Source: an uncultured Desulfobacterales bacterium
Lineage (GTDB): Bacteria > Desulfobacterota > Desulfobacteria > Desulfobacterales > SpSt-501
Length of the DNA: 64,000 nucleotides
Reading direction: 5' to 3'
Assembly (NCBI GenBank): GCA_938048455.1
Contig: CALIUY010000012.1
Coordinates: forward strand, 1 to 64,000
The notes below the pieces were generated by a model, which was given only the letters and a program-made list of their open reading frames with translations, searched no databases and was not told where the DNA came from. Both the position numbers and the translations under genes were made by a program. Positions 1 through 64,000 of this stretch are shown here, one piece after another; position 1 is the first letter of the stretch; each line of letters opens with the position of its first letter.

Positions 1-1
1 G

Positions 2-82
2 GGGCTGCAGGCGCTGGGGCTGTTGCTCTGCATCCTCTTCCCCGCTATCATCACCTTTCTGCCGGGACAAATGAGGATTTGA
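2..82 (+). CDS. C-terminal end of a probable TRAP-type large permease (partial)
   Basis: Only the last 26 codons lie in the window. They encode a hydrophobic helix with LFPAIITFLPGQ near the end, followed by TGA. This resembles the last membrane segment of DctM/TRAP large permeases, which usually end in an FPQI..WLP-like sequence. It is read without interruption from base 2. A TRAP permease next to lactate oxidation genes would make sense as an organic acid importer, but so short a tail cannot fix the family; another multi-pass permease is possible. Confidence 0.5.
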   Translation, partial: GLQALGLLLCILFPAIITFLPGQMRI

Positions 83-116
83 AGCCCGGCGCGAAAGCGG
101 GGCAAGTGCAAAAACG

Positions 117-875
117 ATGACCGTGAAAAAGAGCGTCACGCTTTTTGTGCCCTGCCTGGTGGATGCGTTTCGGCCCGAAGCCGCTGAGGCGGTGGTCACG
201 GTGTTCGAGCGGCTCGGGATCGCCGTGGAGTACCCGCCGGGGCAGACCTGTTGCGGCCAGCCGGCGTTCAACGCCGGCTACCGCGAGGAGGCCCGCCGCG
301 CCGCGCGACACTTCCTGCGACTGTTTGCAGACTGCGAGACGATCGTCGCCCCGTCGGGGTCCTGTGTGGCCATGGTGCGCCATCATGTTCCGACCCTTTT
401 CGAGCACGAACCGCGCTGGCGGGAGCTCGCCCGGCGAACGGCCGCCCGGACCTTCGAGTTCACCGAGTACCTCGTCGATGTCCTCGGGGCGGAAGATTTG
501 GGGGCCTCGTTTGCGGCCCGGGTCACCTACCACGATTCCTGCCATCTGCTTCGCGGCCTTCGGGTCCAAGAGCAGCCGCGGCGGCTGCTTCGCCGCGTGA
601 AGGGGCTTGAATTCGTGGAGATGAAGAACGCCGATTGCTGCTGCGGCTTCGGGGGGGCGTTTTCCGTGAAATACCCCGACATTTCCTCCGCGCTGGTCGC
701 CGACAAGGTCGCCTGGATTCAGCAGTCCGGCGCCGAGGCGGTGGTCGGCGGCGATCTGGGCTGTCTGCTCAACATCGAGGGCGCCTTGCGGCGGAAAGAG
801 CTTCCCCTCCGCGTCCTGCACATCGCCCAGGTGCTGGCCGGGGGCTGCCCCCCGGCGGGAGGCCCTGGGCCATGA
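117..875 (+). CDS. lutA: L-lactate oxidation iron-sulfur protein LutA (CCG-domain)
   Basis: 252-residue soluble protein with two cysteine-rich CCG modules. The first has TCCGQPAFNAGY near residue 45; the second has HDSCHLLRGL followed by CCCGFGG near residue 178. This is the layout of LutA/YkgE, the Fe-S subunit of the LutABC L-lactate dehydrogenase that oxidises lactate to pyruvate in the cytoplasm. The length is usual for the family. The ATG start follows a weak ribosome site. Its stop overlaps the lutB start by ATGA, showing translational coupling in a lutA-lutB-lutC operon. Confidence 0.9.
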   Translation: MTVKKSVTLFVPCLVDAFRPEAAEAVVTVFERLGIAVEYPPGQTCCGQPAFNAGYREEARRAARHFLRLFADCETIVAPSGSCVAMVRHHVPTLFEHEPRWRELARRTAARTFEFTEYLVDVLGAEDLGASFAARVTYHDSCHLLRGLRVQEQPRRLLRRVKGLEFVEMKNADCCCGFGGAFSVKYPDISSALVADKVAWIQQSGAEAVVGGDLGCLLNIEGALRRKELPLRVLHIAQVLAGGCPPAGGPGP

Positions 876-2320
876 GCGCCGTCCGGACCGAGCGTTACGT
901 CGAAGAATCCCGCCGCGGGATCGCTGACCCGGTGCTGCGCCGGGCGCTCTCCGGGCTCCAGGAGCGCTTCGGCCGGGGGACGGCCGAGGCCTACCGCCGC
1001 CTGCCCGAGGGTCCCGGCCTGCGGCAGACCGCGCACGCGATCCGCGAGAAAGCGATCGCCAATCTCGACCTTCTGCTCGAGCGCCTGGCCGCACGCATCC
1101 GTGCCAACGGCGGAGAGGTCTTTTTCGCGGCGACCGGGGAGGAGGCCGTTTCTTACTGCGCCGGCATCGCCCGTCGCCGAGGGGTGAAGCTCGCGGTCAA
1201 GGGCAAATCCATGGTGACCGAGGAGATCGGCCTTAACTCGGTGCTTGCGGCGCAGGGGGTCGAGGTGGTCGAAACCGACCTCGGCGAATACATCATCCAG
1301 CTCGCCGGGGAGAGTCCCTCGCACATCATCGCTCCGGCGATCCACAAGACGAGAAACGAGGTCGCCGATCTTTTCGCGCGGAAACTCGGCATCCCCTACA
1401 CGACCGACCCGCCGCGGCTGACGCAAGCCGCCCGTCGCGCCCTGCGGGAGAAGTTTCTCGCCGCCGACATGGGAATCTCCGGGGTGAACCTCGCCTGCGC
1501 GGAGACCGGACACATCTCGACCGTCTCCAACGAGGGCAACATCCGCATGGCGACGACACTGCCGCCGGTGCATGTCGCCTTCATGGGCCTGGAGCGGATC
1601 GTCGCCCGGCTGGACGAGTACGAGATCATCCTGCGCCTTCTCTGCCGCGGCGCCTCGGTCCAGGACATCGGGACTTACGTGAGCCTCATCGGCGGCCCGC
1701 GGCGGCCGGGGGAGTCCGACGGCCCCGAGGAATTCCACCTCGTCGTCGTGGACAACGGACGAAGCCGCTTGCTCGCCGATCCCCGCTTCCGCGAGATGCT
1801 CTGCTGCATCCGCTGCGCCGCCTGCCTGAACGTCTGCCCGGTCTACGGGCGAATCGGCGGTCACGCTTACGGGTTCGCCTACTCGGGGCCGGTGGGCGCG
1901 GTGGTCACCCCGCTGCTGACGGGAGTGCAGCGCGGCCGCGACCTCTGCCGGGGGGAGACGCTCTGCGGAGCCTGCAAGGACGCCTGCTCAATGGATATCG
2001 ATTTGCCGCGCATGCTGCTCGAGCTGCGTGCCATCCTGGCCGCGGGCGACGCCACCTGGGGAGTGAAACCGGAAGGCGGGCTCGAGCGGAACGTTTGGAG
2101 AATCTGGGCGGGACTCGTTTCGCACCCCGGCCTCTACGAGCGGCTCCTGCGGGCGGGTGCCGTTCTCCAGGGACTCCTGCCGCGCGGGGTCGCGGGATGG
2201 ATCCGCAGGCTGCCCCCGCCCCTGTCCGGCTGGACGCAAAGCCGCGATTTTCCGCCGCTGGCGAAAGCGCCCTTCCGGTCGCGCTGGGCGAGGCGGCGCC
2301 GGGAGGTCGGCCGTGGCTGA
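872..2320 (+). CDS. lutB: Lactate oxidation iron-sulfur protein LutB
   Basis: 482 residues from the ATG that overlaps the lutA stop. The N-terminal part is a LUD-type domain (GKSMVTEEIGLN near 110, NEGNIRMATTLPP near 220). The C-terminal part carries a ferredoxin-like pair of 4Fe-4S motifs, CCIRCAACLNVCPVYGRIGG and CGACKDACSMDIDLP. That combination defines LutB/YkgF, the electron-transferring subunit of LutABC. The open frame extends upstream inside lutA, but homology and the 4-bp overlap support this start. It overlaps lutC by 8 bp. Confidence 0.93.
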   Translation: MSAVRTERYVEESRRGIADPVLRRALSGLQERFGRGTAEAYRRLPEGPGLRQTAHAIREKAIANLDLLLERLAARIRANGGEVFFAATGEEAVSYCAGIARRRGVKLAVKGKSMVTEEIGLNSVLAAQGVEVVETDLGEYIIQLAGESPSHIIAPAIHKTRNEVADLFARKLGIPYTTDPPRLTQAARRALREKFLAADMGISGVNLACAETGHISTVSNEGNIRMATTLPPVHVAFMGLERIVARLDEYEIILRLLCRGASVQDIGTYVSLIGGPRRPGESDGPEEFHLVVVDNGRSRLLADPRFREMLCCIRCAACLNVCPVYGRIGGHAYGFAYSGPVGAVVTPLLTGVQRGRDLCRGETLCGACKDACSMDIDLPRMLLELRAILAAGDATWGVKPEGGLERNVWRIWAGLVSHPGLYERLLRAGAVLQGLLPRGVAGWIRRLPPPLSGWTQSRDFPPLAKAPFRSRWARRRREVGRG

Positions 2321-3095
2321 CGAGCGCAAGGAGAGGTTCTTTCTCGACTCCCTGCGCCGGGCGCTCGGCCCTCCCCCGCAAGCCTCCCGCCCGATGGAGG
2401 ATCTTTTCCCGCGAAAGCCCTCCGCGGAGGATCAGCGGCTTCTCGGCGCCGTCTCCGGCCGCTCGGAGCGGGAGCGGGAAGAGCTCCTCCGGCGTCTTCG
2501 CGCCGCCGCCGCTCCGCTTCATCTGCAGATAGAGGCGGTTGTCGACTTGGCCGCCGCGCGTGCGACCGTCCTGCGGCTCGTCGCGGAGAAGAGCCCGGAG
2601 TGGGGCGGAGAAAAACAGCTCGTCGCCTGGAGCCATAAGCTCATCGAAAGCCTGGACCTGGCGGAGCCGCTCGCCCGGCAGGGGATCCCGCTGTGGATGA
2701 CCGCTCCGATCGATCCGGGGCTGGCCCCGGAGGCCGCGGCCGAAGAGCGCGCCCGGCAACGAGCCCGGATCGCCGCTTCCTTCATCGGCATCACCACCGC
2801 CGATTTCTGCCTCGCCGAGACGGCGACCGTGGTCTTGCGGAGCCGACCGGGCGAGCCGCGCTCGGTCGCCTTGCTTCCTTCGATCCACATCGCCCTCGTT
2901 CGCCGCGGGCAGATTCTCGCCGACCTGAAAGAGCTCTTCGCGCTGCTGCGCTGGGATGAGCGTTATCGCGGGGCGGGGGTTTCCAACTGCCTGTCCCTCA
3001 TCTCGGGGCCGAGCAAGACCGCCGACATCGAGGCCACCATGGTCCACGGCGCGCACGGACCCCGGGAGATGTTCCTTCTGATCCTGCCGGACTGA
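2313..3095 (+). CDS. lutC: Lactate utilization protein LutC (LUD domain)
   Basis: 260 residues with a GTG start inside the end of lutB. It contains the LUD fold with GITTADFCLAETATVVL near residue 150, LPSIHIALVRRGQIL near 190 and the C-terminal GPSKTADIEATMVHGAHGP signature of LutC/YkgG. It is the third subunit of the LutABC lactate oxidation complex. The encoded product is a little longer than many LutC proteins because of an N-terminal extension. The operon appears to end here, with about 200 bp of non-coding DNA following. Confidence 0.92.
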   Translation: MADERKERFFLDSLRRALGPPPQASRPMEDLFPRKPSAEDQRLLGAVSGRSEREREELLRRLRAAAAPLHLQIEAVVDLAAARATVLRLVAEKSPEWGGEKQLVAWSHKLIESLDLAEPLARQGIPLWMTAPIDPGLAPEAAAEERARQRARIAASFIGITTADFCLAETATVVLRSRPGEPRSVALLPSIHIALVRRGQILADLKELFALLRWDERYRGAGVSNCLSLISGPSKTADIEATMVHGAHGPREMFLLILPD

Positions 3096-3152
3096 ACTCC
3101 ATCCCGCCGCCGTCCCATGCGGTCTTGTCCTCCGGGGAGGCGCACGGCCCGC

Positions 3153-3182
3153 TTGACACCCCCGCCTCCTCTTCGGTAGCGT
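3153..3182 (+). promoter_or_regulatory. Candidate sigma-70-type promoter for thiW
   Basis: A perfect -35 hexamer TTGACA (3153-3158) is followed after 18 bp by a weak -10, TAGCGT (3177-3182). It would leave a GC-rich leader of about 105 nt before thiW. The leader can fold, but I could not find the conserved TPP-riboswitch core in it. The weak -10 keeps confidence modest. Confidence 0.4.
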
Positions 3183-3292
3183 GCCGCCGCCGGTGCGGCC
3201 GATCAAAACCGGAATCCGGGCCTCCGCCGAGGGGGGAGACGATCCGTCCGCCCGCGGAAGCCTGATGCCGTGACTGCAGGAGAGAAGCCGGA

Positions 3293-3778
3293 ATGAAAAC
3301 CCGCGACATCGCCCGGGCGGCGGTCCTGGTGGCCCTCGCGGTCGCCCTCTCGCCGCTGTTCATCCCCGTGGGGATCGCCAAGTGTTATCCCGCTCAGCAC
3401 ATGGTGAACGTGCTCGCCGCGGTCCTTCTGGGTCCCGGCTACGCCGTCTGGATCGCCTTCTGTGCGGCCCTGCTGCGCAACCTGCTCGGGCTGGGAACGC
3501 TGCTGGCTTTTCCGGGCGGCATGATCGGCGCGCTGCTCGCGGGGTTCGCCTTCCGCCTGTTTCGCCGGAGCTGGGCGGCAGCCTTGGGCGAGGTGATCGG
3601 GACCGGGCTCCTCGGGGCGTTGGCCTCGGCCTGGATCGTGGCTCCTCTTCTATTGAAGAAGGCCGTCGCCACAGGCACCCTGGTCGTCGCTTTCAGCCTG
3701 AGCGCGCTTGCCGGTGCCCTGATCGCGCTTTTGCTGCTTCCGATCCTGCGAAAGGCCGGGCTGTGGCGGCCGGAGTAG
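3293..3778 (+). CDS. thiW: ThiW-family energy-coupling-factor S component (thiazole/thiamine precursor uptake)
   Basis: 161 residues, almost entirely membrane segments (about five). It starts MKTRDIARAAVLVALAVALS and has FIPVGIAKCYPAQHMVNVLAAVLLGPGYA near residue 22 and LLRNLLGLGTLLAFPGGMIGA near 60, as in the ThiW family of ECF substrate-binding (S) proteins. ThiW is thought to bring in the thiazole precursor of thiamine. The ribosome site AGGAGAG sits about 10 bp upstream. The stop lies inside the next gene, which encodes the ATPases and T component needed by an S protein, and thiE lies just beyond, supporting a role in thiamine salvage. Confidence 0.88.
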   Translation: MKTRDIARAAVLVALAVALSPLFIPVGIAKCYPAQHMVNVLAAVLLGPGYAVWIAFCAALLRNLLGLGTLLAFPGGMIGALLAGFAFRLFRRSWAAALGEVIGTGLLGALASAWIVAPLLLKKAVATGTLVVAFSLSALAGALIALLLLPILRKAGLWRPE

Positions 3779-5934
3779 AGGCCAGAGGCATCTCCTACCG
3801 CGACGCCTCCGGAGAGTTGCTCCTGGGCGATCTCACGCTGCGGATCGATGCCGGTGCCTACGCCGTCGTCTTCGGGGAAAACGGCGCCGGGAAATCCACC
3901 TTCACCTATCTCCTGAACGGGCTCATCCCGCATTTCTTCGGCGGCGATCTGAAGGGCGAACTTCGTCTGAACGGTCTCGACCCGCGCCGCCTGGGGCCCG
4001 CCGAACTCTTTCACCGCGTGGGGCTGGTGTTCCAGAACACCGATGCGCAGCTCTTCGGCAGCACGGTGGAGGCCGATCTCGCATTCGGCCTCCGGAACCT
4101 GGGCCTGGCGCCGGCGCCCGCGTCTGCGCGCATCGCCCTCGCCGCCCGAGCGCTCGGAATCGAGCCCCTCCTTTCGCGTTCTCCGGAGGCGCTCTCCGGC
4201 GGGGAACGAAGGCTCGCGGCCATCGCCTCGGTGCTGGTGCTCGAGCCCGACATCCTGGTCCTCGATGAACCCTTTGCGGACCTCGACTGGGTCTTCCGCG
4301 GCCGGGTGGAGCGGCTTCTTTGCGAACTGCACCGCCAAGGGCGGACCGTGATCGTCCTCGAGCACCGCGAGGGCGGATTTCTCGAGGATGCCGAGGCGCT
4401 GTTGATCTTCGAAAAAGGTTCCTGCACCTTCAGCGGCTCCGCGCGGGAGGCGAGGCGGCGGCTGTTGCAGAAAGGGCTTCTTCCCGTCTACCCGCCCCGC
4501 CCGCCCGGTCGGGGTGCGGCCGGGGTGCCGTTTTTCTCGGCCGAAGGCCTTCGGGTGGATCTCGGCGGGGCCACGATTCTTTCCTCCGTTTCGGTTGCGC
4601 TTCGCCCGGGCGAGGTGGTCGCCCTCGTAGGGAGAAACGGGGCGGGGAAATCGAGCCTCATCCGCGTCCTCGCCGGAATCGCCCGCCCGACGGAAGGCCG
4701 GGTCCAGATGGATGGCCAGGATCTGTTTCGCCTTTCGCCTCGGGAGCGTGCGCGGAAGCTCGGCGTCTGTTTTCAGAATCCCAACGACCAGTTCTTCAAG
4801 GCCACGGTGCGCGAGGAACTCGAGGTCGGGTTTCGGCTGCGGGGAAAAGGGTCCCTCACCGCCTCCTCGGCCGCCGTTTGCTGGCCGGGCATCGAGAGGA
4901 TCCTCGAGCGCTCGCCCTACCGGCTCAGCGAGGGAGAAAAGAAGCAGGCCGCGATCGCCGCCGTCCTGGCGGCAGAGCCGGCGGTTCTTTTGCTGGATGA
5001 GCCGACCGTAAGCCAGGACGCCCGCGGCAAGCAGGCGCTCGCCGGTCGCCTCGGCGAGCTCGCCCGTCGCGGGGTGGCGGTCCTGGTGGCGACCCACGAT
5101 CTCTCTTTTGCGGCTGCCGTCGCCCACCGGGCGATCCTTCTCGAAGGGGGAAAGATCCGGGCGGAGGGAACGGTGGAGGAGATCGCCGGGAAACGAAGCT
5201 CCGATCCGGCGGGGGAGGGGGCGGGCGTCCCGGTCCGGCCGACGCCGCGGCCGGCAGAAGGGGGGGTCCACCCCTTCGCCGGGCTCGCCCTTCTTGCCGC
5301 GGGACTGACCGCGATCTTGAGCGCCCGGGAGCCGTTCACCCAGGTCGGGGTCGCCGCCTGGGCCGCGACGCTTCTTCTCTTCGGCACCGGCAGCCCCGCG
5401 AAAGGAATCGCGCTTCTTCGCCGCTCGGCCGGGGTTCTCCTTCTGACGGCGGCGGGCGGTCTGCTCTTCTTCGGCCTCGCCGAGACAGGCGTTCTCCTTT
5501 TGCGGCTCCTCGGCCTGCTTTCCGTTTCGGCCGCCTGCCTGGGCTCTCTTTCCGCCGAGGCGCTCGCCGCCGCCCTGCAGAAGCTTTGCGTGCCGGAGGG
5601 CGTTGGGTTTCTGTTGACGGCCGGGAGCCGCTACGTCCCCCGGATCGAAAGCGCGCTCCGGGCGATCCGCGACGCCCAGCGGGCCCGGGGGATCGACCTC
5701 CGGTTCCGCCTTCGGAATCTCGGGCGACTCACGGCCCTTTTCGTACCCTTGCTGATCCAGGGGCTGCGGCTTGCCGATGAGCTGGCCCTGGCCATGGAGG
5801 CGCGCGGCGTTTCCAGCTCCCGCCGCCGTCCGCCGGTGCTTCCCCGCTTCAGGCTCCGCGACGGGCTGCTGCTTGCCGGAGGGCTTCTCTTCTTAAGCGC
5901 GCTCATCGGCCGGGAGATGCTCGCAGGCGGCTAG
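3763..5934 (+). CDS. ECF transporter fusion: two ATPase domains plus EcfT membrane component
   Basis: 723 residues from a GTG start inside the thiW 3' end. Domain order: ATPase 1 (about 5-240; Walker A GENGAGKST at 38-46, signature LSGGERR, Walker B ILVLDEPFADLD), ATPase 2 (about 260-480; Walker A GRNGAGKSS near 290, signature LSEGEKK, VLLLDEPTVSQD) and an EcfT/CbiQ-like membrane domain (about 500-723) with the two coupling motifs AQRARGI and AMEARGV. One protein therefore supplies the whole energising module of the ECF transporter, for which ThiW is the S component. Other ECF systems usually encode A, A' and T separately. The 3' end overlaps the convergent thiE gene by 42 bp. Confidence 0.88.
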   Translation: MAAGVEARGISYRDASGELLLGDLTLRIDAGAYAVVFGENGAGKSTFTYLLNGLIPHFFGGDLKGELRLNGLDPRRLGPAELFHRVGLVFQNTDAQLFGSTVEADLAFGLRNLGLAPAPASARIALAARALGIEPLLSRSPEALSGGERRLAAIASVLVLEPDILVLDEPFADLDWVFRGRVERLLCELHRQGRTVIVLEHREGGFLEDAEALLIFEKGSCTFSGSAREARRRLLQKGLLPVYPPRPPGRGAAGVPFFSAEGLRVDLGGATILSSVSVALRPGEVVALVGRNGAGKSSLIRVLAGIARPTEGRVQMDGQDLFRLSPRERARKLGVCFQNPNDQFFKATVREELEVGFRLRGKGSLTASSAAVCWPGIERILERSPYRLSEGEKKQAAIAAVLAAEPAVLLLDEPTVSQDARGKQALAGRLGELARRGVAVLVATHDLSFAAAVAHRAILLEGGKIRAEGTVEEIAGKRSSDPAGEGAGVPVRPTPRPAEGGVHPFAGLALLAAGLTAILSAREPFTQVGVAAWAATLLLFGTGSPAKGIALLRRSAGVLLLTAAGGLLFFGLAETGVLLLRLLGLLSVSAACLGSLSAEALAAALQKLCVPEGVGFLLTAGSRYVPRIESALRAIRDAQRARGIDLRFRLRNLGRLTALFVPLLIQGLRLADELALAMEARGVSSSRRRPPVLPRFRLRDGLLLAGGLLFLSALIGREMLAGG

Positions 5935-6543
5935 CATCCGCTGGAGGGCGGTCGCGGGATCGGGGGCTTGGTTGACGGCGGAGATCACCGCACAGAAGCG
6001 CGCCCCTGTGGCGAAGACCTCGCGCAACGAAGCTTCCGTGATCCCACCGATGGCGACCACGGGGAGGGAGACCGCGGTCACGACCCGGCGCAGGCCCTCG
6101 AGGCCGATCACCCGCGCGTCGCTTTTCGTCCCGGTGGGAAAGACCGAGCCGGCGCCGATGTAGGTGGCACCGGCCGCCTCCGCCCGCCGGGCCTCCTCGG
6201 GCGTGCGGGCCGAGACCCCGACGATCATCCCCGGCGGGGCGCGGCGCACGACTTCGCCGGCGTCGAGGTCCTTCTGCCCCACGTGGACGCCGTCGGCACC
6301 GATCTCCCAGGCGATCTCCACCCGATCGTTCACGATCAGCAGCGCATCCTCGAAGGCGCGGACCCGGTCGAGCATTTCGCGGGCGATTGTCCGGAACTCC
6401 TCGTCGCCGGCGGTCTTGTGGCGGAGCTGGATGATGCGCGCTCCGGCGTCGAGCAGCAGGCGGCAAAGCGCGGGCGTGTCGGCGAAGCAGTAGATCCGCG
6501 CGCGCGTGCGCCGGAGGAGATCCCGCGGTGCCGGGCGTTTCAC
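5893..6543 (-). CDS. thiE: Thiamine-phosphate synthase ThiE
   Basis: 216 residues. Family motifs are in order: IIQLRHKTAGDEEF near residue 40, IVNDRVEIAWEIGADGVHVGQ near 70, GVSARTPEEA, GAGSVFPTGTK near 135 and PVVAIGGIT near 170. ThiE joins HMP-pyrophosphate with thiazole phosphate to make thiamine phosphate in the cytoplasm. The GTG start overlaps the stop of the cupin gene (GTGA), so translation is probably coupled. The open frame runs further upstream but the homology begins here. The 3' end is antisense to the last 42 bp of the ECF fusion gene. Confidence 0.92.
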   Translation of the reverse strand: MKRPAPRDLLRRTRARIYCFADTPALCRLLLDAGARIIQLRHKTAGDEEFRTIAREMLDRVRAFEDALLIVNDRVEIAWEIGADGVHVGQKDLDAGEVVRRAPPGMIVGVSARTPEEARRAEAAGATYIGAGSVFPTGTKSDARVIGLEGLRRVVTAVSLPVVAIGGITEASLREVFATGARFCAVISAVNQAPDPATALQRMLAACEHLPADERA

Positions 6544-6878
6544 GGCGCGGTGTCCCGCCAATCGTCGCGGACCGGCGCGAAGGCCTCCACCACCTCGGCC
6601 GGGCCTTCCAGGCAGCGGGCCGAGTGCACCGTCCCCGCGGGGATGCACCAAGCCTCGCCCGCGGCGACCGTGCGCGCAACCCCTCCGATGGTCAGCTCCA
6701 TCTTGCCCTGGAGCAGCATGCCCATCTGCTCGTGGGGATGGGCGTGGGCGGCAAGCGGGGTCCCCGGGGCGAAGCGAAAGTGGGCAAGGCTCATGCGCTC
6801 GCCGTGAATCGCCCGCAGCTCGATTCCCGGTGCGGGGGTGCGCGGGGGGGTCCGGGTCAGAGGATGAAAGGGGTCCAT
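6540..6878 (-). CDS. Small single-domain cupin protein
   Basis: 112 residues forming one cupin_2 barrel. Motif 1 is HAHPHEQMGMLLQGKMEL near residues 45-62, with His, His and Glu as probable metal ligands, and motif 2 is IPAGTVHSARCLE near 80-92. The substrate is unknown. It lies between livF (21 bp upstream) and thiE (4-bp overlap), so it could be the tail of the liv operon or the head of a cupin-thiE pair. Small cupins often sense or bind a metabolite; no enzyme assignment is possible from sequence alone. Confidence 0.8.
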   Translation of the reverse strand: MDPFHPLTRTPPRTPAPGIELRAIHGERMSLAHFRFAPGTPLAAHAHPHEQMGMLLQGKMELTIGGVARTVAAGEAWCIPAGTVHSARCLEGPAEVVEAFAPVRDDWRDTAP

Positions 6879-6899
6879 CGGAATCGTCCTCCCAAGGGC

Positions 6900-7595
6900 T
6901 CACAGGCCGCAGAAGCGGCGGACGTCGGCGTTTTCCATCAGCTCGGGGACCGGGCCCTCGCAGCGGATGCGGCCGTTGTCGATCACGTAGCCGTAGTCGC
7001 TCAGCCCCAAGGTGAAGCGGATGTTCTGCTCGGCCAGAAGCACGGTGAGACCGAGCTCCTTCAGGCGGCGGATCCGCTCGCCCAGGGACTGGACGAGCAG
7101 GGGCGCAAGCCCTTCGGTCGGCTCATCGAGAAGCAGCAGCCGCGGATTGGTCATCAGGGCGCGGGCGATGGCGAGCATCTTCTGCTCCCCTCCGCTCAAC
7201 AGCCCTCCCTTGCGGCGGTCCATCGCCCGCAGCGCGGGGAAGAGCTCGTAGAGCTTCTCCTTGTCCCAGCGCACCCGGCCGGGGCCCTCGCGGGCGGCGA
7301 TTTCGAGGTTCTCGCCCACGGTGAGGTCGGCGAAGATCCGCCGGTCGTCGGGGACGTAGCCGATTCCACGGCGGACGCGCAGAAAGGCGGGCTCGCGCTG
7401 GATTTCCTCCCCGTTCCAGAGAATTTTCCCCCGCGCCGGCGGGGCGAGTCCGAGGATGCTCTTGAGGGTGGTCGTCTTGCCGGCACCGTTGCGGCCCAAG
7501 AGGCAGACGACGTTTCCCTCCGCCACCTGGAGGGAGACCCCGAAGAGGATGTGGCTCAGGCCGTAGAACGTATGGATGTCGCGGACCTCGAGCAT
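6900..7595 (-). CDS. livF: Branched-chain amino acid/amide-type ABC transporter ATPase LivF
   Basis: 231 residues from MLEVRDIHTFYGLSHILFG. Walker A is GRNGAGKTT (about 37-45), the signature is LLSGGEQKMLAIARAL and Walker B is LLLLDEPTEGLAP, the LivF hallmark. It ends with the typical LivF tail on bound cytoplasmic product. It pairs with LivG to energise the LivHM pore. The start is 5 bp below the livG stop. The open frame extends upstream through livG, but the family start is clear. Confidence 0.92.
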   Translation of the reverse strand: MLEVRDIHTFYGLSHILFGVSLQVAEGNVVCLLGRNGAGKTTTLKSILGLAPPARGKILWNGEEIQREPAFLRVRRGIGYVPDDRRIFADLTVGENLEIAAREGPGRVRWDKEKLYELFPALRAMDRRKGGLLSGGEQKMLAIARALMTNPRLLLLDEPTEGLAPLLVQSLGERIRRLKELGLTVLLAEQNIRFTLGLSDYGYVIDNGRIRCEGPVPELMENADVRRFCGL

Positions 7596-7599
7596 GGGG

Positions 7600-8334
7600 T
7601 CAGTCCCTTCCGAGGTAGGCTTCCTGGACGGCGGGGTCGGCCCGGACCTGCAGCGGCGGACCCTGAACCAGCGTCGAGCCGTGCTGCATGACCATGATGC
7701 TCGTCGCCACGTTGAAGACGACCTCCATGTCGTGCTCGCAGAAGAGGATCGTGAGCCCCTGCTCGCGGGCCAGGCGGCGGATGAGGGCGAGGGTCGCCGC
7801 GGTTTCTTCGGGGGACATGCCCGCCGTCGGCTCATCGAGGATCAACAGCTCCGGCTCGTTTCCCAAAGCGATGGCGATTTCGAGGATGCGCTTGTCGCCG
7901 TGGGAGAGCGAGCCCGCAAGATCGAGCCGACGGTCCTGCAGCCCCACGCGCTCGAGAATGCCCTCGGTTTCCTCGCGAACCAAACGCCGGGTGGGGTGAA
8001 GGAGATGCCGGCTCAAGCCCTTGGCGGACAGAACGGCCACCTGGACGTTTTCGAAGACCGAAAGTCGGGGGAAGATGTTGGCGATCTGAAAGGAGCGGGC
8101 GATCCCGCGGCGACAGATCTCGTGCGCCGGAAGGCGGCTGATCTCTTGCTCCCGGAAGCGGATCGAGCCGCGATCGGCCTGCAGATGACCCGTGATCAGG
8201 TTGAAGAGCGTGGTCTTGCCCGCCCCGTTCGGGCCGATCACGGCCACGAGGTCCCCCTGCCGCACGGTGAGCCAGGCGCCGTTCACCGCCTGGAAATCGC
8301 CGAACGCTTTGCAGAGGCCGTCAACCTGCAGCAC
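7600..8334 (-). CDS. livG: ABC transporter ATPase LivG
   Basis: 244 residues with Walker A GPNGAGKTTLFNLITG (about 33-48), the LivG-type motif GIARSFQIANIFPRLSVFENV, signature LSHGDKRILEIA and Walker B LLILDEPTAGMSPEE. This set distinguishes LivG from LivF. It overlaps the end of livM by 14 bp, consistent with one livK-livH-livM-livG-livF transcript. It forms the ATPase heterodimer with LivF for high-affinity uptake of a branched-chain amino acid, amide or a related small organic solute. Confidence 0.92.
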   Translation of the reverse strand: MLQVDGLCKAFGDFQAVNGAWLTVRQGDLVAVIGPNGAGKTTLFNLITGHLQADRGSIRFREQEISRLPAHEICRRGIARSFQIANIFPRLSVFENVQVAVLSAKGLSRHLLHPTRRLVREETEGILERVGLQDRRLDLAGSLSHGDKRILEIAIALGNEPELLILDEPTAGMSPEETAATLALIRRLAREQGLTILFCEHDMEVVFNVATSIMVMQHGSTLVQGPPLQVRADPAVQEAYLGRD

Positions 8335-9301
8335 GGTCTCCCCCCCGTGAAGGCGGACCCGCAGCCCGGCGTCGGTAGAGCCGCAGGCGGTGGCCGGCGC
8401 CCATGATGCCCTCCGGCAGGAAAAAGATCAGCAAGATGAGCACGACCCCCAGGATCAGCGTCCAGTACTCGGTAAAGCCGCCGACGACGGTGCGCAGCAG
8501 CACGATGATCGCCGCGCCCAGCATCGGGCCGAGAAAGGTGAACCATCCGCCGAGAAGGCACATGATGAAAATCTCCAGCGAAAGGACCCAGAAAAGCATG
8601 TCCGGGAAGACCGAGCCTTCGAGGACGACGAAGAGGACCCCGGCTACGCCGGCGAAGAAGGTGGCGATCACGATCGCCGTCAGCTGGTGGCGGCGGACAT
8701 GGATGCCGACCGCAGCGCAGCGCTGGGGGTTGTCGCGGATGGCGCGGAGGGTCGTGCCGAAAGGGGACTCGAGGATCCGGTGCATGGCGAGCAGGCAGAC
8801 GCCGACCACCGCCAGGAGGAAGGTGAAGGCCGACCCGGAGCCGGAAAGGGCCTCGGGCAGGGGGATCCCGTGAATGCCGTCGTCGCCGTTGGTGAGGTCG
8901 TACCAGCGCAGGGCGAGGATCCAGAGGAGCGATCCGAGCGAGATCTGGATCATGCCGAAATAGAGCTTGTTCAGACGGATGCAAAGACTGCCGATCATCA
9001 GCCCGGCGAACGCCGCCGCGAGCGGACCGGCGGCGAGCCCCACCCAGGCCGGAAGCGAGGTTTTCGTGATCAGCAGCGCGGCGGTGTAGGCGCCGACTCC
9101 GTAGAAGGCGCCGTGGTGGAATTGGTAGGCTCCCCCGTGCCCCACCAGCAGGTTCAGACTCATCGCGAGCAGGCCCGTCACGAGGATCACCCCCAGGAGG
9201 TAGACCGTGAATCGTCCTGCCGCGAGCGGGGCGAAGAACAGCGCCAGCCAAAGGCCGAGCGCCCAAAGCATCGCGGGAGAGAAGCTCCGTGCCGGCCGCA
9301 T
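8321..9301 (-). CDS. livM: ABC transporter permease LivM
   Basis: About 326 residues with roughly eight to nine membrane helices. The family signature is GAYQFHHGAFYGVGAYTAALL near residue 50 and the coupling helix contains AIRDNPQRCAAVGIHVRRHQL near 200. I used the ATG at 9301. A GTG at 9316 would overlap the livH stop as GTGA, the pattern seen elsewhere in this window, and is a serious alternative; it adds five residues (VKVTR). LivM forms the inner-membrane pore with LivH. Confidence 0.9.
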   Translation of the reverse strand: MRPARSFSPAMLWALGLWLALFFAPLAAGRFTVYLLGVILVTGLLAMSLNLLVGHGGAYQFHHGAFYGVGAYTAALLITKTSLPAWVGLAAGPLAAAFAGLMIGSLCIRLNKLYFGMIQISLGSLLWILALRWYDLTNGDDGIHGIPLPEALSGSGSAFTFLLAVVGVCLLAMHRILESPFGTTLRAIRDNPQRCAAVGIHVRRHQLTAIVIATFFAGVAGVLFVVLEGSVFPDMLFWVLSLEIFIMCLLGGWFTFLGPMLGAAIIVLLRTVVGGFTEYWTLILGVVLILLIFFLPEGIMGAGHRLRLYRRRAAGPPSRGGDRAAG

Positions 9302-9312
9302 GCGGGTGACTT

Positions 9313-10203
9313 TCACCACACCGACCGGAGCAGACCGGTCGGCTTGAAGGTGAGGATGAGGACCACCGCGAGGTAGGGGAAGACGATGGCGAATTGCGGC
9401 AAAACGAGAACCCCGAGCGATTGCGTGACCCCGAACAGGAGCGATCCCACGAGCGCCCCCCAGATGTTGCCCAGCCCCCCGATGGTGACGATCAGGAAGG
9501 CCTCGATGATGATCGTGTGATCCATGCCGAGGGTGACGCTGATCGTGGGCGAGACCAGCGCTCCGCCCAGGCCGGCGAGCATGCAGCCCAAAACGAAAGC
9601 CCACGCGAAAACCCAGCTCACGTGGATGCCGATGGCGCCGACCATCTCGCGGTCGACCGCGGCCGCGCGCGCGATCTTGCCGAAGCGCGTTTTCGCGGAG
9701 ACGAGCCAGAGGGCGACGGCGACCGCAGGGCCGACAAGCAAGAGAAAAAGGTTGTAGCGCGGCAGCGCCGTCCCCAGGACATCGAGCGATCCCTGAAGAA
9801 ACGGGGGGGGGACGATCGAACGGTAGTCCGCCCCCCAGGTCATCTTGGTCAGATCGCCTAAGATCAGGGCCAGCCCGAAGGTGAACAGCAGCAGCATAAG
9901 GTGTTCGCGCTCGTAGAGGTGGCGGAAGAGGAGCCGCTCGGCGGCGAGGCTGATCCCCCCTACGATCAGCGGGGCGCCCACCATCGCCGCCCAGAAACCC
10001 GCCGGATGGTTCCCCAGGGCGGTGGCGATCGCGTGGGCGGCGAAAGCGCCGATCATGTAAAGAGATCCGTGAGCGACGTTCGGCACGCGCAGCACGCCCA
10101 GGATGAAGCTCAACCCCGAGGCGACGATGAAGAGGATCATCGCCCGACTGAGCCCCACGAGAAACTGGCCGAGAAAGGCCGCGAGGCTGAAGGAAGATTC
10201 CAT
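9313..10203 (-). CDS. livH: ABC transporter permease LivH
   Basis: 296 residues and about eight membrane helices. It starts with a short tail and then GLSRAMILFIVASGLSFILG. The LivH motifs GVLRVPNVAHGSLYMIGAF and AIGIHVSWVFAWAFVLGCML are present; the second marks the loop that contacts the ATPases. It lies between livK and livM in the same direction and is the second pore subunit of the importer. Confidence 0.9.
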   Translation of the reverse strand: MESSFSLAAFLGQFLVGLSRAMILFIVASGLSFILGVLRVPNVAHGSLYMIGAFAAHAIATALGNHPAGFWAAMVGAPLIVGGISLAAERLLFRHLYEREHLMLLLFTFGLALILGDLTKMTWGADYRSIVPPPFLQGSLDVLGTALPRYNLFLLLVGPAVAVALWLVSAKTRFGKIARAAAVDREMVGAIGIHVSWVFAWAFVLGCMLAGLGGALVSPTISVTLGMDHTIIIEAFLIVTIGGLGNIWGALVGSLLFGVTQSLGVLVLPQFAIVFPYLAVVLILTFKPTGLLRSVW

Positions 10204-10248
10204 TGTCGCGTTCCGGGGCAGCGCATGCCGCCGCAGCCGGGATCCGGC

Positions 10249-11472
10249 CTACTTGCGGGCTCCCAGCACCTCCTCGCAGGTGGGCATGACCTCGGCCCCC
10301 CGCAGGGTGAGGATGTCGGCGGCGACGGCCGCCTGGTGCTCCTGCGAAAGGCGGGTGGTTCCGAAATAGATCGGCAGAACGGCCTGATGGTCGCAGGCGC
10401 GCATTTCCACCTTGCCGACGGGGGAATCGACCTTCAGCCCTTCCAGCGCGTCGATGAAGGCTTCGCGGTCGATCTTGCCCGCCTTGCGGAAGCCTTCGGC
10501 GATGAACTGAGCGGTCAGAAAGGCATGGTAGGCCGGAAACCCCGGCGGGGTCTTGTAGCGAGCCTGAAAGTCCTTGACGAACTTCTGGTGGCTGCTCATC
10601 TCGGGGTAGTAAAAGAGATAGTCCATCGTCCCCATGACCCCCTCGGGAGCGTTCAGGCCGAGGGGCTTGAGCACGGCGTAGTCGATCGCCGTGTGGATAT
10701 AGATCGCCGTGTTTCGGTGCAGGCCCGTCGCCTGAATGGTCTTGAGCACGTTGGCCATGCTCGCTCCGCCGGTGCAGAAATGGACGAGGTCGGGCTTGGC
10801 GGCCTGGATGCTCGTGAAGTAGGGGACGAGGTCGGGTTCGCCGAGCTTCCACCAGGTTCGGCCGAGGAACTCGACCTCGGGTCGGAGCTGCTTCAAATAG
10901 TGCGTGAAGCTGTCGTCCAAGGCGTGGCCGTACTCGTAGTCGTCGCCCGCGACCCAGATGCGCAGGAACGGCTTGCGCGCGAGCACCGTCGCCGCGGCCT
11001 TCGTCGCCATGGCCGTGTTCTCGGTCGTCGAGAAGACATAACGGTGGCCGGCCTTGCCGGTGATGTTGGCGCTTTTGCCCATCCAGGTGAAGAAGGGGAT
11101 CTTCTCCTTTTTGGCCACGGCGTCGGAGATGGCGAGCGCCACCCCGCTGTTCACCACCCCCACGATCACGTCGACGTTTTCCTTGAGGGCGAGCTCTTTG
11201 GCCATGTTGAGGCCGATGTCGACCTTGAACTTGTCGTCGCGGGTGACGAACTCGATCTTGCCGCCCAGAATCCCCTGGCGGTTGATCTCCTCGACGGCCA
11301 TCTTGAAGCCGTTCAACGCGTCGTTGCCGAACACCGCGGGCGGACCGCTGTAGGTGTCGACGATGCCGACCTTGATGTTGCGCGCCTCGGCGCCGCCGGT
11401 GATCCCGGCAACAACCACGGCCGCCGCCAGAACCCCAACCAGACCCCTGGAGATGAACCCCTGGCTTTTCAT
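10249..11472 (-). CDS. Periplasmic substrate-binding protein of the Liv-type transporter
   Basis: 407 residues with a clear N-terminal signal peptide (MKSQGFISRGLVGVLAAAVVVAG, predicted cleavage after GGAEA). A type-1 periplasmic-binding fold follows: IKVGIVDTYSGPPAVFGNDALNGFKMA near residue 33 and KENVDVIVGVVNSGVALA near 95. This is the LivK/HAAT superfamily. First gene of the minus-strand liv operon. The ligand cannot be read from sequence; branched-chain amino acids, short amides, urea or aromatic acids are all found in this superfamily. Confidence 0.88.
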   Translation of the reverse strand: MKSQGFISRGLVGVLAAAVVVAGITGGAEARNIKVGIVDTYSGPPAVFGNDALNGFKMAVEEINRQGILGGKIEFVTRDDKFKVDIGLNMAKELALKENVDVIVGVVNSGVALAISDAVAKKEKIPFFTWMGKSANITGKAGHRYVFSTTENTAMATKAAATVLARKPFLRIWVAGDDYEYGHALDDSFTHYLKQLRPEVEFLGRTWWKLGEPDLVPYFTSIQAAKPDLVHFCTGGASMANVLKTIQATGLHRNTAIYIHTAIDYAVLKPLGLNAPEGVMGTMDYLFYYPEMSSHQKFVKDFQARYKTPPGFPAYHAFLTAQFIAEGFRKAGKIDREAFIDALEGLKVDSPVGKVEMRACDHQAVLPIYFGTTRLSQEHQAAVAADILTLRGAEVMPTCEEVLGARK

Positions 11473-11633
11473 GACGACCTCCCCTGGGTGGTGAACCTCC
11501 GCGAAGGGACCGCCGCGGGTTTTCCCCCGCCCCGCGAAGGCTCCCGCCGCACGGCTTGAAATGAGGCTTTTTTCCTATTAAGGAGATCAAGTGAAGTCAA
11601 GACATTTCCCCACCCCTTCGGCGAGGTGTCCCG

Positions 11634-12866
11634 ATGATCCGCGTGAACGAACATTACCTCAAGCTGCAGGCTTCCTATCTCTTTTCCGACATCGCCCGGC
11701 GGGTGGCCGCCTTCCAGAAGGCGCATCCCGAAAAGGAAATCATCCGGCTCGGCATCGGGGATGTCACCCGGCCGCTTCCCCCGGCGTGCATCGCGGCCTT
11801 TCACCGCGCCGTGGACGAGATGGCCGACCCGGCGAGCTTCCGCGGTTACGGCCCCGAGCAGGGCTATCCGTTCCTGCGCGAGGCGATCGCCCGCGAGGAC
11901 TTCCAGCGCCGGGGGGCGCCGATCGAAGCCGACGAGATCTTCGTGAGCGACGGCTCCAAGTGCGACGTCGCCAACATCCAGGAAATCTTCGCCGCCGAGG
12001 TCACGGTGGCGATCCCCGATCCGGTCTACCCGGTCTACCTGGACACGAACGTCATGGCCGGCCGCACGGGGAACTTCGTCGACGGCCGTTACGCCGGGGT
12101 CGTCTACCTCGACTGCACGCGCGCCAACGGCTATGTGCCCGAGTTGCCCGACCGCGACGTGGATCTGATCTACCTCTGCTTTCCCAACAACCCGACCGGC
12201 GCGGTGATTTCCCGCGAACGGCTGAAAACCTGGGTGGATTACGCCCGCGAGCGCCGCGCGCTCATTCTCTACGATGCCGCCTACGAGACCTTTCTCCGCG
12301 ACGAGCGCCTGCCGCACTCGATCTACGAAATCGAGGGCGCCTGCGAGGTGGCGATCGAATTCCGCAGTTTTTCGAAAACCGCGGGCTTCACCGGCACCCG
12401 TTGCGCCTACACGGTGGTGCCGAAGAGCTGCACGGCTTGGACAGCGGCGGGCGAGCCGCACTCCGTGCACGGCCTGTGGCTCCGGCGGCATACGACCAAG
12501 TTCAACGGCGTCTCCTATCCCGTGCAGCGCGCGGCCGAAGCCGTCTACAGCCCCGAGGGAAAGGCCCAATGCCGCGAGCGCATCGACTCCTACCTGCAGA
12601 ACGCCGCCCTGATCCGCCGCGAAATGATCGACCTCGGCTACGAGTGCATCGGCGGGGATCACTCCCCCTACCTCTGGGTGGACACGCGGATGGATTCCTG
12701 GGCCTTTTTCGATCTTCTGCTCGAAAAAGCGAACGTCGTCTGCACTCCCGGCGTGGGATTCGGCCGCTGCGGCGCGGGCTACGTCCGCATCAGCGCCTTT
12801 AACGATCCCGAGAAGGTGGCGCTGGCGATGGAGCGCATCCGCGCCGCCCTGCGCCGCCGGGGATGA
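11634..12866 (+). CDS. dapL: LL-diaminopimelate aminotransferase DapL
   Basis: 410 residues. It begins [20 protein letters not shown] and has [14 protein letters not shown] near 42, [14 protein letters not shown] near 80, FPNNPTGA near 185 and the PLP lysine in [12 protein letters not shown] near 245. These are diagnostic of DapL, which converts tetrahydrodipicolinate directly to LL-diaminopimelate for lysine and cell-wall synthesis. DapL is typical of Desulfobacterota, Chlamydiae, spirochaetes and plants rather than enterobacteria. Transcribed away from the liv operon. Its stop overlaps the next start by ATGA. Confidence 0.95.
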
Positions 12867-13510
12867 CGTCCGCGGTCACGGGCCTCCGGTTCCGGATTGC
12901 GTTACGAACCCGGGCCGGCCTCCTTGTTTTCGCCTGTCTTCTCGGGCCGGGGTTTTGCGCCGGAGCCGCCTCCGAGGCGCCGATCGAAGCCCTGCGCCGG
13001 CATCTCGAGCAGGCGCTCGCCGTGCTGCGCCTTCCCTGCGCCGAGGACCCGGCCTGCCCTTCCGCCAAGCTCGCCCGGCTGCGCGAAATCGCCGCAGACG
13101 CCGTCGATTTCCACGAGTTTTCGCGACGGGCCTTTTCCTTCGGCTGGGCGGAGCTGACCCCCGACGGCCGGGCCGCCTTCGCGGCCGAGTTCACCGGCTT
13201 TCTCCTCGCGGCCCATCTCCCCCGGGCGCTCGAGCGCTACACCGGCGAGGAGGTGCGTCTGCTGGACGAGCGGCTCTTGGCTCCCGGAAAGGCCGCCGTC
13301 CGGGGCCTTCTGCGCGGTGCGGGATTCGAGATTCCCTTCGAGGTGCGTCTGAAGCTCCGGGGGGAGACCTGGGCGGCCTACGACGTGGAAGCCTTCGGCA
13401 TCAGCGCGGTCGTCCTCTACCGCGCGCAGCTCGCCGCCCTGCGGCGGGCGCTCGGCAGCGAGCAGCTCCTCGATCTGCTGCGCCGGCGCCGGGAGGCCGG
13501 TGCGCCGTAG
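12863..13510 (+). CDS. MlaC/Ttg2D-family periplasmic phospholipid-binding protein
   Basis: 215 residues with an N-terminal signal-like helix ([17 protein letters not shown]). The body resembles Mla[30 protein letters not shown] near residue 75, then [17 protein letters not shown] and [29 protein letters not shown]. MlaC shuttles phospholipid between the outer-membrane MlaA complex and the inner-membrane MlaFEDB. No other mla genes lie nearby; it is coupled to dapL by a 4-bp overlap. The family match is by motif pattern and is reasonably safe, but the exact ligand is inferred. Confidence 0.75.
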
Positions 13511-13516
13511 CGGGCC

Positions 13517-14056
13517 TCAGGGACCCCCCAGCCGGCCCCGAAAGACCTCGATCGCTTCGCGGAGCAGGCGGCGGATGAAGACCTCTCGGTCGCCCCGCGG
13601 AAGGCTGCGGTAGGCCTCGTAGCCGGGGTGGGATTCGGCGAGCTCCGGCGGGCGCTCCCGCAGGGCGGCGCGCTGTTCCTCGAACCGGCCGATGAGATCC
13701 ACGAGCCGCATCTCGGCCCCGGGGATCGCCTTCAGCCAGCCGATCCGGCGCATCAGCTCGAAGCGTACGAAATCGGCGAGCAGCAGATGGATGTCGACGA
13801 CGCGAAGCTGCTGCTCGTTTTCGAGGTAGAAAAAGCGGGCCGCAGGCCCCAGATCGAGCGTCCCCAGGATCAGCTCGTAGAACGCGTTTGCGCTCTCGTC
13901 CCCCGGGGTGGCGAGAAAGAGCAGCGTGCGATCGGAGAGGTCGACCAGTCGGGTCTCCACCCCGTAGTCCTCCCCGAAACGCGCCCGCCAGGGTCCGAAG
14001 GCCCTCTGCGCGAAGGATTTCCGGCGGAAAGCGGCGAGGTCGACGACTTTGCTCAT
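13517..14056 (-). CDS. Uncharacterised soluble protein coupled to tatC
   Basis: 179 residues from MSKVVDLAAFRRK. I do not recognise the family. It is soluble and charged, with no signal peptide or membrane segment. It is predicted to be mostly helical and to end in RREAI-like basic helices. The ATG overlaps the tatC stop (ATGA), so it is probably co-translated with tatC and might assist it, but that is inference from position only. Its stop is 6 bp from the convergent mlaC-like stop. Confidence 0.65.
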   Translation of the reverse strand: MSKVVDLAAFRRKSFAQRAFGPWRARFGEDYGVETRLVDLSDRTLLFLATPGDESANAFYELILGTLDLGPAARFFYLENEQQLRVVDIHLLLADFVRFELMRRIGWLKAIPGAEMRLVDLIGRFEEQRAALRERPPELAESHPGYEAYRSLPRGDREVFIRRLLREAIEVFRGRLGGP

Positions 14057-14778
14057 CGCAACCCGGAGCTGCGGTTCAGGCGCATGCCGAGGAGCCCCGC
14101 CTCGAAGAGCAGATAGAGCGGCACCGCCATCAGAGCCAGGTTGAAGGCGTCCGGTGTGGGGGTGAGGACGGCGGAGACGATCGTGATCGCCAGCACGGCG
14201 TAGCGGCGGTTCCGGGCGAGACGCTCGCGGCGCAGGACGCCGAGCCGTCCGAGCAGGATCATGGCGAGCGGCAGCTCGAAGAGGATGCCGAAAGCGAAGA
14301 GAAACAACAGGCAGAAGCCGACGAATTTGCGCACCGAGATCAGCGCCTCGACGGAGGGCCCCTCGAACTCGAGCAGGAAGGCCACGCCGTAAGGCAGCGT
14401 GACCTGCAGGCAGAAGAAAAATCCGGCGAAGAAGAGCACCACCGCGGCGGCCCAATAGCGGCGCATGGGGGGGCCGGAAAAGGAGGGAAACGCGGCCTGC
14501 AGGCCGCAGAGGACGGCCCAGAGAAGGTACGGGAAGCCGGCGAAGACCCCGAAGGCGAGCGCGAGGGCGAGCAGGCTGAAGAGCACCTCCGGGATGCCGA
14601 AGGCCGCAAGGCGCACCCCGGTGTGGTGGTGGAGAAACCGCAGGGCGGAGTCGGCGAAGAAGTAGCCGACGACCGAAAAGAAAAACACCACCCCCGCGAC
14701 CCGGATGAGGGCCGAGCGGAGGCGGGCGAGGCCGGCCAACAGGCCGGAAGAGGCGGCGGTCGGGGGGCTGCGGTGCAT
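14053..14778 (-). CDS. tatC: Twin-arginine translocase subunit TatC
   Basis: 241 residues with about six membrane helices. Although divergent, it keeps family hallmarks: LVxxLRSALIR-like N-terminal segment (LARLRSALIRVAGVV), TLPYGVAFLLEF, the conserved FGILFELPLAMILLGRLGVL near residue 160 with the functionally important Glu, RRYAVLAITIVSAVLTPTPD and a final LYLLFEAG. TatC recognises twin-arginine signals and exports folded proteins. No tatA or tatB gene is adjacent. The following gene is translationally coupled. Confidence 0.88.
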   Translation of the reverse strand: MHRSPPTAASSGLLAGLARLRSALIRVAGVVFFFSVVGYFFADSALRFLHHHTGVRLAAFGIPEVLFSLLALALAFGVFAGFPYLLWAVLCGLQAAFPSFSGPPMRRYWAAAVVLFFAGFFFCLQVTLPYGVAFLLEFEGPSVEALISVRKFVGFCLLFLFAFGILFELPLAMILLGRLGVLRRERLARNRRYAVLAITIVSAVLTPTPDAFNLALMAVPLYLLFEAGLLGMRLNRSSGLR

Positions 14779-14875
14779 GGGCTTGGCCGTGGCCGGGGGG
14801 TCGGATGCGGTGCGATGCTTTGCTTATCTGCCACGCGGGGCGCGGCGGTGTCAAGGAGGTGCGCCGGCGCGGGCC

Positions 14876-16417
14876 CTATTCTTCCGGGGAGTCCTCGATC
14901 CGTTCGAATCCCCGGTATTGCAGCGCTTCCGAGACGTGGCGGGCGGTGATGCGCTCGTGTTCTTCGAGGTCGGCGATCGTGCGCGCGAGCTTGAGCACGC
15001 GCTGAAAGGCGCGCGCCGAAAGGCCGAGGCGCTCGAGCGCCGCTTCGAGCAGGCGCCGGCTTTCGGCGTCGATCGGGCAGAAGGTCCGCAGGTGACGGTT
15101 CCCCATGCGCGCGTTGCAGAGAACCCGGCTTTTGCGGAACCGGGCCTGCTGCACGGCGCGGGCCCGGGCGACCCGGGCGCGGATCGAAGAGGAAGGCTCC
15201 GCGGCCGCCGGTTGCAGCAGCTCTCCGCGGGCTACGGCCGGCACCTCGACGTGCAGGTCGATGCGGTCGAGAAGCGGGCCGGAGACGCGGGCCCGGTAGC
15301 GCCGAAGCTGGGTTTCCGTGCACTGGCAGGCATGCCGGCTGTCACCCCGGTAGCCGCAGGGGCAGGGATTCATGGCCGCCGCCAACATGAAGGAGGCGGG
15401 GTAGGTCAGGGTCGAGGCCGCACGCGAAAGGGTCACCCGGCGGTCCTCCAAGGGCTGGCGCAGGGCCTCGAGGACGTGCCGTTTGAACTCGGGCAGCTCG
15501 TCCAGAAACAGGACCCCGTGGTGGGCGAGGCTCACCTCCCCCGGCCGGGGAACGGCTCCGCCGCCGATCAGACCGGCGTCGGAAATCGTGTGGTGCGGCG
15601 CACGAAAGGGCCGCCGCGCGATGAGGGTGCGCCGCGGTTCGAGCAGTCCGGCCGCGCTGTACACCTGGGTGGTCTCGAGCGCTTCCTCGAAGGAGAGCGG
15701 CGGAAGGATCGAGGGCAGCCTCCGGGCGAGCATGGTCTTGCCCGATCCCGGCGGTCCGATCAGCAGCAGGTTGTGTCCGCCTGCGGCGGCGATTTCGAGC
15801 GCCCGCTTGGCATGCTCCTGGCCGTGCACCTCGGCGAAATCCTCTTCGCCGCCGGGATCGGCCTCGAGCCGTTCGAAGCTCCCCGCAGGAAGCGGCGGAA
15901 TCGGCCGGTCGCCGTTCAGGTGCTCGACCGCCTCGGCGAGGCTTCCGGCGGGCAGGACCGCGATCCCCTCGACGACGGCGGCCTCCGGCGCGTTCGCGGC
16001 GGGGACGAGGACGGCGGCGAACCCCCAGCGCTTGGCGGCAAGCGCGGTCGAGAGCATTCCCGGCACGGGTTTGAGCCGGCCGTCGAGCGAGAGCTCCCCC
16101 GCCACCACGTGCCGCGCAAGCGCCTCCTGAGAGACGATGCCGTCTGCGGCCAGGATACCGAGCGCAATCGGCAGATCGAACCCGGTCCCCTCCTTGCGCA
16201 TGTCGGCCGGGGCGAGGTTCACCGTAATGCGGTCGGCGGGGAAGCGAAAGCCCGAGTTGGCGATGGCTGCCTTGACCCGCTCACGGCTTTCCTTGACCGC
16301 CGCTTCGGGCAGGCCGACGGTGGCGAAGCTGGGCAAACCCCGGGCGATGTCGACTTCGACTTCGACCTGCAGGGCTTCGATTCCCGAGAGCGCACTGCTG
16401 AACACGCGCGAGAGCAC
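14876..16417 (-). CDS. comM: YifB/ComM-family Mg-chelatase-like AAA+ ATPase
   Basis: 513 residues from a GTG with a good AGGG ribosome site 6-8 bp upstream, beginning VLSRVFSSALSGIEALQVEVEVD as in the family (the frame is open further upstream). Domains: N-terminal ChlI/Lon-like segment (about 1-165), AAA+ ATPase with Walker A GPPGSGKTMLARRLP near 215 and Walker B VLFLDELPEF near 300, and a C-terminal helical domain. A CGYRGDSRHACQC cysteine cluster near 350 is characteristic. ComM is a helicase promoting branch migration during natural transformation; many carriers are not known to be competent. Confidence 0.9.
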   Translation of the reverse strand: MLSRVFSSALSGIEALQVEVEVDIARGLPSFATVGLPEAAVKESRERVKAAIANSGFRFPADRITVNLAPADMRKEGTGFDLPIALGILAADGIVSQEALARHVVAGELSLDGRLKPVPGMLSTALAAKRWGFAAVLVPAANAPEAAVVEGIAVLPAGSLAEAVEHLNGDRPIPPLPAGSFERLEADPGGEEDFAEVHGQEHAKRALEIAAAGGHNLLLIGPPGSGKTMLARRLPSILPPLSFEEALETTQVYSAAGLLEPRRTLIARRPFRAPHHTISDAGLIGGGAVPRPGEVSLAHHGVLFLDELPEFKRHVLEALRQPLEDRRVTLSRAASTLTYPASFMLAAAMNPCPCGYRGDSRHACQCTETQLRRYRARVSGPLLDRIDLHVEVPAVARGELLQPAAAEPSSSIRARVARARAVQQARFRKSRVLCNARMGNRHLRTFCPIDAESRRLLEAALERLGLSARAFQRVLKLARTIADLEEHERITARHVSEALQYRGFERIEDSPEE

Positions 16418-16546
16418 CGTTTCCCTTCCCCGCCGGGACGACCCGGAGCCGGGGGAGAATCTTACCAAAGGCGCGGCCGGCGCACAACGGCCCTGCGGCG
16501 TTCCGCCCGCGCTCCTTGCCAGGATGGGGACGATCGGCTATGAGGG

Positions 16547-17146
16547 ATGCCGACGTCGGAAACGGTACGGGAGCCTCCTTTCGTGTCCAGGGTTCGCCCC
16601 CTCGGCGGGGTTTTGATCGCAGCCCTTCTTTTCGGGACGGTGACGGCCGCCCACGGGGCGGCGTCGGTGTCCCACCTCACGGTTTCGGCCGACGAGGAGC
16701 GGCTGCTGCTGCATCTCGGGCTGGAGGGGGCCTTTCCGGACCGGCTGAAAAAGCGGGTGCTCGAGGGCAAACCGGTGTCGATCGTTTTCACGGTCCGGCT
16801 GAACCGTGTCCGCGACCTCTGGCTCGACGAGCGGGTCGCCGACCGGGTGATCGAGCACATCCTGCGTTTCGACCGACTGAAGAACGAGTTCACCGTGCGC
16901 CGCTCCTGGAAGGGGTTCGAGGCCGAAACGACCCCCTCCTTCGAGGAGGCGCAACAGTGGATGAGCTGGATCGAGGGCTATCCCATCGCCGCGCTCGACC
17001 GACTGGCGCGGGGCTCCTCTTACGCCCTTCTCGCTCAGGCCGGGATCGTGCGCCGCAGTCTTCCTTTCGGCCTGCACCATGTGCTTTTTTTCCTCTCCTT
17101 CTGGGAGGAGGAGACCGACTGGTATGTCCTGCATTTCCGCTACTGA
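16547..17146 (+). CDS. DUF4390-family secreted protein
   Basis: 199 residues with a signal-like hydrophobic segment near residues 20-36 (GGVLIAALLFGTVTAAHG). The remainder is a beta-rich domain with LHLGLEGAFPDRLKKRVLEGKPVSIVFTVRL near 55 and ILRFDRLKNEFTV near 105, the pattern of DUF4390 proteins. These often neighbour NtrY-like kinases in other proteobacteria; none is seen here. Function unknown. Its end overlaps the next gene by 23 bp. The start is uncertain because the ribosome site is poor. Confidence 0.72.
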   Translation: MPTSETVREPPFVSRVRPLGGVLIAALLFGTVTAAHGAASVSHLTVSADEERLLLHLGLEGAFPDRLKKRVLEGKPVSIVFTVRLNRVRDLWLDERVADRVIEHILRFDRLKNEFTVRRSWKGFEAETTPSFEEAQQWMSWIEGYPIAALDRLARGSSYALLAQAGIVRRSLPFGLHHVLFFLSFWEEETDWYVLHFRY

Positions 17147-17897
17147 GGATCTGAACGGAGCCGCAGCCGTCGTCACCGGCGGGACACGCGGCATCGGACT
17201 CGGCATCGCGGAGTATCTGGCCGAGCGCGGCGCCTCGCTCGCCGTCGTCTGGCACCGCCACGAGGCTGCGGCCCGCGCGGCCGAGGAACGTCTGGCCTCC
17301 CGGATGCGGACGGGGCGGAGGCTTCTTCTGCTCCAGGGCGATGCGGGGGATCCCGCCGTGGTGGCCGCGCACCATGCCCGGGTGCGCGCCGAACTCGGCG
17401 CCGTCGCCGTGCTCGTCAACAACGCCGGAATCATGCTCCCGGAGGTTTTCGAGAAGGTCAGCGCGACGCTGTGGGAAGAGACCCTGCGCACGAACCTCTC
17501 CTCCGCCTTTTGCTGGAGCCGTGAAGTCATCCCGGGGATGAAGGAAAAAGGCTTCGGCCGCATCGTTTCCATCGCCTCGATCGCCGCCCGCGGCGGCGGG
17601 GTGATCGGGCCCCACTACGCGGCCTCCAAGGCCGGAATGTTAGGGCTCACGCGTTACGGCGCGCGCGAACTCGGCCGCTTCGGGATCACCCTGAACGCCA
17701 TCGCGCCGGCCTTCATCGAAGATGCGGGCATTTTCGTCGGCTACTCCGCCGAGCAAAAGGCCGAGCTGGCCACGCGCACGGCGACCGGGCGCCTGGGCCG
17801 GGTCGCCGACGTGGTCCGGGCCTTCGCCTATCTGTTGGACTCCCCGTTCGTGACCGGGGTCTGCCTGGACGTCAACGGCGGCGCCTTCATGATCTGA
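17124..17897 (+). CDS. Short-chain dehydrogenase/reductase (FabG-like)
   Basis: 257 residues with the classical SDR layout: nucleotide-binding [18 protein letters not shown] near residue 18, [12 protein letters not shown] near 92, catalytic Ser in [13 protein letters not shown] near 142 and catalytic YAASKAG near 158. NADP preference is suggested by HRHE after the second strand. Resembles 3-oxoacyl-ACP reductases but has no fatty-acid genes beside it, so the substrate is open. I start at the ATG at 17124, which lies inside the DUF4390-type gene; an upstream in-frame ATG would add unrelated residues. Confidence 0.85.
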
Positions 17898-17932
17898 GCA
17901 GGGCGCGCCCTTGGAGGAAAGGACCTAACGCC

Positions 17933-19606
17933 ATGGCCAAACGCAGCGACCTCATGATCCGCGGTCCCGAGCGGGCTCCGCACCGCGCGCTTCTCCGCGC
18001 CGAAGGGTTTACGGACTGGGAAATGGAACGGCCGGTCATCGGCATCGCCAATTCCTTCAACGAAATCATTCCCGGGCACATGCACCTCGACAAGGTGGTG
18101 GAGGCGGTCAAGGCCGGCGTTTACGCCGCCGGCGGAACCCCGGTCGTCTTCAACACGATCGGGGTCTGCGACGGGATCGCCATGAACCACATCGGGATGA
18201 AGTACTCGCTTCCCAGCCGGGAGCTCATCGCCGATTCGCTCGAGATCATGGCCATGGCCCATCCCTTCGACGGGCTCGTGCTCGTCGCTTCCTGCGACAA
18301 GATCATCCCCGGGATGCTGATCGCCGCGGCCCGGCTGAACCTGCCCTCCATCTTCCTGCCGGGGGGGCCGATGCTGCCGGGGCGCCACGGGGGCCGCGAG
18401 GTCGGGGTGGACAAGGTCTTCGAGGCCGTGGGCCGGGTCAAGGCCGGCACCCTGAGCGAGGGCGAACTGCGCGAGCTCGAGTGCGCCGCCTGTCCCGGCG
18501 CCGGCTCCTGCGCGGGCATGTTCACCGCAAACACCATGTGCAACCTCGCCGAGGCCCTGGGCATGGTGCTTCCCTACGGCGGCAGCGCACCCGCGGTTTA
18601 CGCCGAGCGGCTGTGGATCGCGAAGGAAACCGGACAGGCGATCGTGCGTCTGGTCAAGCGGAACCTGCGGGCGCGGGACATCCTGACGCGGGAGGCCTTC
18701 GAGAACGCCATCGTCTGCGACATGGCGCTCGGGGGGTCGACGAACAGCGCCCTCCACCTGCCGGCGATCGCTTACTATGCCGGAGTGGAGCTCACGCTCT
18801 CCGATTTCGGGCGCTTCACGGAGACGACCCCGCACCTGACCACGCTGGCCCCCGCCGGACCGCATCACGTCGTCGATCTTTTCCACGCGGGCGGCATCCC
18901 GGCGATTCTGGCCGAGCTGCGCCGCGCCGGGCTCATCCACGAGAAAGCCCTGACCGTGACCGGCCTTCCGGTCGGCAAAATGCTGCGCACGATCCGCGCC
19001 GGCATCCGCGACACCGCGGTGATCCGCCCCTGCCGGCACCCCGTGCACGCCACCGGCGGCCTGGCCGTTCTGCACGGCAACCTCGCCCCCGAGGGGGCGA
19101 TCGTCAAGCAGGCCGCCGTGTCCGAGGAGATGCTCGACCACACCGGGCCGGCCCGGATCTTCGATTCCGAGGAGGAGGCCTTCCGGGCGATTACGGGCGG
19201 CCGCATCCGCAAGGGGGATGTCGTCGTCGTGCGCTACGAGGGGCCGCGGGGCGGGCCCGGGATGCAGGAGATGCTCTCCCCGACTGCGGCGCTCGCCGGG
19301 ATGGGGCTCGACAAGGAGGTGGCGCTCATCACCGACGGGCGCTTCTCCGGGGCGAGCCGGGGGGCCGCCGTAGGGCACATTTCCCCCGAGGCCGCGGCGC
19401 GCGGGCCGATCGCGGCCCTGAAGGAGGGCGACCTCGTGCATATCGACATTCCGCGAAGGCGCCTGCAGGTGAAGCTGAGTGCACGGGAGATCCGCCGCCG
19501 GCTGGCGGCTCTGCCGCCCTTCGAGCCGAAGGTCCGCACCGGCTATCTCGCCCGCTACGCGCAGCTGGTCTCGAGTGCGGCGCAGGGGGCCGTCTTCCCG
19601 CGTTAG
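17933..19606 (+). CDS. ilvD: Dihydroxy-acid dehydratase IlvD
   Basis: 557 residues. The iron-sulfur enzyme of valine, leucine and isoleucine synthesis, converting 2,3-dihydroxy-acids to 2-oxo-acids. Motifs: [18 protein letters not shown] near 35, [18 protein letters not shown] near 120 (cluster Cys), [20 protein letters not shown] near 184 (cluster Cys), [16 protein letters not shown] near 262 and the C-terminal [23 protein letters not shown] with active-site Ser. Full length. A good ribosome site GGAGGAAAGG precedes the ATG. Other ilv genes are absent from this window. It overlaps the convergent downstream gene by 4 bp. Confidence 0.96.
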
Positions 19607-20373
19607 AAGCGCTCGTCTTCGTCCGCGAAGGGCGATTGCAGGCGGCGCAGCGGGGTCGGCTGGGTCCAGCGGTTGAGCGCTCCTTCGTAGAACCACTTGT
19701 CGGGGAACCCGCGGCGGGTGGTGAAGACCGGGCGCTCCGCCCAGCGGATCAAATCCTCGTAGGCGTCCCGCAGCTTGCGGAAGAGGGCCGAATCCCCTCC
19801 CTGGTCCGGATGAACTTCCTTTGCCCGCCGGCGGAAGGCCCGCTTGATGATCTGCTGCAAGTTCGGGGAGTGCAGGTCGCGGGAGCGCAGCTTGAGAAAG
19901 GTGAGCGAACGGGCCATGCGGGACGGCTCGCGCACCTCAAGCGGCCGCACGCAGTGGATGTCCCCGGCGATGGGCCGAGCCTTGGAAAGAACGAGGCGGG
20001 TGGCGAGGTAGCGTTTTTTCGTGCGTCGCACCTCGTCCCACCAGGCGTTTCCGAGATCGTTGAACATGCGGCAGAAATCGTCGACCGGCTTCTTGCCTCG
20101 ACTCCGGGGGTAGATGAAGCTCAGCAGATCCCGCGAGTCGTAGGGCAGCATGTCGAGCATGATGAGGGCGTCGGTGAAGTAGAAGGTGGCGTAGCGGATC
20201 TGGAGCGTCTGCAGCAGGCCGGTGCGCATGTTGAGGTTGTTGCGCAGCTTCTGGCGGCATTCGATCGAGCAGTAACGCCGACGTTTCATGTTCTCGGTCG
20301 TGCCGCACGAGAGGCAGCGGCGGATGCCGCCGTTTCCGGTGGTGAAAGGAACGGGGGGGATCAAGACATTCAT
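19603..20373 (-). CDS. Zinc-finger and J-domain protein
   Basis: 256 residues. The N-terminus has a treble-clef-like cluster [20 protein letters not shown] (residues 20-39). The middle is a charged helical region of unknown fold, and the C-terminus has a J-like segment [19 protein letters not shown] with the HPD tripeptide that stimulates DnaK ATPase. It could be a specialised DnaK co-chaperone that selects clients through its zinc module. No chaperone gene is adjacent. The gene is monocistronic and convergent with ilvD. Family name unknown to me. Confidence 0.72.
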
Positions 20374-20551
20374 GGGGCTTCGCCTTCCGAATCGAACAGA
20401 TCACCCTACCACGGGCTTTCCTCTTCCGTCAAAGCGGCCCCCCGGGCCGCACGCCCCCTCGCGGGTCCGCGGACGGAGGGCGATTGACAGGGCTCGAGCG
20501 ATATAGCAACATGACGCATCGCGGGCGGAGATCCGCGCCCCGGGGGCGACG

Positions 20552-20947
20552 ATGGAGCGAAGCGAGTTTAAGAACATCCGCAAGGCGCTGGAGATGACGC
20601 AGAAAGAGATCGCGCAGGTTCTCGCCGTCTCGCTCAAGGCCGTCCACAGCTACGAGCAGGGCTGGCGGACGGTTCCACCGGCCGTGGAGCGCCAGCTCTA
20701 TCTTCTGCTCGGCCGCAAGGCCGGGGCTCGAAACGGCCCGGATTGCTGGGAAACGAAGGGCTGCCCGCCTGAAACGCGCCGCCTTTGCCCCGCCGGCCGC
20801 TGGAACAGCGGCGACCTTTGCTGGGCGATCACCGGGACCCTTTGCGAGGGCGAAGACCGCGGAAGCTGGCGCGAAAAGATGGCCTCCTGCCGCGCCTGCC
20901 CGGTGTTCACCGCCCGGGTGCCCCTTTCCTCCCTCGGTCTTCCATGA
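20552..20947 (+). CDS. HTH (XRE-type) regulator with C-terminal cysteine-rich domain
   Basis: 131 residues. The N-terminal helix-turn-helix spans about 5-50 (IRKALEMTQKEIAQVLAVSLKAVHSYEQGWR). The C-terminal domain contains CWETKGCP, CPAGRWN, LCWAITGTLCEG and MASCRACPVF, a two-CW-type cysteine cluster probably binding iron-sulfur or zinc. Such proteins recur in Desulfobacterota and look like redox- or metal-responsive regulators; that role is inferred. The stop overlaps metX by ATGA, suggesting control of or co-expression with methionine synthesis. Confidence 0.75.
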   Translation: MERSEFKNIRKALEMTQKEIAQVLAVSLKAVHSYEQGWRTVPPAVERQLYLLLGRKAGARNGPDCWETKGCPPETRRLCPAGRWNSGDLCWAITGTLCEGEDRGSWREKMASCRACPVFTARVPLSSLGLP

Positions 20948-22131
20948 GCGAATACATCGAGCACGATCGCAACGGCGCCTCGGTCGGCATCGTTCGCAAA
21001 GAGTTCTTCACCTTCGCCCAGCCCCCGGAGAGCCTGCAACTCGAGAGCGGGGCGCGGCTCGGCCCCGTCACCCTCGCCTACGAAACCTGCGGCCGGCTCT
21101 CTCCGGCCAAGGACAACGCCGTGCTTGTGCTGCATGCGCTTTCGGGGGACTCGCATGTCGCCGGCGTGTACACCCCCGAGGACGAAAAGCCCGGCTGGTG
21201 GGATTTCATGGTGGGGCCCGGCAAAGGGATCGACACGGAGCGCTATTTCGTCGTCTGCTCGAACGTGGTCGGCGGCTGCGCGGGCTCGACCGGTCCGGGC
21301 TCTCGCCGTCCGGATACGGGTCGGCCCTACGGCCTGGATTTTCCGGTGGTCACCATCGGCGACATGGTGGCGGCGCAGAAGGCGCTGATCGATCACCTCG
21401 GGATCCGCCGGCTGCTCTGCGTGGTGGGCGGCTCGATCGGCGGCATGCAGGTCCTCGAATGGACCGTGCGCTACCCGGAGTGCGTCGCCTCGGCCATCGC
21501 GCTGGCCACGACCATGAGGCACTCGGCGCTCGCCATCGCTTTCAACGAGGTCGCCCGCCAGGCGATCATGGCCGATCCCCACTGGAACCACGGCGATTAT
21601 TACGACGGACCGAAACCCGCCACCGGGCTCGCCGTGGCGCGCATGATCGGGCACATCACCTACCTCTCCGACGAGGCCATGCGCCTGAAATTCGGGCGCC
21701 GGCTGCAGGACAAGAGCGATTTTTCCTTCAACTTCGACGCCGATTTTCAGGTCGAGAGCTACCTGCGCTACCAGGGACGCAAGTTCGTCGACCGCTTCGA
21801 CGCGAATTCCTTTCTCTACATCACCAAGGCCGCGGATTACTACGATCTCATCCTGCAGCACGGCGCAGGATCGGCCGTGCGTGCTCTGGCCAAGGCCCGC
21901 GCCCGGTTCCTCGTGATTTCCTTCACCTCGGACTGGCTCTACCCGACCTACCAGTCCCGGGAAATCGTCAAGGCGCTCAAGAAGAACGGGCGGGACGTCA
22001 GCTTCTGCGAAATCGAGGCCGACTGGGGGCATGACGCGTTTCTCTTGCCTAACCCACGGCTTTCGGCGCTGATCCACGGCTTTCTGGAAAGGGTCCAGCG
22101 TGAAGTCCAAACCTCACCGCATGCGCTATGA
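20944..22131 (+). CDS. metX: Homoserine O-acetyltransferase MetX
   Basis: 395 residues from MSEYIEHDRNGASVGIV. Alpha/beta-hydrolase with LVLHALSGDSHVAG near 62, NVVGGCAGSTGPGS near 102, nucleophile Ser in VVGGSIGGMQVLEW near 160, DRFDANSFLYITKA near 285 and the acid/base pair in FTSDWLYP and EIEADWGHDAFLL. These are MetX features; the enzyme makes O-acetyl- (or O-succinyl-) homoserine for methionine synthesis. The acyl donor cannot be decided safely from sequence. It overlaps the upstream regulator by 4 bp and metW by 32 bp. Confidence 0.94.
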   Translation: MSEYIEHDRNGASVGIVRKEFFTFAQPPESLQLESGARLGPVTLAYETCGRLSPAKDNAVLVLHALSGDSHVAGVYTPEDEKPGWWDFMVGPGKGIDTERYFVVCSNVVGGCAGSTGPGSRRPDTGRPYGLDFPVVTIGDMVAAQKALIDHLGIRRLLCVVGGSIGGMQVLEWTVRYPECVASAIALATTMRHSALAIAFNEVARQAIMADPHWNHGDYYDGPKPATGLAVARMIGHITYLSDEAMRLKFGRRLQDKSDFSFNFDADFQVESYLRYQGRKFVDRFDANSFLYITKAADYYDLILQHGAGSAVRALAKARARFLVISFTSDWLYPTYQSREIVKALKKNGRDVSFCEIEADWGHDAFLLPNPRLSALIHGFLERVQREVQTSPHAL

Positions 22132-22717
22132 TCTGCAGATCATCGCCTCGTGGATCGAGCCGGGATCCCACGTCATGGATCTCGGCTGCGGCGAGGGCGA
22201 GCTGTTGAGCTATCTGATCGCCCGCAAGGGGGTGCGCGGCGAGGGGATCGAGAAAAACGAGCAAAAGGTCGCCCACTGCATCGAAAAGGGGCTTTCCGTC
22301 TTGCAGGGCGACATGAACGAGGAGGTACTCGACTACCCCGAGAACCGCTTCGATTACGTGATCCTCAGCCAGACCCTGCAACAGGTCTACGAACCCGACG
22401 CCCTCATCCGCGCCATGCTGCGCATCGGGCGCCGGGGCATCGTGAGCTTCCCCAACTTCAGCCACTGGGGCATCCGGTTGCAGGTCTTCTTCACCGGCTA
22501 CGCCCCGGTCTCCCGCCAGCTCCCCTACCAGTGGTACGACACCCCGAACATTCGCGTGATCACGCTTAAAGACTTCCGGCGCTTCATCCGACAGATCGGG
22601 CTGCGGGTCCTCCAGGAAGCCGCGATCGACACGCATTCCGAGGACCGCTACGGCCGAATCGTGCGCTTTCTGCCCAACCTGCGGGCGACCTACGGCATTT
22701 TCATGATCGGAAAATAA
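22100..22717 (+). CDS. metW: Methionine biosynthesis protein MetW (methyltransferase fold)
   Basis: 205 residues with a SAM-methyltransferase fold: VMDLGCGEGELLSYL near 25, GIEKNEQKVAHCI near 48, and the MetW-specific ILSQTLQQVYEPDALIRAMLRIGRRGIVSFPNFSHW near 87-122. MetW forms a complex with MetX and is needed for full acetyltransferase function in several bacteria. The GTG at 22100 has a strong GGAAAGGG ribosome site; an ATG at 22121 giving MRYDLQIIA is the usual family start and is the alternative. Confidence 0.93.
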   Translation: MKSKPHRMRYDLQIIASWIEPGSHVMDLGCGEGELLSYLIARKGVRGEGIEKNEQKVAHCIEKGLSVLQGDMNEEVLDYPENRFDYVILSQTLQQVYEPDALIRAMLRIGRRGIVSFPNFSHWGIRLQVFFTGYAPVSRQLPYQWYDTPNIRVITLKDFRRFIRQIGLRVLQEAAIDTHSEDRYGRIVRFLPNLRATYGIFMIGK

Positions 22718-22767
22718 CCTCGCCCGGGGCCGCCCCTGGGGCGCCGCGAAGGAAAGGAAGGCCGCGG

Positions 22768-23205
22768 ATGAAAATCGTCTCCATCGCCGTCAGCCGCAAG
22801 AAAGGGACCCCCAAGACGCCGGTTGTCGAGGCGGTTCTCCGCCCCGAGCAGGGCCTCGAGGGGGACGCCCACGCCGGCCCCGGACACCGGCAGGTCAGCC
22901 TGCTCTCCTCCGAGAGCATCGAGGGCGCGCGCAGCCGGGGGCTCGAGGTCTCCTTCGGCGATTTCGCCGAGAACATCGCCACCGTGGGGATCGACTGGAA
23001 AACCGTTCCCGTCGGAACCCGCGTGCGTTTGGGCCCCGAGGCCATCCTCGAGATCACCCAGATCGGCAAAGAGTGCCACACCCGCTGCGCGATTTTCTAC
23101 AAGGCGGGCGACTGCATCATGCCCCGCGAGGGGGTCTTCGCCCGCGTCCTCCGCGGCGGGACCGTGCGCGTCGGCGACGAGGTCCGCATCGGTTCGGAGG
23201 GCTAA
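22768..23205 (+). CDS. MOSC-domain protein
   Basis: 145 residues: GLEGDAHAGPGHRQVSLLSSESI near residues 30-52, FGDFAENIATVGID near 68, LEITQIGKECHTRCAIF near 95 with the conserved cysteine, and PREGVFARVLRGGTVRVGD near 117. This is a stand-alone MOSC domain as found in molybdenum-cofactor-dependent sulfur transfer. No molybdenum cofactor gene is adjacent, so the partner is unknown. The ribosome site AAGGAAGG precedes the ATG. Confidence 0.87.
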   Translation: MKIVSIAVSRKKGTPKTPVVEAVLRPEQGLEGDAHAGPGHRQVSLLSSESIEGARSRGLEVSFGDFAENIATVGIDWKTVPVGTRVRLGPEAILEITQIGKECHTRCAIFYKAGDCIMPREGVFARVLRGGTVRVGDEVRIGSEG

Positions 23206-23230
23206 AGTCCAACCGGGGCGATACCGATAA
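23203..23230 (+). promoter_or_regulatory. Sigma-28 (FliA)-like promoter for motAB
   Basis: TAAAGTCC (23203-23210) and ACCGATAA (23223-23230) are separated by 12 bp. The enterobacterial sigma-28 consensus is TAAAGTTT-N11-GCCGATAA, so both halves match closely and the spacing is one longer. It overlaps the MOSC gene stop and lies about 83 bp before motA, exactly where a flagellar late promoter is expected. Confidence 0.6.
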
Positions 23231-23312
23231 TGAGAATGCAAGAGCCGTTGGGATCCGAATTCCACGCCCGGGTCGCCGGGGGGGGACTGTCGCAGCCGGC
23301 GAGAGGTCTCGC

Positions 23313-24167
23313 GTGTTCGTCATCATCGGTTTCGCCGTTGTCCTGCTGTCCGTGCTGGGGGGGTTCGCCGAAGCGGGCGGCCCCTTCATGGTGCTCGTGC
23401 AACCGGCTGAATTCATTATCATCGCCGGCGCCGGACTCGGGGCTCTGCTCGCTTCCGCGCCCAAGAACATCCTGCAGAAGATCTTCGCCAAGACGCTCGC
23501 CGCCCTGAAGGGCAAGACGGTCACCAAGTCGACCTATCTCTCCGTGCTCAAGCTCCTCTATGAGCTCCTCTACATGGCCCAGAAAGAGGGCCTGATCGCC
23601 CTCGAGAAGCACATCGAGTCACCCGCCGAGAGCGCGATCTTTTCCAAGTACCCCGACATCCTGGGGCATGAGGAACTGATCGCCTTCATGACCGACACCT
23701 TCCGCATGGTCATCATCGGCGGAATCGCCTCCCACGACCTCGAAGCCCTGATGGAGAGCGACATCGACACCCAGCACAACGAGGTGAAAAAGCCGAGCCA
23801 GGTGCTCTCCAAGATCGGCGACACCATGCCGGGACTGGGCATCGTGGCCGCGGTCCTGGGCATCGTCATCACCATGCAGGCGATCGACGGCCCGGCCGGG
23901 GAGATCGGCAAGAAGGTCGCCGCCGCCCTCGTGGGGACCTTCCTGGGGATTCTCCTCTGCTACGGCTTCATCCAACCGCTGGCCTCCAACCTGGACATTT
24001 CCGGGGAGAAGGAGATCCAGGTCTTCGAGGTGGTCAAGAACGCGATTTCCGCGTTCGCTCGGGGTTTCAGTCCGCTGGTCTGCGTCGAGTTCGCCCGTCG
24101 CAGCATCCCCAGCGAATCGCGGCCGGAGTTCGCGGAGATGGAAGCCCACGTGAAGGAGAAGAGTTGA
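23313..24167 (+). CDS. motA: Flagellar motor stator protein MotA
   Basis: 284 residues from a GTG with GAGAGG upstream. Begins VFVIIGFAVVLLSVLGGFAEAGGPF, followed by the typical second helix (PAEFIIIAGAGLGALLAS), a large cytoplasmic loop and two C-terminal helices (LGIVAAVLGIVITMQAIDGP and ALVGTFLGILLCYGFIQPLA). It forms the proton-driven stator with MotB and applies torque to FliG. Family length is usual. The open frame continues upstream, but this start matches family N-termini. TTGA overlap with motB. Confidence 0.94.
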   Translation: MFVIIGFAVVLLSVLGGFAEAGGPFMVLVQPAEFIIIAGAGLGALLASAPKNILQKIFAKTLAALKGKTVTKSTYLSVLKLLYELLYMAQKEGLIALEKHIESPAESAIFSKYPDILGHEELIAFMTDTFRMVIIGGIASHDLEALMESDIDTQHNEVKKPSQVLSKIGDTMPGLGIVAAVLGIVITMQAIDGPAGEIGKKVAAALVGTFLGILLCYGFIQPLASNLDISGEKEIQVFEVVKNAISAFARGFSPLVCVEFARRSIPSESRPEFAEMEAHVKEKS

Positions 24168-25030
24168 GCGAAAGCGACAAGATCGTCATCCGCAAGGTGA
24201 AAAAGCGCGGGGGTCACGAGGGCCATCACGGCGGGGCCTGGAAGGTGGCCTACGCCGATTTCGTGACCGCGATGATGGCTCTCTTCATCGTGCTGTGGAT
24301 CATCGCCCACAACGCGACCATCCGCGAGTCGGTGGCGCTCTATTTCCGCGACCCCGGAGCGGTCCACAAGACGGCCGCGGGCGTGATGAACGGGGTGAAC
24401 GGGATCCGGCCCTTTACCGACTCGAAGATTCAGGTGCCCCCGATCCAGTCCGATTCGGCCGACGAGGAAAAGAAGCGCGAGGCCGAAGCGCTGCGCGAAG
24501 AGGGCGAGCGGCTCAAGGAGGCGATCGCCGCGCTCCCCGATCTTGCCCGCTTCAAGGACCAGATCCAGATCACCTTGACCAAAGAGGGGCTGCGGATCGA
24601 GCTGATCGAGCAGTCCGAGGGCCTTTTCTTCGACATCGGCAGCGCCCGCCTCAAGCCCGATGCCGTCAGTCTCCTGCGCCTGATCGCCTCGCGGATCGGT
24701 CAGGTGCCCAACGAAGTGGTCATCGAGGGGCACACCGACAGCCGCCCCTATGCCGGCACGGGCTACAACAACTGGGATTTGAGCACCGACCGCGCCAACG
24801 CCGCGCGCCGCGTGCTCGAGGACGGGGGGGTGCGCGACCGGCAGATCACGAGCGTGAACGGCTACGCCGACCGCCGCCTGAAAAACCCCGCCCGCCCCTT
24901 CGATTTCTCGAACCGCCGCGTGACCATCCTGGTCGCCTTCCATGCCTCCGGCCGGGAGGAGCCCCACGCCGCCGCAGGCTCTCCCGAGCGACCGCGGCGC
25001 GGCCACGAAAAGCCGTTGGGCAAAAGCTGA
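24164..25030 (+). CDS. motB: Flagellar motor stator protein MotB
   Basis: 288 residues starting at a TTG that overlaps the motA stop. A short basic tail (KKRGGHEGHHGGAWK) leads into the single membrane helix with the proton-carrying aspartate at residue 32 (YADFVTAMMALF), then a plug/linker and an OmpA-like peptidoglycan-binding domain near 145-270 (GLFFDIGSARL, IEGHTDSRPYAGTGYNNWDLSTDRA, NRRVTILV). The unusual TTG start fits coupling. MotAB here stand apart from other flagellar genes. Confidence 0.94.
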   Translation: MSESDKIVIRKVKKRGGHEGHHGGAWKVAYADFVTAMMALFIVLWIIAHNATIRESVALYFRDPGAVHKTAAGVMNGVNGIRPFTDSKIQVPPIQSDSADEEKKREAEALREEGERLKEAIAALPDLARFKDQIQITLTKEGLRIELIEQSEGLFFDIGSARLKPDAVSLLRLIASRIGQVPNEVVIEGHTDSRPYAGTGYNNWDLSTDRANAARRVLEDGGVRDRQITSVNGYADRRLKNPARPFDFSNRRVTILVAFHASGREEPHAAAGSPERPRRGHEKPLGKS

Positions 25031-25242
25031 TCTCCCGGCCCTGACGTCTCCGGCTTTCTCCGGAGAGAGGATGGTCCGCGGTTGCCCTCCTGCCCCGCTC
25101 TGTGTCCGCAGGTGACGGCCCAAAACGCCGCAGCTCCTGGAAATGAACCCCCTGGCGGTCGGAGGCGGGCTCGAGGGCGCCGCCTTCTTTTCGACCTGCG
25201 CCGTCCCGCCGGCAAGCCCGCCTCGAACCCTCCGGGTTCCGC

Positions 25243-26568
25243 TCAGGTCCGCTCGGCCGGCGGCGGCTCCTCCGGCTCCCGCCGGACAAGGACCTTGTCC
25301 ACGCGATGGCCGTCCATGTCGACGACCTCGAAGCGGAAGCCCTTCCAGGCGAAGCTGTCGCCGGCGCGGGGGATGCGGTCGAGGTAGGCCATCACCATGC
25401 CGCCGAGCGTCTGGTAGAGGTTTTCCTCCTCGTAGGGCAGCTCTTCGAGATCGAGCACCTCCTTGAGCTCGTCGGCGGGGACCTTGCCGTCCATGAGATA
25501 GGAGCCGTCTTCCCGGCGGAGGATTTCCTCTTCGTCGTCTTCCTCGGGCGTTGGGATGTCGCCCACGATCGCCTCGAGCACATCGCTCGTCGTCACCAGG
25601 CCCTGGAAGCCGCCATGCTCGTCGATGACCACGGCGACATGGGTGCGCTTCTTCTTGAAGCGCTCGAGCACCGCCAGGGCCGACATGGTTTCGGGGAGGA
25701 AAAGCGCAGGCCGCAGGACGGCCCGCAGGTCGGTCGGACGACACCCCAGGTGCTGGGAGAGGAGATCCTTCGTGTTCACCATCCCGATCACGCGGTCGAT
25801 CTCGTCTTCGGCGACCGGGTAATGGGTGTGGGAGGAGGAGGTGATCTTGCGCTGGATCTCTTCGGGGGGATCGTTCACGTCAAGCCAGACGACATCCGGC
25901 CGCGGCGTCATGATCGCGCTCACGGTGCGGTCACCCAGGCGGAAGACCCGCTCGACCATTTCCTGCTCGGTCGGTTCGAAGACCCCCTCCTGGGTCCCCT
26001 GTTCGATCATGAGCTTTACCTCTTCCTCGGTGACCGAGGTCTCCGCCGAGGGCTTGATCGCAAACAGCCGCAGGACGAGGGCCGAGGTGAAACTGAGCAG
26101 GCGCACGAGCGGTGCGGCCACCCAGGCGAGCGTGCGCATCAACGGGGCGAAGGCGGCGGCCAGCCGCTCGGCGTGCTGCAGCGCGATCTGCTTGGGGACG
26201 AGTTCTCCCAGGATGAGGGTGAGAAAGGTGATCGCCAGCACGACGGCGCTCAGGCTCACGGCCGCGCCATGGGGGGCGATCCAGGAGACGCGGTTCAACT
26301 CCGGGGCGAGACGGTCGGCGATGGTCGCGCCCCCGAAGGCTCCGGCCAGGATGCCGACGAGGGTGATGCCGATCTGGATGGTCGAGAGGAACGAGCCGGG
26401 TGAGTTGGCGAGTTCGAGCGCGATGCGCGCGCGCTCGTCGCCCTCCTCGGCCCGCTGCTGGAGGCGGGTCTTGCGCGAGGAGACGATCGCGATTTCCGCC
26501 ATGGAAAACAGGCCGTTGGCAACGATCAGCGCAAGCAGGACGAAGATTTGGGTACTGAAGGATTCCAT
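25243..26568 (-). CDS. CNNM/CorC-type membrane protein with CBS domains
   Basis: 441 residues. Order: N-terminal DUF21/CNNM membrane domain with about four helices (IVANGLFSMAEIAIVSSRKTRLQQRA near 15-40, LGELVPKQIALQHAERLA near 118), two CBS domains around 205-340 (VSAIMTPRPDVVWLD, HVAVVIDEHGGFQGLVTTSDVLEAIVGD) and a C-terminal CorC_HlyC domain (DGSYLMDGKVPADEL). The family, often called hemolysin-like, mostly handles magnesium or other divalent cations; haemolysis is not implied. I start at the ATG at 26568, supported by a promoter just upstream. Confidence 0.88.
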   Translation of the reverse strand: MESFSTQIFVLLALIVANGLFSMAEIAIVSSRKTRLQQRAEEGDERARIALELANSPGSFLSTIQIGITLVGILAGAFGGATIADRLAPELNRVSWIAPHGAAVSLSAVVLAITFLTLILGELVPKQIALQHAERLAAAFAPLMRTLAWVAAPLVRLLSFTSALVLRLFAIKPSAETSVTEEEVKLMIEQGTQEGVFEPTEQEMVERVFRLGDRTVSAIMTPRPDVVWLDVNDPPEEIQRKITSSSHTHYPVAEDEIDRVIGMVNTKDLLSQHLGCRPTDLRAVLRPALFLPETMSALAVLERFKKKRTHVAVVIDEHGGFQGLVTTSDVLEAIVGDIPTPEEDDEEEILRREDGSYLMDGKVPADELKEVLDLEELPYEEENLYQTLGGMVMAYLDRIPRAGDSFAWKGFRFEVVDMDGHRVDKVLVRREPEEPPPAERT

Positions 26569-26625
26569 GCCGGGCGAAAGGGCCGATCGCGATGAAGAAC
26601 GACGCCACCGGACATCGGCTGCCGC

Positions 26626-26654
26626 ACTATAAGCGAGAGTGCCAGGCTTGACAA
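26626..26654 (-). promoter_or_regulatory. Sigma-70-type promoter for the CNNM/CBS gene
   Basis: On the minus strand TTGTCA (-35, plus coordinates 26649-26654) and TATAGT (-10, 26626-26631) are separated by exactly 17 bp. Both hexamers match consensus at five of six positions. The expected transcript starts about 50 bp before the ATG at 26568. Confidence 0.65.
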
Positions 26655-26681
26655 TGCTAATTTGGCGCGGGCCGCTGCGGC

Positions 26682-27482
26682 CTACCCGGAGAGGAGCCCC
26701 CAGGCCATCCGGGTGGCGACGAGGATCAGGAAGGCGGCGAAGATCCGCTTCAGCCGCGAGACCGGAAGGCGGTGCGCGAGCCGGGCGCCGAGCGGCGCGG
26801 TGAGCATGCTGAAGAAGGCGATCCCCGCCAGGGCGGGCAGGTGGAGGAAGCCCAGGTTCCCGGAAGGCAGGGTGGCGATTCCCCAGCCGTTCACGATGTA
26901 GCCCAGGGTGCCGGCGACCGCGATCGGAAAGCCGATGGCGGCGGAGGTGCCGATCGCCTGGTGCAGGGGAATGTTGCACCAGGCGAGAAAGGGGACCGAG
27001 AGCGATCCGCCCCCGATTCCGACCAGGCTGGAGACGATCCCGATGATCCCCCCGGCGGCGAACATTCCGGCCGTGCCCGGAAGCTCGCGGGTCGGCTTGG
27101 GCTTGTAGTTGGCGAGCATCTGGAGGGCGACATAGTAGAGAAAGCAGACGAAGAAGACCTTGAGCGCCGGGGTCGAAAGCCAGGCGGCGATCCAGGTGCC
27201 GCCGAAGGTGCCGGTGAGAATCCCCGGGCTGATGCGGAGGACGACCGGCCAGCGTACGGCCCCGCGGCGGTGGTGGGCGCGGAAGCTCGAGATCGAGGTG
27301 AAGACGATGCTGCCGAGCGAGGTGGCGAGCGCCATCTGCATGATGTGCGGGGAGGCGAACCCCTGGGCGCTGAAGTGAAAGACAAGCATGGGCACGATCA
27401 CGATGCCGCCGCCCACGCCGAGCAGCCCGGCGAGGATGCCGGCGGCGACGCCGAAGACCGGATAGAGCAACCAGAGCACCAT
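26682..27482 (-). CDS. TauE/SafE-family anion exporter
   Basis: 266 residues with about eight membrane helices in two repeats. The first has GILAGLLGVGGGIVIVPMLVF near residue 14, the second has GIVSSLVGIGGGSLSVPFLAWCNIP near 148; the twin GxGGGxxxxP motifs define the DUF81/TauE family. Members export sulfite, sulfoacetate or other small anions. Sulfite export would fit a sulfonate-degrading cell, but the gene is 9 kb from the nearest desulfonation gene, so this is only a suggestion. Confidence 0.85.
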   Translation of the reverse strand: MVLWLLYPVFGVAAGILAGLLGVGGGIVIVPMLVFHFSAQGFASPHIMQMALATSLGSIVFTSISSFRAHHRRGAVRWPVVLRISPGILTGTFGGTWIAAWLSTPALKVFFVCFLYYVALQMLANYKPKPTRELPGTAGMFAAGGIIGIVSSLVGIGGGSLSVPFLAWCNIPLHQAIGTSAAIGFPIAVAGTLGYIVNGWGIATLPSGNLGFLHLPALAGIAFFSMLTAPLGARLAHRLPVSRLKRIFAAFLILVATRMAWGLLSG

Positions 27483-27686
27483 ACGCAGGGACCTTCCTTC
27501 GAATCGTCGAAGCGAGCGGGGAGTATAAATCCGATTCTCCCGGCGGGAAAGGATCTTTAAGGAAAGCTTCGGCCTTGATCCCCCTGCAACCGTCTGTTAA
27601 GCAGCTTCATCCTCCGCGGTGCCGGCGGCCTTCCGGGGCGTGGGCATCGGCGGGGGGAGGGCGTTTTTTCGGGAGGCGGGGCAGGC

Positions 27687-29261
27687 ATGCGGATCGTCAT
27701 GGCCGCGGCCGAAAACGCCGCGCTTCGCGGCGGGAAGGTAGGGGGGCTGGCCGACGCCGTGGCGGGCGCCGCCGGCGGACTGACGCGTTGCGGCTGCCGG
27801 GTGACGATCGTCACCCCCGCCTACGGCGTTCTTCACCGGCTCAACCCCTCCCGACCGTTGGCCGAGGTCGCCTTTCCGTTCGGCGGGGGGGAGGAACGCT
27901 CATCGATCCACGAGGTTTCCCCCCCGGGGGATGACGGGGGGGGCGTGCGGCACCTCGTCATCGACCACCCGGCGTTTTCCGGGGGTGCCGTGGGTGGCCA
28001 AATCTACCACCCCGACCCGCCGCACACCCCCTTCGCGACCGACGCCACCCGTTTCGCCCGGTTCGCCGCGGCCTTTTGCCACGCCGGAGAAGCCGGAATC
28101 TGGGGCTCCGCCGAGCTTCTGCATCTCCACGACTGGCACTGCGGTTTCGTTTTTCTGCTCCGGCGTTACGATCCGGCGCTGCGGCGGCTTGCGCGCCTGC
28201 GCGCCGTTTTTTCCATCCACAACCTTGCGCTTCAGGGGATCCGGCCTATTGCCGGCCACCCTTCTTCGCTTGCGGCATGGTATCCGCAGCTTTCTTTCCC
28301 GCAACCGGAGATCGCCGATCCCCGTTGGCCCCACTGCGTGAATCCCATGGCCGCGGGCATCCGGCTTGCGGAGGCCGTGCATACGGTATCCCCGAGCTAC
28401 GCCCGGGAGATCCTGCGGCCGAGCGACCCGCCGCGGTTCTACGGAGGAGAGGGTCTCGAGGCCGACCTGCAGGCGGCCGCCGCCGCGGGCCGATTGCACG
28501 GCGTCCTGAACGGTTGGCCCGAAGAAGAACCCGGGGGATCGATTCCTCCCTCCCCGGCGGAGCTCGGCGGGGGACTCCGAGAGATCCTCCGCGGCTGGAT
28601 CGGCTCCGGCGGCCCCGATTCCGGGGTGCACTTCGTCGCCCACGGCCGTCTGGAGGAGCTCTCCCGCCGGGAAGCGCGGCCGCGGCCGCTTTTGACCGCC
28701 GTGACGCGGGCGGTCGCCCAGAAACTCTTTCTCCTGCGGGCCCCGGCGGAAGACGGCCGACCGGCCCTCGAGCACGTACTCGATTTTCTTGAGCCGGAGG
28801 GAAGATTTCTTCTCCTTGCGGCGGGGGATCCGGACTACGAGGGTTTTCTGGCGACGACGGCGGCGCGCCGCCGGGGGTTGATCTTTCTGAACGGGTATGA
28901 CGAGGAGGCGGCCCGGCTCCTCTACCGGGCGGGGGATCTTTTCCTCATGCCGAGCTCCTACGAGCCTTGCGGGATCAGTCCGATGCGGGCCATGGCCGCC
29001 GGCCAGCCCTGCCTCGTGCATCTGGTCGGCGGACTCCAAGACACCGTCCGGCCTGGGGAAAACGGCTTCGGCTTCGCCGGGGAGACGGTCGCCGGCCAGG
29101 TGCAGGGGTTGCTGTCCGCTTGTCGTGCGGCGCTCGAACTGCTGCGCCGTCAGCCTCGCGCCTGGGAGGCCATCCGTCGACGGGCGGCCGAAACGCGCTT
29201 TTCCTGGGAGGAAGCGGCCCGCGCCTACCTGGAGCGGCTCTACCGGCCGCGCTCCGCCTGA
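27687..29261 (+). CDS. glgA: Glycogen/starch synthase, GT5 family
   Basis: 524 residues with GT-B fold. The ADP-glucose-binding motif is GGKVGGLADAV (residues 14-24), then LLHLHDWHCGFVF near 143, FSIHNLALQG near 172, AVHTVSPSYAREI near 232 and the retaining-GT motif MPSSYEPCGISPMRAMAAGQP near 425. GlgA extends alpha-1,4-glucan from ADP-glucose. It is somewhat divergent: the region around the usual GNDWFG helix is rearranged and the catalytic motif reads YEPCGISP instead of FEPCGLTQ. No other glycogen gene is adjacent. Overlaps the next convergent gene by 22 bp. Confidence 0.83.
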   Translation: MRIVMAAAENAALRGGKVGGLADAVAGAAGGLTRCGCRVTIVTPAYGVLHRLNPSRPLAEVAFPFGGGEERSSIHEVSPPGDDGGGVRHLVIDHPAFSGGAVGGQIYHPDPPHTPFATDATRFARFAAAFCHAGEAGIWGSAELLHLHDWHCGFVFLLRRYDPALRRLARLRAVFSIHNLALQGIRPIAGHPSSLAAWYPQLSFPQPEIADPRWPHCVNPMAAGIRLAEAVHTVSPSYAREILRPSDPPRFYGGEGLEADLQAAAAAGRLHGVLNGWPEEEPGGSIPPSPAELGGGLREILRGWIGSGGPDSGVHFVAHGRLEELSRREARPRPLLTAVTRAVAQKLFLLRAPAEDGRPALEHVLDFLEPEGRFLLLAAGDPDYEGFLATTAARRRGLIFLNGYDEEAARLLYRAGDLFLMPSSYEPCGISPMRAMAAGQPCLVHLVGGLQDTVRPGENGFGFAGETVAGQVQGLLSACRAALELLRRQPRAWEAIRRRAAETRFSWEEAARAYLERLYRPRSA

Positions 29262-30025
29262 GGCGTCCTTTTCGCGGCCGCCGCCTGCACGAGCGCGCGG
29301 AAGAGCTTGAGCGAAAAAGGGTCTTCGCGGAAGCTTCCCTCGGGGTGCCACTGGACCCCGAGCACGAAGGGTTTGCCGGGATGCTCGAGCGCCTCGATCA
29401 CTCCGTCGCGGGCCCGCGCGACGGGGTGCAGCCCCGGCGCCGCCTCCCGGACCGCCTGGTGGTGTTTCCCGTTCACCCGGATTTCGCGTTTTCCCAGGAT
29501 GCGGGCGAGCAGGCTTCCCCGCTCGATCTGCACCGTGTGCGTGAGAACGGACTTGTCGGCTCGGGGCGCGTGGCAAATCGCCTGCGGCAGCTGGGTGGCG
29601 ATGTCCTGGTAGAGGCTTCCCCCCATGGCGACATTCAGCACCTGGACCCCGCGGCAGATCCCGAGCAGCGGCATCCCGTGTTCCACGGCGAGCCGGGCGA
29701 GCGGGATCTCCATGCGGTCGAGGGCCTCGTCGACCTCGCCCAGCCCGGCGGCGGGTTCCTCGCCGTAACGGCCCGGGTGCACATCGGGCCCGCCGCTCAG
29801 GATCAGTCCCTCGAGCCCGGCGAGAATCCGCTTGAGACTCCGGGGGCTCTGCGGCGTGGGAATCAGCACGGGCGCTCCGCCCGCCTGGAGCACCGCGTGG
29901 CTGTAATCGGAGAAGGTGTAATCCAGGAAGTGGCCCAGCGAATAGGCGCCCCAGGCCCCGCCGGTCAGCCGGGAGCAGCTGATGCCGATCAGCGGCGGGG
30001 CGAGGGCGCTTTCTTTGGCGCGCAT
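29240..30025 (-). CDS. Class-I glutamine amidotransferase-like hydrolase (PuuD/peptidase C26 family)
   Basis: 261 residues. LIGISCSRLTGG near 12, GLILSGGPDVHPGRYGEEP near 73, nucleophilic Cys in LLGICRGVQVLNVAMGGSLYQDI near 117-139 and the His-Glu pair in LGVQWHPEGSF near 222. These are the hallmarks of gamma-glutamyl-gamma-aminobutyrate hydrolase-like C26 peptidases. Located 11 bp after iadA as the last gene of the dpp operon, so it probably hydrolyses a gamma-glutamyl or related isopeptide brought in by the transporter. The exact substrate is inferred. Confidence 0.85.
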   Translation of the reverse strand: MRAKESALAPPLIGISCSRLTGGAWGAYSLGHFLDYTFSDYSHAVLQAGGAPVLIPTPQSPRSLKRILAGLEGLILSGGPDVHPGRYGEEPAAGLGEVDEALDRMEIPLARLAVEHGMPLLGICRGVQVLNVAMGGSLYQDIATQLPQAICHAPRADKSVLTHTVQIERGSLLARILGKREIRVNGKHHQAVREAAPGLHPVARARDGVIEALEHPGKPFVLGVQWHPEGSFREDPFSLKLFRALVQAAAAKRTPQAERGR

Positions 30026-30036
30026 CGTTTCCTCCC

Positions 30037-31218
30037 TCAGGGCTCGAACGTCCCTTTCACCAGCACTTTGCCGCGGTCCACCATGCGCCTTCCCCGGGCG
30101 AAGACGGCGACGATCTCCAGCCTGCGGTCCAGCAGGAGAAGATCGGCGTCTTTCCCCGGAGCGAGGCTCCCCTTGCGGTCAAAGAGCCCCGCACGCCGCG
30201 CGGGGTTCGCGGTCACCAGCCGGAGCGCCTGATCCAGGGGGAGGCCCTCCCGGACGAGCCGGCGCCAGTCCTCGGTGAGGCTTTCGATCTCGCCCACGGC
30301 GAGCCGCACGAGGCGGCCTTGGGTGTCGAAGACCGGCATCGAGCCGTTCGAGTCCGAGCTCAGGCTGATCTGATCGAGCGGCACTCCGGCGGCGAGCGCC
30401 TGCCCCACCGCTTCGGCGACCGTAGGGCGGAAGCGGAGGTTCCGGCCGCGGGCGGTAAGGTCGATGAACCCCCCCTCACGGGCGAAGGCGATCGCCTCCT
30501 CGAGCAGGGCCGGCGTGCGGTTGAGGTGGGTGGGCAGAAACTGCCCGACGGGGATCTCGGTCTCCCGCAGCAGGCGCCGCAGCGGCTCGAGCCCCCGCGG
30601 CCCGGCGCCGACATGGAGGTGAACCAGCCCCGCCTTCCCCCCCAGCATGCCTCCCACGCGGGCCTCGGCCGCCAGGCGGCAGAGATCCTCGAAGCTCGGC
30701 TGGGAGGAGCGGTGGTCGGAGATGGCGATTTTGACCCCGATCACCGCGGGCAGGAGGGCGAGGTCCTTGCGCAGGCTGCCGGTGATCGTCGCAGGCGGAA
30801 GCTGGTAGGACCCGCTGCAGAGGAAGGCCGAGATCCCCTCGGCGGCAAGCTGCAGGGCCTTGGCGAGCAGGCTCTCGGGCCGGCGCGTGACATCGTCGGT
30901 TCCCAGCAGCCCGATCACGGTGGTCACCCCCGCGCGGGTGATCCGCGAGAGGGTGATCTCGGGGGCGCGGCTTGCCGGACCCGCCTCGCCACCCCCGCCC
31001 AAAAGATGGACGTGGAGGTCGATGAAACCGGGCACGGCGAGTTTCCCCTCGGCCGGAAGGCGCAGGACGTCGAAATCCCGCGGGAGATCGATCTTCGGCG
31101 CGATGCGCGCGATTTTTTCGCCGGCGAGCAGGATGTCGTTTCGACCGCGAGGCTCTGGAGCGAAGACCTCGGCACCGCGGATCAGGGTGAAGAAGGGGGT
31201 GGGAGCGCTCGGTTTCAT
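30037..31218 (-). CDS. iadA: Isoaspartyl dipeptidase IadA
   Basis: 393 residues, amidohydrolase superfamily. The metal motif is PGFIDLHVHLLGGGGEAG (about 63-80), followed by LLGTDDVTRRPESLLAKA near 104, SGSYQLPPATITGS near 135, HLHVGAG near 200, FLPTHLNRTP near 228 and LSSDSNGSMPVFD near 288, as in IadA. It cleaves beta-aspartyl dipeptides derived from damaged proteins. It lies 45 bp after dppF in the peptide transporter operon, which would deliver these dipeptides. Confidence 0.92.
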   Translation of the reverse strand: MKPSAPTPFFTLIRGAEVFAPEPRGRNDILLAGEKIARIAPKIDLPRDFDVLRLPAEGKLAVPGFIDLHVHLLGGGGEAGPASRAPEITLSRITRAGVTTVIGLLGTDDVTRRPESLLAKALQLAAEGISAFLCSGSYQLPPATITGSLRKDLALLPAVIGVKIAISDHRSSQPSFEDLCRLAAEARVGGMLGGKAGLVHLHVGAGPRGLEPLRRLLRETEIPVGQFLPTHLNRTPALLEEAIAFAREGGFIDLTARGRNLRFRPTVAEAVGQALAAGVPLDQISLSSDSNGSMPVFDTQGRLVRLAVGEIESLTEDWRRLVREGLPLDQALRLVTANPARRAGLFDRKGSLAPGKDADLLLLDRRLEIVAVFARGRRMVDRGKVLVKGTFEP

Positions 31219-31263
31219 GGCCAGACCTCGTTTCGGGGGCGGAGCCGCCGCATCCGGACCGGC

Positions 31264-32226
31264 TCAGTAAAGGTGGCAGGCGACCTGCCGGCCGTCGGCC
31301 AGCTGCCGGAAGGCGGGTTCCTCGCTTCGGCACTCCGGCATCGTCCGGGGGCAACGGGTGTGGAAGCGGCAGCCGGCCGGCGGGTTCACGGGGCTCGGCA
31401 CGTCGCCTTCGAGGATGGGGCCGGTTTCCCGCCGCCGGGGGTCGGTTTTCGGAACCGCAGCGAGCAGCGCTTGAGTGTAAGGATGCGCCGGTTGTTCGAA
31501 GAGAGCGCGCTTTTCGGCGAGCTCGACGATTTTTCCGAGATACATCACGGCCACACGGTCGCTGATGTGGCGGATCACGCCGATGTTGTGCGAGATGAAG
31601 AGGTAGGTCAGCCCGAAGCGCTGCTGCAGGTCGCGCAGGAGGTTCAGGATCTGGGCCTGCACGGAGACGTCGAGCGCCGAGGTGGGCTCGTCGGCCACGA
31701 TCAGCCGCGGCCGGGTGGCGATCGCCCGCGCGATGCCGATCCGCTGGCGCTGGCCGCCCGAGAATTCGTGCGGGTAACGGCCGAGCTGGTCCCGCCGCAG
31801 GCCGACCGCTTCGAGCAGCTCGGCGACCCGGTCGTCGCGCTCGGCGCGGCGGGCGATGCCGTGGATCTCCATCGGCCGGCCCACGATCTCGGCGACCGTC
31901 ATCCTCGGATTGAGGGAGGCGAAAGGGTCCTGAAAGATGATCTGGAATGAGCGCCGGCGGGCGAGCAGCGCCTTGCGGTCGAGGCGCCCGAGATCTTCCC
32001 CCTCGAAGCGGACCTCGCCCGCCGTGGGCTCGATCAGCCGGAGCACGAGCCTGCCGGCCGTCGTCTTGCCGCAGCCGGATTCGCCCACGAGACCGAGCGT
32101 CTCGCCGGCACCGACGGCGAAATCGATCCCGTCCACGGCGCGGACGAAGACCTTGCGGCCGGCCAGGCCGCGCGTCACCGCAAAGTGCTTCACCAGGCCG
32201 CGGGCCTCGAGCAGAGGCGCCGTCAT
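31264..32226 (-). CDS. dppF: Dipeptide/oligopeptide ABC transporter ATPase DppF/OppF type
   Basis: 320 residues from an ATG that overlaps the dppD stop. Walker [14 protein letters not shown] near 49, [13 protein letters not shown] typical of the OppF class, signature [14 protein letters not shown], Walker [13 protein letters not shown] and the C-terminal oligo-dipeptide domain with cysteine motif [13 protein letters not shown] near 285, probably binding a 4Fe-4S cluster. It works with DppD on the inner side of the membrane. The frame is open further upstream but this start is clearly the family one. Confidence 0.92.
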
Positions 32227-33203
32227 GATCCCTCTCCGGATTGCGGGTAGAGGTGACAGGCCACGCGGTGCCCCGGACCGACCCGGCGCATCCCGGGCCG
32301 CTCGCGGTCGCAGGGCGCGAAGCGCCTGCCGCAGCGCGGGTGGAAGGGGCAGCCGGCGGGCGGCCGGGAAAGATCGGGCACCGTGCCGGGGATGACGGCG
32401 AGGGTTTCGCGCTCCTCCTCGACGGGCGGGATCGCCCCCCAGAGCCCCTGGGTGTAGGGGTGGCGCGGGGCCGCGAAGATCTCCAGAACATCCGCCTCCT
32501 CGACGATTCCGCCCGCGTACATCACGGCCACGCGGTCGCACATCTGCGCGACGACCCCGAGGTCGTGGGTGATGAGCAGGATCGCGGTGCCGAACTCGCG
32601 GCGCATCTGCTGGAGAAGCCGCAGGATCTGGGCCTGGATGGTGACGTCGAGTGCGGTCGTGGGCTCGTCGGCGATCAGCAGCGCGGGCCGGCAGGAGAGC
32701 TCCATCGCGATCATCACCCGCTGCCGCATGCCCCCGCTCAGCTGGTGCGGGTAACAGCGGGCGATCTTCTCGGCCTCCGGAATGCGCACGCGGGCGAGCA
32801 TCTCCACGGCGGCGTTCCAAGCCTCCTCGCGGCTCCGCCCTTGGTGCAGCGCGATGACCTCCCGCATCTGGTCGCCCACGCGGAAGACGGGGTTGAGCGA
32901 GGTCATCGGCTCCTGGAAGATCATGGAGATCTCCTTGCCGCGGAAGGAGCGCATCCGCTCGGGGGAAAGCGCGAGCAGATCGGTGTCCCGGAAGCGGATC
33001 GAGCCGGAGACGATTTTCCCCGGCGGAAAGGGAATGAGCCGCAGGATGGAGAGCGCGGTGACCGATTTGCCGCAGCCGGTCTCGCCCACGATTCCGAAGA
33101 CCTCTCCTGCGGCGATGTCGAAAGAGACGCCGTCGAGCGCCCGGATGACCTTTCCGGCCGAAAAGAAGTGGGTCCGCAGGTCGCGCACGGAAAGAAGCGG
33201 CAT
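32223..33203 (-). CDS. dppD: Dipeptide/oligopeptide ABC transporter ATPase DppD/OppD type
   Basis: 326 residues. Walker [18 protein letters not shown] near 38, [19 protein letters not shown] near 92 (OppD class), signature [15 protein letters not shown] near 154, Walker [18 protein letters not shown], and cysteine motif [15 protein letters not shown] near 290. Forms the ATPase pair with DppF. Spaced 7 bp after dppC. Confidence 0.93.
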
Positions 33204-33210
33204 GGCGCGG

Positions 33211-34071
33211 CTAATCCTTGAGCCGCGGGTCGAGCGAGTCCCGCAGGCCGTCGCCGAAAAGGTTGAACCCCATCACCACGAGCATGATGGCAAGCCCCGG
33301 AAAGGTGGCCACATGCGGGGCGGTGATGAGATAGGGGCGGGCGTTCGAGAGCATCGCCCCCCACTCGGGGTGCGGCGGCTGTACCCCAAGGCCGAGAAAG
33401 CTCAGCCCCGAGGCCGTGAGCAGCACGGTCGCCATGCGCAGCGTCGTCTGGATGATGATCGGAGCCATCGCGTTCGGCAAGAGGTGCCGAAACAGGATGC
33501 TGGCGTCGCCCTCCCCGGCCGCGCGCGCGGCCTCGACGAACTCCTTTTCCTTGAGGCTCAGGATCGAGCCGCGCACGATGCGCGCAAACTGCGGGATGGA
33601 GTAGATTCCCGCCGCAAGCATCAGGTTGAGCAGCCCCGGACCCAGGACGGCGATGATCGAAATGGCGAGGAAAATGCCGGGAAAGGCGAGCAGGATGTCC
33701 ATCGCCCGCATGATCCCGTGGTCCGCCCAGCCGCCGTAGTATCCTCCCAGAAGCCCAAGGAGGCATCCGGCGACGAGCGCGATGAGGACGGCGACGAGCT
33801 GGATCTGCAGCGAGACGCGCGCGCCGTGGAGGATGCGGCTGAAGATGTCGCGGCCGAGTTCGTCGGTTCCCAGCCAGTGCTCGGCCGAGGGCGGCTCGAG
33901 CCGTCGGCCGAGATCGCCGGCGTCGGGAGCGTAGGGGGCGATCCCGGGGGCGAAGAGGGCGGTGAAAACGAACACGGCCACGATCGCGCCGCCCGCGAGC
34001 GCGGCGCGGTTGCGCTTCAGGCGCCGCCAGACCTCGGCCGCCTGGCTCGTCCGGACAAGGGGCTCACTCAT
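33211..34071 (-). CDS. dppC: Dipeptide/oligopeptide ABC transporter permease DppC type
   Basis: 286 residues with about six helices. N-terminal OppC_N segment (WRRLKRNRAALAGGAIVAVFVF), then HWLGTDELGRDIFSRILHGARVSL near 65 (DppC signature) and the ATPase-contact loop EAARAAGEGDASILFRHLLPNAM near 185. Overlaps dppB by 8 bp. Forms the pore with DppB. Confidence 0.93.
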   Translation of the reverse strand: MSEPLVRTSQAAEVWRRLKRNRAALAGGAIVAVFVFTALFAPGIAPYAPDAGDLGRRLEPPSAEHWLGTDELGRDIFSRILHGARVSLQIQLVAVLIALVAGCLLGLLGGYYGGWADHGIMRAMDILLAFPGIFLAISIIAVLGPGLLNLMLAAGIYSIPQFARIVRGSILSLKEKEFVEAARAAGEGDASILFRHLLPNAMAPIIIQTTLRMATVLLTASGLSFLGLGVQPPHPEWGAMLSNARPYLITAPHVATFPGLAIMLVVMGFNLFGDGLRDSLDPRLKD

Positions 34072-34984
34072 AGCGGATCTTCGGGTCGAAGAAGGCGTAG
34101 GCGATGTCGGTCAAGAGGTTCACGAGCACGAAGGTCGTGGCGACCAGCAGCATCGCCCCCTGCACCACCGCATAGTCGCGCTGGAAAATCCCCTCCACCA
34201 TAAGGCGGCCGACCCCGGGGAGCGAGAAGACGGTTTCGGTCAGCACCGCCCCCCCGAGCATGTAGCCGAATTCGAGGCCGAAGACGGTGATCACCGGAAT
34301 CATCGCGTTTTTGAGCGCATGCTTGTAGATCACCACCGTTTCCCGCAGGCCGTTCGCCCGGGCGGTGCGGATGTAGTCCTGGCGGATGACCTCGAGCATC
34401 GAGGCGCGCGTCATGCGGGCGATCACGGCGGCCGAGGCCGCCCCGAGGGCGACCGCCGGCAGAACCAGATGGCGCAGCTCGCCCGAGCCCCCGGCCGGAA
34501 ACCAGCGCAGGTGAACGGAGAAGACGAGCATGAGCAAGAGCCCCAGCCAGAAGATCGGCATGGAGATCCCGAAGAGGGCCCCCACCATGCTCGCGTGGTC
34601 GAAGATCGAGTACTGGCGGGTCGCCGAGACGACGCCGGCGACCAGCCCGATCGCCGCGGCGATCAGGATCGAAAGAAAAGAAAGTTGCACCGTGAAGGAA
34701 AAGCGCTGCAGAAGAAGGTGGATCACCGGCTGCCGGTTGCGGATGGAGATGCCGAAATCGCCCTGCGCGGCGCGGGCGACAAAGCGCAGGTACTGCACAT
34801 GAAGCGGCTGGTCGAAGCCGTATTCCTGGCGCACGGCCTCGATGAACTCGGGATTGGCGTCTTCGCCGGCAAGCAGCACCGCCGGGTCGCCGGGGACGAT
34901 CTGCAAAAGCGAGAAAGAGACGAGCGTCACCCCGAAGAGGACGGGGACGAGCATCGCCAGGCGCTTGAGGATGTAGCGGATCAT
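34064..34984 (-). CDS. dppB: Dipeptide/oligopeptide ABC transporter permease DppB type
   Basis: 306 residues and about six helices. It begins MIRYILKRLAMLVPVLFGVTLVSF, has the DppB N-terminal helix, PGDPAVLLAGEDANPEF near 32 and the coupling motif IRTARANGLRETVVIYKHALKNAMIPV near 200. Follows dppA after an 85-bp gap that contains a strong stem-loop. Confidence 0.93.
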   Translation of the reverse strand: MIRYILKRLAMLVPVLFGVTLVSFSLLQIVPGDPAVLLAGEDANPEFIEAVRQEYGFDQPLHVQYLRFVARAAQGDFGISIRNRQPVIHLLLQRFSFTVQLSFLSILIAAAIGLVAGVVSATRQYSIFDHASMVGALFGISMPIFWLGLLLMLVFSVHLRWFPAGGSGELRHLVLPAVALGAASAAVIARMTRASMLEVIRQDYIRTARANGLRETVVIYKHALKNAMIPVITVFGLEFGYMLGGAVLTETVFSLPGVGRLMVEGIFQRDYAVVQGAMLLVATTFVLVNLLTDIAYAFFDPKIRYE

Positions 34985-35028
34985 GCAGGACCCGGACCTG
35001 CCGCGGCGGGCCGGAGCGGAATCCGGCG

Positions 35029-35058
35029 GGGGCTTCCCGCGGTCGCGCGGAAAGCCCC
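35029..35058 (-). other. Intercistronic stem-loop between dppA and dppB
   Basis: Two 13-nt arms (35029-35041 and 35046-35058) pair with a single mismatch around a 4-nt loop. There is no T-run on the minus-strand side, so it is unlikely to be an intrinsic terminator. Such hairpins after a binding-protein gene commonly protect the upstream mRNA and raise binding-protein levels relative to permeases. Confidence 0.6.
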
Positions 35059-35069
35059 TCCGGCCGGGC

Positions 35070-36605
35070 TCATTTCTCGAGCTGGGTGTGCTGGTCGAAG
35101 TAGGTCAGCTCCAGGGGCGAGTTGATGACCCCTTTGAGCTTCTTCGTGTAGCCGATCGTCTCCTTGGTGACGAGGATCGGAATCTGCGGCACCTCCCGAT
35201 GGAGGATCTCCTGGGCGAGCTTGAGGTACTTGTCGCGCTCGGCCTGGACCGTGGCCTTGGTCAGCTTGTCCACGTAGTCGTCGAATTCCTTGTTCGAGTA
35301 GAAGATGCGGTTGTTGCCTTTGGGCACCCACTGCTCGCTGTGGTAGAGGGGGTAGAGGATCCAGCGGGCCTCGGCCGAGGAGGGCGCCCAGCCCAAAAGA
35401 AAGATTTCGACGTCGGTTTGGTCGACGGGCTTGCGGGTTGCGGCGAGATAGGCCGCCCACTCCATCGTTCCGAGGCTCACCTCGATTCCGGCCTGCTTCC
35501 ACTGCTGCTGCAAGGCCTGGGCCATTTCGTAGTCCTTGGGGTAGCGCCCCATGGGGCTGATGAAGCGGGCTTTCAGGCCGTTCGGGTAGCCCGCCTCGGC
35601 GAGGAGCTTCTTCGCTTTCTCGGGATCGTAGGGGTGGGACGGCAGCGGCACGTGGCCCGTAGTCCGCGGGGCGACGATGTTGCTCGCGACGAGGGCCCGG
35701 CCGCGGTAGAGGTTTCTCACGATCGATTCGCGGTCGGTGGCGAGGTTGAAGGCCTGGCGCACGCGCACGTCGGAGAACGGCTTCTTCTGGCAGTTGAAGC
35801 CGACGTAGAGCACACGCAGGGTCTCGGTCGAGTCGAGCTGGATGCGCGCATCCTTCTCGAGCCGCGGGATGTCCTCGGCGGGCAGCCGGACCGCCAGGTG
35901 CGCATCCCCCGACTGCAGCATCATGACGCGGGCTGCATCCTCTTTCACGGTCTTGACCACGATTTTGTCGAGCTTGGGTTTTCCGCCCCAGTAGGCGTCG
36001 TGGCGCGTGAGCGTCAGGTGGTCGCCGTGCACCCACTCGACGAACTTGAAGGGGCCGGTGCCGACCGGCTTGCGGGCGATGTCTTTGCCGAGCGCCTTGT
36101 GCGCCGTCGGGCTGCCGATCCCCGAGGCGCTGTGGGCGAGGTTGTTCAGGAAGAAGGCGAAGGGGGTCTTCAGATTCATGCGCACCGTGTGGGGATCGAC
36201 CACGGTCACCGATTCCACGAAGGGAGTGTAGAGGGCCGCGCGCGAGGGTTTTTCCGGGCCGAGCATGCGCTCGACGAAGTACTTCACCGCCTCGGCGTTG
36301 AAGGGGGTGCCGTCGTGGAAGTTCACCCCCTTGCGCAGAGAAAAGGTCCAGCTCAACCCGTCGGGGGCCTGTTCCCAGCGTTCGGCGAGACCCGGCACCA
36401 GATTGAGCTTGGCGTCGAACTTGACCAGGTTTTCGTAAATCATGCGGTTGACGGCCTCGGAGGGATTGCTCTCGGCGTTCGGGGGATCGAGGCTGTCGGG
36501 ATCCGCGCCGGCGGCGTAGATGACGGTCTGGGCCGAAGTCTCGCCGGCGCCGAAGGCGAGCAGGGCGGCCAAAAGCAGCGGCAACCACAGCAGAGTTCGT
36601 TTCAT
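35070..36605 (-). CDS. dppA: Peptide ABC transporter periplasmic binding protein DppA/OppA type
   Basis: 511 residues with a signal peptide (MKRTLLWLPLLLAALLAFGAGETSAQ). SBP_bac_5 fold: MIYENLVKFDAKLNLVPGLAERWEQAPDGLSWTFSLRKGVNFHDGTPF near 53-100, then GTGPFKFVEWVHGDHLTLTRHDAYWGG near 180. First gene of the operon dppA-dppB-dppC-dppD-dppF-iadA-hydrolase. Its downstream enzymes suggest a role in importing isoaspartyl or gamma-linked peptides. AGGAGG lies 9 bp before the ATG. Confidence 0.92.
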   Translation of the reverse strand: MKRTLLWLPLLLAALLAFGAGETSAQTVIYAAGADPDSLDPPNAESNPSEAVNRMIYENLVKFDAKLNLVPGLAERWEQAPDGLSWTFSLRKGVNFHDGTPFNAEAVKYFVERMLGPEKPSRAALYTPFVESVTVVDPHTVRMNLKTPFAFFLNNLAHSASGIGSPTAHKALGKDIARKPVGTGPFKFVEWVHGDHLTLTRHDAYWGGKPKLDKIVVKTVKEDAARVMMLQSGDAHLAVRLPAEDIPRLEKDARIQLDSTETLRVLYVGFNCQKKPFSDVRVRQAFNLATDRESIVRNLYRGRALVASNIVAPRTTGHVPLPSHPYDPEKAKKLLAEAGYPNGLKARFISPMGRYPKDYEMAQALQQQWKQAGIEVSLGTMEWAAYLAATRKPVDQTDVEIFLLGWAPSSAEARWILYPLYHSEQWVPKGNNRIFYSNKEFDDYVDKLTKATVQAERDKYLKLAQEILHREVPQIPILVTKETIGYTKKLKGVINSPLELTYFDQHTQLEK

Positions 36606-36703
36606 GGGAAACCTCCTTTCGCAGGGCTTGCAGGAATGGGGGGAGGCTTCCGAGGGTGCGAAGTCGGGCCCTCGTCCGCCGCGGAATTTTGGAACCTGGG
36701 CTG

Positions 36704-36732
36704 TCTATAGAAAATCGCCGCCGCGACTGCAA
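36704..36732 (-). promoter_or_regulatory. Candidate promoter for the dpp operon
   Basis: On the minus strand TTGCAG (36727-36732) and TATAGA (36704-36709) are 17 bp apart. The -10 keeps TATA and the -35 keeps TTG. It lies about 98 bp before dppA and back-to-back with the plus-strand promoter of the sulfonate operon. Confidence 0.4.
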
Positions 36733-36738
36733 GGGGTG

Positions 36739-36753
36739 CAAGGGGACCCCTTG
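36739..36753. promoter_or_regulatory. Perfect 7+1+7 palindrome (candidate operator)
   Basis: CAAGGGG-A-CCCCTTG is perfectly symmetrical, and an extra direct copy of the left arm lies at 36730-36736. It sits between the two divergent promoters and reaches the -35 of the plus-strand one. A dimeric repressor or activator site is likely; the regulator is not known. Confidence 0.55.
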
Positions 36754-36780
36754 ACAGGGATAACTGATATCTGATACATC
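36751..36780 (+). promoter_or_regulatory. Candidate promoter for the taurine/sulfonate ABC-sarD-tpa operon
   Basis: A consensus -35 TTGACA (36751-36756) is followed after 17-18 bp by a poor -10 around 36774-36780 (ATACAT/TACATC). It lies about 80 bp before the first ATPase gene. A weak -10 buried in a palindrome is typical of a regulated promoter. Confidence 0.45.
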
Positions 36781-36784
36781 AGAT
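36769..36784. promoter_or_regulatory. Palindromic operator, probably for the GntR/FCD regulator
   Basis: ATCTGAT-AC-ATCAGAT has two perfect 7-nt arms around a 2-nt centre and covers the presumed -10 region. The only GntR-family regulator in the window is encoded in this same operon. One arm plus centre, TGTATCAGAT, recurs exactly at 50994-51003 in the islA/TRAP intergenic region. Assignment to that regulator is inference. Confidence 0.55.
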
Positions 36785-36858
36785 GGCGTTCCGTACCGCC
36801 TCCCCGAACTTTTCCGTCCCCGGGGACCCGCGGCGTTTGCGGACGCGGAATTCGGCCC

Positions 36859-37614
36859 ATGAACCCTGCGGCTTCGGCTCCGGTCAAGATCGATGTGCGC
36901 GGTTTGACCAAGCGCTTCGGGGATCTGTTGGTCCTCGACAACATCTCCTTCCAGGTCGCTCGGGGCGAGTTTCTGGCGATCGTGGGACCGACCGGTTGCG
37001 GCAAGACCACCTTTCTCAACTGCCTCTCCAAGCTGATTCCGACGAGCGAAGGCGACATCTTCATCGACGGACGGGTCGCCGACCCTCGGGTGCACAACAT
37101 CTCCTTCGTCTTCCAGGAGCCGACCTGCCTTCCCTGGCGCACGGTGCGCGAAAACGTGGCCTACGGGATGGAGCTCAAGCGTTTCCCCGCGGAGAAGATC
37201 CGCGAGCGCGTGGATACCATGCTCGGCCTCGTGGGCCTGAGCGAGACCCAGCACCTCTACCCGAACCAGGTTTCGGCGAGCATGGTGCAGCGCATCACGG
37301 TCGCGCGCGCCTTCGCCGTGGACCCGGATCTGCTGCTGATGGACGAGCCTTACGGCCAGCTTGACGTCAAGCTGCGTTACTACCTCGAGGACGAACTCGT
37401 CAAGCTCTGGCAGACCTTGAAGGCGACGGTCATTTTCGTCACCCACAACATCGAGGAAGCCGTTTACGTGGCCGAGCGGATCCTTGTGCTGAGCAACAAG
37501 CCGACCCGGATCAAGGCCGAAGTGAAGGTCGATCTGCCGCGGCCGCGCAACCTGATCGACCCGGCCTTCGTCGCCATCCGCAAAGAGGTGACGGAGCTGA
37601 TCCGCTGGTGGTGA
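36859..37614 (+). CDS. Nitrate/sulfonate/taurine-type ABC transporter ATPase (first)
   Basis: 251 residues. Walker A GPTGCGKTTFLNCLSKL near 44, Q-loop FVFQEPTCLPWRTV near 84, Walker B LLLMDEPYGQLDVKLRYYLEDE near 155 and H-switch FVTHNIEEAVYVAERILVL. This is the TauB/SsuB/NrtD class. The signature, normally LSGGMRQR, reads VSASMVQR, which removes the glycine pair that contacts ATP in the partner subunit. It begins an operon that also encodes a second, canonical ATPase, so the two may form an asymmetric pair. Confidence 0.85.
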   Translation: MNPAASAPVKIDVRGLTKRFGDLLVLDNISFQVARGEFLAIVGPTGCGKTTFLNCLSKLIPTSEGDIFIDGRVADPRVHNISFVFQEPTCLPWRTVRENVAYGMELKRFPAEKIRERVDTMLGLVGLSETQHLYPNQVSASMVQRITVARAFAVDPDLLLMDEPYGQLDVKLRYYLEDELVKLWQTLKATVIFVTHNIEEAVYVAERILVLSNKPTRIKAEVKVDLPRPRNLIDPAFVAIRKEVTELIRWW

Positions 37615-37750
37615 GACGGAATTCGGCGCCGACCGCGGCGCCGCATGGGCAACCCGCAAACCCCAAGAAGGAGGTGAGCGTCCGAACAACGAGAGCCGGT
37701 CGGTTGTCGATCCCATCGCATCCCCAAGGTTTCCGAAAGGAGGCAGATCC

Positions 37751-38839
37751 ATGAAACGGACGGCGCTTTGTGCACTTCTGGCGGCAATCGCTCTCTTCGG
37801 GTCCTCCCTGCCTGCGGCGCAGGCCCAGGCGCCTTTCAAGCTCAAGATGAGCTGGCAGCCGGAACACGAAACCTTCTTTCCTTGGCTCGCCAAGCAGAAA
37901 GGATGGGACAAGCAGGAAGGCCTGGACTTCGAAATCACCTACTTCGATTCCGGCATGGCGCAGCTCGAGGCCTTGCCCGCCAAGCAGTGGGTGATCGGCG
38001 GGTTGGGGGGGGTTCCCATGGTGGTGGGCGCCCTGCGCTACAACGCCTACATGATCGGCCTCGGCAACGACGAGTCGATCACCAACAACGTCTACGTCCG
38101 TCCGGACAGCCCCATCTACAAGGTCAAGGGCTTCAACAAGCAGTTCCCCGAGGTCTACGGTTCGCCCGAGACGGTCAAAGGCAAGACCGTGCTCGTCACC
38201 ACCGTCTCCTCGGCGCACTACGCGCTCTCCATGTGGCTGGGCGTGCTCGGTCTCAAGGACAGCGACGTCGTCATCAAGCAGATGGACCAGGCCTCGGCCG
38301 TCGCGGCCTTTGAAAAAGGGATCGGCGACATCGTCGCCCTGTGGGCTCCGCACACCTATGCCGCGGAAGCCAAGGGCTACAAAAAGGTGGCCGATGTCCG
38401 CTCGACCGGCCGCGCTCTGCCGATCGTTCTGATCGGCGAGAAGGAATTCTGCGACAAGAACCCCGAGATCGTGGCCAAGTTCCTGCGCGTCTTTCTGCGG
38501 GGCGTCAACTTCCAGCTCAAACACGGCAGCCACCCCGAGGTCGTGAAGCTCTACCAGAAGTTCATGAAGGACTGGGGCGGGATGGACATCTCGGCGGAGA
38601 TGGCCAAGCTCGACATCGACAATCATCCGGTCTGGAACCTCGAAGAGCAACTCAAGCTCTTCGACGCCTCGAAAGGGATGAGCACGGCCCAGAAGTGGCA
38701 GACCCAGATCGCCGAGTTCTTTACCGCCCAGGGTCGCTTCAAGCCCGAGGAATTCGAAAAGGTCAAGGATTCGGCTTACGTGACCGACAAGTTCCTCAAA
38801 CAGGTCAAGAGCCCGATTCCGACCGACGATCTGAAGTAA
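37751..38839 (+). CDS. Periplasmic binding protein of the taurine/sulfonate-type importer
   Basis: 362 residues. Signal peptide MKRTALCALLAAIALFGSSLPAAQAQA, then an NMT1/SsuA-like type-2 binding fold: KLKMSWQPEHETFFPWLAKQKGWDKQEGL near 30-58, GGLGGVPMVVGAL near 82, TTVSSAHYALSMWLGVLGL near 150. It is longer than E. coli TauA (320). The ligand is inferred to be taurine from the downstream aminotransferase and reductase genes. Strong AAAGGAGG ribosome site. Confidence 0.83.
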   Translation: MKRTALCALLAAIALFGSSLPAAQAQAPFKLKMSWQPEHETFFPWLAKQKGWDKQEGLDFEITYFDSGMAQLEALPAKQWVIGGLGGVPMVVGALRYNAYMIGLGNDESITNNVYVRPDSPIYKVKGFNKQFPEVYGSPETVKGKTVLVTTVSSAHYALSMWLGVLGLKDSDVVIKQMDQASAVAAFEKGIGDIVALWAPHTYAAEAKGYKKVADVRSTGRALPIVLIGEKEFCDKNPEIVAKFLRVFLRGVNFQLKHGSHPEVVKLYQKFMKDWGGMDISAEMAKLDIDNHPVWNLEEQLKLFDASKGMSTAQKWQTQIAEFFTAQGRFKPEEFEKVKDSAYVTDKFLKQVKSPIPTDDLK

Positions 38840-38849
38840 CCCCCGAAGC

Positions 38850-38878
38850 CCCGGCGGGGGGCTCCTCCTCCCGCCGGG
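38850..38878 (+). other. Stem-loop after the binding-protein gene
   Basis: Arms CCCGGCGGG (38850-38858) and CCCGCCGGG (38870-38878) are perfectly complementary with an 11-nt loop and no following T-run. As in the dpp operon, it probably stabilises the upstream binding-protein transcript. Confidence 0.55.
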
Positions 38879-38915
38879 ATGTTCCTGGAGCCCGGATCCG
38901 AAGGGGGCCTGCGGG

Positions 38916-39710
38916 ATGGCCTACGAGGAAGTCAAGGTTCGAAAGCCGCTCGGGCTGATTCTTTTGCCGTTTTTTAGCATCTTCTGCTTTTTTGGCGCCT
39001 GGGAATTGATCGTGCGGCTGGGGATCGTGCCGGCGACCATGCTCGCCGCCCCGAGTGCGGTGGGAAATCTCTTCGTCGAAAAGCTCACCAACCCCAACCC
39101 CGACGGGGCGACGATTTTGGTTCATGCCTGGGTGAGCATGCAGGAAGCCTTTCTCGGCTATCTCCTCGCCCTCGGCATCGGGCTGCCGCTCGGGCTCTTC
39201 ATGGGCTGGTTCGGGGTCGTGCGCGGGATTGCGCGGCCGATCTTCGAGCTGATCCGGCCGATCCCCCCCATCGCCTGGATCCCGCTCACCGTGTTCTGGT
39301 TCGGCATCGGTCTCTGGGGCAAGGTCTTTATCATCTGGCTCGGCGGGGTGGTCCCCTGCGTGATCAACGCCTTCGTGGGGGTGCGCATGACGAACCCCAC
39401 GTTGATCCAGATGGCGCGCACCTACGGCGCCTCGGACTGGCAGATCTTCAAGACCCTGTGCGTCCCCTCCGCCCTGCCCATGGTCTTTGGGGCCCTGCAG
39501 ATCGCGCTTGCCAGCTGCTGGACGAATCTGGTCGCCGCCGAGCTCCTCGCCGCCGACCAGGGCCTGGGGTATCTCATCACCATGGGACGAAGGCTTGCGC
39601 TGCCGGACATGGTGGTGCTCGGTATGGTGTCGGTGGGGGTCATGGGGGCCCTCATCGGGATGGTGATCGACCAGGTGGAAAAACGGCTCCTCGCCGGCAT
39701 CCGGAGGTAG
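38916..39710 (+). CDS. Taurine/sulfonate-type ABC transporter permease (first)
   Basis: 264 residues and about six helices of the SsuC/TauC class. Markers: GIVPATMLAAPSAVGNLFVEK near 32, GYLLALGIGLPLGLFMGW near 78, ELIRPIPPIAWIPLTVFWFGIG near 110 and the ATPase-contact loop MARTYGASDWQIFKTLCVPSALPMVFGALQIAL near 167-200. It is followed 3 bp later by a second permease of the same class, so the pore is probably a heterodimer. Confidence 0.87.
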   Translation: MAYEEVKVRKPLGLILLPFFSIFCFFGAWELIVRLGIVPATMLAAPSAVGNLFVEKLTNPNPDGATILVHAWVSMQEAFLGYLLALGIGLPLGLFMGWFGVVRGIARPIFELIRPIPPIAWIPLTVFWFGIGLWGKVFIIWLGGVVPCVINAFVGVRMTNPTLIQMARTYGASDWQIFKTLCVPSALPMVFGALQIALASCWTNLVAAELLAADQGLGYLITMGRRLALPDMVVLGMVSVGVMGALIGMVIDQVEKRLLAGIRR

Positions 39711-39713
39711 GCG

Positions 39714-40595
39714 ATGGTCGAGATGGAAGAGGGGATCCAGCGCCTGGGTCGGCAGGACCGCTCGATCGCCAACGAAGTGCAGAAGAGCGTGCGCGAACGG
39801 CGGCCGCTCACGCTGCGCCGGGTGATCACCAACGAGTATTTCCTGCACGTCGTCTCCTCGGCCGCGTTTCTTTATCTCTGGCACGAAGTGGCGGCGAGCG
39901 GCGTCTTCAAGGGCGGGCTGTGCACCCCGTGGGAGGTGGTGGTCCGCTTCCGCGGCCTGCTCACCGACACGCTCGCCGGCCTCACCCTCTGGGGACACAT
40001 CGGGGCGAGCGCGCAGCGGATCGCCATCGGCTTCGTTCTCGCCTCGGTGGTCGCCATCCCGCTCGGCCTCTTCATGGCGCTCAACCCTTACGTGAACGCC
40101 GTCGTCAAGCCCGTCTTCGACATCTTCAAGCCCATGCCGCCGATCGCCTGGGTGTCGATCGCCATTCTCTGGTTCGGGGTGGGCGAGGAATCGAAGATCT
40201 TCATCATTATCATCGGCACCTTCGTCCCGTGCCTCCTGAACGCTTACAACGGGATCCGCCTGATCGAGCCCGAGCTCTACGACGTGATCAAGGTGCTCGG
40301 GGGCAAGCGCTGGAACGAGATCCTCCAGGTGAGTTTCCCCGCTTCCTTCCCGGCCATTTTCGCGGGGTTGCAGATCTCGCTCTCGCTTGCCTGGACCTGC
40401 GTGCTCGCCGCCGAGCTCGTCGCCTCGCGCTCGGGGCTGGGATTCATCATCGTTCAGGGCATGAAATTCACCGACGCCGCGCTCGTGATCGGCGGCATGG
40501 TGATGATCGCCCTGGTCGCCTGGGTCTCCTCGCTCCTGATCGCCGGGCTCGAAAAACTGCTCTGCCCCTGGCGGCGGGACATCCGCGACCTGTGA
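39714..40595 (+). CDS. Taurine/sulfonate-type ABC transporter permease (second)
   Basis: 293 residues with a roughly 45-residue charged cytoplasmic N-terminus not found in the first permease. Typical motifs: GLCTPWEVVVRF near 65, GFVLASVVAIPLGLFMALNPYVNAVVKPVFDIFKPMPPIAWVSIAILWFGVG (about 103-155) and VLGGKRWNEILQVSFPASFPAIFAGLQISL near 195. It probably pairs with the preceding permease. Confidence 0.87.
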   Translation: MVEMEEGIQRLGRQDRSIANEVQKSVRERRPLTLRRVITNEYFLHVVSSAAFLYLWHEVAASGVFKGGLCTPWEVVVRFRGLLTDTLAGLTLWGHIGASAQRIAIGFVLASVVAIPLGLFMALNPYVNAVVKPVFDIFKPMPPIAWVSIAILWFGVGEESKIFIIIIGTFVPCLLNAYNGIRLIEPELYDVIKVLGGKRWNEILQVSFPASFPAIFAGLQISLSLAWTCVLAAELVASRSGLGFIIVQGMKFTDAALVIGGMVMIALVAWVSSLLIAGLEKLLCPWRRDIRDL

Positions 40596-40615
40596 GAGGG
40601 GGGCCCTTTCCGGCC

Positions 40616-41374
40616 ATGACCGCCAAGATCGAATGCCGCCACATCTCGAAGGTCTTCATCCAGAAGGGAAAACAGCGGGTGCACGTGCTCGAGGACATCT
40701 CGCTTGCCGTGCGCAACAACGAATTTTTGGTCATCTTGGGCCCCGGGCAGTCGGGCAAGAGCACGCTCTTGCGCATCATCGCCGGGCTGGAGACGCCGAG
40801 CGAAGGCCAGGTGTTGCTGGACGGCCGGCCGGTCACCGGCCCCGGTCCCGACCGCGGGCTCGTGTTCCAGAGCTACATGCTTTTCCCTTGGAAGACGGTT
40901 TTCGGCAACGTGGAGCTCGGACCCCGTCTGCGCGGGGTGCCGCGGGAGGAGCGGCGGCGCATCGCTCAGCACTACATCGAGCTCGTGGGGCTCGGCGGGT
41001 TTGAAAAACACTACCCCCACCAGCTGAGCGGCGGCATGAAACAGCGCGTGGGGATCGCTCGGGCTTACGCCAACAACCCGCAGGTGATGCTGCTTGACGA
41101 GCCCTTCGGGCAGCTCGACGCCCAGACGCGCTACTTCATGGAGAAGGAGACGGCCCGCATCTGGGAGACCGAAAAGCGAACCGTCCTTTTTGTGACGAAC
41201 AACATCGACGAGGCGATCTTTCTGGGAGACCGCATCGTCACGTTGAAGGGCAAGCTTCCCGGCCGCATGGACCGGCTCTGGGAGGTGAACCTCCCGCGGC
41301 CGCGGGAGCACACCGATATGGCGTTTTTGAAGTTGCGCCATACGATCACCGCCGCGTGCGAGCTGACGCTTTGA
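40616..41374 (+). CDS. Taurine/sulfonate-type ABC transporter ATPase (second)
   Basis: 252 residues from the ATG at 40616 (the frame is open further upstream). Walker A GPGQSGKSTLLRIIAGL near 43, Q-loop LVFQSYMLFPWKTVFGNVELG near 82, canonical signature LSGGMKQRVGIARAYANNPQ and Walker B VMLLDEPFGQLDAQTRYFMEKE. TauB/SsuB class. In the H-loop position it has FVTNNIDEA where FVTHDxxEA is usual, so the switch histidine is Asn. Together with the first ATPase (degenerate signature, intact H-loop) this suggests one good and one defective ATP site. Confidence 0.87.
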   Translation: MTAKIECRHISKVFIQKGKQRVHVLEDISLAVRNNEFLVILGPGQSGKSTLLRIIAGLETPSEGQVLLDGRPVTGPGPDRGLVFQSYMLFPWKTVFGNVELGPRLRGVPREERRRIAQHYIELVGLGGFEKHYPHQLSGGMKQRVGIARAYANNPQVMLLDEPFGQLDAQTRYFMEKETARIWETEKRTVLFVTNNIDEAIFLGDRIVTLKGKLPGRMDRLWEVNLPRPREHTDMAFLKLRHTITAACELTL

Positions 41375-41448
41375 CTCTTTTCCGGTCGTTCTCGGAAGCG
41401 GGCCTGCGGTTCCGAGGGGAGAGCGGCCGGGGATGGGAGGAGATGAAG

Positions 41449-42603
41449 ATGGCCCCCTTTTGTTTTGAGACGATGCCGCGGATCCGTTTCGGCGCGGGAA
41501 GCCTGGAGACCCTCGGCGAGGAGGTGCGGCGGCTGGAGGGAAACCGGGTCTTCGTCGTCACCGACCCGGGAATCGTCAAGGCGGGAGTGCTCGAAGCGGT
41601 GAAAGGCGTGCTCCACAAGGCGGGCCTTTCCGTCACGGCCTTCACCGAAGTCCAGTCCGATCCGAGCCTGGAGGTGGCCCAGGCTTGCGTTCAGACCGCC
41701 AAGATCGCGCGACCCGAGGTCATCGTGGGGTTGGGGGGCGGAAGCTCGCTCGACATCGCCAAGGTCGCCGCGGTGATGATCCCCAACGAGGGGCCGATCG
41801 AGGCCTATTTCGGCATGGAGCTCGTCCCCCGGCCGGGGGTGCCGCTGATCCTGATCCCCACGACGGCCGGCACGGGAAGCGAGATGACCTCGATCAGCGT
41901 CCTTTCGGACACCCGCAACCAGGTGAAAAAAGGAATCGTCAGCCGCCACCTGTTCGCGCGCGCGGCGATCCTCGATCCTCTGCTCACGCTCGAGCTGCCG
42001 CAGCGGGTTACGGCCATGACCGGGATGGACGCCTTGGTCCACGCGATCGAATCCTATGTCGGCGTGCGGGCGACCGTATTCACCGACACGCTCAACCTGC
42101 AGGCGATCCGCCTCGTCGCCGGCAATCTGCGACAGGCCTTCGCGAACGGCCGCAACGTCGCCGCCCGCGAAAACATGCTCTATGCTTCCTGCATCGCGGG
42201 CATGGCCTTCTCGAACACCCAGAACGGGCTGGATCACGCGCTGGCGCTCGCCGTGGGCGGAAAATATCACCTGCCCCACGGCCTGCTGACGGCCTTCATC
42301 CTGCCCTGGGTGATGGAGTTCAACGCCATCGCCGTGCCCCACAAGTTCGCGCGGATCGCCGCAGCCTTCGGGGAACCTGTGGAAAGCCTTTCGGAACTTG
42401 AAGCCGCGCGGTGCGCCGTCCAGGCGGTCCGGGGGCTGCTGGCCGACCTGGGGATTTCCTCCCGGCTGGGGGACTACGGGGTGAGCCGCCAGGACATTCC
42501 GGCGATCGCGCGGGCCGCTTTAGGGGCGACGCGGCTGATCGGCAACAATCCGCGGACCGTCAGCGAGGCGGATGTGGTCGGCATGCTGGAAAACAACTTT
42601 TGA
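41449..42603 (+). CDS. sarD: Iron-dependent alcohol dehydrogenase, probable sulfoacetaldehyde reductase SarD
   Basis: 384 residues of the Fe-ADH family. Cofactor motif GLGGGSSLDIAKVAAVM near 92, ITTAGTGSE-like IPTTAGTGSEMTS near 136. The four expected metal ligands are Asp194, His198, His263 and His277, equivalent to FucO. I use the ATG at 41449 with GGGAGG 8 bp upstream; an ATG two codons earlier is too close. In Bilophila SarD, also an Fe-ADH, reduces sulfoacetaldehyde to isethionate with NADH. Placement between a taurine-type importer and Tpa makes this role the best inference; other aldehydes cannot be excluded. Confidence 0.82.
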   Translation: MAPFCFETMPRIRFGAGSLETLGEEVRRLEGNRVFVVTDPGIVKAGVLEAVKGVLHKAGLSVTAFTEVQSDPSLEVAQACVQTAKIARPEVIVGLGGGSSLDIAKVAAVMIPNEGPIEAYFGMELVPRPGVPLILIPTTAGTGSEMTSISVLSDTRNQVKKGIVSRHLFARAAILDPLLTLELPQRVTAMTGMDALVHAIESYVGVRATVFTDTLNLQAIRLVAGNLRQAFANGRNVAARENMLYASCIAGMAFSNTQNGLDHALALAVGGKYHLPHGLLTAFILPWVMEFNAIAVPHKFARIAAAFGEPVESLSELEAARCAVQAVRGLLADLGISSRLGDYGVSRQDIPAIARAALGATRLIGNNPRTVSEADVVGMLENNF

Positions 42604-42644
42604 GAAGGAACCGCGGGATTTTTTCGCGCCAAGAGGAGGATGCC

Positions 42645-44012
42645 ATGTCGGATGCCAGTCGAAACGAGAGCCTGGACGCCGAAACCATTCGTCGCTACGA
42701 GGCCGAGTACGTGATGACCCCCTGGACGGCGCAGAGAGGGCTCAAGCCTTTCGTCGCCGTCGAGGGCAAGGGATGCTGGGTGAAAAACCCCGAGGGCCGG
42801 AAATTTCTCGATTTTACCTCCCAGTTCGTGTTCGTGAACCTCGGGCACTGCGACGATCGCGTGAACGCCGCCATCGCCCGCCAGGCTGCACGGCTGCCGA
42901 GCGTCAACTCCCAGTGGGCGACCGAGCCCAAGGCGCGGCTGGGCAAACTCCTGGCCGAGGTCACCCCCGGCGACCTGAAGAAGTCCTTTTTCTCGACGGG
43001 CGGCACGGAAGCGAACGAAGGGGCGGCCAAGATCGCCCGCTGGGTGACCGGAAAGCAGAAGATCCTCTCCCGCTGGCGTTCCTACCACGGCTCGACCATG
43101 GGGGCGATGGCCCTGTCGGCCGACTACCGCAACTGGTGCGCCGAGCCCTCCGTGCCGGGGGCGATCCACATTCTTCCCCCCTACTGTTACCGCTGCAGCT
43201 TCGGGGCGACCTATCCCTCCTGCGACATCCAGTGTGCGAAACACGTGGAAGAGGTGGTCCGCCTCGAGGGCGGAGCGCGACGGGTGGCGGCGATCATCGG
43301 CGAGCCCATCTTCGGCGCGGGCGGGATCATCGTGCCGCCGGACGAATACTGGCCGATGGTGCGGGCGATCTGCGACAAATACGAAATGGTGTTGATCGCC
43401 GACGAAGTCATGACCGGCTTCGGTCGCACGGGCAAATGGTTCGGGATGGACCACTGGAACGTCGTTCCCGACATCCTCACCATGGCCAAGGGCATCAACT
43501 CGGGCGCGGTGCCGCTCGGGGCGACGATCGTGCGGCCCTGGATCGCCGAGAAATTCGAAACCACGCCCTACCTCCACGGCCACACCTACTCCGGGCACGC
43601 GCTTGCCATGGCCGCGGCGGTGGCGGCGATCGAGGCCTACCGGGAGGACCGGCTCATCGAGCGGGCGGCCGAGACGGGCGCCTATCTGATGACGCGGCTG
43701 AGGGAAATCCAGGACAAGCACCCCTGCGTGGGCGAGGTCCGCGGCAAGGGGCTTTTCTGCGGCATCGAAATTGTGAAGAACCGCAAGACGAAAGAGCCCA
43801 TCCACGAAGCGTTGATGGAACCGCCGCGGCCGGGGACCGCCAAGATGACCTTTCTGGCGAAGTGTATGGAGGAGGGGGTCTACATCATGGCCGGAGGCGC
43901 CTCGGTGATCATGATCAGCCCGCCGCTCACCATCACGAAGGAGGAGCTCGATTTCGGCCTCGAGGTGATCGATCGGAACCTGGCGATCTGCGACGCCGAG
44001 GTCGAGAAATAA
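42645..44012 (+). CDS. tpa: Taurine:pyruvate aminotransferase Tpa
   Basis: 455 residues, class III PLP aminotransferase. FFSTGGTEANEGAAKIARWVTG near 116-138, SYHGSTMGAMALS near 148, IADEVMTGFGRTGKWFG near 250 and the PLP lysine at residue 282 in TMAKGINSGAVPLG. It transfers the amino group of taurine to pyruvate, giving sulfoacetaldehyde and alanine. Length and internal motif CYRCSFGATYPSCDIQC fit the Bilophila-type enzyme as I know it; other omega-amino acid:pyruvate transaminases look similar. Context with SarD-, IslA- and sulfonate-importer-type genes supports Tpa. AGAGGAGG ribosome site. No alanine dehydrogenase gene lies nearby to recycle alanine. Confidence 0.85.
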   Translation: MSDASRNESLDAETIRRYEAEYVMTPWTAQRGLKPFVAVEGKGCWVKNPEGRKFLDFTSQFVFVNLGHCDDRVNAAIARQAARLPSVNSQWATEPKARLGKLLAEVTPGDLKKSFFSTGGTEANEGAAKIARWVTGKQKILSRWRSYHGSTMGAMALSADYRNWCAEPSVPGAIHILPPYCYRCSFGATYPSCDIQCAKHVEEVVRLEGGARRVAAIIGEPIFGAGGIIVPPDEYWPMVRAICDKYEMVLIADEVMTGFGRTGKWFGMDHWNVVPDILTMAKGINSGAVPLGATIVRPWIAEKFETTPYLHGHTYSGHALAMAAAVAAIEAYREDRLIERAAETGAYLMTRLREIQDKHPCVGEVRGKGLFCGIEIVKNRKTKEPIHEALMEPPRPGTAKMTFLAKCMEEGVYIMAGGASVIMISPPLTITKEELDFGLEVIDRNLAICDAEVEK

Positions 44013-44040
44013 TCGTCCCTTGCCCGAAGGAGCAGAGGGG

Positions 44041-44793
44041 ATGCTCGAGCAGCGCTCGCTCCGCGAGCAGGTCTACGACTACCTGCGCCAGGAGCTGACC
44101 CGGGGAAAACTGATTCCCGGGGCGGCGGTGAACCTGAACGAGATCAGCCGGCAGCTGGGGATCAGCAAGACCCCCCTGCGCGACGCCCTGCTGCAGCTTG
44201 ACACCGAGGGCTTCGTCACCATCTGCCCGCGCCGGGGGGTCTTTGTCAACCGGTTGACCCTCGAGGATATCCGCAACATCTACGAGATCATCGGCGCGCT
44301 CGAGACGACCGTCATCCTCGCCGTCTTCGACAACGTGCAGCCGCTGCATCTCGAGCGCATGAAGGCGCTCAACCGCGAGCTGCGCGCCATGATCAAGAAA
44401 GGCGATTTCCAGGGCTACTACGAGGGCAACATTCTGTTCCACAGCGTGTTCCTGGACCTTTCGCACAACGAGATGCTCAAGCGCATCATTGCGCCCATGA
44501 AGCGGCGCCTCTACGATTTCCCGCGCCGCGGCTATATCCGGGAGTGGGAGTTGAGCAATTGCCGCGATCATGAACGGCTGATCGAGGCTTTCGAGAACGG
44601 CGACCGGGGGATGGCGGCCCATGTCTGGCGCGACGTCCACTGGTCGTTCGAGGCCCAAGAGAAACAGATCCGGCGCTTTTATTTCGCCGAGGGGGCCGAT
44701 GCCCGCAGACCCGCCTCCCCGGGCGCTCCGGACGAGCATGTCTGCATCACCCTCTCCCGCAGCGCCCGCCGCGCGCGTTCCCGCGCCGTCTGA
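44041..44793 (+). CDS. GntR-family regulator with FCD ligand-binding domain
   Basis: 250 residues. Winged helix at about 5-70 (LREQVYDYLRQELTRGKLIPG, LNEISRQLGISKTPLRDALLQLDTEGFV) and an all-helical FCD domain at about 80-220 with candidate metal-binding histidines in NILFHSVFLDLSHNEML and HERLIEAFENGDRGMAAHVWRDVH. FCD regulators sense small carboxylic or sulfonic acids and bind short palindromes. It is co-transcribed with tpa and ackA, pointing to control of taurine or isethionate use. The ATG at 44041 has AAGGAG 8 bp upstream. Confidence 0.88.
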   Translation: MLEQRSLREQVYDYLRQELTRGKLIPGAAVNLNEISRQLGISKTPLRDALLQLDTEGFVTICPRRGVFVNRLTLEDIRNIYEIIGALETTVILAVFDNVQPLHLERMKALNRELRAMIKKGDFQGYYEGNILFHSVFLDLSHNEMLKRIIAPMKRRLYDFPRRGYIREWELSNCRDHERLIEAFENGDRGMAAHVWRDVHWSFEAQEKQIRRFYFAEGADARRPASPGAPDEHVCITLSRSARRARSRAV

Positions 44794-44807
44794 AACGGAT
44801 CCTCCCC

Positions 44808-46022
44808 ATGGCGATTCTCACGATCAACGCCGGCAGCTCGTCGGTCAAATTCACGCTCTTCCTCGGCGACGACGACGCCCCGCGCGCCTCCGGCATCGTC
44901 GAACGGATCGGCCTCGAAGGAACGCGCCTCCAGTACCGGCGCGCGGACGGAAAGACGATCGTCTCCCCCGTCGTCGTCGCCGACGCCGACCGTGCGGTGG
45001 AGGTGATTCTCTCCGCCCTCGTCCACCCCGAGCACGGGGGGATCGGCGGGGTCAGGGAGATCGAGGCCGTGGGGCACCGCGTGGTCCACGGCGGCGAGCG
45101 GCTGACCCGTCCCGTCGTCGTGGATGCCGAGGTCCGGGCGTATCTCGAATCGATCGTGCCGTTAGCGCCGCTGCACAACCCGCACCATTTGCGCGGGATC
45201 GCCGCCTGCGAGCGGCATATTCCGCACGCCGTGCAGGTCGCCGTCTTCGATACGGCGTTTCATGCGACCCTGCCGCGCCACGCCTTCCTCTACGGCATCC
45301 CCCCGGCGTTTTACGCCGAAGACGGCGTCCGGCGCTACGGGTTCCACGGCATCAGCCATAAGTACGTGGCCGCCGAAGCGGCGCGCTTCCTGGGCCGGGC
45401 CCCTGCGGGGCTGCGGCTCGTCACCTGCCATCTGGGAAACGGCTGCAGCCTGACCGCGGTGCGCGACGGGCGAAGCGTGGACACGAGCATGGGCTTCACC
45501 CCCCTCGAGGGGGTGCTCATGGGGACCCGCAGCGGGGACATCGACCCGGCGGCCGTGCTGTACTTGATGGAGCGCCGGGGGTTTTCGACCGCGGCGATGA
45601 ACGATCTCTTGAATCGGCAGAGCGGGCTTCTCGGCTTGGCCGGTGTCGGCAGCAACGACGTGCGCGATGTCCTGTCGGCGGCGCGCAACGGAAACGCCCA
45701 GGCCGAGCTCGCCGTGGAGATGTTCTGCTACCGCATCCGCAAAACGATCGGCGCCTACGCGGCTGTGCTGGGAGGGCTGGATGCGGTGGTGTTCACGGCA
45801 GGGATTGGGGAAAATTCGCCCGAGATCCGGCGGCGCATCACCGCCGGTCTGGAATTTCTGGGGCTTTTTCTGGATGCGGAACGCAACGAGGCCGCGGCCT
45901 CGGGACCGCGCGCCATCCACGCCGCGAAAAGCCCTGTGGCCTTGCTCGTCATTCCCACCAACGAAGAACTGGAAATCGTCCGCGAGACGCGCCGGGCGCT
46001 GGCGGCCCGGACCGGTGCCTAA
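44808..46022 (+). CDS. ackA: Acetate kinase AckA
   Basis: 404 residues. ASKHA fold with ILTINAGSSSVKF near 3-15, VGHRVVHGGERL near 86, VAVFDTAFHATLP near 145, YGFHGISHKYVA near 178, CHLGNGCSLTAVRDGRSVDTSMGFTPLEG near 207-235 and FTAGIGENSPEIR near 328. It makes ATP and acetate from acetyl phosphate, the energy-yielding last step of the taurine/isethionate pathway whose phosphotransacetylase is in the BMC operon. Last gene of the operon, followed by a terminator. Confidence 0.96.
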   Translation: MAILTINAGSSSVKFTLFLGDDDAPRASGIVERIGLEGTRLQYRRADGKTIVSPVVVADADRAVEVILSALVHPEHGGIGGVREIEAVGHRVVHGGERLTRPVVVDAEVRAYLESIVPLAPLHNPHHLRGIAACERHIPHAVQVAVFDTAFHATLPRHAFLYGIPPAFYAEDGVRRYGFHGISHKYVAAEAARFLGRAPAGLRLVTCHLGNGCSLTAVRDGRSVDTSMGFTPLEGVLMGTRSGDIDPAAVLYLMERRGFSTAAMNDLLNRQSGLLGLAGVGSNDVRDVLSAARNGNAQAELAVEMFCYRIRKTIGAYAAVLGGLDAVVFTAGIGENSPEIRRRITAGLEFLGLFLDAERNEAAASGPRAIHAAKSPVALLVIPTNEELEIVRETRRALAARTGA

Positions 46023-46036
46023 AAAAGGATGCCCCT

Positions 46037-47458
46037 TCAGCCCGGCGAAGGCCCCCCCCCGGCGGGGGCCTTCGTTTTGCCCGCGCGCTGCAGTTTGCGG
46101 AACACGGTCGAGCGATCCACACGCAGCGCCGCGGCGGCTTTGGCCATCGAGCCGTGGGCCGAGAGCGCGCCGGTGAGGATCTCCGCCTCGATCTCCTGCA
46201 GGATTTCCTTGAGCGATTTTCCCCGGGTCTCCAGGCTTTCGTAGAGGTTGCGCGCGCGGCCGGCGTCGTCGTTGAGCATGCAGGAGTTGAGATCGGCGGC
46301 CTCGATCACCGGGCGGTCGCAGGTGACGACCACGCTTTCGATCAGGTTCTCGAGCTCGCGGATGTTTCCCGGCCAGCGATGGGAGAGAAAGGCCTTCTCG
46401 ACCTCCGGGGCGAAGCGGAGCTCCTTGCGGTATTTGAGCGCGTATTTGCGCAGGAAGTACTCGGCCAGCGGCAGAATGTCCTCGCGGCGCTCGCGCAGCG
46501 GAGGCACGTGCAGCACGGCGACGCGCAAGCGGAAATAGAGGTCGCTGCGGAAGCGGCCCTGCTCGATTTCCTTTTCCAGATCGCGGTTCGTCGCCGCCAG
46601 GATCCGCACGTCGACCCGCTTGACCCGGGTGGAGCCGACGGGGATGATCTCCTGGTCCTGGAGCAGTCGCAGCAGCTTGACCTGCATTCCGGGCGGCAGT
46701 TCCCCGATCTCGTCGAGGAAGAGGGTCCCGCCGTCGGCCATCTCGCAGAGGCCGGGTTTGCCCTTCACGTTCGCCCCGGAGAAGGCCCCCGCCGCGTAGC
46801 CGAAGAGCTCGGACTCGATCAGGTTCTCCGGGATGGTCGCGCAGTCGAGCTTGAAGAAGGTGCGATCGCTGCGGGGGCTGGCGCGGTGGATGGCGCGGGC
46901 GATGAACTCCTTGCCGACCCCGGTCTCGCCCAGGATGAGCACCGTCGCGTCGGTGGCGGCGACTTTTTCGATGAGCTTGTTCAGCTGGGCCATCTCGCGG
47001 CTGCGGAAGCTGCCGAGGGGGAAGCGCTGGAAGGTCTCCTCGGTGATGTATTGCACGTTGGTGCGCAGCTGTTCCAAGAGTTTTTTCTGCGCGGCGATCT
47101 GCTCGCGGAGCTGGCTCATCACGGTGACGTCGCGCACGAAGGTCACCACCAGGGCGACCCGTCCTTCGGCGTCGAAAATCGGGTGTCCGCTCAGGATGAG
47201 CTTCTGGCCCTTCTTGGTCGTCTGCACCGAGGTCGCGGGCTGACCGGTCTTGACGATCGTGGGATTGAGCACGACGTCGAAGACGCCGTCCCGGACCAGA
47301 TCCTGAACGCGTTTTCCGACGAGCTCCTCCTTTTTGAGGCCGATCAGCTTTTCGTACATCGTGTTGACCTTGAGGGTGTAGCCCTCGCGGTCCGAGATGT
47401 AGATCCCGTCGCTCAACACGTCGAGGATGCGGTCGATGTAAGGCTCGATCGGCTCCAT
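46037..47458 (-). CDS. PAS-containing sigma-54-dependent activator
   Basis: 473 residues. A PAS domain (about 8-120: VLSDGIYISDREGYTLKVNTMYEKLIG), the sigma-54 AAA+ domain (about 145-375: Walker A GETGVGKEFIARAIH, the GAFTGA loop reading GAFSGA, Walker B GTLFLDEIGEL, arginine-finger region) and a C-terminal Fis-type HTH (about 430-460: MAKAAAALRVDRSTVFRKLQ). It opens sigma-54 promoters on sensing a signal through PAS. Three such promoters lie in this locus, in front of the TRAP, islAB and BMC operons, so it is their likely activator. Convergent with ackA. Confidence 0.92.
   Translation of the reverse strand: MEPIEPYIDRILDVLSDGIYISDREGYTLKVNTMYEKLIGLKKEELVGKRVQDLVRDGVFDVVLNPTIVKTGQPATSVQTTKKGQKLILSGHPIFDAEGRVALVVTFVRDVTVMSQLREQIAAQKKLLEQLRTNVQYITEETFQRFPLGSFRSREMAQLNKLIEKVAATDATVLILGETGVGKEFIARAIHRASPRSDRTFFKLDCATIPENLIESELFGYAAGAFSGANVKGKPGLCEMADGGTLFLDEIGELPPGMQVKLLRLLQDQEIIPVGSTRVKRVDVRILAATNRDLEKEIEQGRFRSDLYFRLRVAVLHVPPLRERREDILPLAEYFLRKYALKYRKELRFAPEVEKAFLSHRWPGNIRELENLIESVVVTCDRPVIEAADLNSCMLNDDAGRARNLYESLETRGKSLKEILQEIEAEILTGALSAHGSMAKAAAALRVDRSTVFRKLQRAGKTKAPAGGGPSPG
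46046..46078 (+). terminator. Intrinsic terminator after ackA
   Basis: Perfect 11-bp stem (46046-46056 with 46064-46074) and 7-nt loop followed by TTTTG on the plus strand. It overlaps the last codons of the convergent regulator gene. Confidence 0.65.
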
Positions 47459-47502
47459 GGAAGGGCTTCAGCCTCCGCTCTCCCGGGGGAAAAGGCAAGG
47501 GG

Positions 47503-47543
47503 AAAAAGACCCGGCGGTCGCCAAGGCTTTTGCGGCCGCCGGG
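47503..47543 (-). terminator. Intrinsic terminator after the TRAP operon
   Basis: On the minus strand CCCGGCGG (47536-47543) pairs with CCGCCGGG (47510-47517), followed by TCTTTTT. It separates dctM from the sigma-54 activator gene, which therefore needs its own promoter. Confidence 0.65.
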
Positions 47544-47562
47544 CCCGGTACGCCCGGATTTC

Positions 47563-48879
47563 TCAGGCGCGCAGCATCTGGGGCAGCCAGGTCGCCAGCG
47601 ACGGAAAAACGAGAATGCACGCCGCTCCCAGCACTTGGAGGCCCATGAACTGGATCATGCCGACGTAGATGTCCTGCAGGCTCCATTCGGGGACCACCCC
47701 CTTCAGGAAATAGGCGGAAAGGGCAACCGGCGGGGAGAGCCACGCGGTCTGAAGCGTCACGGCGACGAGCGTGCAGAACCAGACCAGGTTGTAGCCCATT
47801 TCGCGCACCATGGGCATGAGGATCGGAATGATGATCAAGACGATGGGGATCCACTCGAGCGGCCAGCCGAGAACGAAGATCAACGCCATGACCGCGATCA
47901 ACATGATCATGGGGTCAAGTTTCATGTCGAGGAGCAGGTGCGTGAGCATCGTCGCCGACCCCAGCCGGGAGAAGACCGCACCGAAGAAGTTCGAGGCCGC
48001 GCACAGGAGCAAAATCATGGCCGAGATCTCGACCGTGCGATACATCGAGGAGCGCAGGCTCGAAAACGTCATGCGGCGGTAGACCAGGGAGAGAACCAGC
48101 GAGCCGATCGCCCCACAGGCCGCCCCCTCCGTGGGGGTGGCGACCCCGAACATGATCGTGCCGAGCGTGGCCAAAATCACGATCGTGACCGGAAGCACCC
48201 CGAGGATGAACTCTTTGAGCAGCCAGACGGCGGAGGGAGCGTGCATCTCCGGAGGAAGGGCGGGACCCAGCGCGGGGTTCATCCGGCAGCGGATCAGGCA
48301 GTAGCCGCAGTAAAGAGCGGCAAGCAGGATTCCCGGAAAGATCGCCGCGGCGAAGAGGTCGGTCACGGGAACCCCGACCACGGGTCCCATGACCACGAGC
48401 ATGATGCTCGGGGGAATGAGGATGCCGAGGGTCCCTCCCGCCGTGATGCAGCCCGCCGAAAGGCGCACGTCGTACTTGCTTTGCCGCATGGTCGGTCCGG
48501 CCATGACCCCAAGCAGCGTGACCGAGGAGCCGACGATGCCGGTCGCCGCGGCGAAGATCGTCGAGGTGGCGGTGACGGCGATGTAGAGCGAGCCGTGCAC
48601 GCGGGCGAGGAGCAGCTGGAACGCGCGGAAAAGGCGCTCCATCAGCCCTGAGCTCTCCAGGAGGTAGCCCATGAAGAGGAAGAAAGGCACCGCGGCCAGC
48701 ACCTGCTCGTTCATGATCGCGTAGACCTGCAGCGTCATCAGGTGAAAGACCACGGGGCCGATCCCGATGTAGCCCACCACCAGCCCCAGGAAAAGCAAGG
48801 TGAAGGCGATGGGAAAGCCGACGAAGATGAAGACGAACAGGGAGCCGAGCGCCACCAGCCCCAGAATTTCCGGACTCAT
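47563..48879 (-). CDS. dctM: TRAP transporter large permease DctM (isethionate-type)
   Basis: 438 residues with about 12 membrane segments. Typical DctM motifs: FVGFPIAFTLLFLGLVVGYIG near 20, VLAAVPFFLFMGYLLESSGLM near 60, ATGIVGSSVTLLGVMAGPTM near 110, LGILIPPSIMLVVMG near 147 and a final PEWSLQDIYVGMIQFMGLQVLGAACILVFP. It is the sodium-driven permease of the tripartite importer. Position beside islA and a shared sigma-54 control suggest isethionate as substrate, as for the IseKLM/DctPQM transporters of isethionate users. Confidence 0.9.
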   Translation of the reverse strand: MSPEILGLVALGSLFVFIFVGFPIAFTLLFLGLVVGYIGIGPVVFHLMTLQVYAIMNEQVLAAVPFFLFMGYLLESSGLMERLFRAFQLLLARVHGSLYIAVTATSTIFAAATGIVGSSVTLLGVMAGPTMRQSKYDVRLSAGCITAGGTLGILIPPSIMLVVMGPVVGVPVTDLFAAAIFPGILLAALYCGYCLIRCRMNPALGPALPPEMHAPSAVWLLKEFILGVLPVTIVILATLGTIMFGVATPTEGAACGAIGSLVLSLVYRRMTFSSLRSSMYRTVEISAMILLLCAASNFFGAVFSRLGSATMLTHLLLDMKLDPMIMLIAVMALIFVLGWPLEWIPIVLIIIPILMPMVREMGYNLVWFCTLVAVTLQTAWLSPPVALSAYFLKGVVPEWSLQDIYVGMIQFMGLQVLGAACILVFPSLATWLPQMLRA

Positions 48880-48900
48880 CGTGTCCTTCCTCCTTCCCGG

Positions 48901-49500
48901 TCAAGTCTCGGAGCCGACCGGCTCTTCGATCAGGCTGACCCCGGTTCGGGCCGCATAGAGGGCCTTGAGCAGCTCGGAGACTCCCTGGATCAAGAGCAGA
49001 AGCGTCGCGACAGGGATGGCGAGCTTTTGAGGCCAGATGATCGGCATCCAGGGGCTGGTGACGATGCGCTCGTTGAAAAGCACGGAGCGGTAGGCGAACT
49101 CGGAGCCGATGTAGAGAAAAAAGAGCAGCGCCGGAAAGTAGAGACCGAGGTAGCAGGCGGCGTCCACCATCCCGCGCGTGCGGATCGACCATTTGCCGTA
49201 GAGAAAGTCGGTGCGGATGTGCTGCTGGCGCTGCAGGGCGTAGGCCGAGCCCAGCATGAAGAAGGCGCCGTAAAGGATCTGGCTGATGTCGCCGGCCCAG
49301 ATGGTGGGGGCGTTGAAGACGTAGCGGGCGATCACCTCGTAGACCAGGCTGAGGGACATGGGGAGAATCAACCAGGCGATGATCTTGCCGCTTGCGATGC
49401 TGATACGATCGATCGTCCCAATCACGCGGGCGAGACCGGGCGGCGCGTTGTGCAGGCCGCCGCAGGGTGCGCCTTGTTTTTTATCCTCTGCTTCGTTCAT
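48901..49500 (-). CDS. dctQ: TRAP transporter small permease DctQ
   Basis: 199 residues with four membrane helices. DctQ marks: IIAWLILPMSLSLVYEVIARYVFNAPTIWAGDISQILYGAFFMLGSAYAL (about 43-92) and HIRTDFLYGKWSIRTRGMVD. It is a structural partner of DctM. Preceded by an intrinsic terminator that separates it from dctP, so its expression depends on read-through. Confidence 0.9.
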   Translation of the reverse strand: MNEAEDKKQGAPCGGLHNAPPGLARVIGTIDRISIASGKIIAWLILPMSLSLVYEVIARYVFNAPTIWAGDISQILYGAFFMLGSAYALQRQQHIRTDFLYGKWSIRTRGMVDAACYLGLYFPALLFFLYIGSEFAYRSVLFNERIVTSPWMPIIWPQKLAIPVATLLLLIQGVSELLKALYAARTGVSLIEEPVGSET

Positions 49501-49517
49501 GGATGAAATCCTTGGCG

Positions 49518-49552
49518 AAAAAACGCCGGGGGCCGCTTTTGCGGCCCCGGCG
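49518..49552 (-). terminator. Intrinsic terminator/attenuator between dctP and dctQ
   Basis: A 12-bp GC stem with one bulge (49524-49536 with 49541-49552) around a 4-nt loop is followed on the minus strand by six Ts (49518-49523). It ends 17 bp before dctQ. Partial termination would give an excess of the binding protein over the permeases. Confidence 0.8.
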
Positions 49553-49567
49553 CGGGTGCGGAAGGGG

Positions 49568-50698
49568 TTATTTCTTCTCGTAGCCGACGATGCCCTTTTC
49601 GAGGGCGGTCTTGCCCATCGTGGCGAAGGTGGCGTTCACCCGGGCTTGATAGGGCACGGTCACGTTCGCCCAGTCGACCATTGCCTGCAGCACGTTTTTG
49701 AAGAAGGCGTCCTGCTGTGCGTATTTGTCGATCACCTGCTGGGCGGCGGCCATATAGGCCGGATAGTAGTCGGGCGGAGTCTCGTGGATCTGGACCTTGT
49801 CTTCGACGACGAATTTCTTGAGGGACTTGCTGTTCTGGCTCACGTTCCAGTGAATGGTGTCGGCGATCAGGCTCATGATGCCGCCTTGGAAAATCGCCTG
49901 CAGGTCCTTGGGCAGCTTGTTCCACCAATCGAGGTTCACATAGATGTCGCCGATCGAGATCGCCTGGTGCAGCCCTTGGATGTAATAGTGCTTCCAGACG
50001 GTGTGTAAGCCGAGGGCGGCGTCGTCGGCCGGGCTGATCCACTCGGCGGCATCGATCACGCCGCGCTGGGCCGAAGGGACGATCTCGCCGCCGGGCATGG
50101 AGACGGTGGGGATGCCGAGAACCTTGAACGACTCGGCGGGGATGCCGGGGGGCGAGCGGAACTTCATTTTCTTCAGGTCTTCGACCGAGTTCACCGGCTT
50201 GGAAAACCACCCGTAAGGCTCGGGACCCATCGGCATGCAAAGAAAGCCCTTGATGTTGTACTTCAGGACCTCGGTGAAATACTTTTGGTAGAGCTCATCG
50301 CCTCCGCCGTCGTAGATCCAGGACATGACGCTGTTCTGATCGAGTCCCACCCCGAGTCCGGCCGTGGGGGCGGAGAAGAGCAGCCCGGCGGGGTGCTTTC
50401 CGGACCAGTAATGGGTCCAAGCGAAGCCGCCGTTGACGATGTTCTTGTTCACGGCGTCGAGAATCTCGAAGGCGCCGACCACGGCGCCGTTGGGCAGCAC
50501 CTCGACCTTGAGGCGGCCGGCGGACATGTCCCCCACCCGCTGGGCCATGCGCTCGATCAGCTTGAAGTAGATGCTCGAGCTGGGGACGGCGGTCTGGATC
50601 TTGAGGTTGTAGTTCTGGGCTTCCGCCGAGGCGGGGGCGAAAAGGGCACACCCGAAGGCGGCCATCATCAATGCGGCGGCGATTCGCAAACGATTCAT
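49568..50698 (-). CDS. dctP: TRAP transporter periplasmic binding protein DctP (isethionate-type)
   Basis: 376 residues. Signal peptide MNRLRIAAALMMAAFGCALFAPASAEAQ, then the DctP/TakP-like fold: LKIQTAVPSSSIYFKLIERMAQRVGDMSAGRLKVEVLPNGA near 33, FRSPPGIPAESFKVLGIPTVSMPGGEIVPSAQRGVIDAAEWISP (about 178-222), close to the alpha-keto-acid-binding subgroup that forms dimers with a signature Arg. Ligand probably isethionate or another small sulfonate, by context. First gene of the operon, with a sigma-54 promoter about 140 bp upstream. Confidence 0.88.
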   Translation of the reverse strand: MNRLRIAAALMMAAFGCALFAPASAEAQNYNLKIQTAVPSSSIYFKLIERMAQRVGDMSAGRLKVEVLPNGAVVGAFEILDAVNKNIVNGGFAWTHYWSGKHPAGLLFSAPTAGLGVGLDQNSVMSWIYDGGGDELYQKYFTEVLKYNIKGFLCMPMGPEPYGWFSKPVNSVEDLKKMKFRSPPGIPAESFKVLGIPTVSMPGGEIVPSAQRGVIDAAEWISPADDAALGLHTVWKHYYIQGLHQAISIGDIYVNLDWWNKLPKDLQAIFQGGIMSLIADTIHWNVSQNSKSLKKFVVEDKVQIHETPPDYYPAYMAAAQQVIDKYAQQDAFFKNVLQAMVDWANVTVPYQARVNATFATMGKTALEKGIVGYEKK

Positions 50699-50836
50699 CT
50701 CTTTCCTCCATCCTTGCGATCTGTTTAGAAAACCATAAATCCGGTAGAGTGAAAAGGATGATTTGGTTTGTGGGCCATCCCCCCTTCCCTTTGCAGATTT
50801 GATCTGGATGACTTTCCGGCCTGCCTATTGATATAT

Positions 50837-50852
50837 TGCAACAAACAGGCCA
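50837..50852 (-). promoter_or_regulatory. Sigma-54 (-24/-12) promoter of the TRAP operon
   Basis: Minus-strand TGGCCTGTTTGTTGCA against consensus TGGCACGnnnnTTGCW. The essential GG and GC are 12 bp apart and the whole TTGCA is present; only two other positions differ. It leaves a leader of about 127 nt before dctP. Confidence 0.8.
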
Positions 50853-51028
50853 TGAAAATTAATGTCTCAAGATCTCAGGGGGACGACAGCACGAGCATGT
50901 TCCGCGCCGTAAAAATTATATAATACTGATTTTATTAAATCTATTTTATTCCGTCTTTCGGCGCGGCGCTTCCGAAAACGATTGAGACCGATTTGTATCA
51001 GATGCTATGCACGATAAAAAATATTTTT

Positions 51029-51064
51029 GTTGTAATAATGCAACTATAGCTGCAAAAACGCAAC
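51029..51064. promoter_or_regulatory. Two dyad sites, candidate enhancer for the sigma-54 activator
   Basis: GTTGTAATAATGCAAC (51029-51044) and GCTGCAAAAACGCAAC (51049-51064), spaced 20 bp start to start (two helical turns), match the dyad GYTGCA-N4-TGCARC. They are about 180-210 bp upstream of the TRAP promoter and about 220-250 bp upstream of the islA promoter, normal enhancer distances. Similar sites occur before the BMC operon. Confidence 0.65.
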
Positions 51065-51280
51065 AAATATTTTCGTGTAATCATCTTCCCCGCCCCAAAA
51101 CCAACCTTTATTGTTTCCAAATTGCACTTATTTTGAGCCAGCGGAACCTTTCGGCCCGTAAGGTGAAGGATAGGCAACTACAGGAATTTCTTTTTGTGCC
51201 CTTCCTTTCATCGCCGCAGGAGGCCGTCGGCCGCAAGAATGCAGCCTATCCTTACCTGCCGGCCGGCAAAGGCGATTTTG

Positions 51281-51296
51281 AGGCACGGTATTTGCT
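51281..51296 (+). promoter_or_regulatory. Sigma-54 (-24/-12) promoter of islAB
   Basis: AGGCACGGTATTTGCT matches TGGCACGnnnnTTGCW at every position except the first. GG (51282-51283) and GC (51294-51295) have the required 12-bp offset. Transcription should start near 51307, giving a leader of about 72 nt before islA. Confidence 0.85.
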
Positions 51297-51378
51297 TTGA
51301 TATCCAGCGACAGGCGGTTCAACCCCCAATCAAAACCCTTTGCGTCACTTGATGATCGCCAGCGTGCAAGGAGGAAAT

Positions 51379-53874
51379 ATGTCCCAAGTTCCAGGCTCTG
51401 AGGTGCTCTCCCCCCACGAGCAGCGCCTGATCGACGAGATGCAGGGACGGTCCGGCAAATATGAAACCGGCCGGGAGCGGGTCTTCCGCATCATGAAGCG
51501 CTTTCAGATGCAGCGTCCCCGGATCGACATCGAGCGGGCCCTCTATTTCACCGAGTCGATGAAGCAAACCGAAGGCCAGCATCTCATGCTGCGCTGGGCC
51601 AAGGCCCTCAAACATATCGCCGCGAACATCACCGTTTACATCGACGAAGACCAGCTGCTGGTCGGCCGGGCGGGAAAGCAGGGCCGCTACGGGATTCTCT
51701 ACCCCGAACTCGACGGCGATTTTTTGGACCTCGCCGTGCAGCAGCTCTCGCAGCGGGTGCAGTCCCCCTTCGACATCGATCCCGAAGATGCGCGCGTGGT
51801 GATCGAGGAGATCGCCCCGTATTGGAAGGGCAAGACCTTCCATGAGGCGCTCGCCAAGGCTCTGCCCGCGGAGACGCTGCGCTACACCTATGACCCGCAA
51901 AACGTCCTCATTTCGCGGTTCATCGTGAATGAGACGGCCTCCTTCCGCTCCTGCCTCCAGTGGGTGCACGATTACGAAAAGGTGCTCAAACGGGGATTCA
52001 AGGGCATCCGCAAGGAGGCCGAGGAGCGTTTGGCCGCCCTCGACCCGTTGAGCCCCATCGACAACACGGACAAAAAACCCTTCCTGGAAGCGGTCATCAT
52101 CCTTTGCGACGCGATCGTCCTCTGGGCGAAGCGCCATGCGCGCCTGGCCGCGGAACTCGCCTCCCGGGAAAGAGATCCCCAGCGGAAAGCCGAACTCGCC
52201 GAACTCGCGCGCATCTGCGAGCGGGTCCCGGAACAGCCGGCGACGAGCTTCCACGAAGCCATGCAATCGCAGTGGTTCACGCAGATGTTCTCCCGGATCG
52301 AGCAGAAGACCGGGACGATCATCTCCAACGGCCGCATGGACCAATACCTCTATCCCTTCTACAAGAAGGACAAGGAGGAGGGCCGCCTGACCGACGAGCG
52401 CGCCCTCGAGCTCCTCGAGTGCATGTGGCTCGGCATGGCGCAGTTCATCGACCTCTACATCTCCCCCACGGGCGGCGCCTTCAACGAGGGTTACGCCCAC
52501 TGGGAGGCGGTGACGATCGGCGGCCAGACGCGCGACGGCCGCGATGCGACGAACGATTTGAGCTACCTCTTCCTGCGCTCCAAACGCGAGTTTCCGATGC
52601 ACTACCCCGATCTGGCGGCGCGCATCCACACCCGCAGCCCCGAGCGCTTCCTCTGGGAGGTGGCCGAGACGATCAAGGAGGGGTCGGGATTTCCCAAGCT
52701 GATCAACGACGAGGAGGTGATCCCTCTTTACGTCTCCAAAGGAGCGACCTTCGAGGAGGCTTACGATTACGCCGTTTCGGGGTGCTCCGAGGCGCGCATG
52801 CCCAACCGCGACACCTACACGAGCGGCTGCGCCTACATCAACTTCGCCGCCGCGCTCGAGATGACGCTCTTGAACGGCAAGATGCGCAAGTACGGCGAGG
52901 AGCAGATCGGACTGCAAACGGGTGATCCGCGGAACTTCCGGAACTGGGAGGAGTTTTGGAACGCCTATCTGACCCACCAGACCGAGTTCATCAAGCAGGC
53001 GTTTATCCAGCAGGTTCACATCATCCGCCTGCGGGCGCAGCATTTCGCCGCCCCCCTCGCCTCGGCGCTCCATGATCTCTGCATGCAGCACTGCATCGAT
53101 CTCCACCAGCCGAAGATCCCCGGCGGGATTGATCTCGGCTACTTCGAGTTCATCGGCTACGGCACCGTGGTCGATTCGCTTGCGGCGATCAAGAAACTCG
53201 TCTACGAGGAAAAGAAGGTTTCGATGGACGAGCTGCTCGAGGCGCTCGCCCACAATTTCGAGGGTCGCGAGGACCTGCGCCACATCCTCCTGAACGCGCC
53301 CTGCTACGGCAACAACGACGCTTATGCGGACGGGATCGCGAAAGCGATCGACCGCGCCGCGCTTGAGTTCACCCACAAGTACGCCCGCGAGCTCGGTGTT
53401 CACCTGGATCTGCGCTATGTCCCCTTCACCTCGCATGTCCCCTTCGGCAAGGTGGTGGGGGCGACGCCCAACGGCCGCAAGGCCTGGACGCCCCTTTCGG
53501 ACGGATCTTCCGCCTCCCAAGGGGCGGACCGCAACGGCCCGACGGCGGTGCTGCTCTCCAACTTCGCCAGCAAGAACTACGACTTCCGCGAGCGCGCCTC
53601 GCGGCTGCTCAACATCAAGTTCACCCCCAAGTGCGTGGCCGGAGAAGAGGGCACCCGCAAGCTCGTCTCCTTCATCCGCACCTGGTGCGATCTCAAGCTC
53701 TGGCATGTGCAGTTCAACGTCATCAACAAACAGACGCTGCTCGCGGCGCAGCGCGAGCCCGAGAAGTACCGCGGCCTCATCGTGCGGATCGCCGGCTACA
53801 GCGCCTACTTCGTGGACCTCTCGCCCGATCTGCAAAACGACCTGATCGCGCGCACCGAACACGAAACCCTGTAG
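51379..53874 (+). CDS. islA: Isethionate sulfite-lyase IslA (glycyl radical enzyme)
   Basis: 831 residues from the ATG with AAGGAGG 5 bp upstream. It has the PFL-like fold, the thiyl cysteine/glutamate pair Cys469-Ser-Glu471 in [17 protein letters not shown] and the radical glycine Gly806 in RIAGYSAYF. Arg190, Gln194, Arg679 and Phe683 are also present; each is exactly one position beyond the isethionate-binding residues I recall for Bilophila IslA (R189, Q193, C468, E470, R678, F682, G805). IslA cleaves isethionate to acetaldehyde and sulfite anaerobically. CutC-type choline lyase is unlikely because its motif is GCVE. No long N-terminal targeting extension is seen. Confidence 0.94.
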
Positions 53875-53909
53875 CCGCACCGGCCTCCGGGGCGGCGGGC
53901 TGAGGGCTC

Positions 53910-54872
53910 ATGGCCGAAAGCGGTGTGGTCTTCAACATCCAGAAATACTCGGTGCACGACGGTCCGGGCATCCGGACCGTCGTCTTTCTCAAGGGCTGCC
54001 CCCTCCACTGTCTCTGGTGCAGCAACCCGGAATCGCAGAAACCCGGCCCCCAGCTCATCTACAACCGCAACAAGTGCCTGGGGATCGAGAACTGCGTGCG
54101 CTGCCTCGAAGTCTGCACGGCGGGGGCGCTCAAGGCCGGCCCGGAGAACCGGGTTGCGATCGACCGCGATGTCTGCACCGAGTGTCTGCTCTGCACTTCC
54201 GCCTGTCCGTCGCGGGCGCTGAACGTCTACGGCGAGGTCTTAAGCGTCGAGCAGGTGCTTGCGCGCGTCGAGGAGGACGGCGCCTTCTACACCCGCTCCG
54301 GAGGGGGACTTACCCTGAGCGGCGGAGAGCCGATGCACCAGCCGCAGTTTGCCCTCGCGCTCCTGCGCGAGGCCCGCCGCCGGCGGCTCAACACGGCCAT
54401 GGAGACCTGCGGGTTTTGTCGCGGGGAGGATTTGCGGGAGGCCTGCGGTCTGCTCGACACCCTGCTCTACGACCTGAAGAGCATGGACTCCGAGAAGCAC
54501 CGCGAGAACACCGGCGTATCCAATGAGTTGATTCTCGAAAATCTGCACCGGGTTCGGGAGGACTTCCCCGACCTGCCGATCTGGGTGCGCACGCCGCTGA
54601 TCCCGGGTTTCAACGATACCGTGGAAGAGATCCGCGCCATCGTGGAGCATATCCGCACGCTTCCCGGCATCCGCTACGAGCTTCTCGACTATCACCGCAT
54701 GGGCAAGCCCAAGTACGAATATCTGGGCCTCGAGTTTCCGATGGGCGATCGCATGCTCGACGAGGAGAAGGCGCGCGCGATCCGGCGCTTTCTGAAAACC
54801 GAGGCTCCGGAACTGCTCACCCCCGAGCGGCCCGCCGCGGCGGCCGAATCCTTCGGTACCGGCGGCCGATAG
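53910..54872 (+). CDS. islB: Glycyl radical enzyme activase IslB
   Basis: 320 residues. Radical-SAM CxxxCxxC in FLKGCPLHCLWCSNPE near 28-43, then two 4Fe-4S ferredoxin clusters inserted at about 55-110 (CLGIENCVRCLEVCTAGAL and CTECLLCTSACPSRAL), the LTLSGGEPMHQPQF SAM site near 133 and IWVRTPLIPGFND near 228. It installs the glycyl radical on IslA using SAM. The gene follows islA by 35 bp in the same operon and is followed by a bidirectional-looking hairpin. Confidence 0.95.
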   Translation: MAESGVVFNIQKYSVHDGPGIRTVVFLKGCPLHCLWCSNPESQKPGPQLIYNRNKCLGIENCVRCLEVCTAGALKAGPENRVAIDRDVCTECLLCTSACPSRALNVYGEVLSVEQVLARVEEDGAFYTRSGGGLTLSGGEPMHQPQFALALLREARRRRLNTAMETCGFCRGEDLREACGLLDTLLYDLKSMDSEKHRENTGVSNELILENLHRVREDFPDLPIWVRTPLIPGFNDTVEEIRAIVEHIRTLPGIRYELLDYHRMGKPKYEYLGLEFPMGDRMLDEEKARAIRRFLKTEAPELLTPERPAAAAESFGTGGR

Positions 54873-54876
54873 CGAA

Positions 54877-54919
54877 CTTCGTTACGGCCCCATTTCCTCG
54901 GGGAACTGCCGAAACGAAG
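54877..54919. terminator. Stem-loop between convergent islB and eutJ
   Basis: CTTCGTT (54877-54883) pairs with AACGAAG (54913-54919), extended inward by CGGC/GCCG after one mismatch. A GGGGCCTTTC tail follows on the plus strand. It probably ends islAB transcription; the T-run is short. Confidence 0.5.
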
Positions 54920-54926
54920 GGGCCTT

Positions 54927-55757
54927 TCAGCCGCCGCCGTGGAGGCCGAGGGCGGCGATGGCGAGCGGTGTCAGCAGCAACGGCTGGACGGGAAGCCGTA
55001 CGGGCAGGCCCAGCACTTCGGCGAAGACGCCCTCCACGCCCGCCAGGCAGCAAGTCCCGCCCGTCAGCAAAATTTCGCGCACGTCGTGGCCGTGGATGTG
55101 GCCGGCCACGATCTCGCACATCCGCTCGAGGGTCGGCCGTGCGAGGCGGAGGATCTCGGCGGGATCGCCGCTGCGCTTGCGCGCCTCGGCCTCGGCGATC
55201 GAAATCCCGTAGTGCCCGGCGAGCACGAGGGTGATGTGTCGACCTCCGGTCGGCAGATCCCCGGAGAAAACGACCTTGCCATGCTGTACGACGGCCGTGC
55301 CCGTCGTCCCCCCGCCCACGTCGACCACCGCCGTGCGGTCCAGCTCGAGCAACCGCGCCACACAGCTCGGCTCGTCGGCCAGCCCCGCCACCTCGAGGCC
55401 CAAGCGGTCGAGAACGTAGGTGGAGAGCCTTGGATCGGTCCCCGGCGGATAGGAGGTCGAGGCCTCCCGGAAGGAGACGCCGAGCCGCGCCTGGGCGCGC
55501 TCCACCAGACGGCGGGTGACCTCTACCGCTCCGGCGAAATCGACGACCACCCCGTCGCGCACCACCTCGGTCCACTCGAGGAAACAGGCGCAGGGTTCCC
55601 CGCGCGCGTCGAGCGCCACCGCCACGATGTCGGCCGTTCCCAGGTCGATGCCGAGATGGCAGGGTCCGGGGGGAAGCGGCGCGGGTTCGTCGGCGTTGAG
55701 TACCGCCGCGGCGCGCTCGAGCCGGCGGTTGACTGCGGTCCAGGAGAGCGGGACCAT
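54927..55757 (-). CDS. eutJ: EutJ-family Hsp70-like microcompartment protein
   Basis: 276 residues with an actin/Hsp70-like ATPase core: HLGIDLGTADIVAVALD near residue 35-51, VVDVGGGTTGTAVVQHG near 150 and ILLTGGTCCLAGVEGVFAEVLGLPV near 228. EutJ is a chaperone-like protein of unclear function encoded in many BMC operons. I start at the ATG at 55757; an upstream in-frame ATG would add residues without homology. Last gene of the BMC operon. Confidence 0.9.
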   Translation of the reverse strand: MVPLSWTAVNRRLERAAAVLNADEPAPLPPGPCHLGIDLGTADIVAVALDARGEPCACFLEWTEVVRDGVVVDFAGAVEVTRRLVERAQARLGVSFREASTSYPPGTDPRLSTYVLDRLGLEVAGLADEPSCVARLLELDRTAVVDVGGGTTGTAVVQHGKVVFSGDLPTGGRHITLVLAGHYGISIAEAEARKRSGDPAEILRLARPTLERMCEIVAGHIHGHDVREILLTGGTCCLAGVEGVFAEVLGLPVRLPVQPLLLTPLAIAALGLHGGG

Positions 55758-55820
55758 GGGGCACCTCGCCGCAGGGGTCAGCGGTTCACCCGCCGGCGGA
55801 AACAACCCCGGCCGGGGGGG

Positions 55821-57242
55821 TCAAACGATGCGAAAGCTTCCGACCAGAGTGCAGCGCCGAAGCCGCACGAAGGTGCGGGCGTTCGTCACCCCTTCGCCCG
55901 TCGGCGTCGAGATGGTCATGGAGGTCCACCCTTCGCCGCCGGCTCCCAGGCCGGCGATGGCCGGGCCGTTCTTGACGAAGAGGCTCGTGTTCACCCGCTT
56001 GGCCATGGCATCCATGTGGTCGATGTCGCGCGAATGCAGGGCCGCGGTGTGCTTGCGGTCGCGCTCGAGGGCGAGCGCCCACTCGAGCGCCTCGGCGAAA
56101 TCCGCGGCCCGCAGCAGCGGAAGCAGCGGCATCATCTGCTCGATGCGCGCGTAGACGTGGTCCACGTCCCGGCCCACGTCGACGAAGAGCAGGCGACAGG
56201 ATTCCGGGACGCTGAAGCCGGCCGCCTTGGCGAGCTCGGCTGCGTCGCGCCCCACCCAGCGCGGGTTCGGTCGGGCCTGGGGGCCGGGGTAATCGAGGAG
56301 GGTCGCGCGGGCGACGGCCTCGGCCTGCTCGCGCGTGATCTCGACCGCCCCGCAGGCGGATAGCTCGCCCTTGAGCCGATCGGCGATCGCCTCAACGGCG
56401 ATGATCTCCTTTTCATCGCAGCAAACGATGTTGTTGTCGAAGGAAGCTCCCTCGTAAATGCTGCGGGCGGCGCGCTGGAGATCCGCGGTTTCGTCCACCA
56501 CCACGGGCGGATTGCCGGCGCCGGCGGCGATCAAGCGCTTGTTCGTCGTCTTGCGCGCGGCTTCGACCACGGCTTCCCCGCCGGTCACGACCAGCAGCTG
56601 GATCCCCGGGTAGGTGAAGAGTTTCTGGGCGATCTCGATGCTCGGCTGGCGGACGCAGGTCATGAGGTTCACCAGGCCGGTTTCCTCGTGAATGGCTCGG
56701 TTGAGGATGCGGATCGCCTCCTGGGAGACCCGTTTGGCGCTCGGGTGCGGGGCGAAGACGACGGCGTTCCCCCCGGAGAGCATGCTGATCCCGTTGTTGA
56801 TCACCGTGGCCGCGGGGTTGGTGGAGGGGGTGACCGAGGCGATGACCCCCCAGGGGGCGTTCTCGACGAGGGTCAGACCCGCATCGCCGGACATGGCGCT
56901 CGGAAAGAGAATCTCCGGCCCCGGGGTGCGGTCGGCGACGAGGAGAATCTTCTTCACCTTGTCCTCGATCCGCCCCATGCCGGTCTCGTCCACGGCCATT
57001 TCCGCAAGCCGCCGCGCGTTCGCGCGCGCGGCACGTCGCATCGCCTCGACCACGCGCTCGCGCAAAGCGACCGTATCCAGGCGCCGAAAGGCCTGGTCTG
57101 CGGCCGTGACCGCATCCTCGAGCCGCTCGAAGACGCCCCAATCGCCTTCGGCCGCGGCGACGGTCTGCCGCGGGGCGCGGGCGGCGAGCTGTTGGAGGAC
57201 TTCGCGGACGATGGATTCGATTTGCTCACGCTGGATCTGCAT
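55821..57242 (-). CDS. CoA-acylating acetaldehyde dehydrogenase of the BMC (EutE/PduP type)
   Basis: 473 residues. The first 20 or so form an amphipathic helix (MQIQREQIESIVREVLQQLA) followed by an Ala/Pro-rich linker, the classic encapsulation peptide. The dehydrogenase domain has APWGVIASVTPSTNPAATVI near 127, VVTGGEAVVEAARKT near 218, GNPPVVVDETADL and a catalytic cysteine in FDNNIVCCDEKEI near 268. It oxidises the acetaldehyde released by IslA to acetyl-CoA with NAD, inside the shell. Confidence 0.93.
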   Translation of the reverse strand: MQIQREQIESIVREVLQQLAARAPRQTVAAAEGDWGVFERLEDAVTAADQAFRRLDTVALRERVVEAMRRAARANARRLAEMAVDETGMGRIEDKVKKILLVADRTPGPEILFPSAMSGDAGLTLVENAPWGVIASVTPSTNPAATVINNGISMLSGGNAVVFAPHPSAKRVSQEAIRILNRAIHEETGLVNLMTCVRQPSIEIAQKLFTYPGIQLLVVTGGEAVVEAARKTTNKRLIAAGAGNPPVVVDETADLQRAARSIYEGASFDNNIVCCDEKEIIAVEAIADRLKGELSACGAVEITREQAEAVARATLLDYPGPQARPNPRWVGRDAAELAKAAGFSVPESCRLLFVDVGRDVDHVYARIEQMMPLLPLLRAADFAEALEWALALERDRKHTAALHSRDIDHMDAMAKRVNTSLFVKNGPAIAGLGAGGEGWTSMTISTPTGEGVTNARTFVRLRRCTLVGSFRIV

Positions 57243-57260
57243 GGACTCTCCCCCGGGCGG

Positions 57261-57566
57261 TTATTTGCGTCCCTCCGGCCCGTACTTCGCGTAGATCGCT
57301 TTCTTGCCGGAGGAAATCTGGTCGACGATGCCGATCACGCTCAGATCGATCGGCGTTTTGCCCTCCAGGATCAGGCGGGCGGAGCTTCCGCGGACGAGCA
57401 GGACCATCTCGCCCTCGCCCGCCCCGATCGGGTCGGCGGCCACCTGACTGGGCAGCGTGACGTTGCCGTGCTCGTCGACGATGTGCACGAGCAGAAAGGT
57501 GAGATTCGGCAGCCCCGGGTCGCGCACCGTGGCCACCACCTGGCCGATGACCTTGCCGAGTTCCAT
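57261..57566 (-). CDS. eutN: Pentameric shell vertex protein EutN/CcmL (BMC-P)
   Basis: 101 residues, complete EutN_CcmL domain: MELGKVIGQVVATVRDPGL, LLVHIVDEHGNVT, VAADPIGAGEGEMVLLVRGSSAR and DLSVIGIVDQI. Five copies close each vertex of the shell. Slightly long C-terminal tail (YAKYGPEGRK). Spaced 18 bp before the aldehyde dehydrogenase gene. Confidence 0.95.
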   Translation of the reverse strand: MELGKVIGQVVATVRDPGLPNLTFLLVHIVDEHGNVTLPSQVAADPIGAGEGEMVLLVRGSSARLILEGKTPIDLSVIGIVDQISSGKKAIYAKYGPEGRK

Positions 57567-57628
57567 GGCCGGTCTCCTCTCTGGCAGCCGGTCTCCGCTC
57601 CGTCGCCGAAAACACGGGGATCCCGTAG

Positions 57629-57672
57629 AAAAAACCGCCCCGTACAGCCGCGGCGGAGGGCTTCCGCCGCGG
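57629..57672 (-). other. Stem-loop immediately after a BMC-H gene, possible attenuator
   Basis: A perfect 10-bp stem (57648-57657 with 57663-57672) abuts the stop codon of the BMC-H gene. On the minus strand six Ts (57629-57634) follow 13 bp later, and a weaker alternative stem of about 5 bp lies directly against them. It may protect the shell mRNA or cause partial termination before eutN and the dehydrogenase. Confidence 0.5.
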
Positions 57673-57954
57673 CTATTTCATGGCGATCGGGAAAACCTTT
57701 TCGAGATCGCCGTGCGGCCGCGGGATGACGTGGACGGCGATCACCTCGCCCACGCGCCGCGCGGCGGCCGCCCCCGCGTCGGTGGCGGCCTTGCAAGCGG
57801 CGACATCGCCGCGGACGAGCGCGGTGACGTACCCGCCGCCGATCCGCTCGTAGCCGACCAGCGTCACGCGCGCTGCCTTCACCATGGCATCGGAAGCCTC
57901 GATCAGTGCCGTCAGTCCCTTGGTTTCGATCATTCCCAACGCGTCCATACTCAT
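57673..57954 (-). CDS. BMC-H hexameric shell protein (PduA/EutM type)
   Basis: 93 residues, one BMC domain: [44 protein letters not shown] and [16 protein letters not shown]. It builds the flat facets with a central pore. Nearly identical to the BMC-H at 60346-60627, also at DNA level. Start could be the second Met, two codons later. Confidence 0.95.
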
Positions 57955-58026
57955 CTTGCTCTCCTTGGCGCCCCGGCGGGCCGCCGGGTCTTGGCCGTTC
58001 CCCGTTTCCGCGGGGAGCGGGCAGGG

Positions 58027-58371
58027 TTATTTCCGTCCTTTCGGCCGGGGGGCGGCCTGGGCCGTCCCCCCGGCCGGCGGCATCAGGACATCGATTTTCT
58101 CCTCGACCAGCCGCACGGTGTCCGCATCGGGCCGGGCGATCAGGTTGCTTCCGACGAAATCGCCCACGCGGGCGGCCGCGGCCTTGCCGGCATCGACCGC
58201 GGCCGCGCAGGCCGCGATGTCGCCCTCGCAGATGACGCTGATCAGGGCCGCGTCGGCGTTGCCGACGGTTTTGATGCGCACGCGGGCCGCCTTGGCCATC
58301 GCGTCGGCGGCCTCGACGGCGGCCACCAGACCGCGGGTTTCCACGAATCCCAGCGCTTGCTGTTCGGCCAT
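58027..58371 (-). CDS. BMC-H shell protein with C-terminal extension
   Basis: 114 residues from MAEQQALGFVETRGLVAAVEAADAM; the ATG at 58371 has GAGGAAGG upstream. BMC domain at 1-90, more divergent (CEGDIAACAAAVDAGKAAAARVG, SNLIARPDADTVRLV) than the two PduA-like copies, with a Pro/Ala/Lys-rich tail of about 20 residues (LMPPAGGTAQAAPRPKGRK). Probably a minor facet protein with a different pore. Confidence 0.9.
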   Translation of the reverse strand: MAEQQALGFVETRGLVAAVEAADAMAKAARVRIKTVGNADAALISVICEGDIAACAAAVDAGKAAAARVGDFVGSNLIARPDADTVRLVEEKIDVLMPPAGGTAQAAPRPKGRK

Positions 58372-58410
58372 GGGTCCTTCCTCTCCCCCGCGGGGGGGGA
58401 CGTTCAAAAG

Positions 58411-58971
58411 TTAGAGAATGTGCCGCAGCACCTCGGGGGCGACCCCCGGGATCACCACCCGCCGCACGAGCAGCCCCTCCGTGGAGGCCCGTTCGGCTCC
58501 GGCCTCGACGGCGCGCTCGACCGCGCCCACGTCCCCGGCGAGCAGGCAAAAGGCCTTGCCGCCCAGGCCCATGGCGAGCCGCACGTCCAGAACGTCCACG
58601 TCGGCGGCCTTGGCCGCGGCATCGGCCGCCACGACGCAGGAAGCCGCCGAAAAGGTTTCGATCACCCCCAACGCGGCGCCGCCGCGGTAGTCCGTCAGGC
58701 TCGCCCCGATCGCCCGGATGACATCCATGCGGATATGGGGGATGACGAAATGATCGATAATCGCATCCCGCCCCGAGGCGAGGCCGGCATCGATCGAAGC
58801 CTGGACATCGGCCACCTCGCCGTGCACGGCGACGACGAATTTCCCGGGGCAGATGGTTTTCATCAGGAAAGGCTCGATCTGCGCGGCCTTGACCATGGCA
58901 TCGGCGCCCTCGATGCCCCCGGCGATGCTGTTGAACTCGATCATTCCCACGGCATGGAGCTCGGTTTCCAC
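58411..58971 (-). CDS. pduT: PduT-type tandem-BMC shell protein (BMC-T) with iron-sulfur pore motif
   Basis: 186 residues made of two BMC domains (about 5-90 and 98-185). The first has KTICPGKF with Cys41, matching the PduT cysteine that holds a 4Fe-4S cluster at the trimer pore. The second has ALGVIETFSAASCVVAADAAAKAADV and MGLGGKAFCLLAGDV. It is encoded directly after pduS, its usual electron-transfer partner. This indicates a route for electrons through the shell. Confidence 0.93.
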   Translation of the reverse strand: METELHAVGMIEFNSIAGGIEGADAMVKAAQIEPFLMKTICPGKFVVAVHGEVADVQASIDAGLASGRDAIIDHFVIPHIRMDVIRAIGASLTDYRGGAALGVIETFSAASCVVAADAAAKAADVDVLDVRLAMGLGGKAFCLLAGDVGAVERAVEAGAERASTEGLLVRRVVIPGVAPEVLRHIL

Positions 58972-58974
58972 GGT

Positions 58975-60315
58975 TCAGCCCCTCTGAATCGTTACGCTGC
59001 CGCCGTCCACCCGCGTCACCTCTCCGGCGATGGAGGCATGCACCCGCGCCCCGAGTTTCCCCTCGGGGATCTCGCCGATCAGCGCTCCTTCGGTCACGCG
59101 TTCGCCCGGCTGCACGCAGGCGACGGCCGCCGCCCCCGCATGCTGCTGCAAGGGAATCGTCACCTGCGCGGGCTGTAAGGCCTCCCCCTCCACGGGGTGG
59201 ATCTCCAGGTATTTCCAGATGTCCAGCTTGATCGCCAGGCGCGCAACCGGGATCTTGCGATGCCGGTTGAGCCCGCTCTGCGCGGGCACCACCTCGCGCG
59301 GTCCCTCGTAGGCGATCTGCTGTTCGCGGAAGCGGGCTTTGAAGAGGGCGTTGATGCGCCGCGGGGAGAGGCGCATCGGACAGGCGAAGAGCTCGCAGAC
59401 GCCGCACTCGCTGCAAAGAAAAGCCTGCAGGGCGCCGGGAGCGGCTCCGAGCCCGCCGCCGAAGGCCCGCATCACGCGATGGGTCTCGAAGCTGTGGCCG
59501 ATGTTGTGGCGGGGGCAGAGGTCGGTGCAGTAGCGGCACTGGATGCAGGCCGCGGCGGCCTGTTTTTGCATGTCGCGCACGGAGAGGGTCGCCATGCGGT
59601 GGAGAAAGTGACCGCGCGGGAGGAGCAGCACTCCACCGGTGGTCTTGGTGACGACCTCCCGCCGGGGGGCATCCGGGGCGTCCGCAAAACGCCCCATCAT
59701 CGGCCCGCCGAGGACCAGCACCGGATCGGGCACCGCAGGTCCGCCGCAGGCGGCGATGCACTCTTCGACCGCGGTTCCGATCGGCACCTCGAGCACAGCG
59801 GGACGCCGTACCTCGCCGGTGACGGTGACCCAGCGACGCGTCACCGGGATTGCTTCCATGGCGCGCCGGATCGAAAAGAGGGTGCCCACGTTGGAGACGA
59901 CGGCGCCCACGTCGCGGGGCAGGCCGAGCGGCGGGATCGTCCGGCCGAGGAGCTCGTTCACCAGAACGTGCTCGTCGCCCGCGGGGTAGAAGTTCTCCAG
60001 GCGCGCGAGCTCGAGCGGCCGTCCGGCGATCAGCCGTGCGAAGCGTTCCCCGATGTCGGTGTATTTTCGCTTGATCGCGATGATGCCGCGGCGGGCGCCC
60101 ACCGCGGCCATGACGGCTTCGAGCGCCTCGACGATCTCCGGCGCGTGCTGTTGCATCAGCCGCTGATCGGAGAACAGCAGCGGTTCGCACTCGCAGCCGT
60201 TGGCGATCACGGTCTCCGCCGCGGCGGCGAACTTCACGTGGGCGGGAAACCCCGCACCGCCCTGGCCGACGACGCCGGCGTCGCGGATCCGTTGAAGGAG
60301 GCTGCTTGCGTCCAT
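58975..60315 (-). CDS. pduS: PduS/RnfC-like flavin iron-sulfur oxidoreductase
   Basis: 446 residues. It has an NADH/FMN-binding RnfC-like domain with GVVGQGGAGFPAHVK near 15, IANGCECEPLLFSDQRLM near 38 and FYPAGDEHVLVNELLGR near 107; a SLBB domain near 165; two 4Fe-4S motifs CIQCRYCTDLCP near 257 and CSECGVCELFACP near 303; and a C-terminal barrel-sandwich segment. PduS reduces cobalamin in propanediol BMCs, but no B12 enzyme is present here. In this glycyl radical locus it more likely moves electrons between NADH and PduT. Four bp before pduT. Confidence 0.92.
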   Translation of the reverse strand: MDASSLLQRIRDAGVVGQGGAGFPAHVKFAAAAETVIANGCECEPLLFSDQRLMQQHAPEIVEALEAVMAAVGARRGIIAIKRKYTDIGERFARLIAGRPLELARLENFYPAGDEHVLVNELLGRTIPPLGLPRDVGAVVSNVGTLFSIRRAMEAIPVTRRWVTVTGEVRRPAVLEVPIGTAVEECIAACGGPAVPDPVLVLGGPMMGRFADAPDAPRREVVTKTTGGVLLLPRGHFLHRMATLSVRDMQKQAAAACIQCRYCTDLCPRHNIGHSFETHRVMRAFGGGLGAAPGALQAFLCSECGVCELFACPMRLSPRRINALFKARFREQQIAYEGPREVVPAQSGLNRHRKIPVARLAIKLDIWKYLEIHPVEGEALQPAQVTIPLQQHAGAAAVACVQPGERVTEGALIGEIPEGKLGARVHASIAGEVTRVDGGSVTIQRG

Positions 60316-60345
60316 CCTCTTGCTTCCCCGCCGGAGGCCGGCGGT

Positions 60346-60627
60346 TTATTCTTCCCGTGCCTGGATGGGGAACACGGTGTCCAGGTCCCCGTGGGGCCGC
60401 GGGATGACGTGAACGGCGATCACCTCGCCCACGCGCCGCGCGGCGGCCGCTCCGGCGTCGGTCGCCGCCTTGCAGGCGGCGACATCGCCGCGGACGAGGG
60501 CCGTGACGTAGCCCGCTCCGATTGGTTTGTAGGCGACGAGTTGTACCCGCGCGGCCTTGACCATCGCGTCGGCCGCCTCGATCAGGGCGACGAGTCCCTT
60601 GGTTTCGATCATGCCCAGAGCGTCCAC
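60346..60627 (-). CDS. BMC-H hexameric shell protein (PduA/EutM type)
   Basis: 93 residues, almost the same as the product of 57673-57954 (about a dozen differences) including [25 protein letters not shown] and [10 protein letters not shown]. Major facet protein. Stretches of identical DNA (for example 60413-60450 equals 57734-57771) point to a recent duplication or gene conversion. Confidence 0.95.
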
Positions 60628-60651
60628 GGATCCTCCTGCCGTTGAAGCCGA

Positions 60652-61653
60652 TTACGCCGATGGGCCGCCGCGTCGCATGCAGATCGCGAGCAGGGCGACC
60701 TGGAAGATGTCCTCCGCGCTGCAGCCGCGGGAGAGATCGTGCCAGCCGGCCTCAAAGCCTTGAAGAAAGGGGCCGATGGCGCGGTATCCCGCCAGCCGTT
60801 GCACCATCTTGTAGCCGATGTTCCCCGCCTCGAGCGAGGGGAAAATGATGACGTTCGCCTGTCCGGCGAGAACGCTGCCGGGGGCCTTCAAAGCCGCCAC
60901 TTCGGGATCCACGGCGGCGTCGAACTGCAGTTCGCCGTCGACCTTGAGTTCGGGGGCGCGCTCGCGCACGCGTTCCACGGCGCGGCGGACCATTTCCGCG
61001 CGGGGATGCCGGGCGCTGCCCTTGGTGGAAAAAGAGAGCAGCGCGACGCGCGGCTCTTCGCCGAGCAGGCTGTGGGCCTGAGCGGCGGAGGCGATCGCGA
61101 TGTCGGCGAGCGACTCCTCGGTCGGCTCGGGGACCACGGCGCAGTCGGCGAAGACGAAGCGGCGATCGCTGTCGGGCGAGACCATCAGAAAGAAGCTCGA
61201 GATCGTGCGGATGCCCGGCTTTTTGGCCAACACGCTCAGCCCCGTCCGCAGCACCGATGCCGTGGTCGAGAGGTTGCCTGCGACGCCGACCTCGGCTTCG
61301 CCGCGTCGGACCATGAGCGCCGCGGCGGTGAGCGGCTGGCGCGCGATTTCCTCGGCCTCCTCGGGGTGCACGGTTTTTCCGGCCACCCGCCGGATTTCGG
61401 AAAACTGCTTTGCGTTTCTCTCGACGAGCGGCGGGCTTTCCGGATCGACCACCACAAAGCCGGTTCCCCGGGCGCGCGCTTCCCGGATTTTGCCGCGCAC
61501 GGCGAAGGGCGACTGCACGAGGATCGGCTCGGCGAGCCGTTCGCGTTTCAGGCGGCAGGCGGCCGTGATCACGCGCTCGTCGAGGCAGTCGGGAAAAGCG
61601 ACCGTCCCCGGCCGGCGGCGACAGGTTTCGACACAGCGCTCGAGAATGTCCAC
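60652..61653 (-). CDS. pta: Phosphate acetyltransferase Pta/EutD type
   Basis: 333 residues, the short catalytic form without the regulatory N-terminal domains of E. coli Pta. [22 protein letters not shown] near 118, [28 protein letters not shown] near 150, [14 protein letters not shown] near 210, [21 protein letters not shown] near 245 and [29 protein letters not shown] near 280. It converts acetyl-CoA to acetyl phosphate and frees CoA within the compartment. Not the unrelated PduL type. No N-terminal targeting helix is seen. Confidence 0.95.
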
Positions 61654-61668
61654 GCCGTCCCGGTCCCC

Positions 61669-62367
61669 TCAGGAGGCGCGCAGGCCGTTGACGCAGGCGA
61701 GGCGCACACGGCCCGCGGCCTCGTAGGTCAGCTCGGTTCCCGGAGCGAGATAGAGCATATCCCCTGCCCGGGCCTCGATCCGCTCGTTCTCCACGAAGAG
61801 CCGAAGCTGCCCTTCCAAAACGACCTCGATCTCCGCCGTCTCCACCCGACGGCGAAAGGAGGCGTTTTCCCACTCCATGAAACCGCCGGCGAGCTTCACC
61901 CCCTCACCGCCGCACAGGGCTTCAGCCACGATGGCTTTTTCGGCGATGGGTACCGGCCCTGCAGCCTCCGTGAGAAGTCGGGAGCCCCGAATGAAAAAGA
62001 TCCCCCGGGCCGCGGGCACCGGCGGCGCAGCCGGAGCGCCCTCCGTGCCGAGGCGCGCGGCGACGGTGTTGCGCACGAGCGCTTCGAGCGCGGTCGGGTC
62101 GAGCTCTCCCGGAAGGCGCTCACGCAGTTTCCTGCAGACTTCGCCTACGAGCTCTTCCGCTTCCGCCGGCAGGGAGGCAGGATGGGGCAGAGGCGCGGCG
62201 GGCGCCGCGACCGCGGAGCCCTCCTCGAGGAGGTCGACCCCCAGTTCGCGCGCTCGGTCCCAAGCGCCCGGGGTCACGATGGATTGAGCGGGGCGGAAGC
62301 TGAGCGTCCGGCTTCCCCGGCGTGCGGCCTCCTCAATGTCCGCGACGGAGATGACCTCTTTGCCCAT
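61669..62367 (-). CDS. EutQ-like cupin protein, possible acetate kinase
   Basis: 232 residues, same length as EutQ. N-terminal region with ISVADIEEAARRG and a Pro/Ala linker, C-terminal cupin (about 140-230): GGFMEWENASFRRRVETAEIEVVLEGQLRL, ARAGDMLYLAPGTELTYEA. EutQ of Salmonella has acetate kinase activity and is needed for microcompartment formation. First gene of the BMC operon, about 105 bp downstream of the predicted start of a sigma-54 transcript. Function here is inferred from family and context. Confidence 0.83.
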   Translation of the reverse strand: MGKEVISVADIEEAARRGSRTLSFRPAQSIVTPGAWDRARELGVDLLEEGSAVAAPAAPLPHPASLPAEAEELVGEVCRKLRERLPGELDPTALEALVRNTVAARLGTEGAPAAPPVPAARGIFFIRGSRLLTEAAGPVPIAEKAIVAEALCGGEGVKLAGGFMEWENASFRRRVETAEIEVVLEGQLRLFVENERIEARAGDMLYLAPGTELTYEAAGRVRLACVNGLRAS

Positions 62368-62482
62368 GAACGTCCTCCCGGGATCGCGGGCCTTGAAGCC
62401 GGGCGAATGCCGCCCCGGCGCCGTGTGGAACCGCGCTGTCGCAAACCGGCGTCACGGCTGCCCCGGCCCTCGAGGCTGTTTT

Positions 62483-62498
62483 AGCAACTATCGCGCCA
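62483..62498 (-). promoter_or_regulatory. Sigma-54 (-24/-12) promoter of the BMC operon
   Basis: Minus-strand TGGCGCGATAGTTGCT differs from TGGCACGnnnnTTGCW at one position. GG and GC have the 12-bp offset. Transcription should start near 62472, leaving a leader of about 105 nt before the eutQ-like gene. Confidence 0.88.
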
Positions 62499-62636
62499 AA
62501 CGAGGCCTTTATCCGTAATCGGCGCGTACCGCTTCCGTTGCGAATCCCATGCGCCGGGCGGCATGAATTTCGCGGGCGACCTGCGCGGCAGTCAGCCAGG
62601 TTCCGGTGTTTTTCAGAAGCCATGGTTTCCAATGAA

Positions 62637-62858
62637 GTTGCAAAAATGCAGCTTTTCTTTCGGGGGGCGTTGTTTTTCGATCCAATTGCTTATTGACCAA
62701 TTTATAACGGATTTCAATTGGTTTTGTTTTTTTCCTTGGACAAACGATTTCGCCTTGCCCTAGCACATGATGCATATTTGCACTTAACCCGTGTCGCCTG
62801 GAATCGAGGAAAAATTTGATATTCAGGTAGTTACTGGTATATGCTGCGTTATTGCAAC
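62637..62858. promoter_or_regulatory. Three dyad sites upstream of the BMC promoter
   Basis: Sites at 62637-62652 (GTTGCAAAAATGCAGC), 62769-62784 (GATGCATATTTGCACT) and 62843-62858 (GCTGCGTTATTGCAAC) share the TGCA-N4-TGCA core and GY/RC flanks with the islA-region pair. They lie about 140-360 bp upstream of the sigma-54 promoter, fitting enhancer sites for the activator encoded at 46037-47458. Confidence 0.65.
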
Positions 62859-63162
62859 AAGCAAGATGGATGAAACAGTTCTGTATCGTCGATCTCGCCG
62901 CGTGTTCCCCGCGACGCAAGCCGGACCGAGGCGGGTTGAGTTTGCGGCAGATCGGCGGATCGAGCGCGTCAACCTCACAGAGGTTGCTTCGCTTCCGCCG
63001 CAGGAGAGAAGCGGTTCAAAAATTCCTTGGCGGGCGGATGTTGCCGCTGCCGCCGCCGGATCTTTGCCGGGGAAATCTTTTGCGAGATATGGCATCCTGT
63101 TTGCTTCTTTGCTACGAGGGGGTGGGAATTTGCGCCTTCGATCCTGAAGAGGGGAGCCCGTG

Positions 63163-64000
63163 ATGAAAGTCATCGATTTCCGATTCCGGCCGAACACCGC
63201 CGAAGTGCTCACCGGCATCCAGAACAGCAAGATGTTCAAGGGGCTCTGCGAAACGATCGATTTTTCGAAGATGAAGCCCCAAACGGTCCCCGAGGTCGTG
63301 GCGGATTTGGACCGCTACAACGTCGAGTGGGCGGTCATCACGGGAAGGGACTGCGAAACCACCTACGGCGCACGCTCCAACAACGACAGCGTGATCGAGT
63401 TCGTCCGCCAGTTTCCCAACAAGTTCATCGGCTTTATCGGTCTTGACCCGCACAAGGGCATGCGCGCCATCCACGAGCTCAAGGCCTCGGTTACGGAGCT
63501 GGGGATGCGTGGGGCGGCGGTCGACCCCTATCTCGCCCAGATCTACGCCAACGACGCGAAATACTATCCCATTTACGCCAAGTGCTGTGAACTCGACGTT
63601 CCGATCATCTTTACGACCGGTCCGGCGACCCTCGTGCCCAACGCGATCATCGACCATGTGGCCCCGCGCTATATCGATTTCGTGGCCCGCGACTTCCCGG
63701 AACTCAAGATCGTGATCAGCCACGGCGGCTACCCCTGGGTCAACGAGGCCATCACCGTCGCCCAGCGCAACCGCAACGTCTTCATCGACCTCTCCGAGTA
63801 CGAATTCTCCCCCATGGCCGAAGCCTACGTCGAGGCGGCCAACACCATGATCGGCGACAAGATCCTCTTTGCGAGCGCCCACCCCTTCGTCGATTTTCGG
63901 GAAGCGCTGCAGAAGTACGAGAAGCTGCCCTTCAAGCCCGAAGTGAAGCAGAAGATTATGTACGACAACGCCGCAAAACTGCTGGGGCTGAAGCCGGCGG
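63163..64000 (+). CDS. Amidohydrolase-2-family protein with degenerate metal site (partial at window end)
   Basis: At least 279 residues, open to the window edge. TIM-barrel of the amidohydrolase_2 (ACMSD-like) family: FIGFIGLDPHKGMRAIHEL near 91, FPELKIVISHGGYPWVNEAI near 182, MYDNAAKLLGLKPA at the end, so probably almost complete. The usual N-terminal DxHxH metal motif reads DFRFRP and the usual catalytic Asp segment (FGTDxP-like) reads FASAHP. Both His and the Asp are lost, so ordinary metal-dependent hydrolysis is doubtful. GAGGGGAG precedes the ATG. Divergent from the BMC operon across a shared control region; role unknown. Confidence 0.8.
   Translation, partial: MKVIDFRFRPNTAEVLTGIQNSKMFKGLCETIDFSKMKPQTVPEVVADLDRYNVEWAVITGRDCETTYGARSNNDSVIEFVRQFPNKFIGFIGLDPHKGMRAIHELKASVTELGMRGAAVDPYLAQIYANDAKYYPIYAKCCELDVPIIFTTGPATLVPNAIIDHVAPRYIDFVARDFPELKIVISHGGYPWVNEAITVAQRNRNVFIDLSEYEFSPMAEAYVEAANTMIGDKILFASAHPFVDFREALQKYEKLPFKPEVKQKIMYDNAAKLLGLKPA

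Follow-up and report, generated by a model that had tools for sequence, protein, structure and literature searches.

The window, the whole stretch of DNA analysed here, comprises 64,000 nucleotides from an uncultured Desulfobacterales bacterium. A taurine/sulfonate operon lies on its forward strand. The first gene, ssuB1 (36859-37614), encodes a sulfonate/taurine-type ABC transporter ATPase. It is followed at 37751-40595 by genes for an ssuA-like binding protein (37751-38839) and two permeases (38916-39710 and 39714-40595), then by a second ABC ATPase (40616-41374), a sulfoacetaldehyde reductase-like Fe-ADH (SarD-like, 41443-42603) and a class-III aminotransferase (42660-44012). The latter is probably the taurine-pyruvate aminotransferase Tpa (PF00202, E 7e-101). 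The starts of these last three genes are inferred. The SarD-like protein scored 463 bits against NF050025, under the model cut-off of 700. Next come the genes for a GntR/FCD regulator, the proposed repressor (44041-44793), and the acetate kinase AckA (44808-46022), both on the forward strand.

On the reverse strand, 46037-47458 encodes a PAS-sigma54 activator (enhancer-binding protein), a candidate regulator of the isl/TRAP promoters. The ORF at 47915-49192 has no Pfam match. The isethionate sulfite-lyase IslA is encoded at 51379-53874 on the forward strand; its best PDB chains are 5ymr (1414 bits) and 7kq3 (1362 bits), the latter named 'Isethionate sulfite-lyase', then 6lon (1230 bits). The top NCBIfam model for 51379-53874 is HpsG, (2S)-3-sulfopropanediol dehydratase (1589 bits), a model that seems to take in IslA too.

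The GntR/FCD protein

A GntR/FCD regulator is encoded within the operon, as a preliminary description of this DNA had it. The product of 44041-44793 contains an N-terminal GntR wHTH domain (PF00392, E 1.7e-15) and a C-terminal FCD domain (PF07729, E 1.4e-18), both exceeding the gathering score, and so has the domain content of the FadR subfamily. The aminotransferase-like C-terminal domain of TauR/MocR proteins is absent, with the FCD domain in its place. Among 54 homologues from loci that bear the site described below, the FCD-pocket residues N130, H134, H177 and H200 are kept in 52, 54, 54 and 52, respectively. The His residues of this N/H/H/H pocket have a putative metal role. The nearest solved relative by sequence is 3sxy (also 3fms; E 2.4e-18), which we take to be TM0439 of Thermotoga maritima (PMC4494728).

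The palindrome and its putative promoter

The preliminary description placed a perfect palindrome at 36769-36784, and it is present there: 7-bp arms, ATCTGAT and ATCAGAT, flank AC (ATCTGATACATCAGAT). With up to 2 mismatches allowed, TCTGATAYATCAGA occurs at a single place in the whole assembly (3,381,821 bases). ATCTGATNNATCAGAT is found at one place in the assembly without mismatch and at 65 places with ≤3 mismatches. The predicted GntR operator, TGATATCTGATACATCAGAT, spans 36765-36784 with the palindrome as its core. Its left outer TGAT is present, while the right outer ATCA is absent and replaced by GGCG. An operator matrix was built from 43 distinct sites, all outside the window's genus, which themselves score 20.5 to 48.9. 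At 33.1 the window site falls inside this range from other genera. The same-genus genome G020 (locus L006) keeps the operator as ATCTGATACATCAGTT, with one change. In another same-genus genome, G227, an exact operator lies upstream of an amidohydrolase gene (L137, 9412-9427, contig C24), and its right flank, GGCA, is like that of the window.

The distance from the palindrome to the start codon of the first operon gene (36859) is 74 bp, and the palindrome had been said to overlap a presumed -10. A candidate -35, TTGACA, is found at 36751-36756 on the forward strand in the same arrangement as in relatives, and is kept in G020. With a spacer of 16-18 nt it places the -10 (TACATC/GATACA) in the operator centre. 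A strict sigma-70 scan of 36600-36870 found no promoter. The overlap is thus plausible from the TTGACA box but not from the strict scan, and a -10 at the palindrome is supported because relatives show the same -35 spacing. An FNR-like box was considered and rejected; the FNR box needs 4 nt between its arms, and the arms here are 2 nt apart.

A dyad array between the TRAP genes and islA

The 10-mer TGTATCAGAT, by sequence half of the GntR operator, recurs on the forward strand at 50994-51003, as had been described. This part of the window, 50984-51128, holds four dyads of near-constant spacing between two candidate sigma-54 promoters, and can be viewed as a candidate activator array. The first dyad (50984-50999) is imperfect, with a left arm GAGACC, a spacer GATT and a right arm TGTATC, and this right arm consists of the first six letters of the 10-mer. 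The second and third (51029-51044 and 51049-51064) are GTTGCA-N4-TGCAAC-like, lie 20 bp apart and are candidate activator sites. The fourth is a dyad-like sequence, GTTTCCAAATTGCACT, at 51113-51128. A candidate -24/-12 promoter of islA, GGCACGGTATTTGC, is located at 51282-51295 on the forward strand; it fits the GG-N10-GC pattern and has a counterpart in 4/4 same-genus regions, the window included. A candidate divergent sigma-54 promoter of the TRAP genes, GGCCTGTTTGTTGC, is at 50838-50851 on the reverse strand, with a pattern match in the window and G227 (2/4).

The spacing of the dyads is maintained in the four same-genus genomes. The first and second are separated by 45, 45, 45 and 47 bp (window, G020, G227 and G229), the second and third by 20 bp in 4/4, and the third and fourth by 64, 63, 62 and 62 bp. 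TGTATC in the 10-mer can therefore be read as the right arm of the first dyad, a putative site for the sigma-54 activator (46037-47458) at the divergent isl/TRAP promoters, with the remaining AGAT incidental. We lean slightly towards this reading. The constant spacing and the candidate promoter before islA in all four genomes argue for it, as do the first dyads of G227 and G229, which match GTTGCA-N4-TGCAAC at 8/12 positions. Against it, the first dyad of the window is weak (left arm GAGACC, 6/12 by hand count), and isl regions at a greater distance show few clear dyads. Because TGTATC falls in the first of four constantly spaced dyads, the 10-mer more likely belongs to a sigma-54 activator array, and the array, the candidate sigma-54 promoters and the encoded activator together favour a separate sigma-54 circuit for isl/TRAP.

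Conservation of the predicted operator

The genomes of the class were examined for the GntR protein and the site. Homologues of the protein were found in 69/389 genomes at E≤1e-25, and exact copies of ATCTGATAYATCAGAT in 23/389, at 24 places overall. The reversed control of ATCTGATAYATCAGAT was found in 0/389. A hand-made intersection gave 21/23 exact-site genomes that also encode a GntR homologue (Fisher p 1.9e-15). In 14 of these 21 the site and the GntR match share a contig and lie within about 11 kb of each other (by hand); in the remaining 7 the site is on another contig, directly before xsc in 5 of them. G035 and G078 have an exact site and no GntR match. In G035 a glycosyltransferase gene is close to the site, and in G078 the site is flanked by genes like those for cytidylate kinase and D-Ala-carboxypeptidase; we take both as chance occurrences. 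The exact 16-mer is lacking in 48/69 GntR-bearing genomes, many of which show a site with 1-2 mismatches.

Loci around GntR homologues were then scanned for the palindrome, with 200 arm-permuted palindromes as controls. Exact ATCTGATNNATCAGAT is present in 16/83 loci (permuted mean 0.01, maximum 1), and a site at ≤1 mismatch in 37/83 (permuted mean 0.255, maximum 3). The 83 loci include three that were fetched for the site (L137, L142 and L143) and four that were placed to reach known sites (L106, L110, L115 and L126); minus those seven the counts are 9/76 and 30/76. The flanks that the sites have in common extend the consensus to 24 bp, TGATATCTGATAYATCAGATATCA.

A held-out search covered 395 genomes of the phylum for a GntR homologue at E≤1e-60. 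Two genomes outside the class, G760 and G474, encode one, and 2/2 carry the site, neither having contributed to the matrix. G760 has a perfect 24-bp consensus before gntR-tpa. G474 has one site before xsc-tpa-ald-gntR and a second beside gntR.

Genes behind the predicted operator

A site with ≤2 mismatches and an accepted centre is found in 48/81 loci and none in 33/81, in part because contigs are short. In 37 of the 48 site-bearing loci the site is followed within 330 bp by gntR (18), xsc (15), a tpa-like gene (3), gdh (3) or an ABC ATPase gene (1). The usual arrangement has xsc, tpa, ald, gntR and ackA, in this order, behind the site, and the predicted targets are for the most part xsc-tpa-ald, gdh-tpa-ssu and gntR. 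Five loci have an aldehyde dehydrogenase gene behind the site, three a gene for a FAD-GcvT protein and seven a membrane transporter gene divergent from gntR, which indicates that the regulon is not made up of taurine genes alone.

Several of these genes deserve separate description. Glutamate dehydrogenases of two kinds occur within taurine loci, an NAD-GDH type and an NADP-specific type (L043, L051 and L055, cluster C26; L106, L115 and L126, cluster C15), and they suggest that the amino group may be handled in a way that does not involve alanine dehydrogenase. The FAD/GcvT protein has a dimethylglycine-dehydrogenase-like architecture (L118 4648-7092, L122 4995-7439, L123 5779-8241 and L042 3899-6343) and is a recurrent candidate target of the GntR operator; in L042 the operator precedes an ETF-ubiquinone-oxidoreductase gene that is itself ahead of the FAD/GcvT gene. 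Its substrate may be an N-methylated taurine or another methylamine. In seven loci (L094, L100, L107, L112, L119, L121 and L127) gntR-ackA is divergent from a Mem_trans-family transporter gene with one operator between them, and this transporter is a candidate exporter in the GntR regulon.

Many sites have a TTGAC(A) -35 box 15-18 nt upstream, and in oriented copies of the site a TTGACA-like box is commonest 16-18 nt before the 16-mer. At least 4/6 TTGACA letters were found at 16, 17 and 18 nt in 20, 8 and 11 of 77 copies, compared with 0-8 at the remaining offsets examined. Divergent sites are counted both ways and near-identical relatives are included, so that the copies are not independent. 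A -35 box at that spacing means that the operator covers the -10, and a -10 in mid-operator with a normal spacer fits repression by occlusion.

The palindrome could instead belong to a different regulator, or be a structural element, and simply accompany taurine operons. That some sites precede non-taurine genes would fit this. We consider it quite unlikely, as the site precedes gntR itself in 18/48 site-bearing loci, site and GntR co-occur strongly in a genome set that was unselected, and no other regulator cluster approaches that of gntR, which has 76 members in 74 loci against 6 for the largest activator cluster (in loci that were chosen for gntR). The ORF caller behind these cluster sizes is greedy and overlooks genes in GC-rich loci, L006 among them.

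The 10-mer shared with the islA promoter

The preliminary description proposed that one GntR repressor also controls islA through the 10-mer. The 10-mer is found twice in the window and in 0 of 100 dinucleotide shuffles. The whole-genome count that had been called for gave 3 places, the two window copies plus a third within a coding frame of contig C27. Taking the 680-bp dctP-islA intergenic region alone, the probability of a shared 10-mer by chance is about 0.003, and the expectation in the shuffled whole window is 0.063, so a coincidence at islA would be somewhat unusual.

The copy at islA is a half-site only, since the other half matches 1/7 letters (by hand). The operator matrix scores -5.0 at the 10-mer, under background, and 6.2 at best in the whole dctP-islA intergenic region; neither a full palindrome nor a score in the training range was found there. 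The 10-mer is not conserved as such. At the aligned place in the same gene order, the closest relative G020 has TGTTTCAAAA, G227 has TGTACCGATT and G229 has TGTATCACAT, and the half-site is absent from all 21 other islA-homologue upstream regions, these three included. Of the 22 such regions 1 scores ≥20, that of G024 at 24.2. G024 is without a GntR match, and its same-genus relatives G025 and G028 score 17.2 and 8.4.

The 10-mer at islA was accordingly rejected as a GntR site on account of its low matrix score and its loss from the islA promoters of relatives. That a single GntR repressor ties the taurine operon to isl/TRAP through palindrome and half-site is very unlikely: the exact 10-mer in the right intergenic region and an aligned TGTATCA in G229 speak for it, while the half-site, its score, its absence in relatives, its overlap with a different dyad array and the independent regulation described for the taurine and isl clusters of Bilophila (PMC8667426) leave the link unsupported. 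The bridge from the GntR operator to islA is probably not real.

Proposed regulation

An autoregulated GntR/FCD repressor of dissimilatory taurine genes that acts at ATCTGATACATCAGAT and runs this one operon, with isl/TRAP separate under sigma-54, is the reading we prefer, at a probability of roughly 0.8. Several findings weigh against it: the 48/69 GntR-bearing genomes without the exact 16-mer, the 33/81 loci without an accepted site, the TGAT/ATCA boxes in place of TKGT/ACMA, the negative sigma-70 scan, the missing right outer ATCA of the window site, and the sites ahead of genes with no obvious tie to taurine. It is strongly supported by co-occurrence, position and the held-out relatives that the palindrome is the predicted operator of the operon's own GntR/FCD protein. 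As judged from the genome comparisons, the palindrome of the preliminary description is a genuine operator, with firmer support and a wider distribution than was claimed. Very probably a repressor docks there to switch taurine-degradation genes in many sulfate-/sulfite-reducing bacteria.

We infer the following steps. A dimer of GntR, a FadR-subfamily protein, would bind the palindrome over the -10 of the TTGACA promoter and block transcription of ssuBACC-ssuB-sarD-tpa-gntR-ackA. A taurine-breakdown intermediate or substrate would release GntR from the operator. With gntR inside the operon that it would control, the circuit would be autoregulated. The GntR regulon in this genome would consist of the taurine operon alone. 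The isl/TRAP genes would be run by sigma-54 and the adjacent activator, and the 10-mer there would not be a GntR site.

Sulfide production in sediments and guts is fed by the respiration of taurine, a process whose enzymes are known. With a 24-bp operator and a probable cognate gene, its regulation becomes testable, and the operator could serve as a marker for taurine operons in unassigned genomes.

Comparison with known systems

In the open-access literature that we searched, neither the anaerobic Tpa-Xsc pathway of sulfate reducers nor their Tpa-SarD pathway has a described regulator or operator. Literal operator strings gave no relevant regulator paper among the matches listed. TGATATATCA appears in a paper on TroR of Treponema denticola; with nothing to tie it to these operons, this candidate was set aside.

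According to the passages of PMC4494728 that we drew on, FadR-subfamily operators usually have TKGT/ACMA boxes with 2-3 nt between GT and AC. NanR and BioR are members with other motifs, so TKGT/ACMA is common and not strictly defining. The boxes here are TGAT/ATCA. The same passages describe the class of UxuR, HypR and PrpR. As in that class, the regulator here has wHTH and FCD domains, the palindrome is even with 2 nt between its boxes, and the site overlaps or adjoins the promoter and in many cases precedes the gene of the regulator itself. Unlike that class, it has TGAT/ATCA boxes, outer TGAT/ATCA repeats that extend the consensus to 24 bp, and taurine targets (PMC4494728). TM0439 of Thermotoga maritima is the closest solved relative by sequence alone.

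TauR of Rhodobacter and Sinorhizobium is described in the portion of PMC5320631 consulted as an activator of the MocR subfamily with a PLP aminotransferase-like sensor, which binds direct repeats. It resembles the regulator here in its GntR-type DNA-binding domain and governs tpa, xsc and tau transport (PMC5320631). The present regulator differs from it in its FCD domain and in its predicted operator, a palindrome over the -10. With an FCD in place of an aminotransferase-like domain, the protein would be a taurine-pathway regulator, yet no TauR. The balance tips a little towards a lineage-wide FCD-type taurine regulator, with a sensor domain unrelated to that of MocR-type TauR and an unusual four-box TGAT/ATCA operator over the -10. 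Such a regulator would control dissimilatory taurine metabolism class-wide, extend to at least two genomes outside, and be kept through the change of the desulfonation step from Xsc to SarD-Isl, with the Isl half under a separate sigma-54 circuit.

In Taurinivorans the taurine enzymes are abundant whatever the electron acceptor, as the excerpt of PMC10507020 used here reports. The portion of PMC8667426 used here does not mention GntR and names no regulator or operator for tpa/sarD. It describes a split in Bilophila wadsworthia like that in the window, with tpa/sarD on one side and islAB-BMC on the other, and reports that the tpa/sarD and islAB clusters are regulated independently, which agrees with the split seen here.
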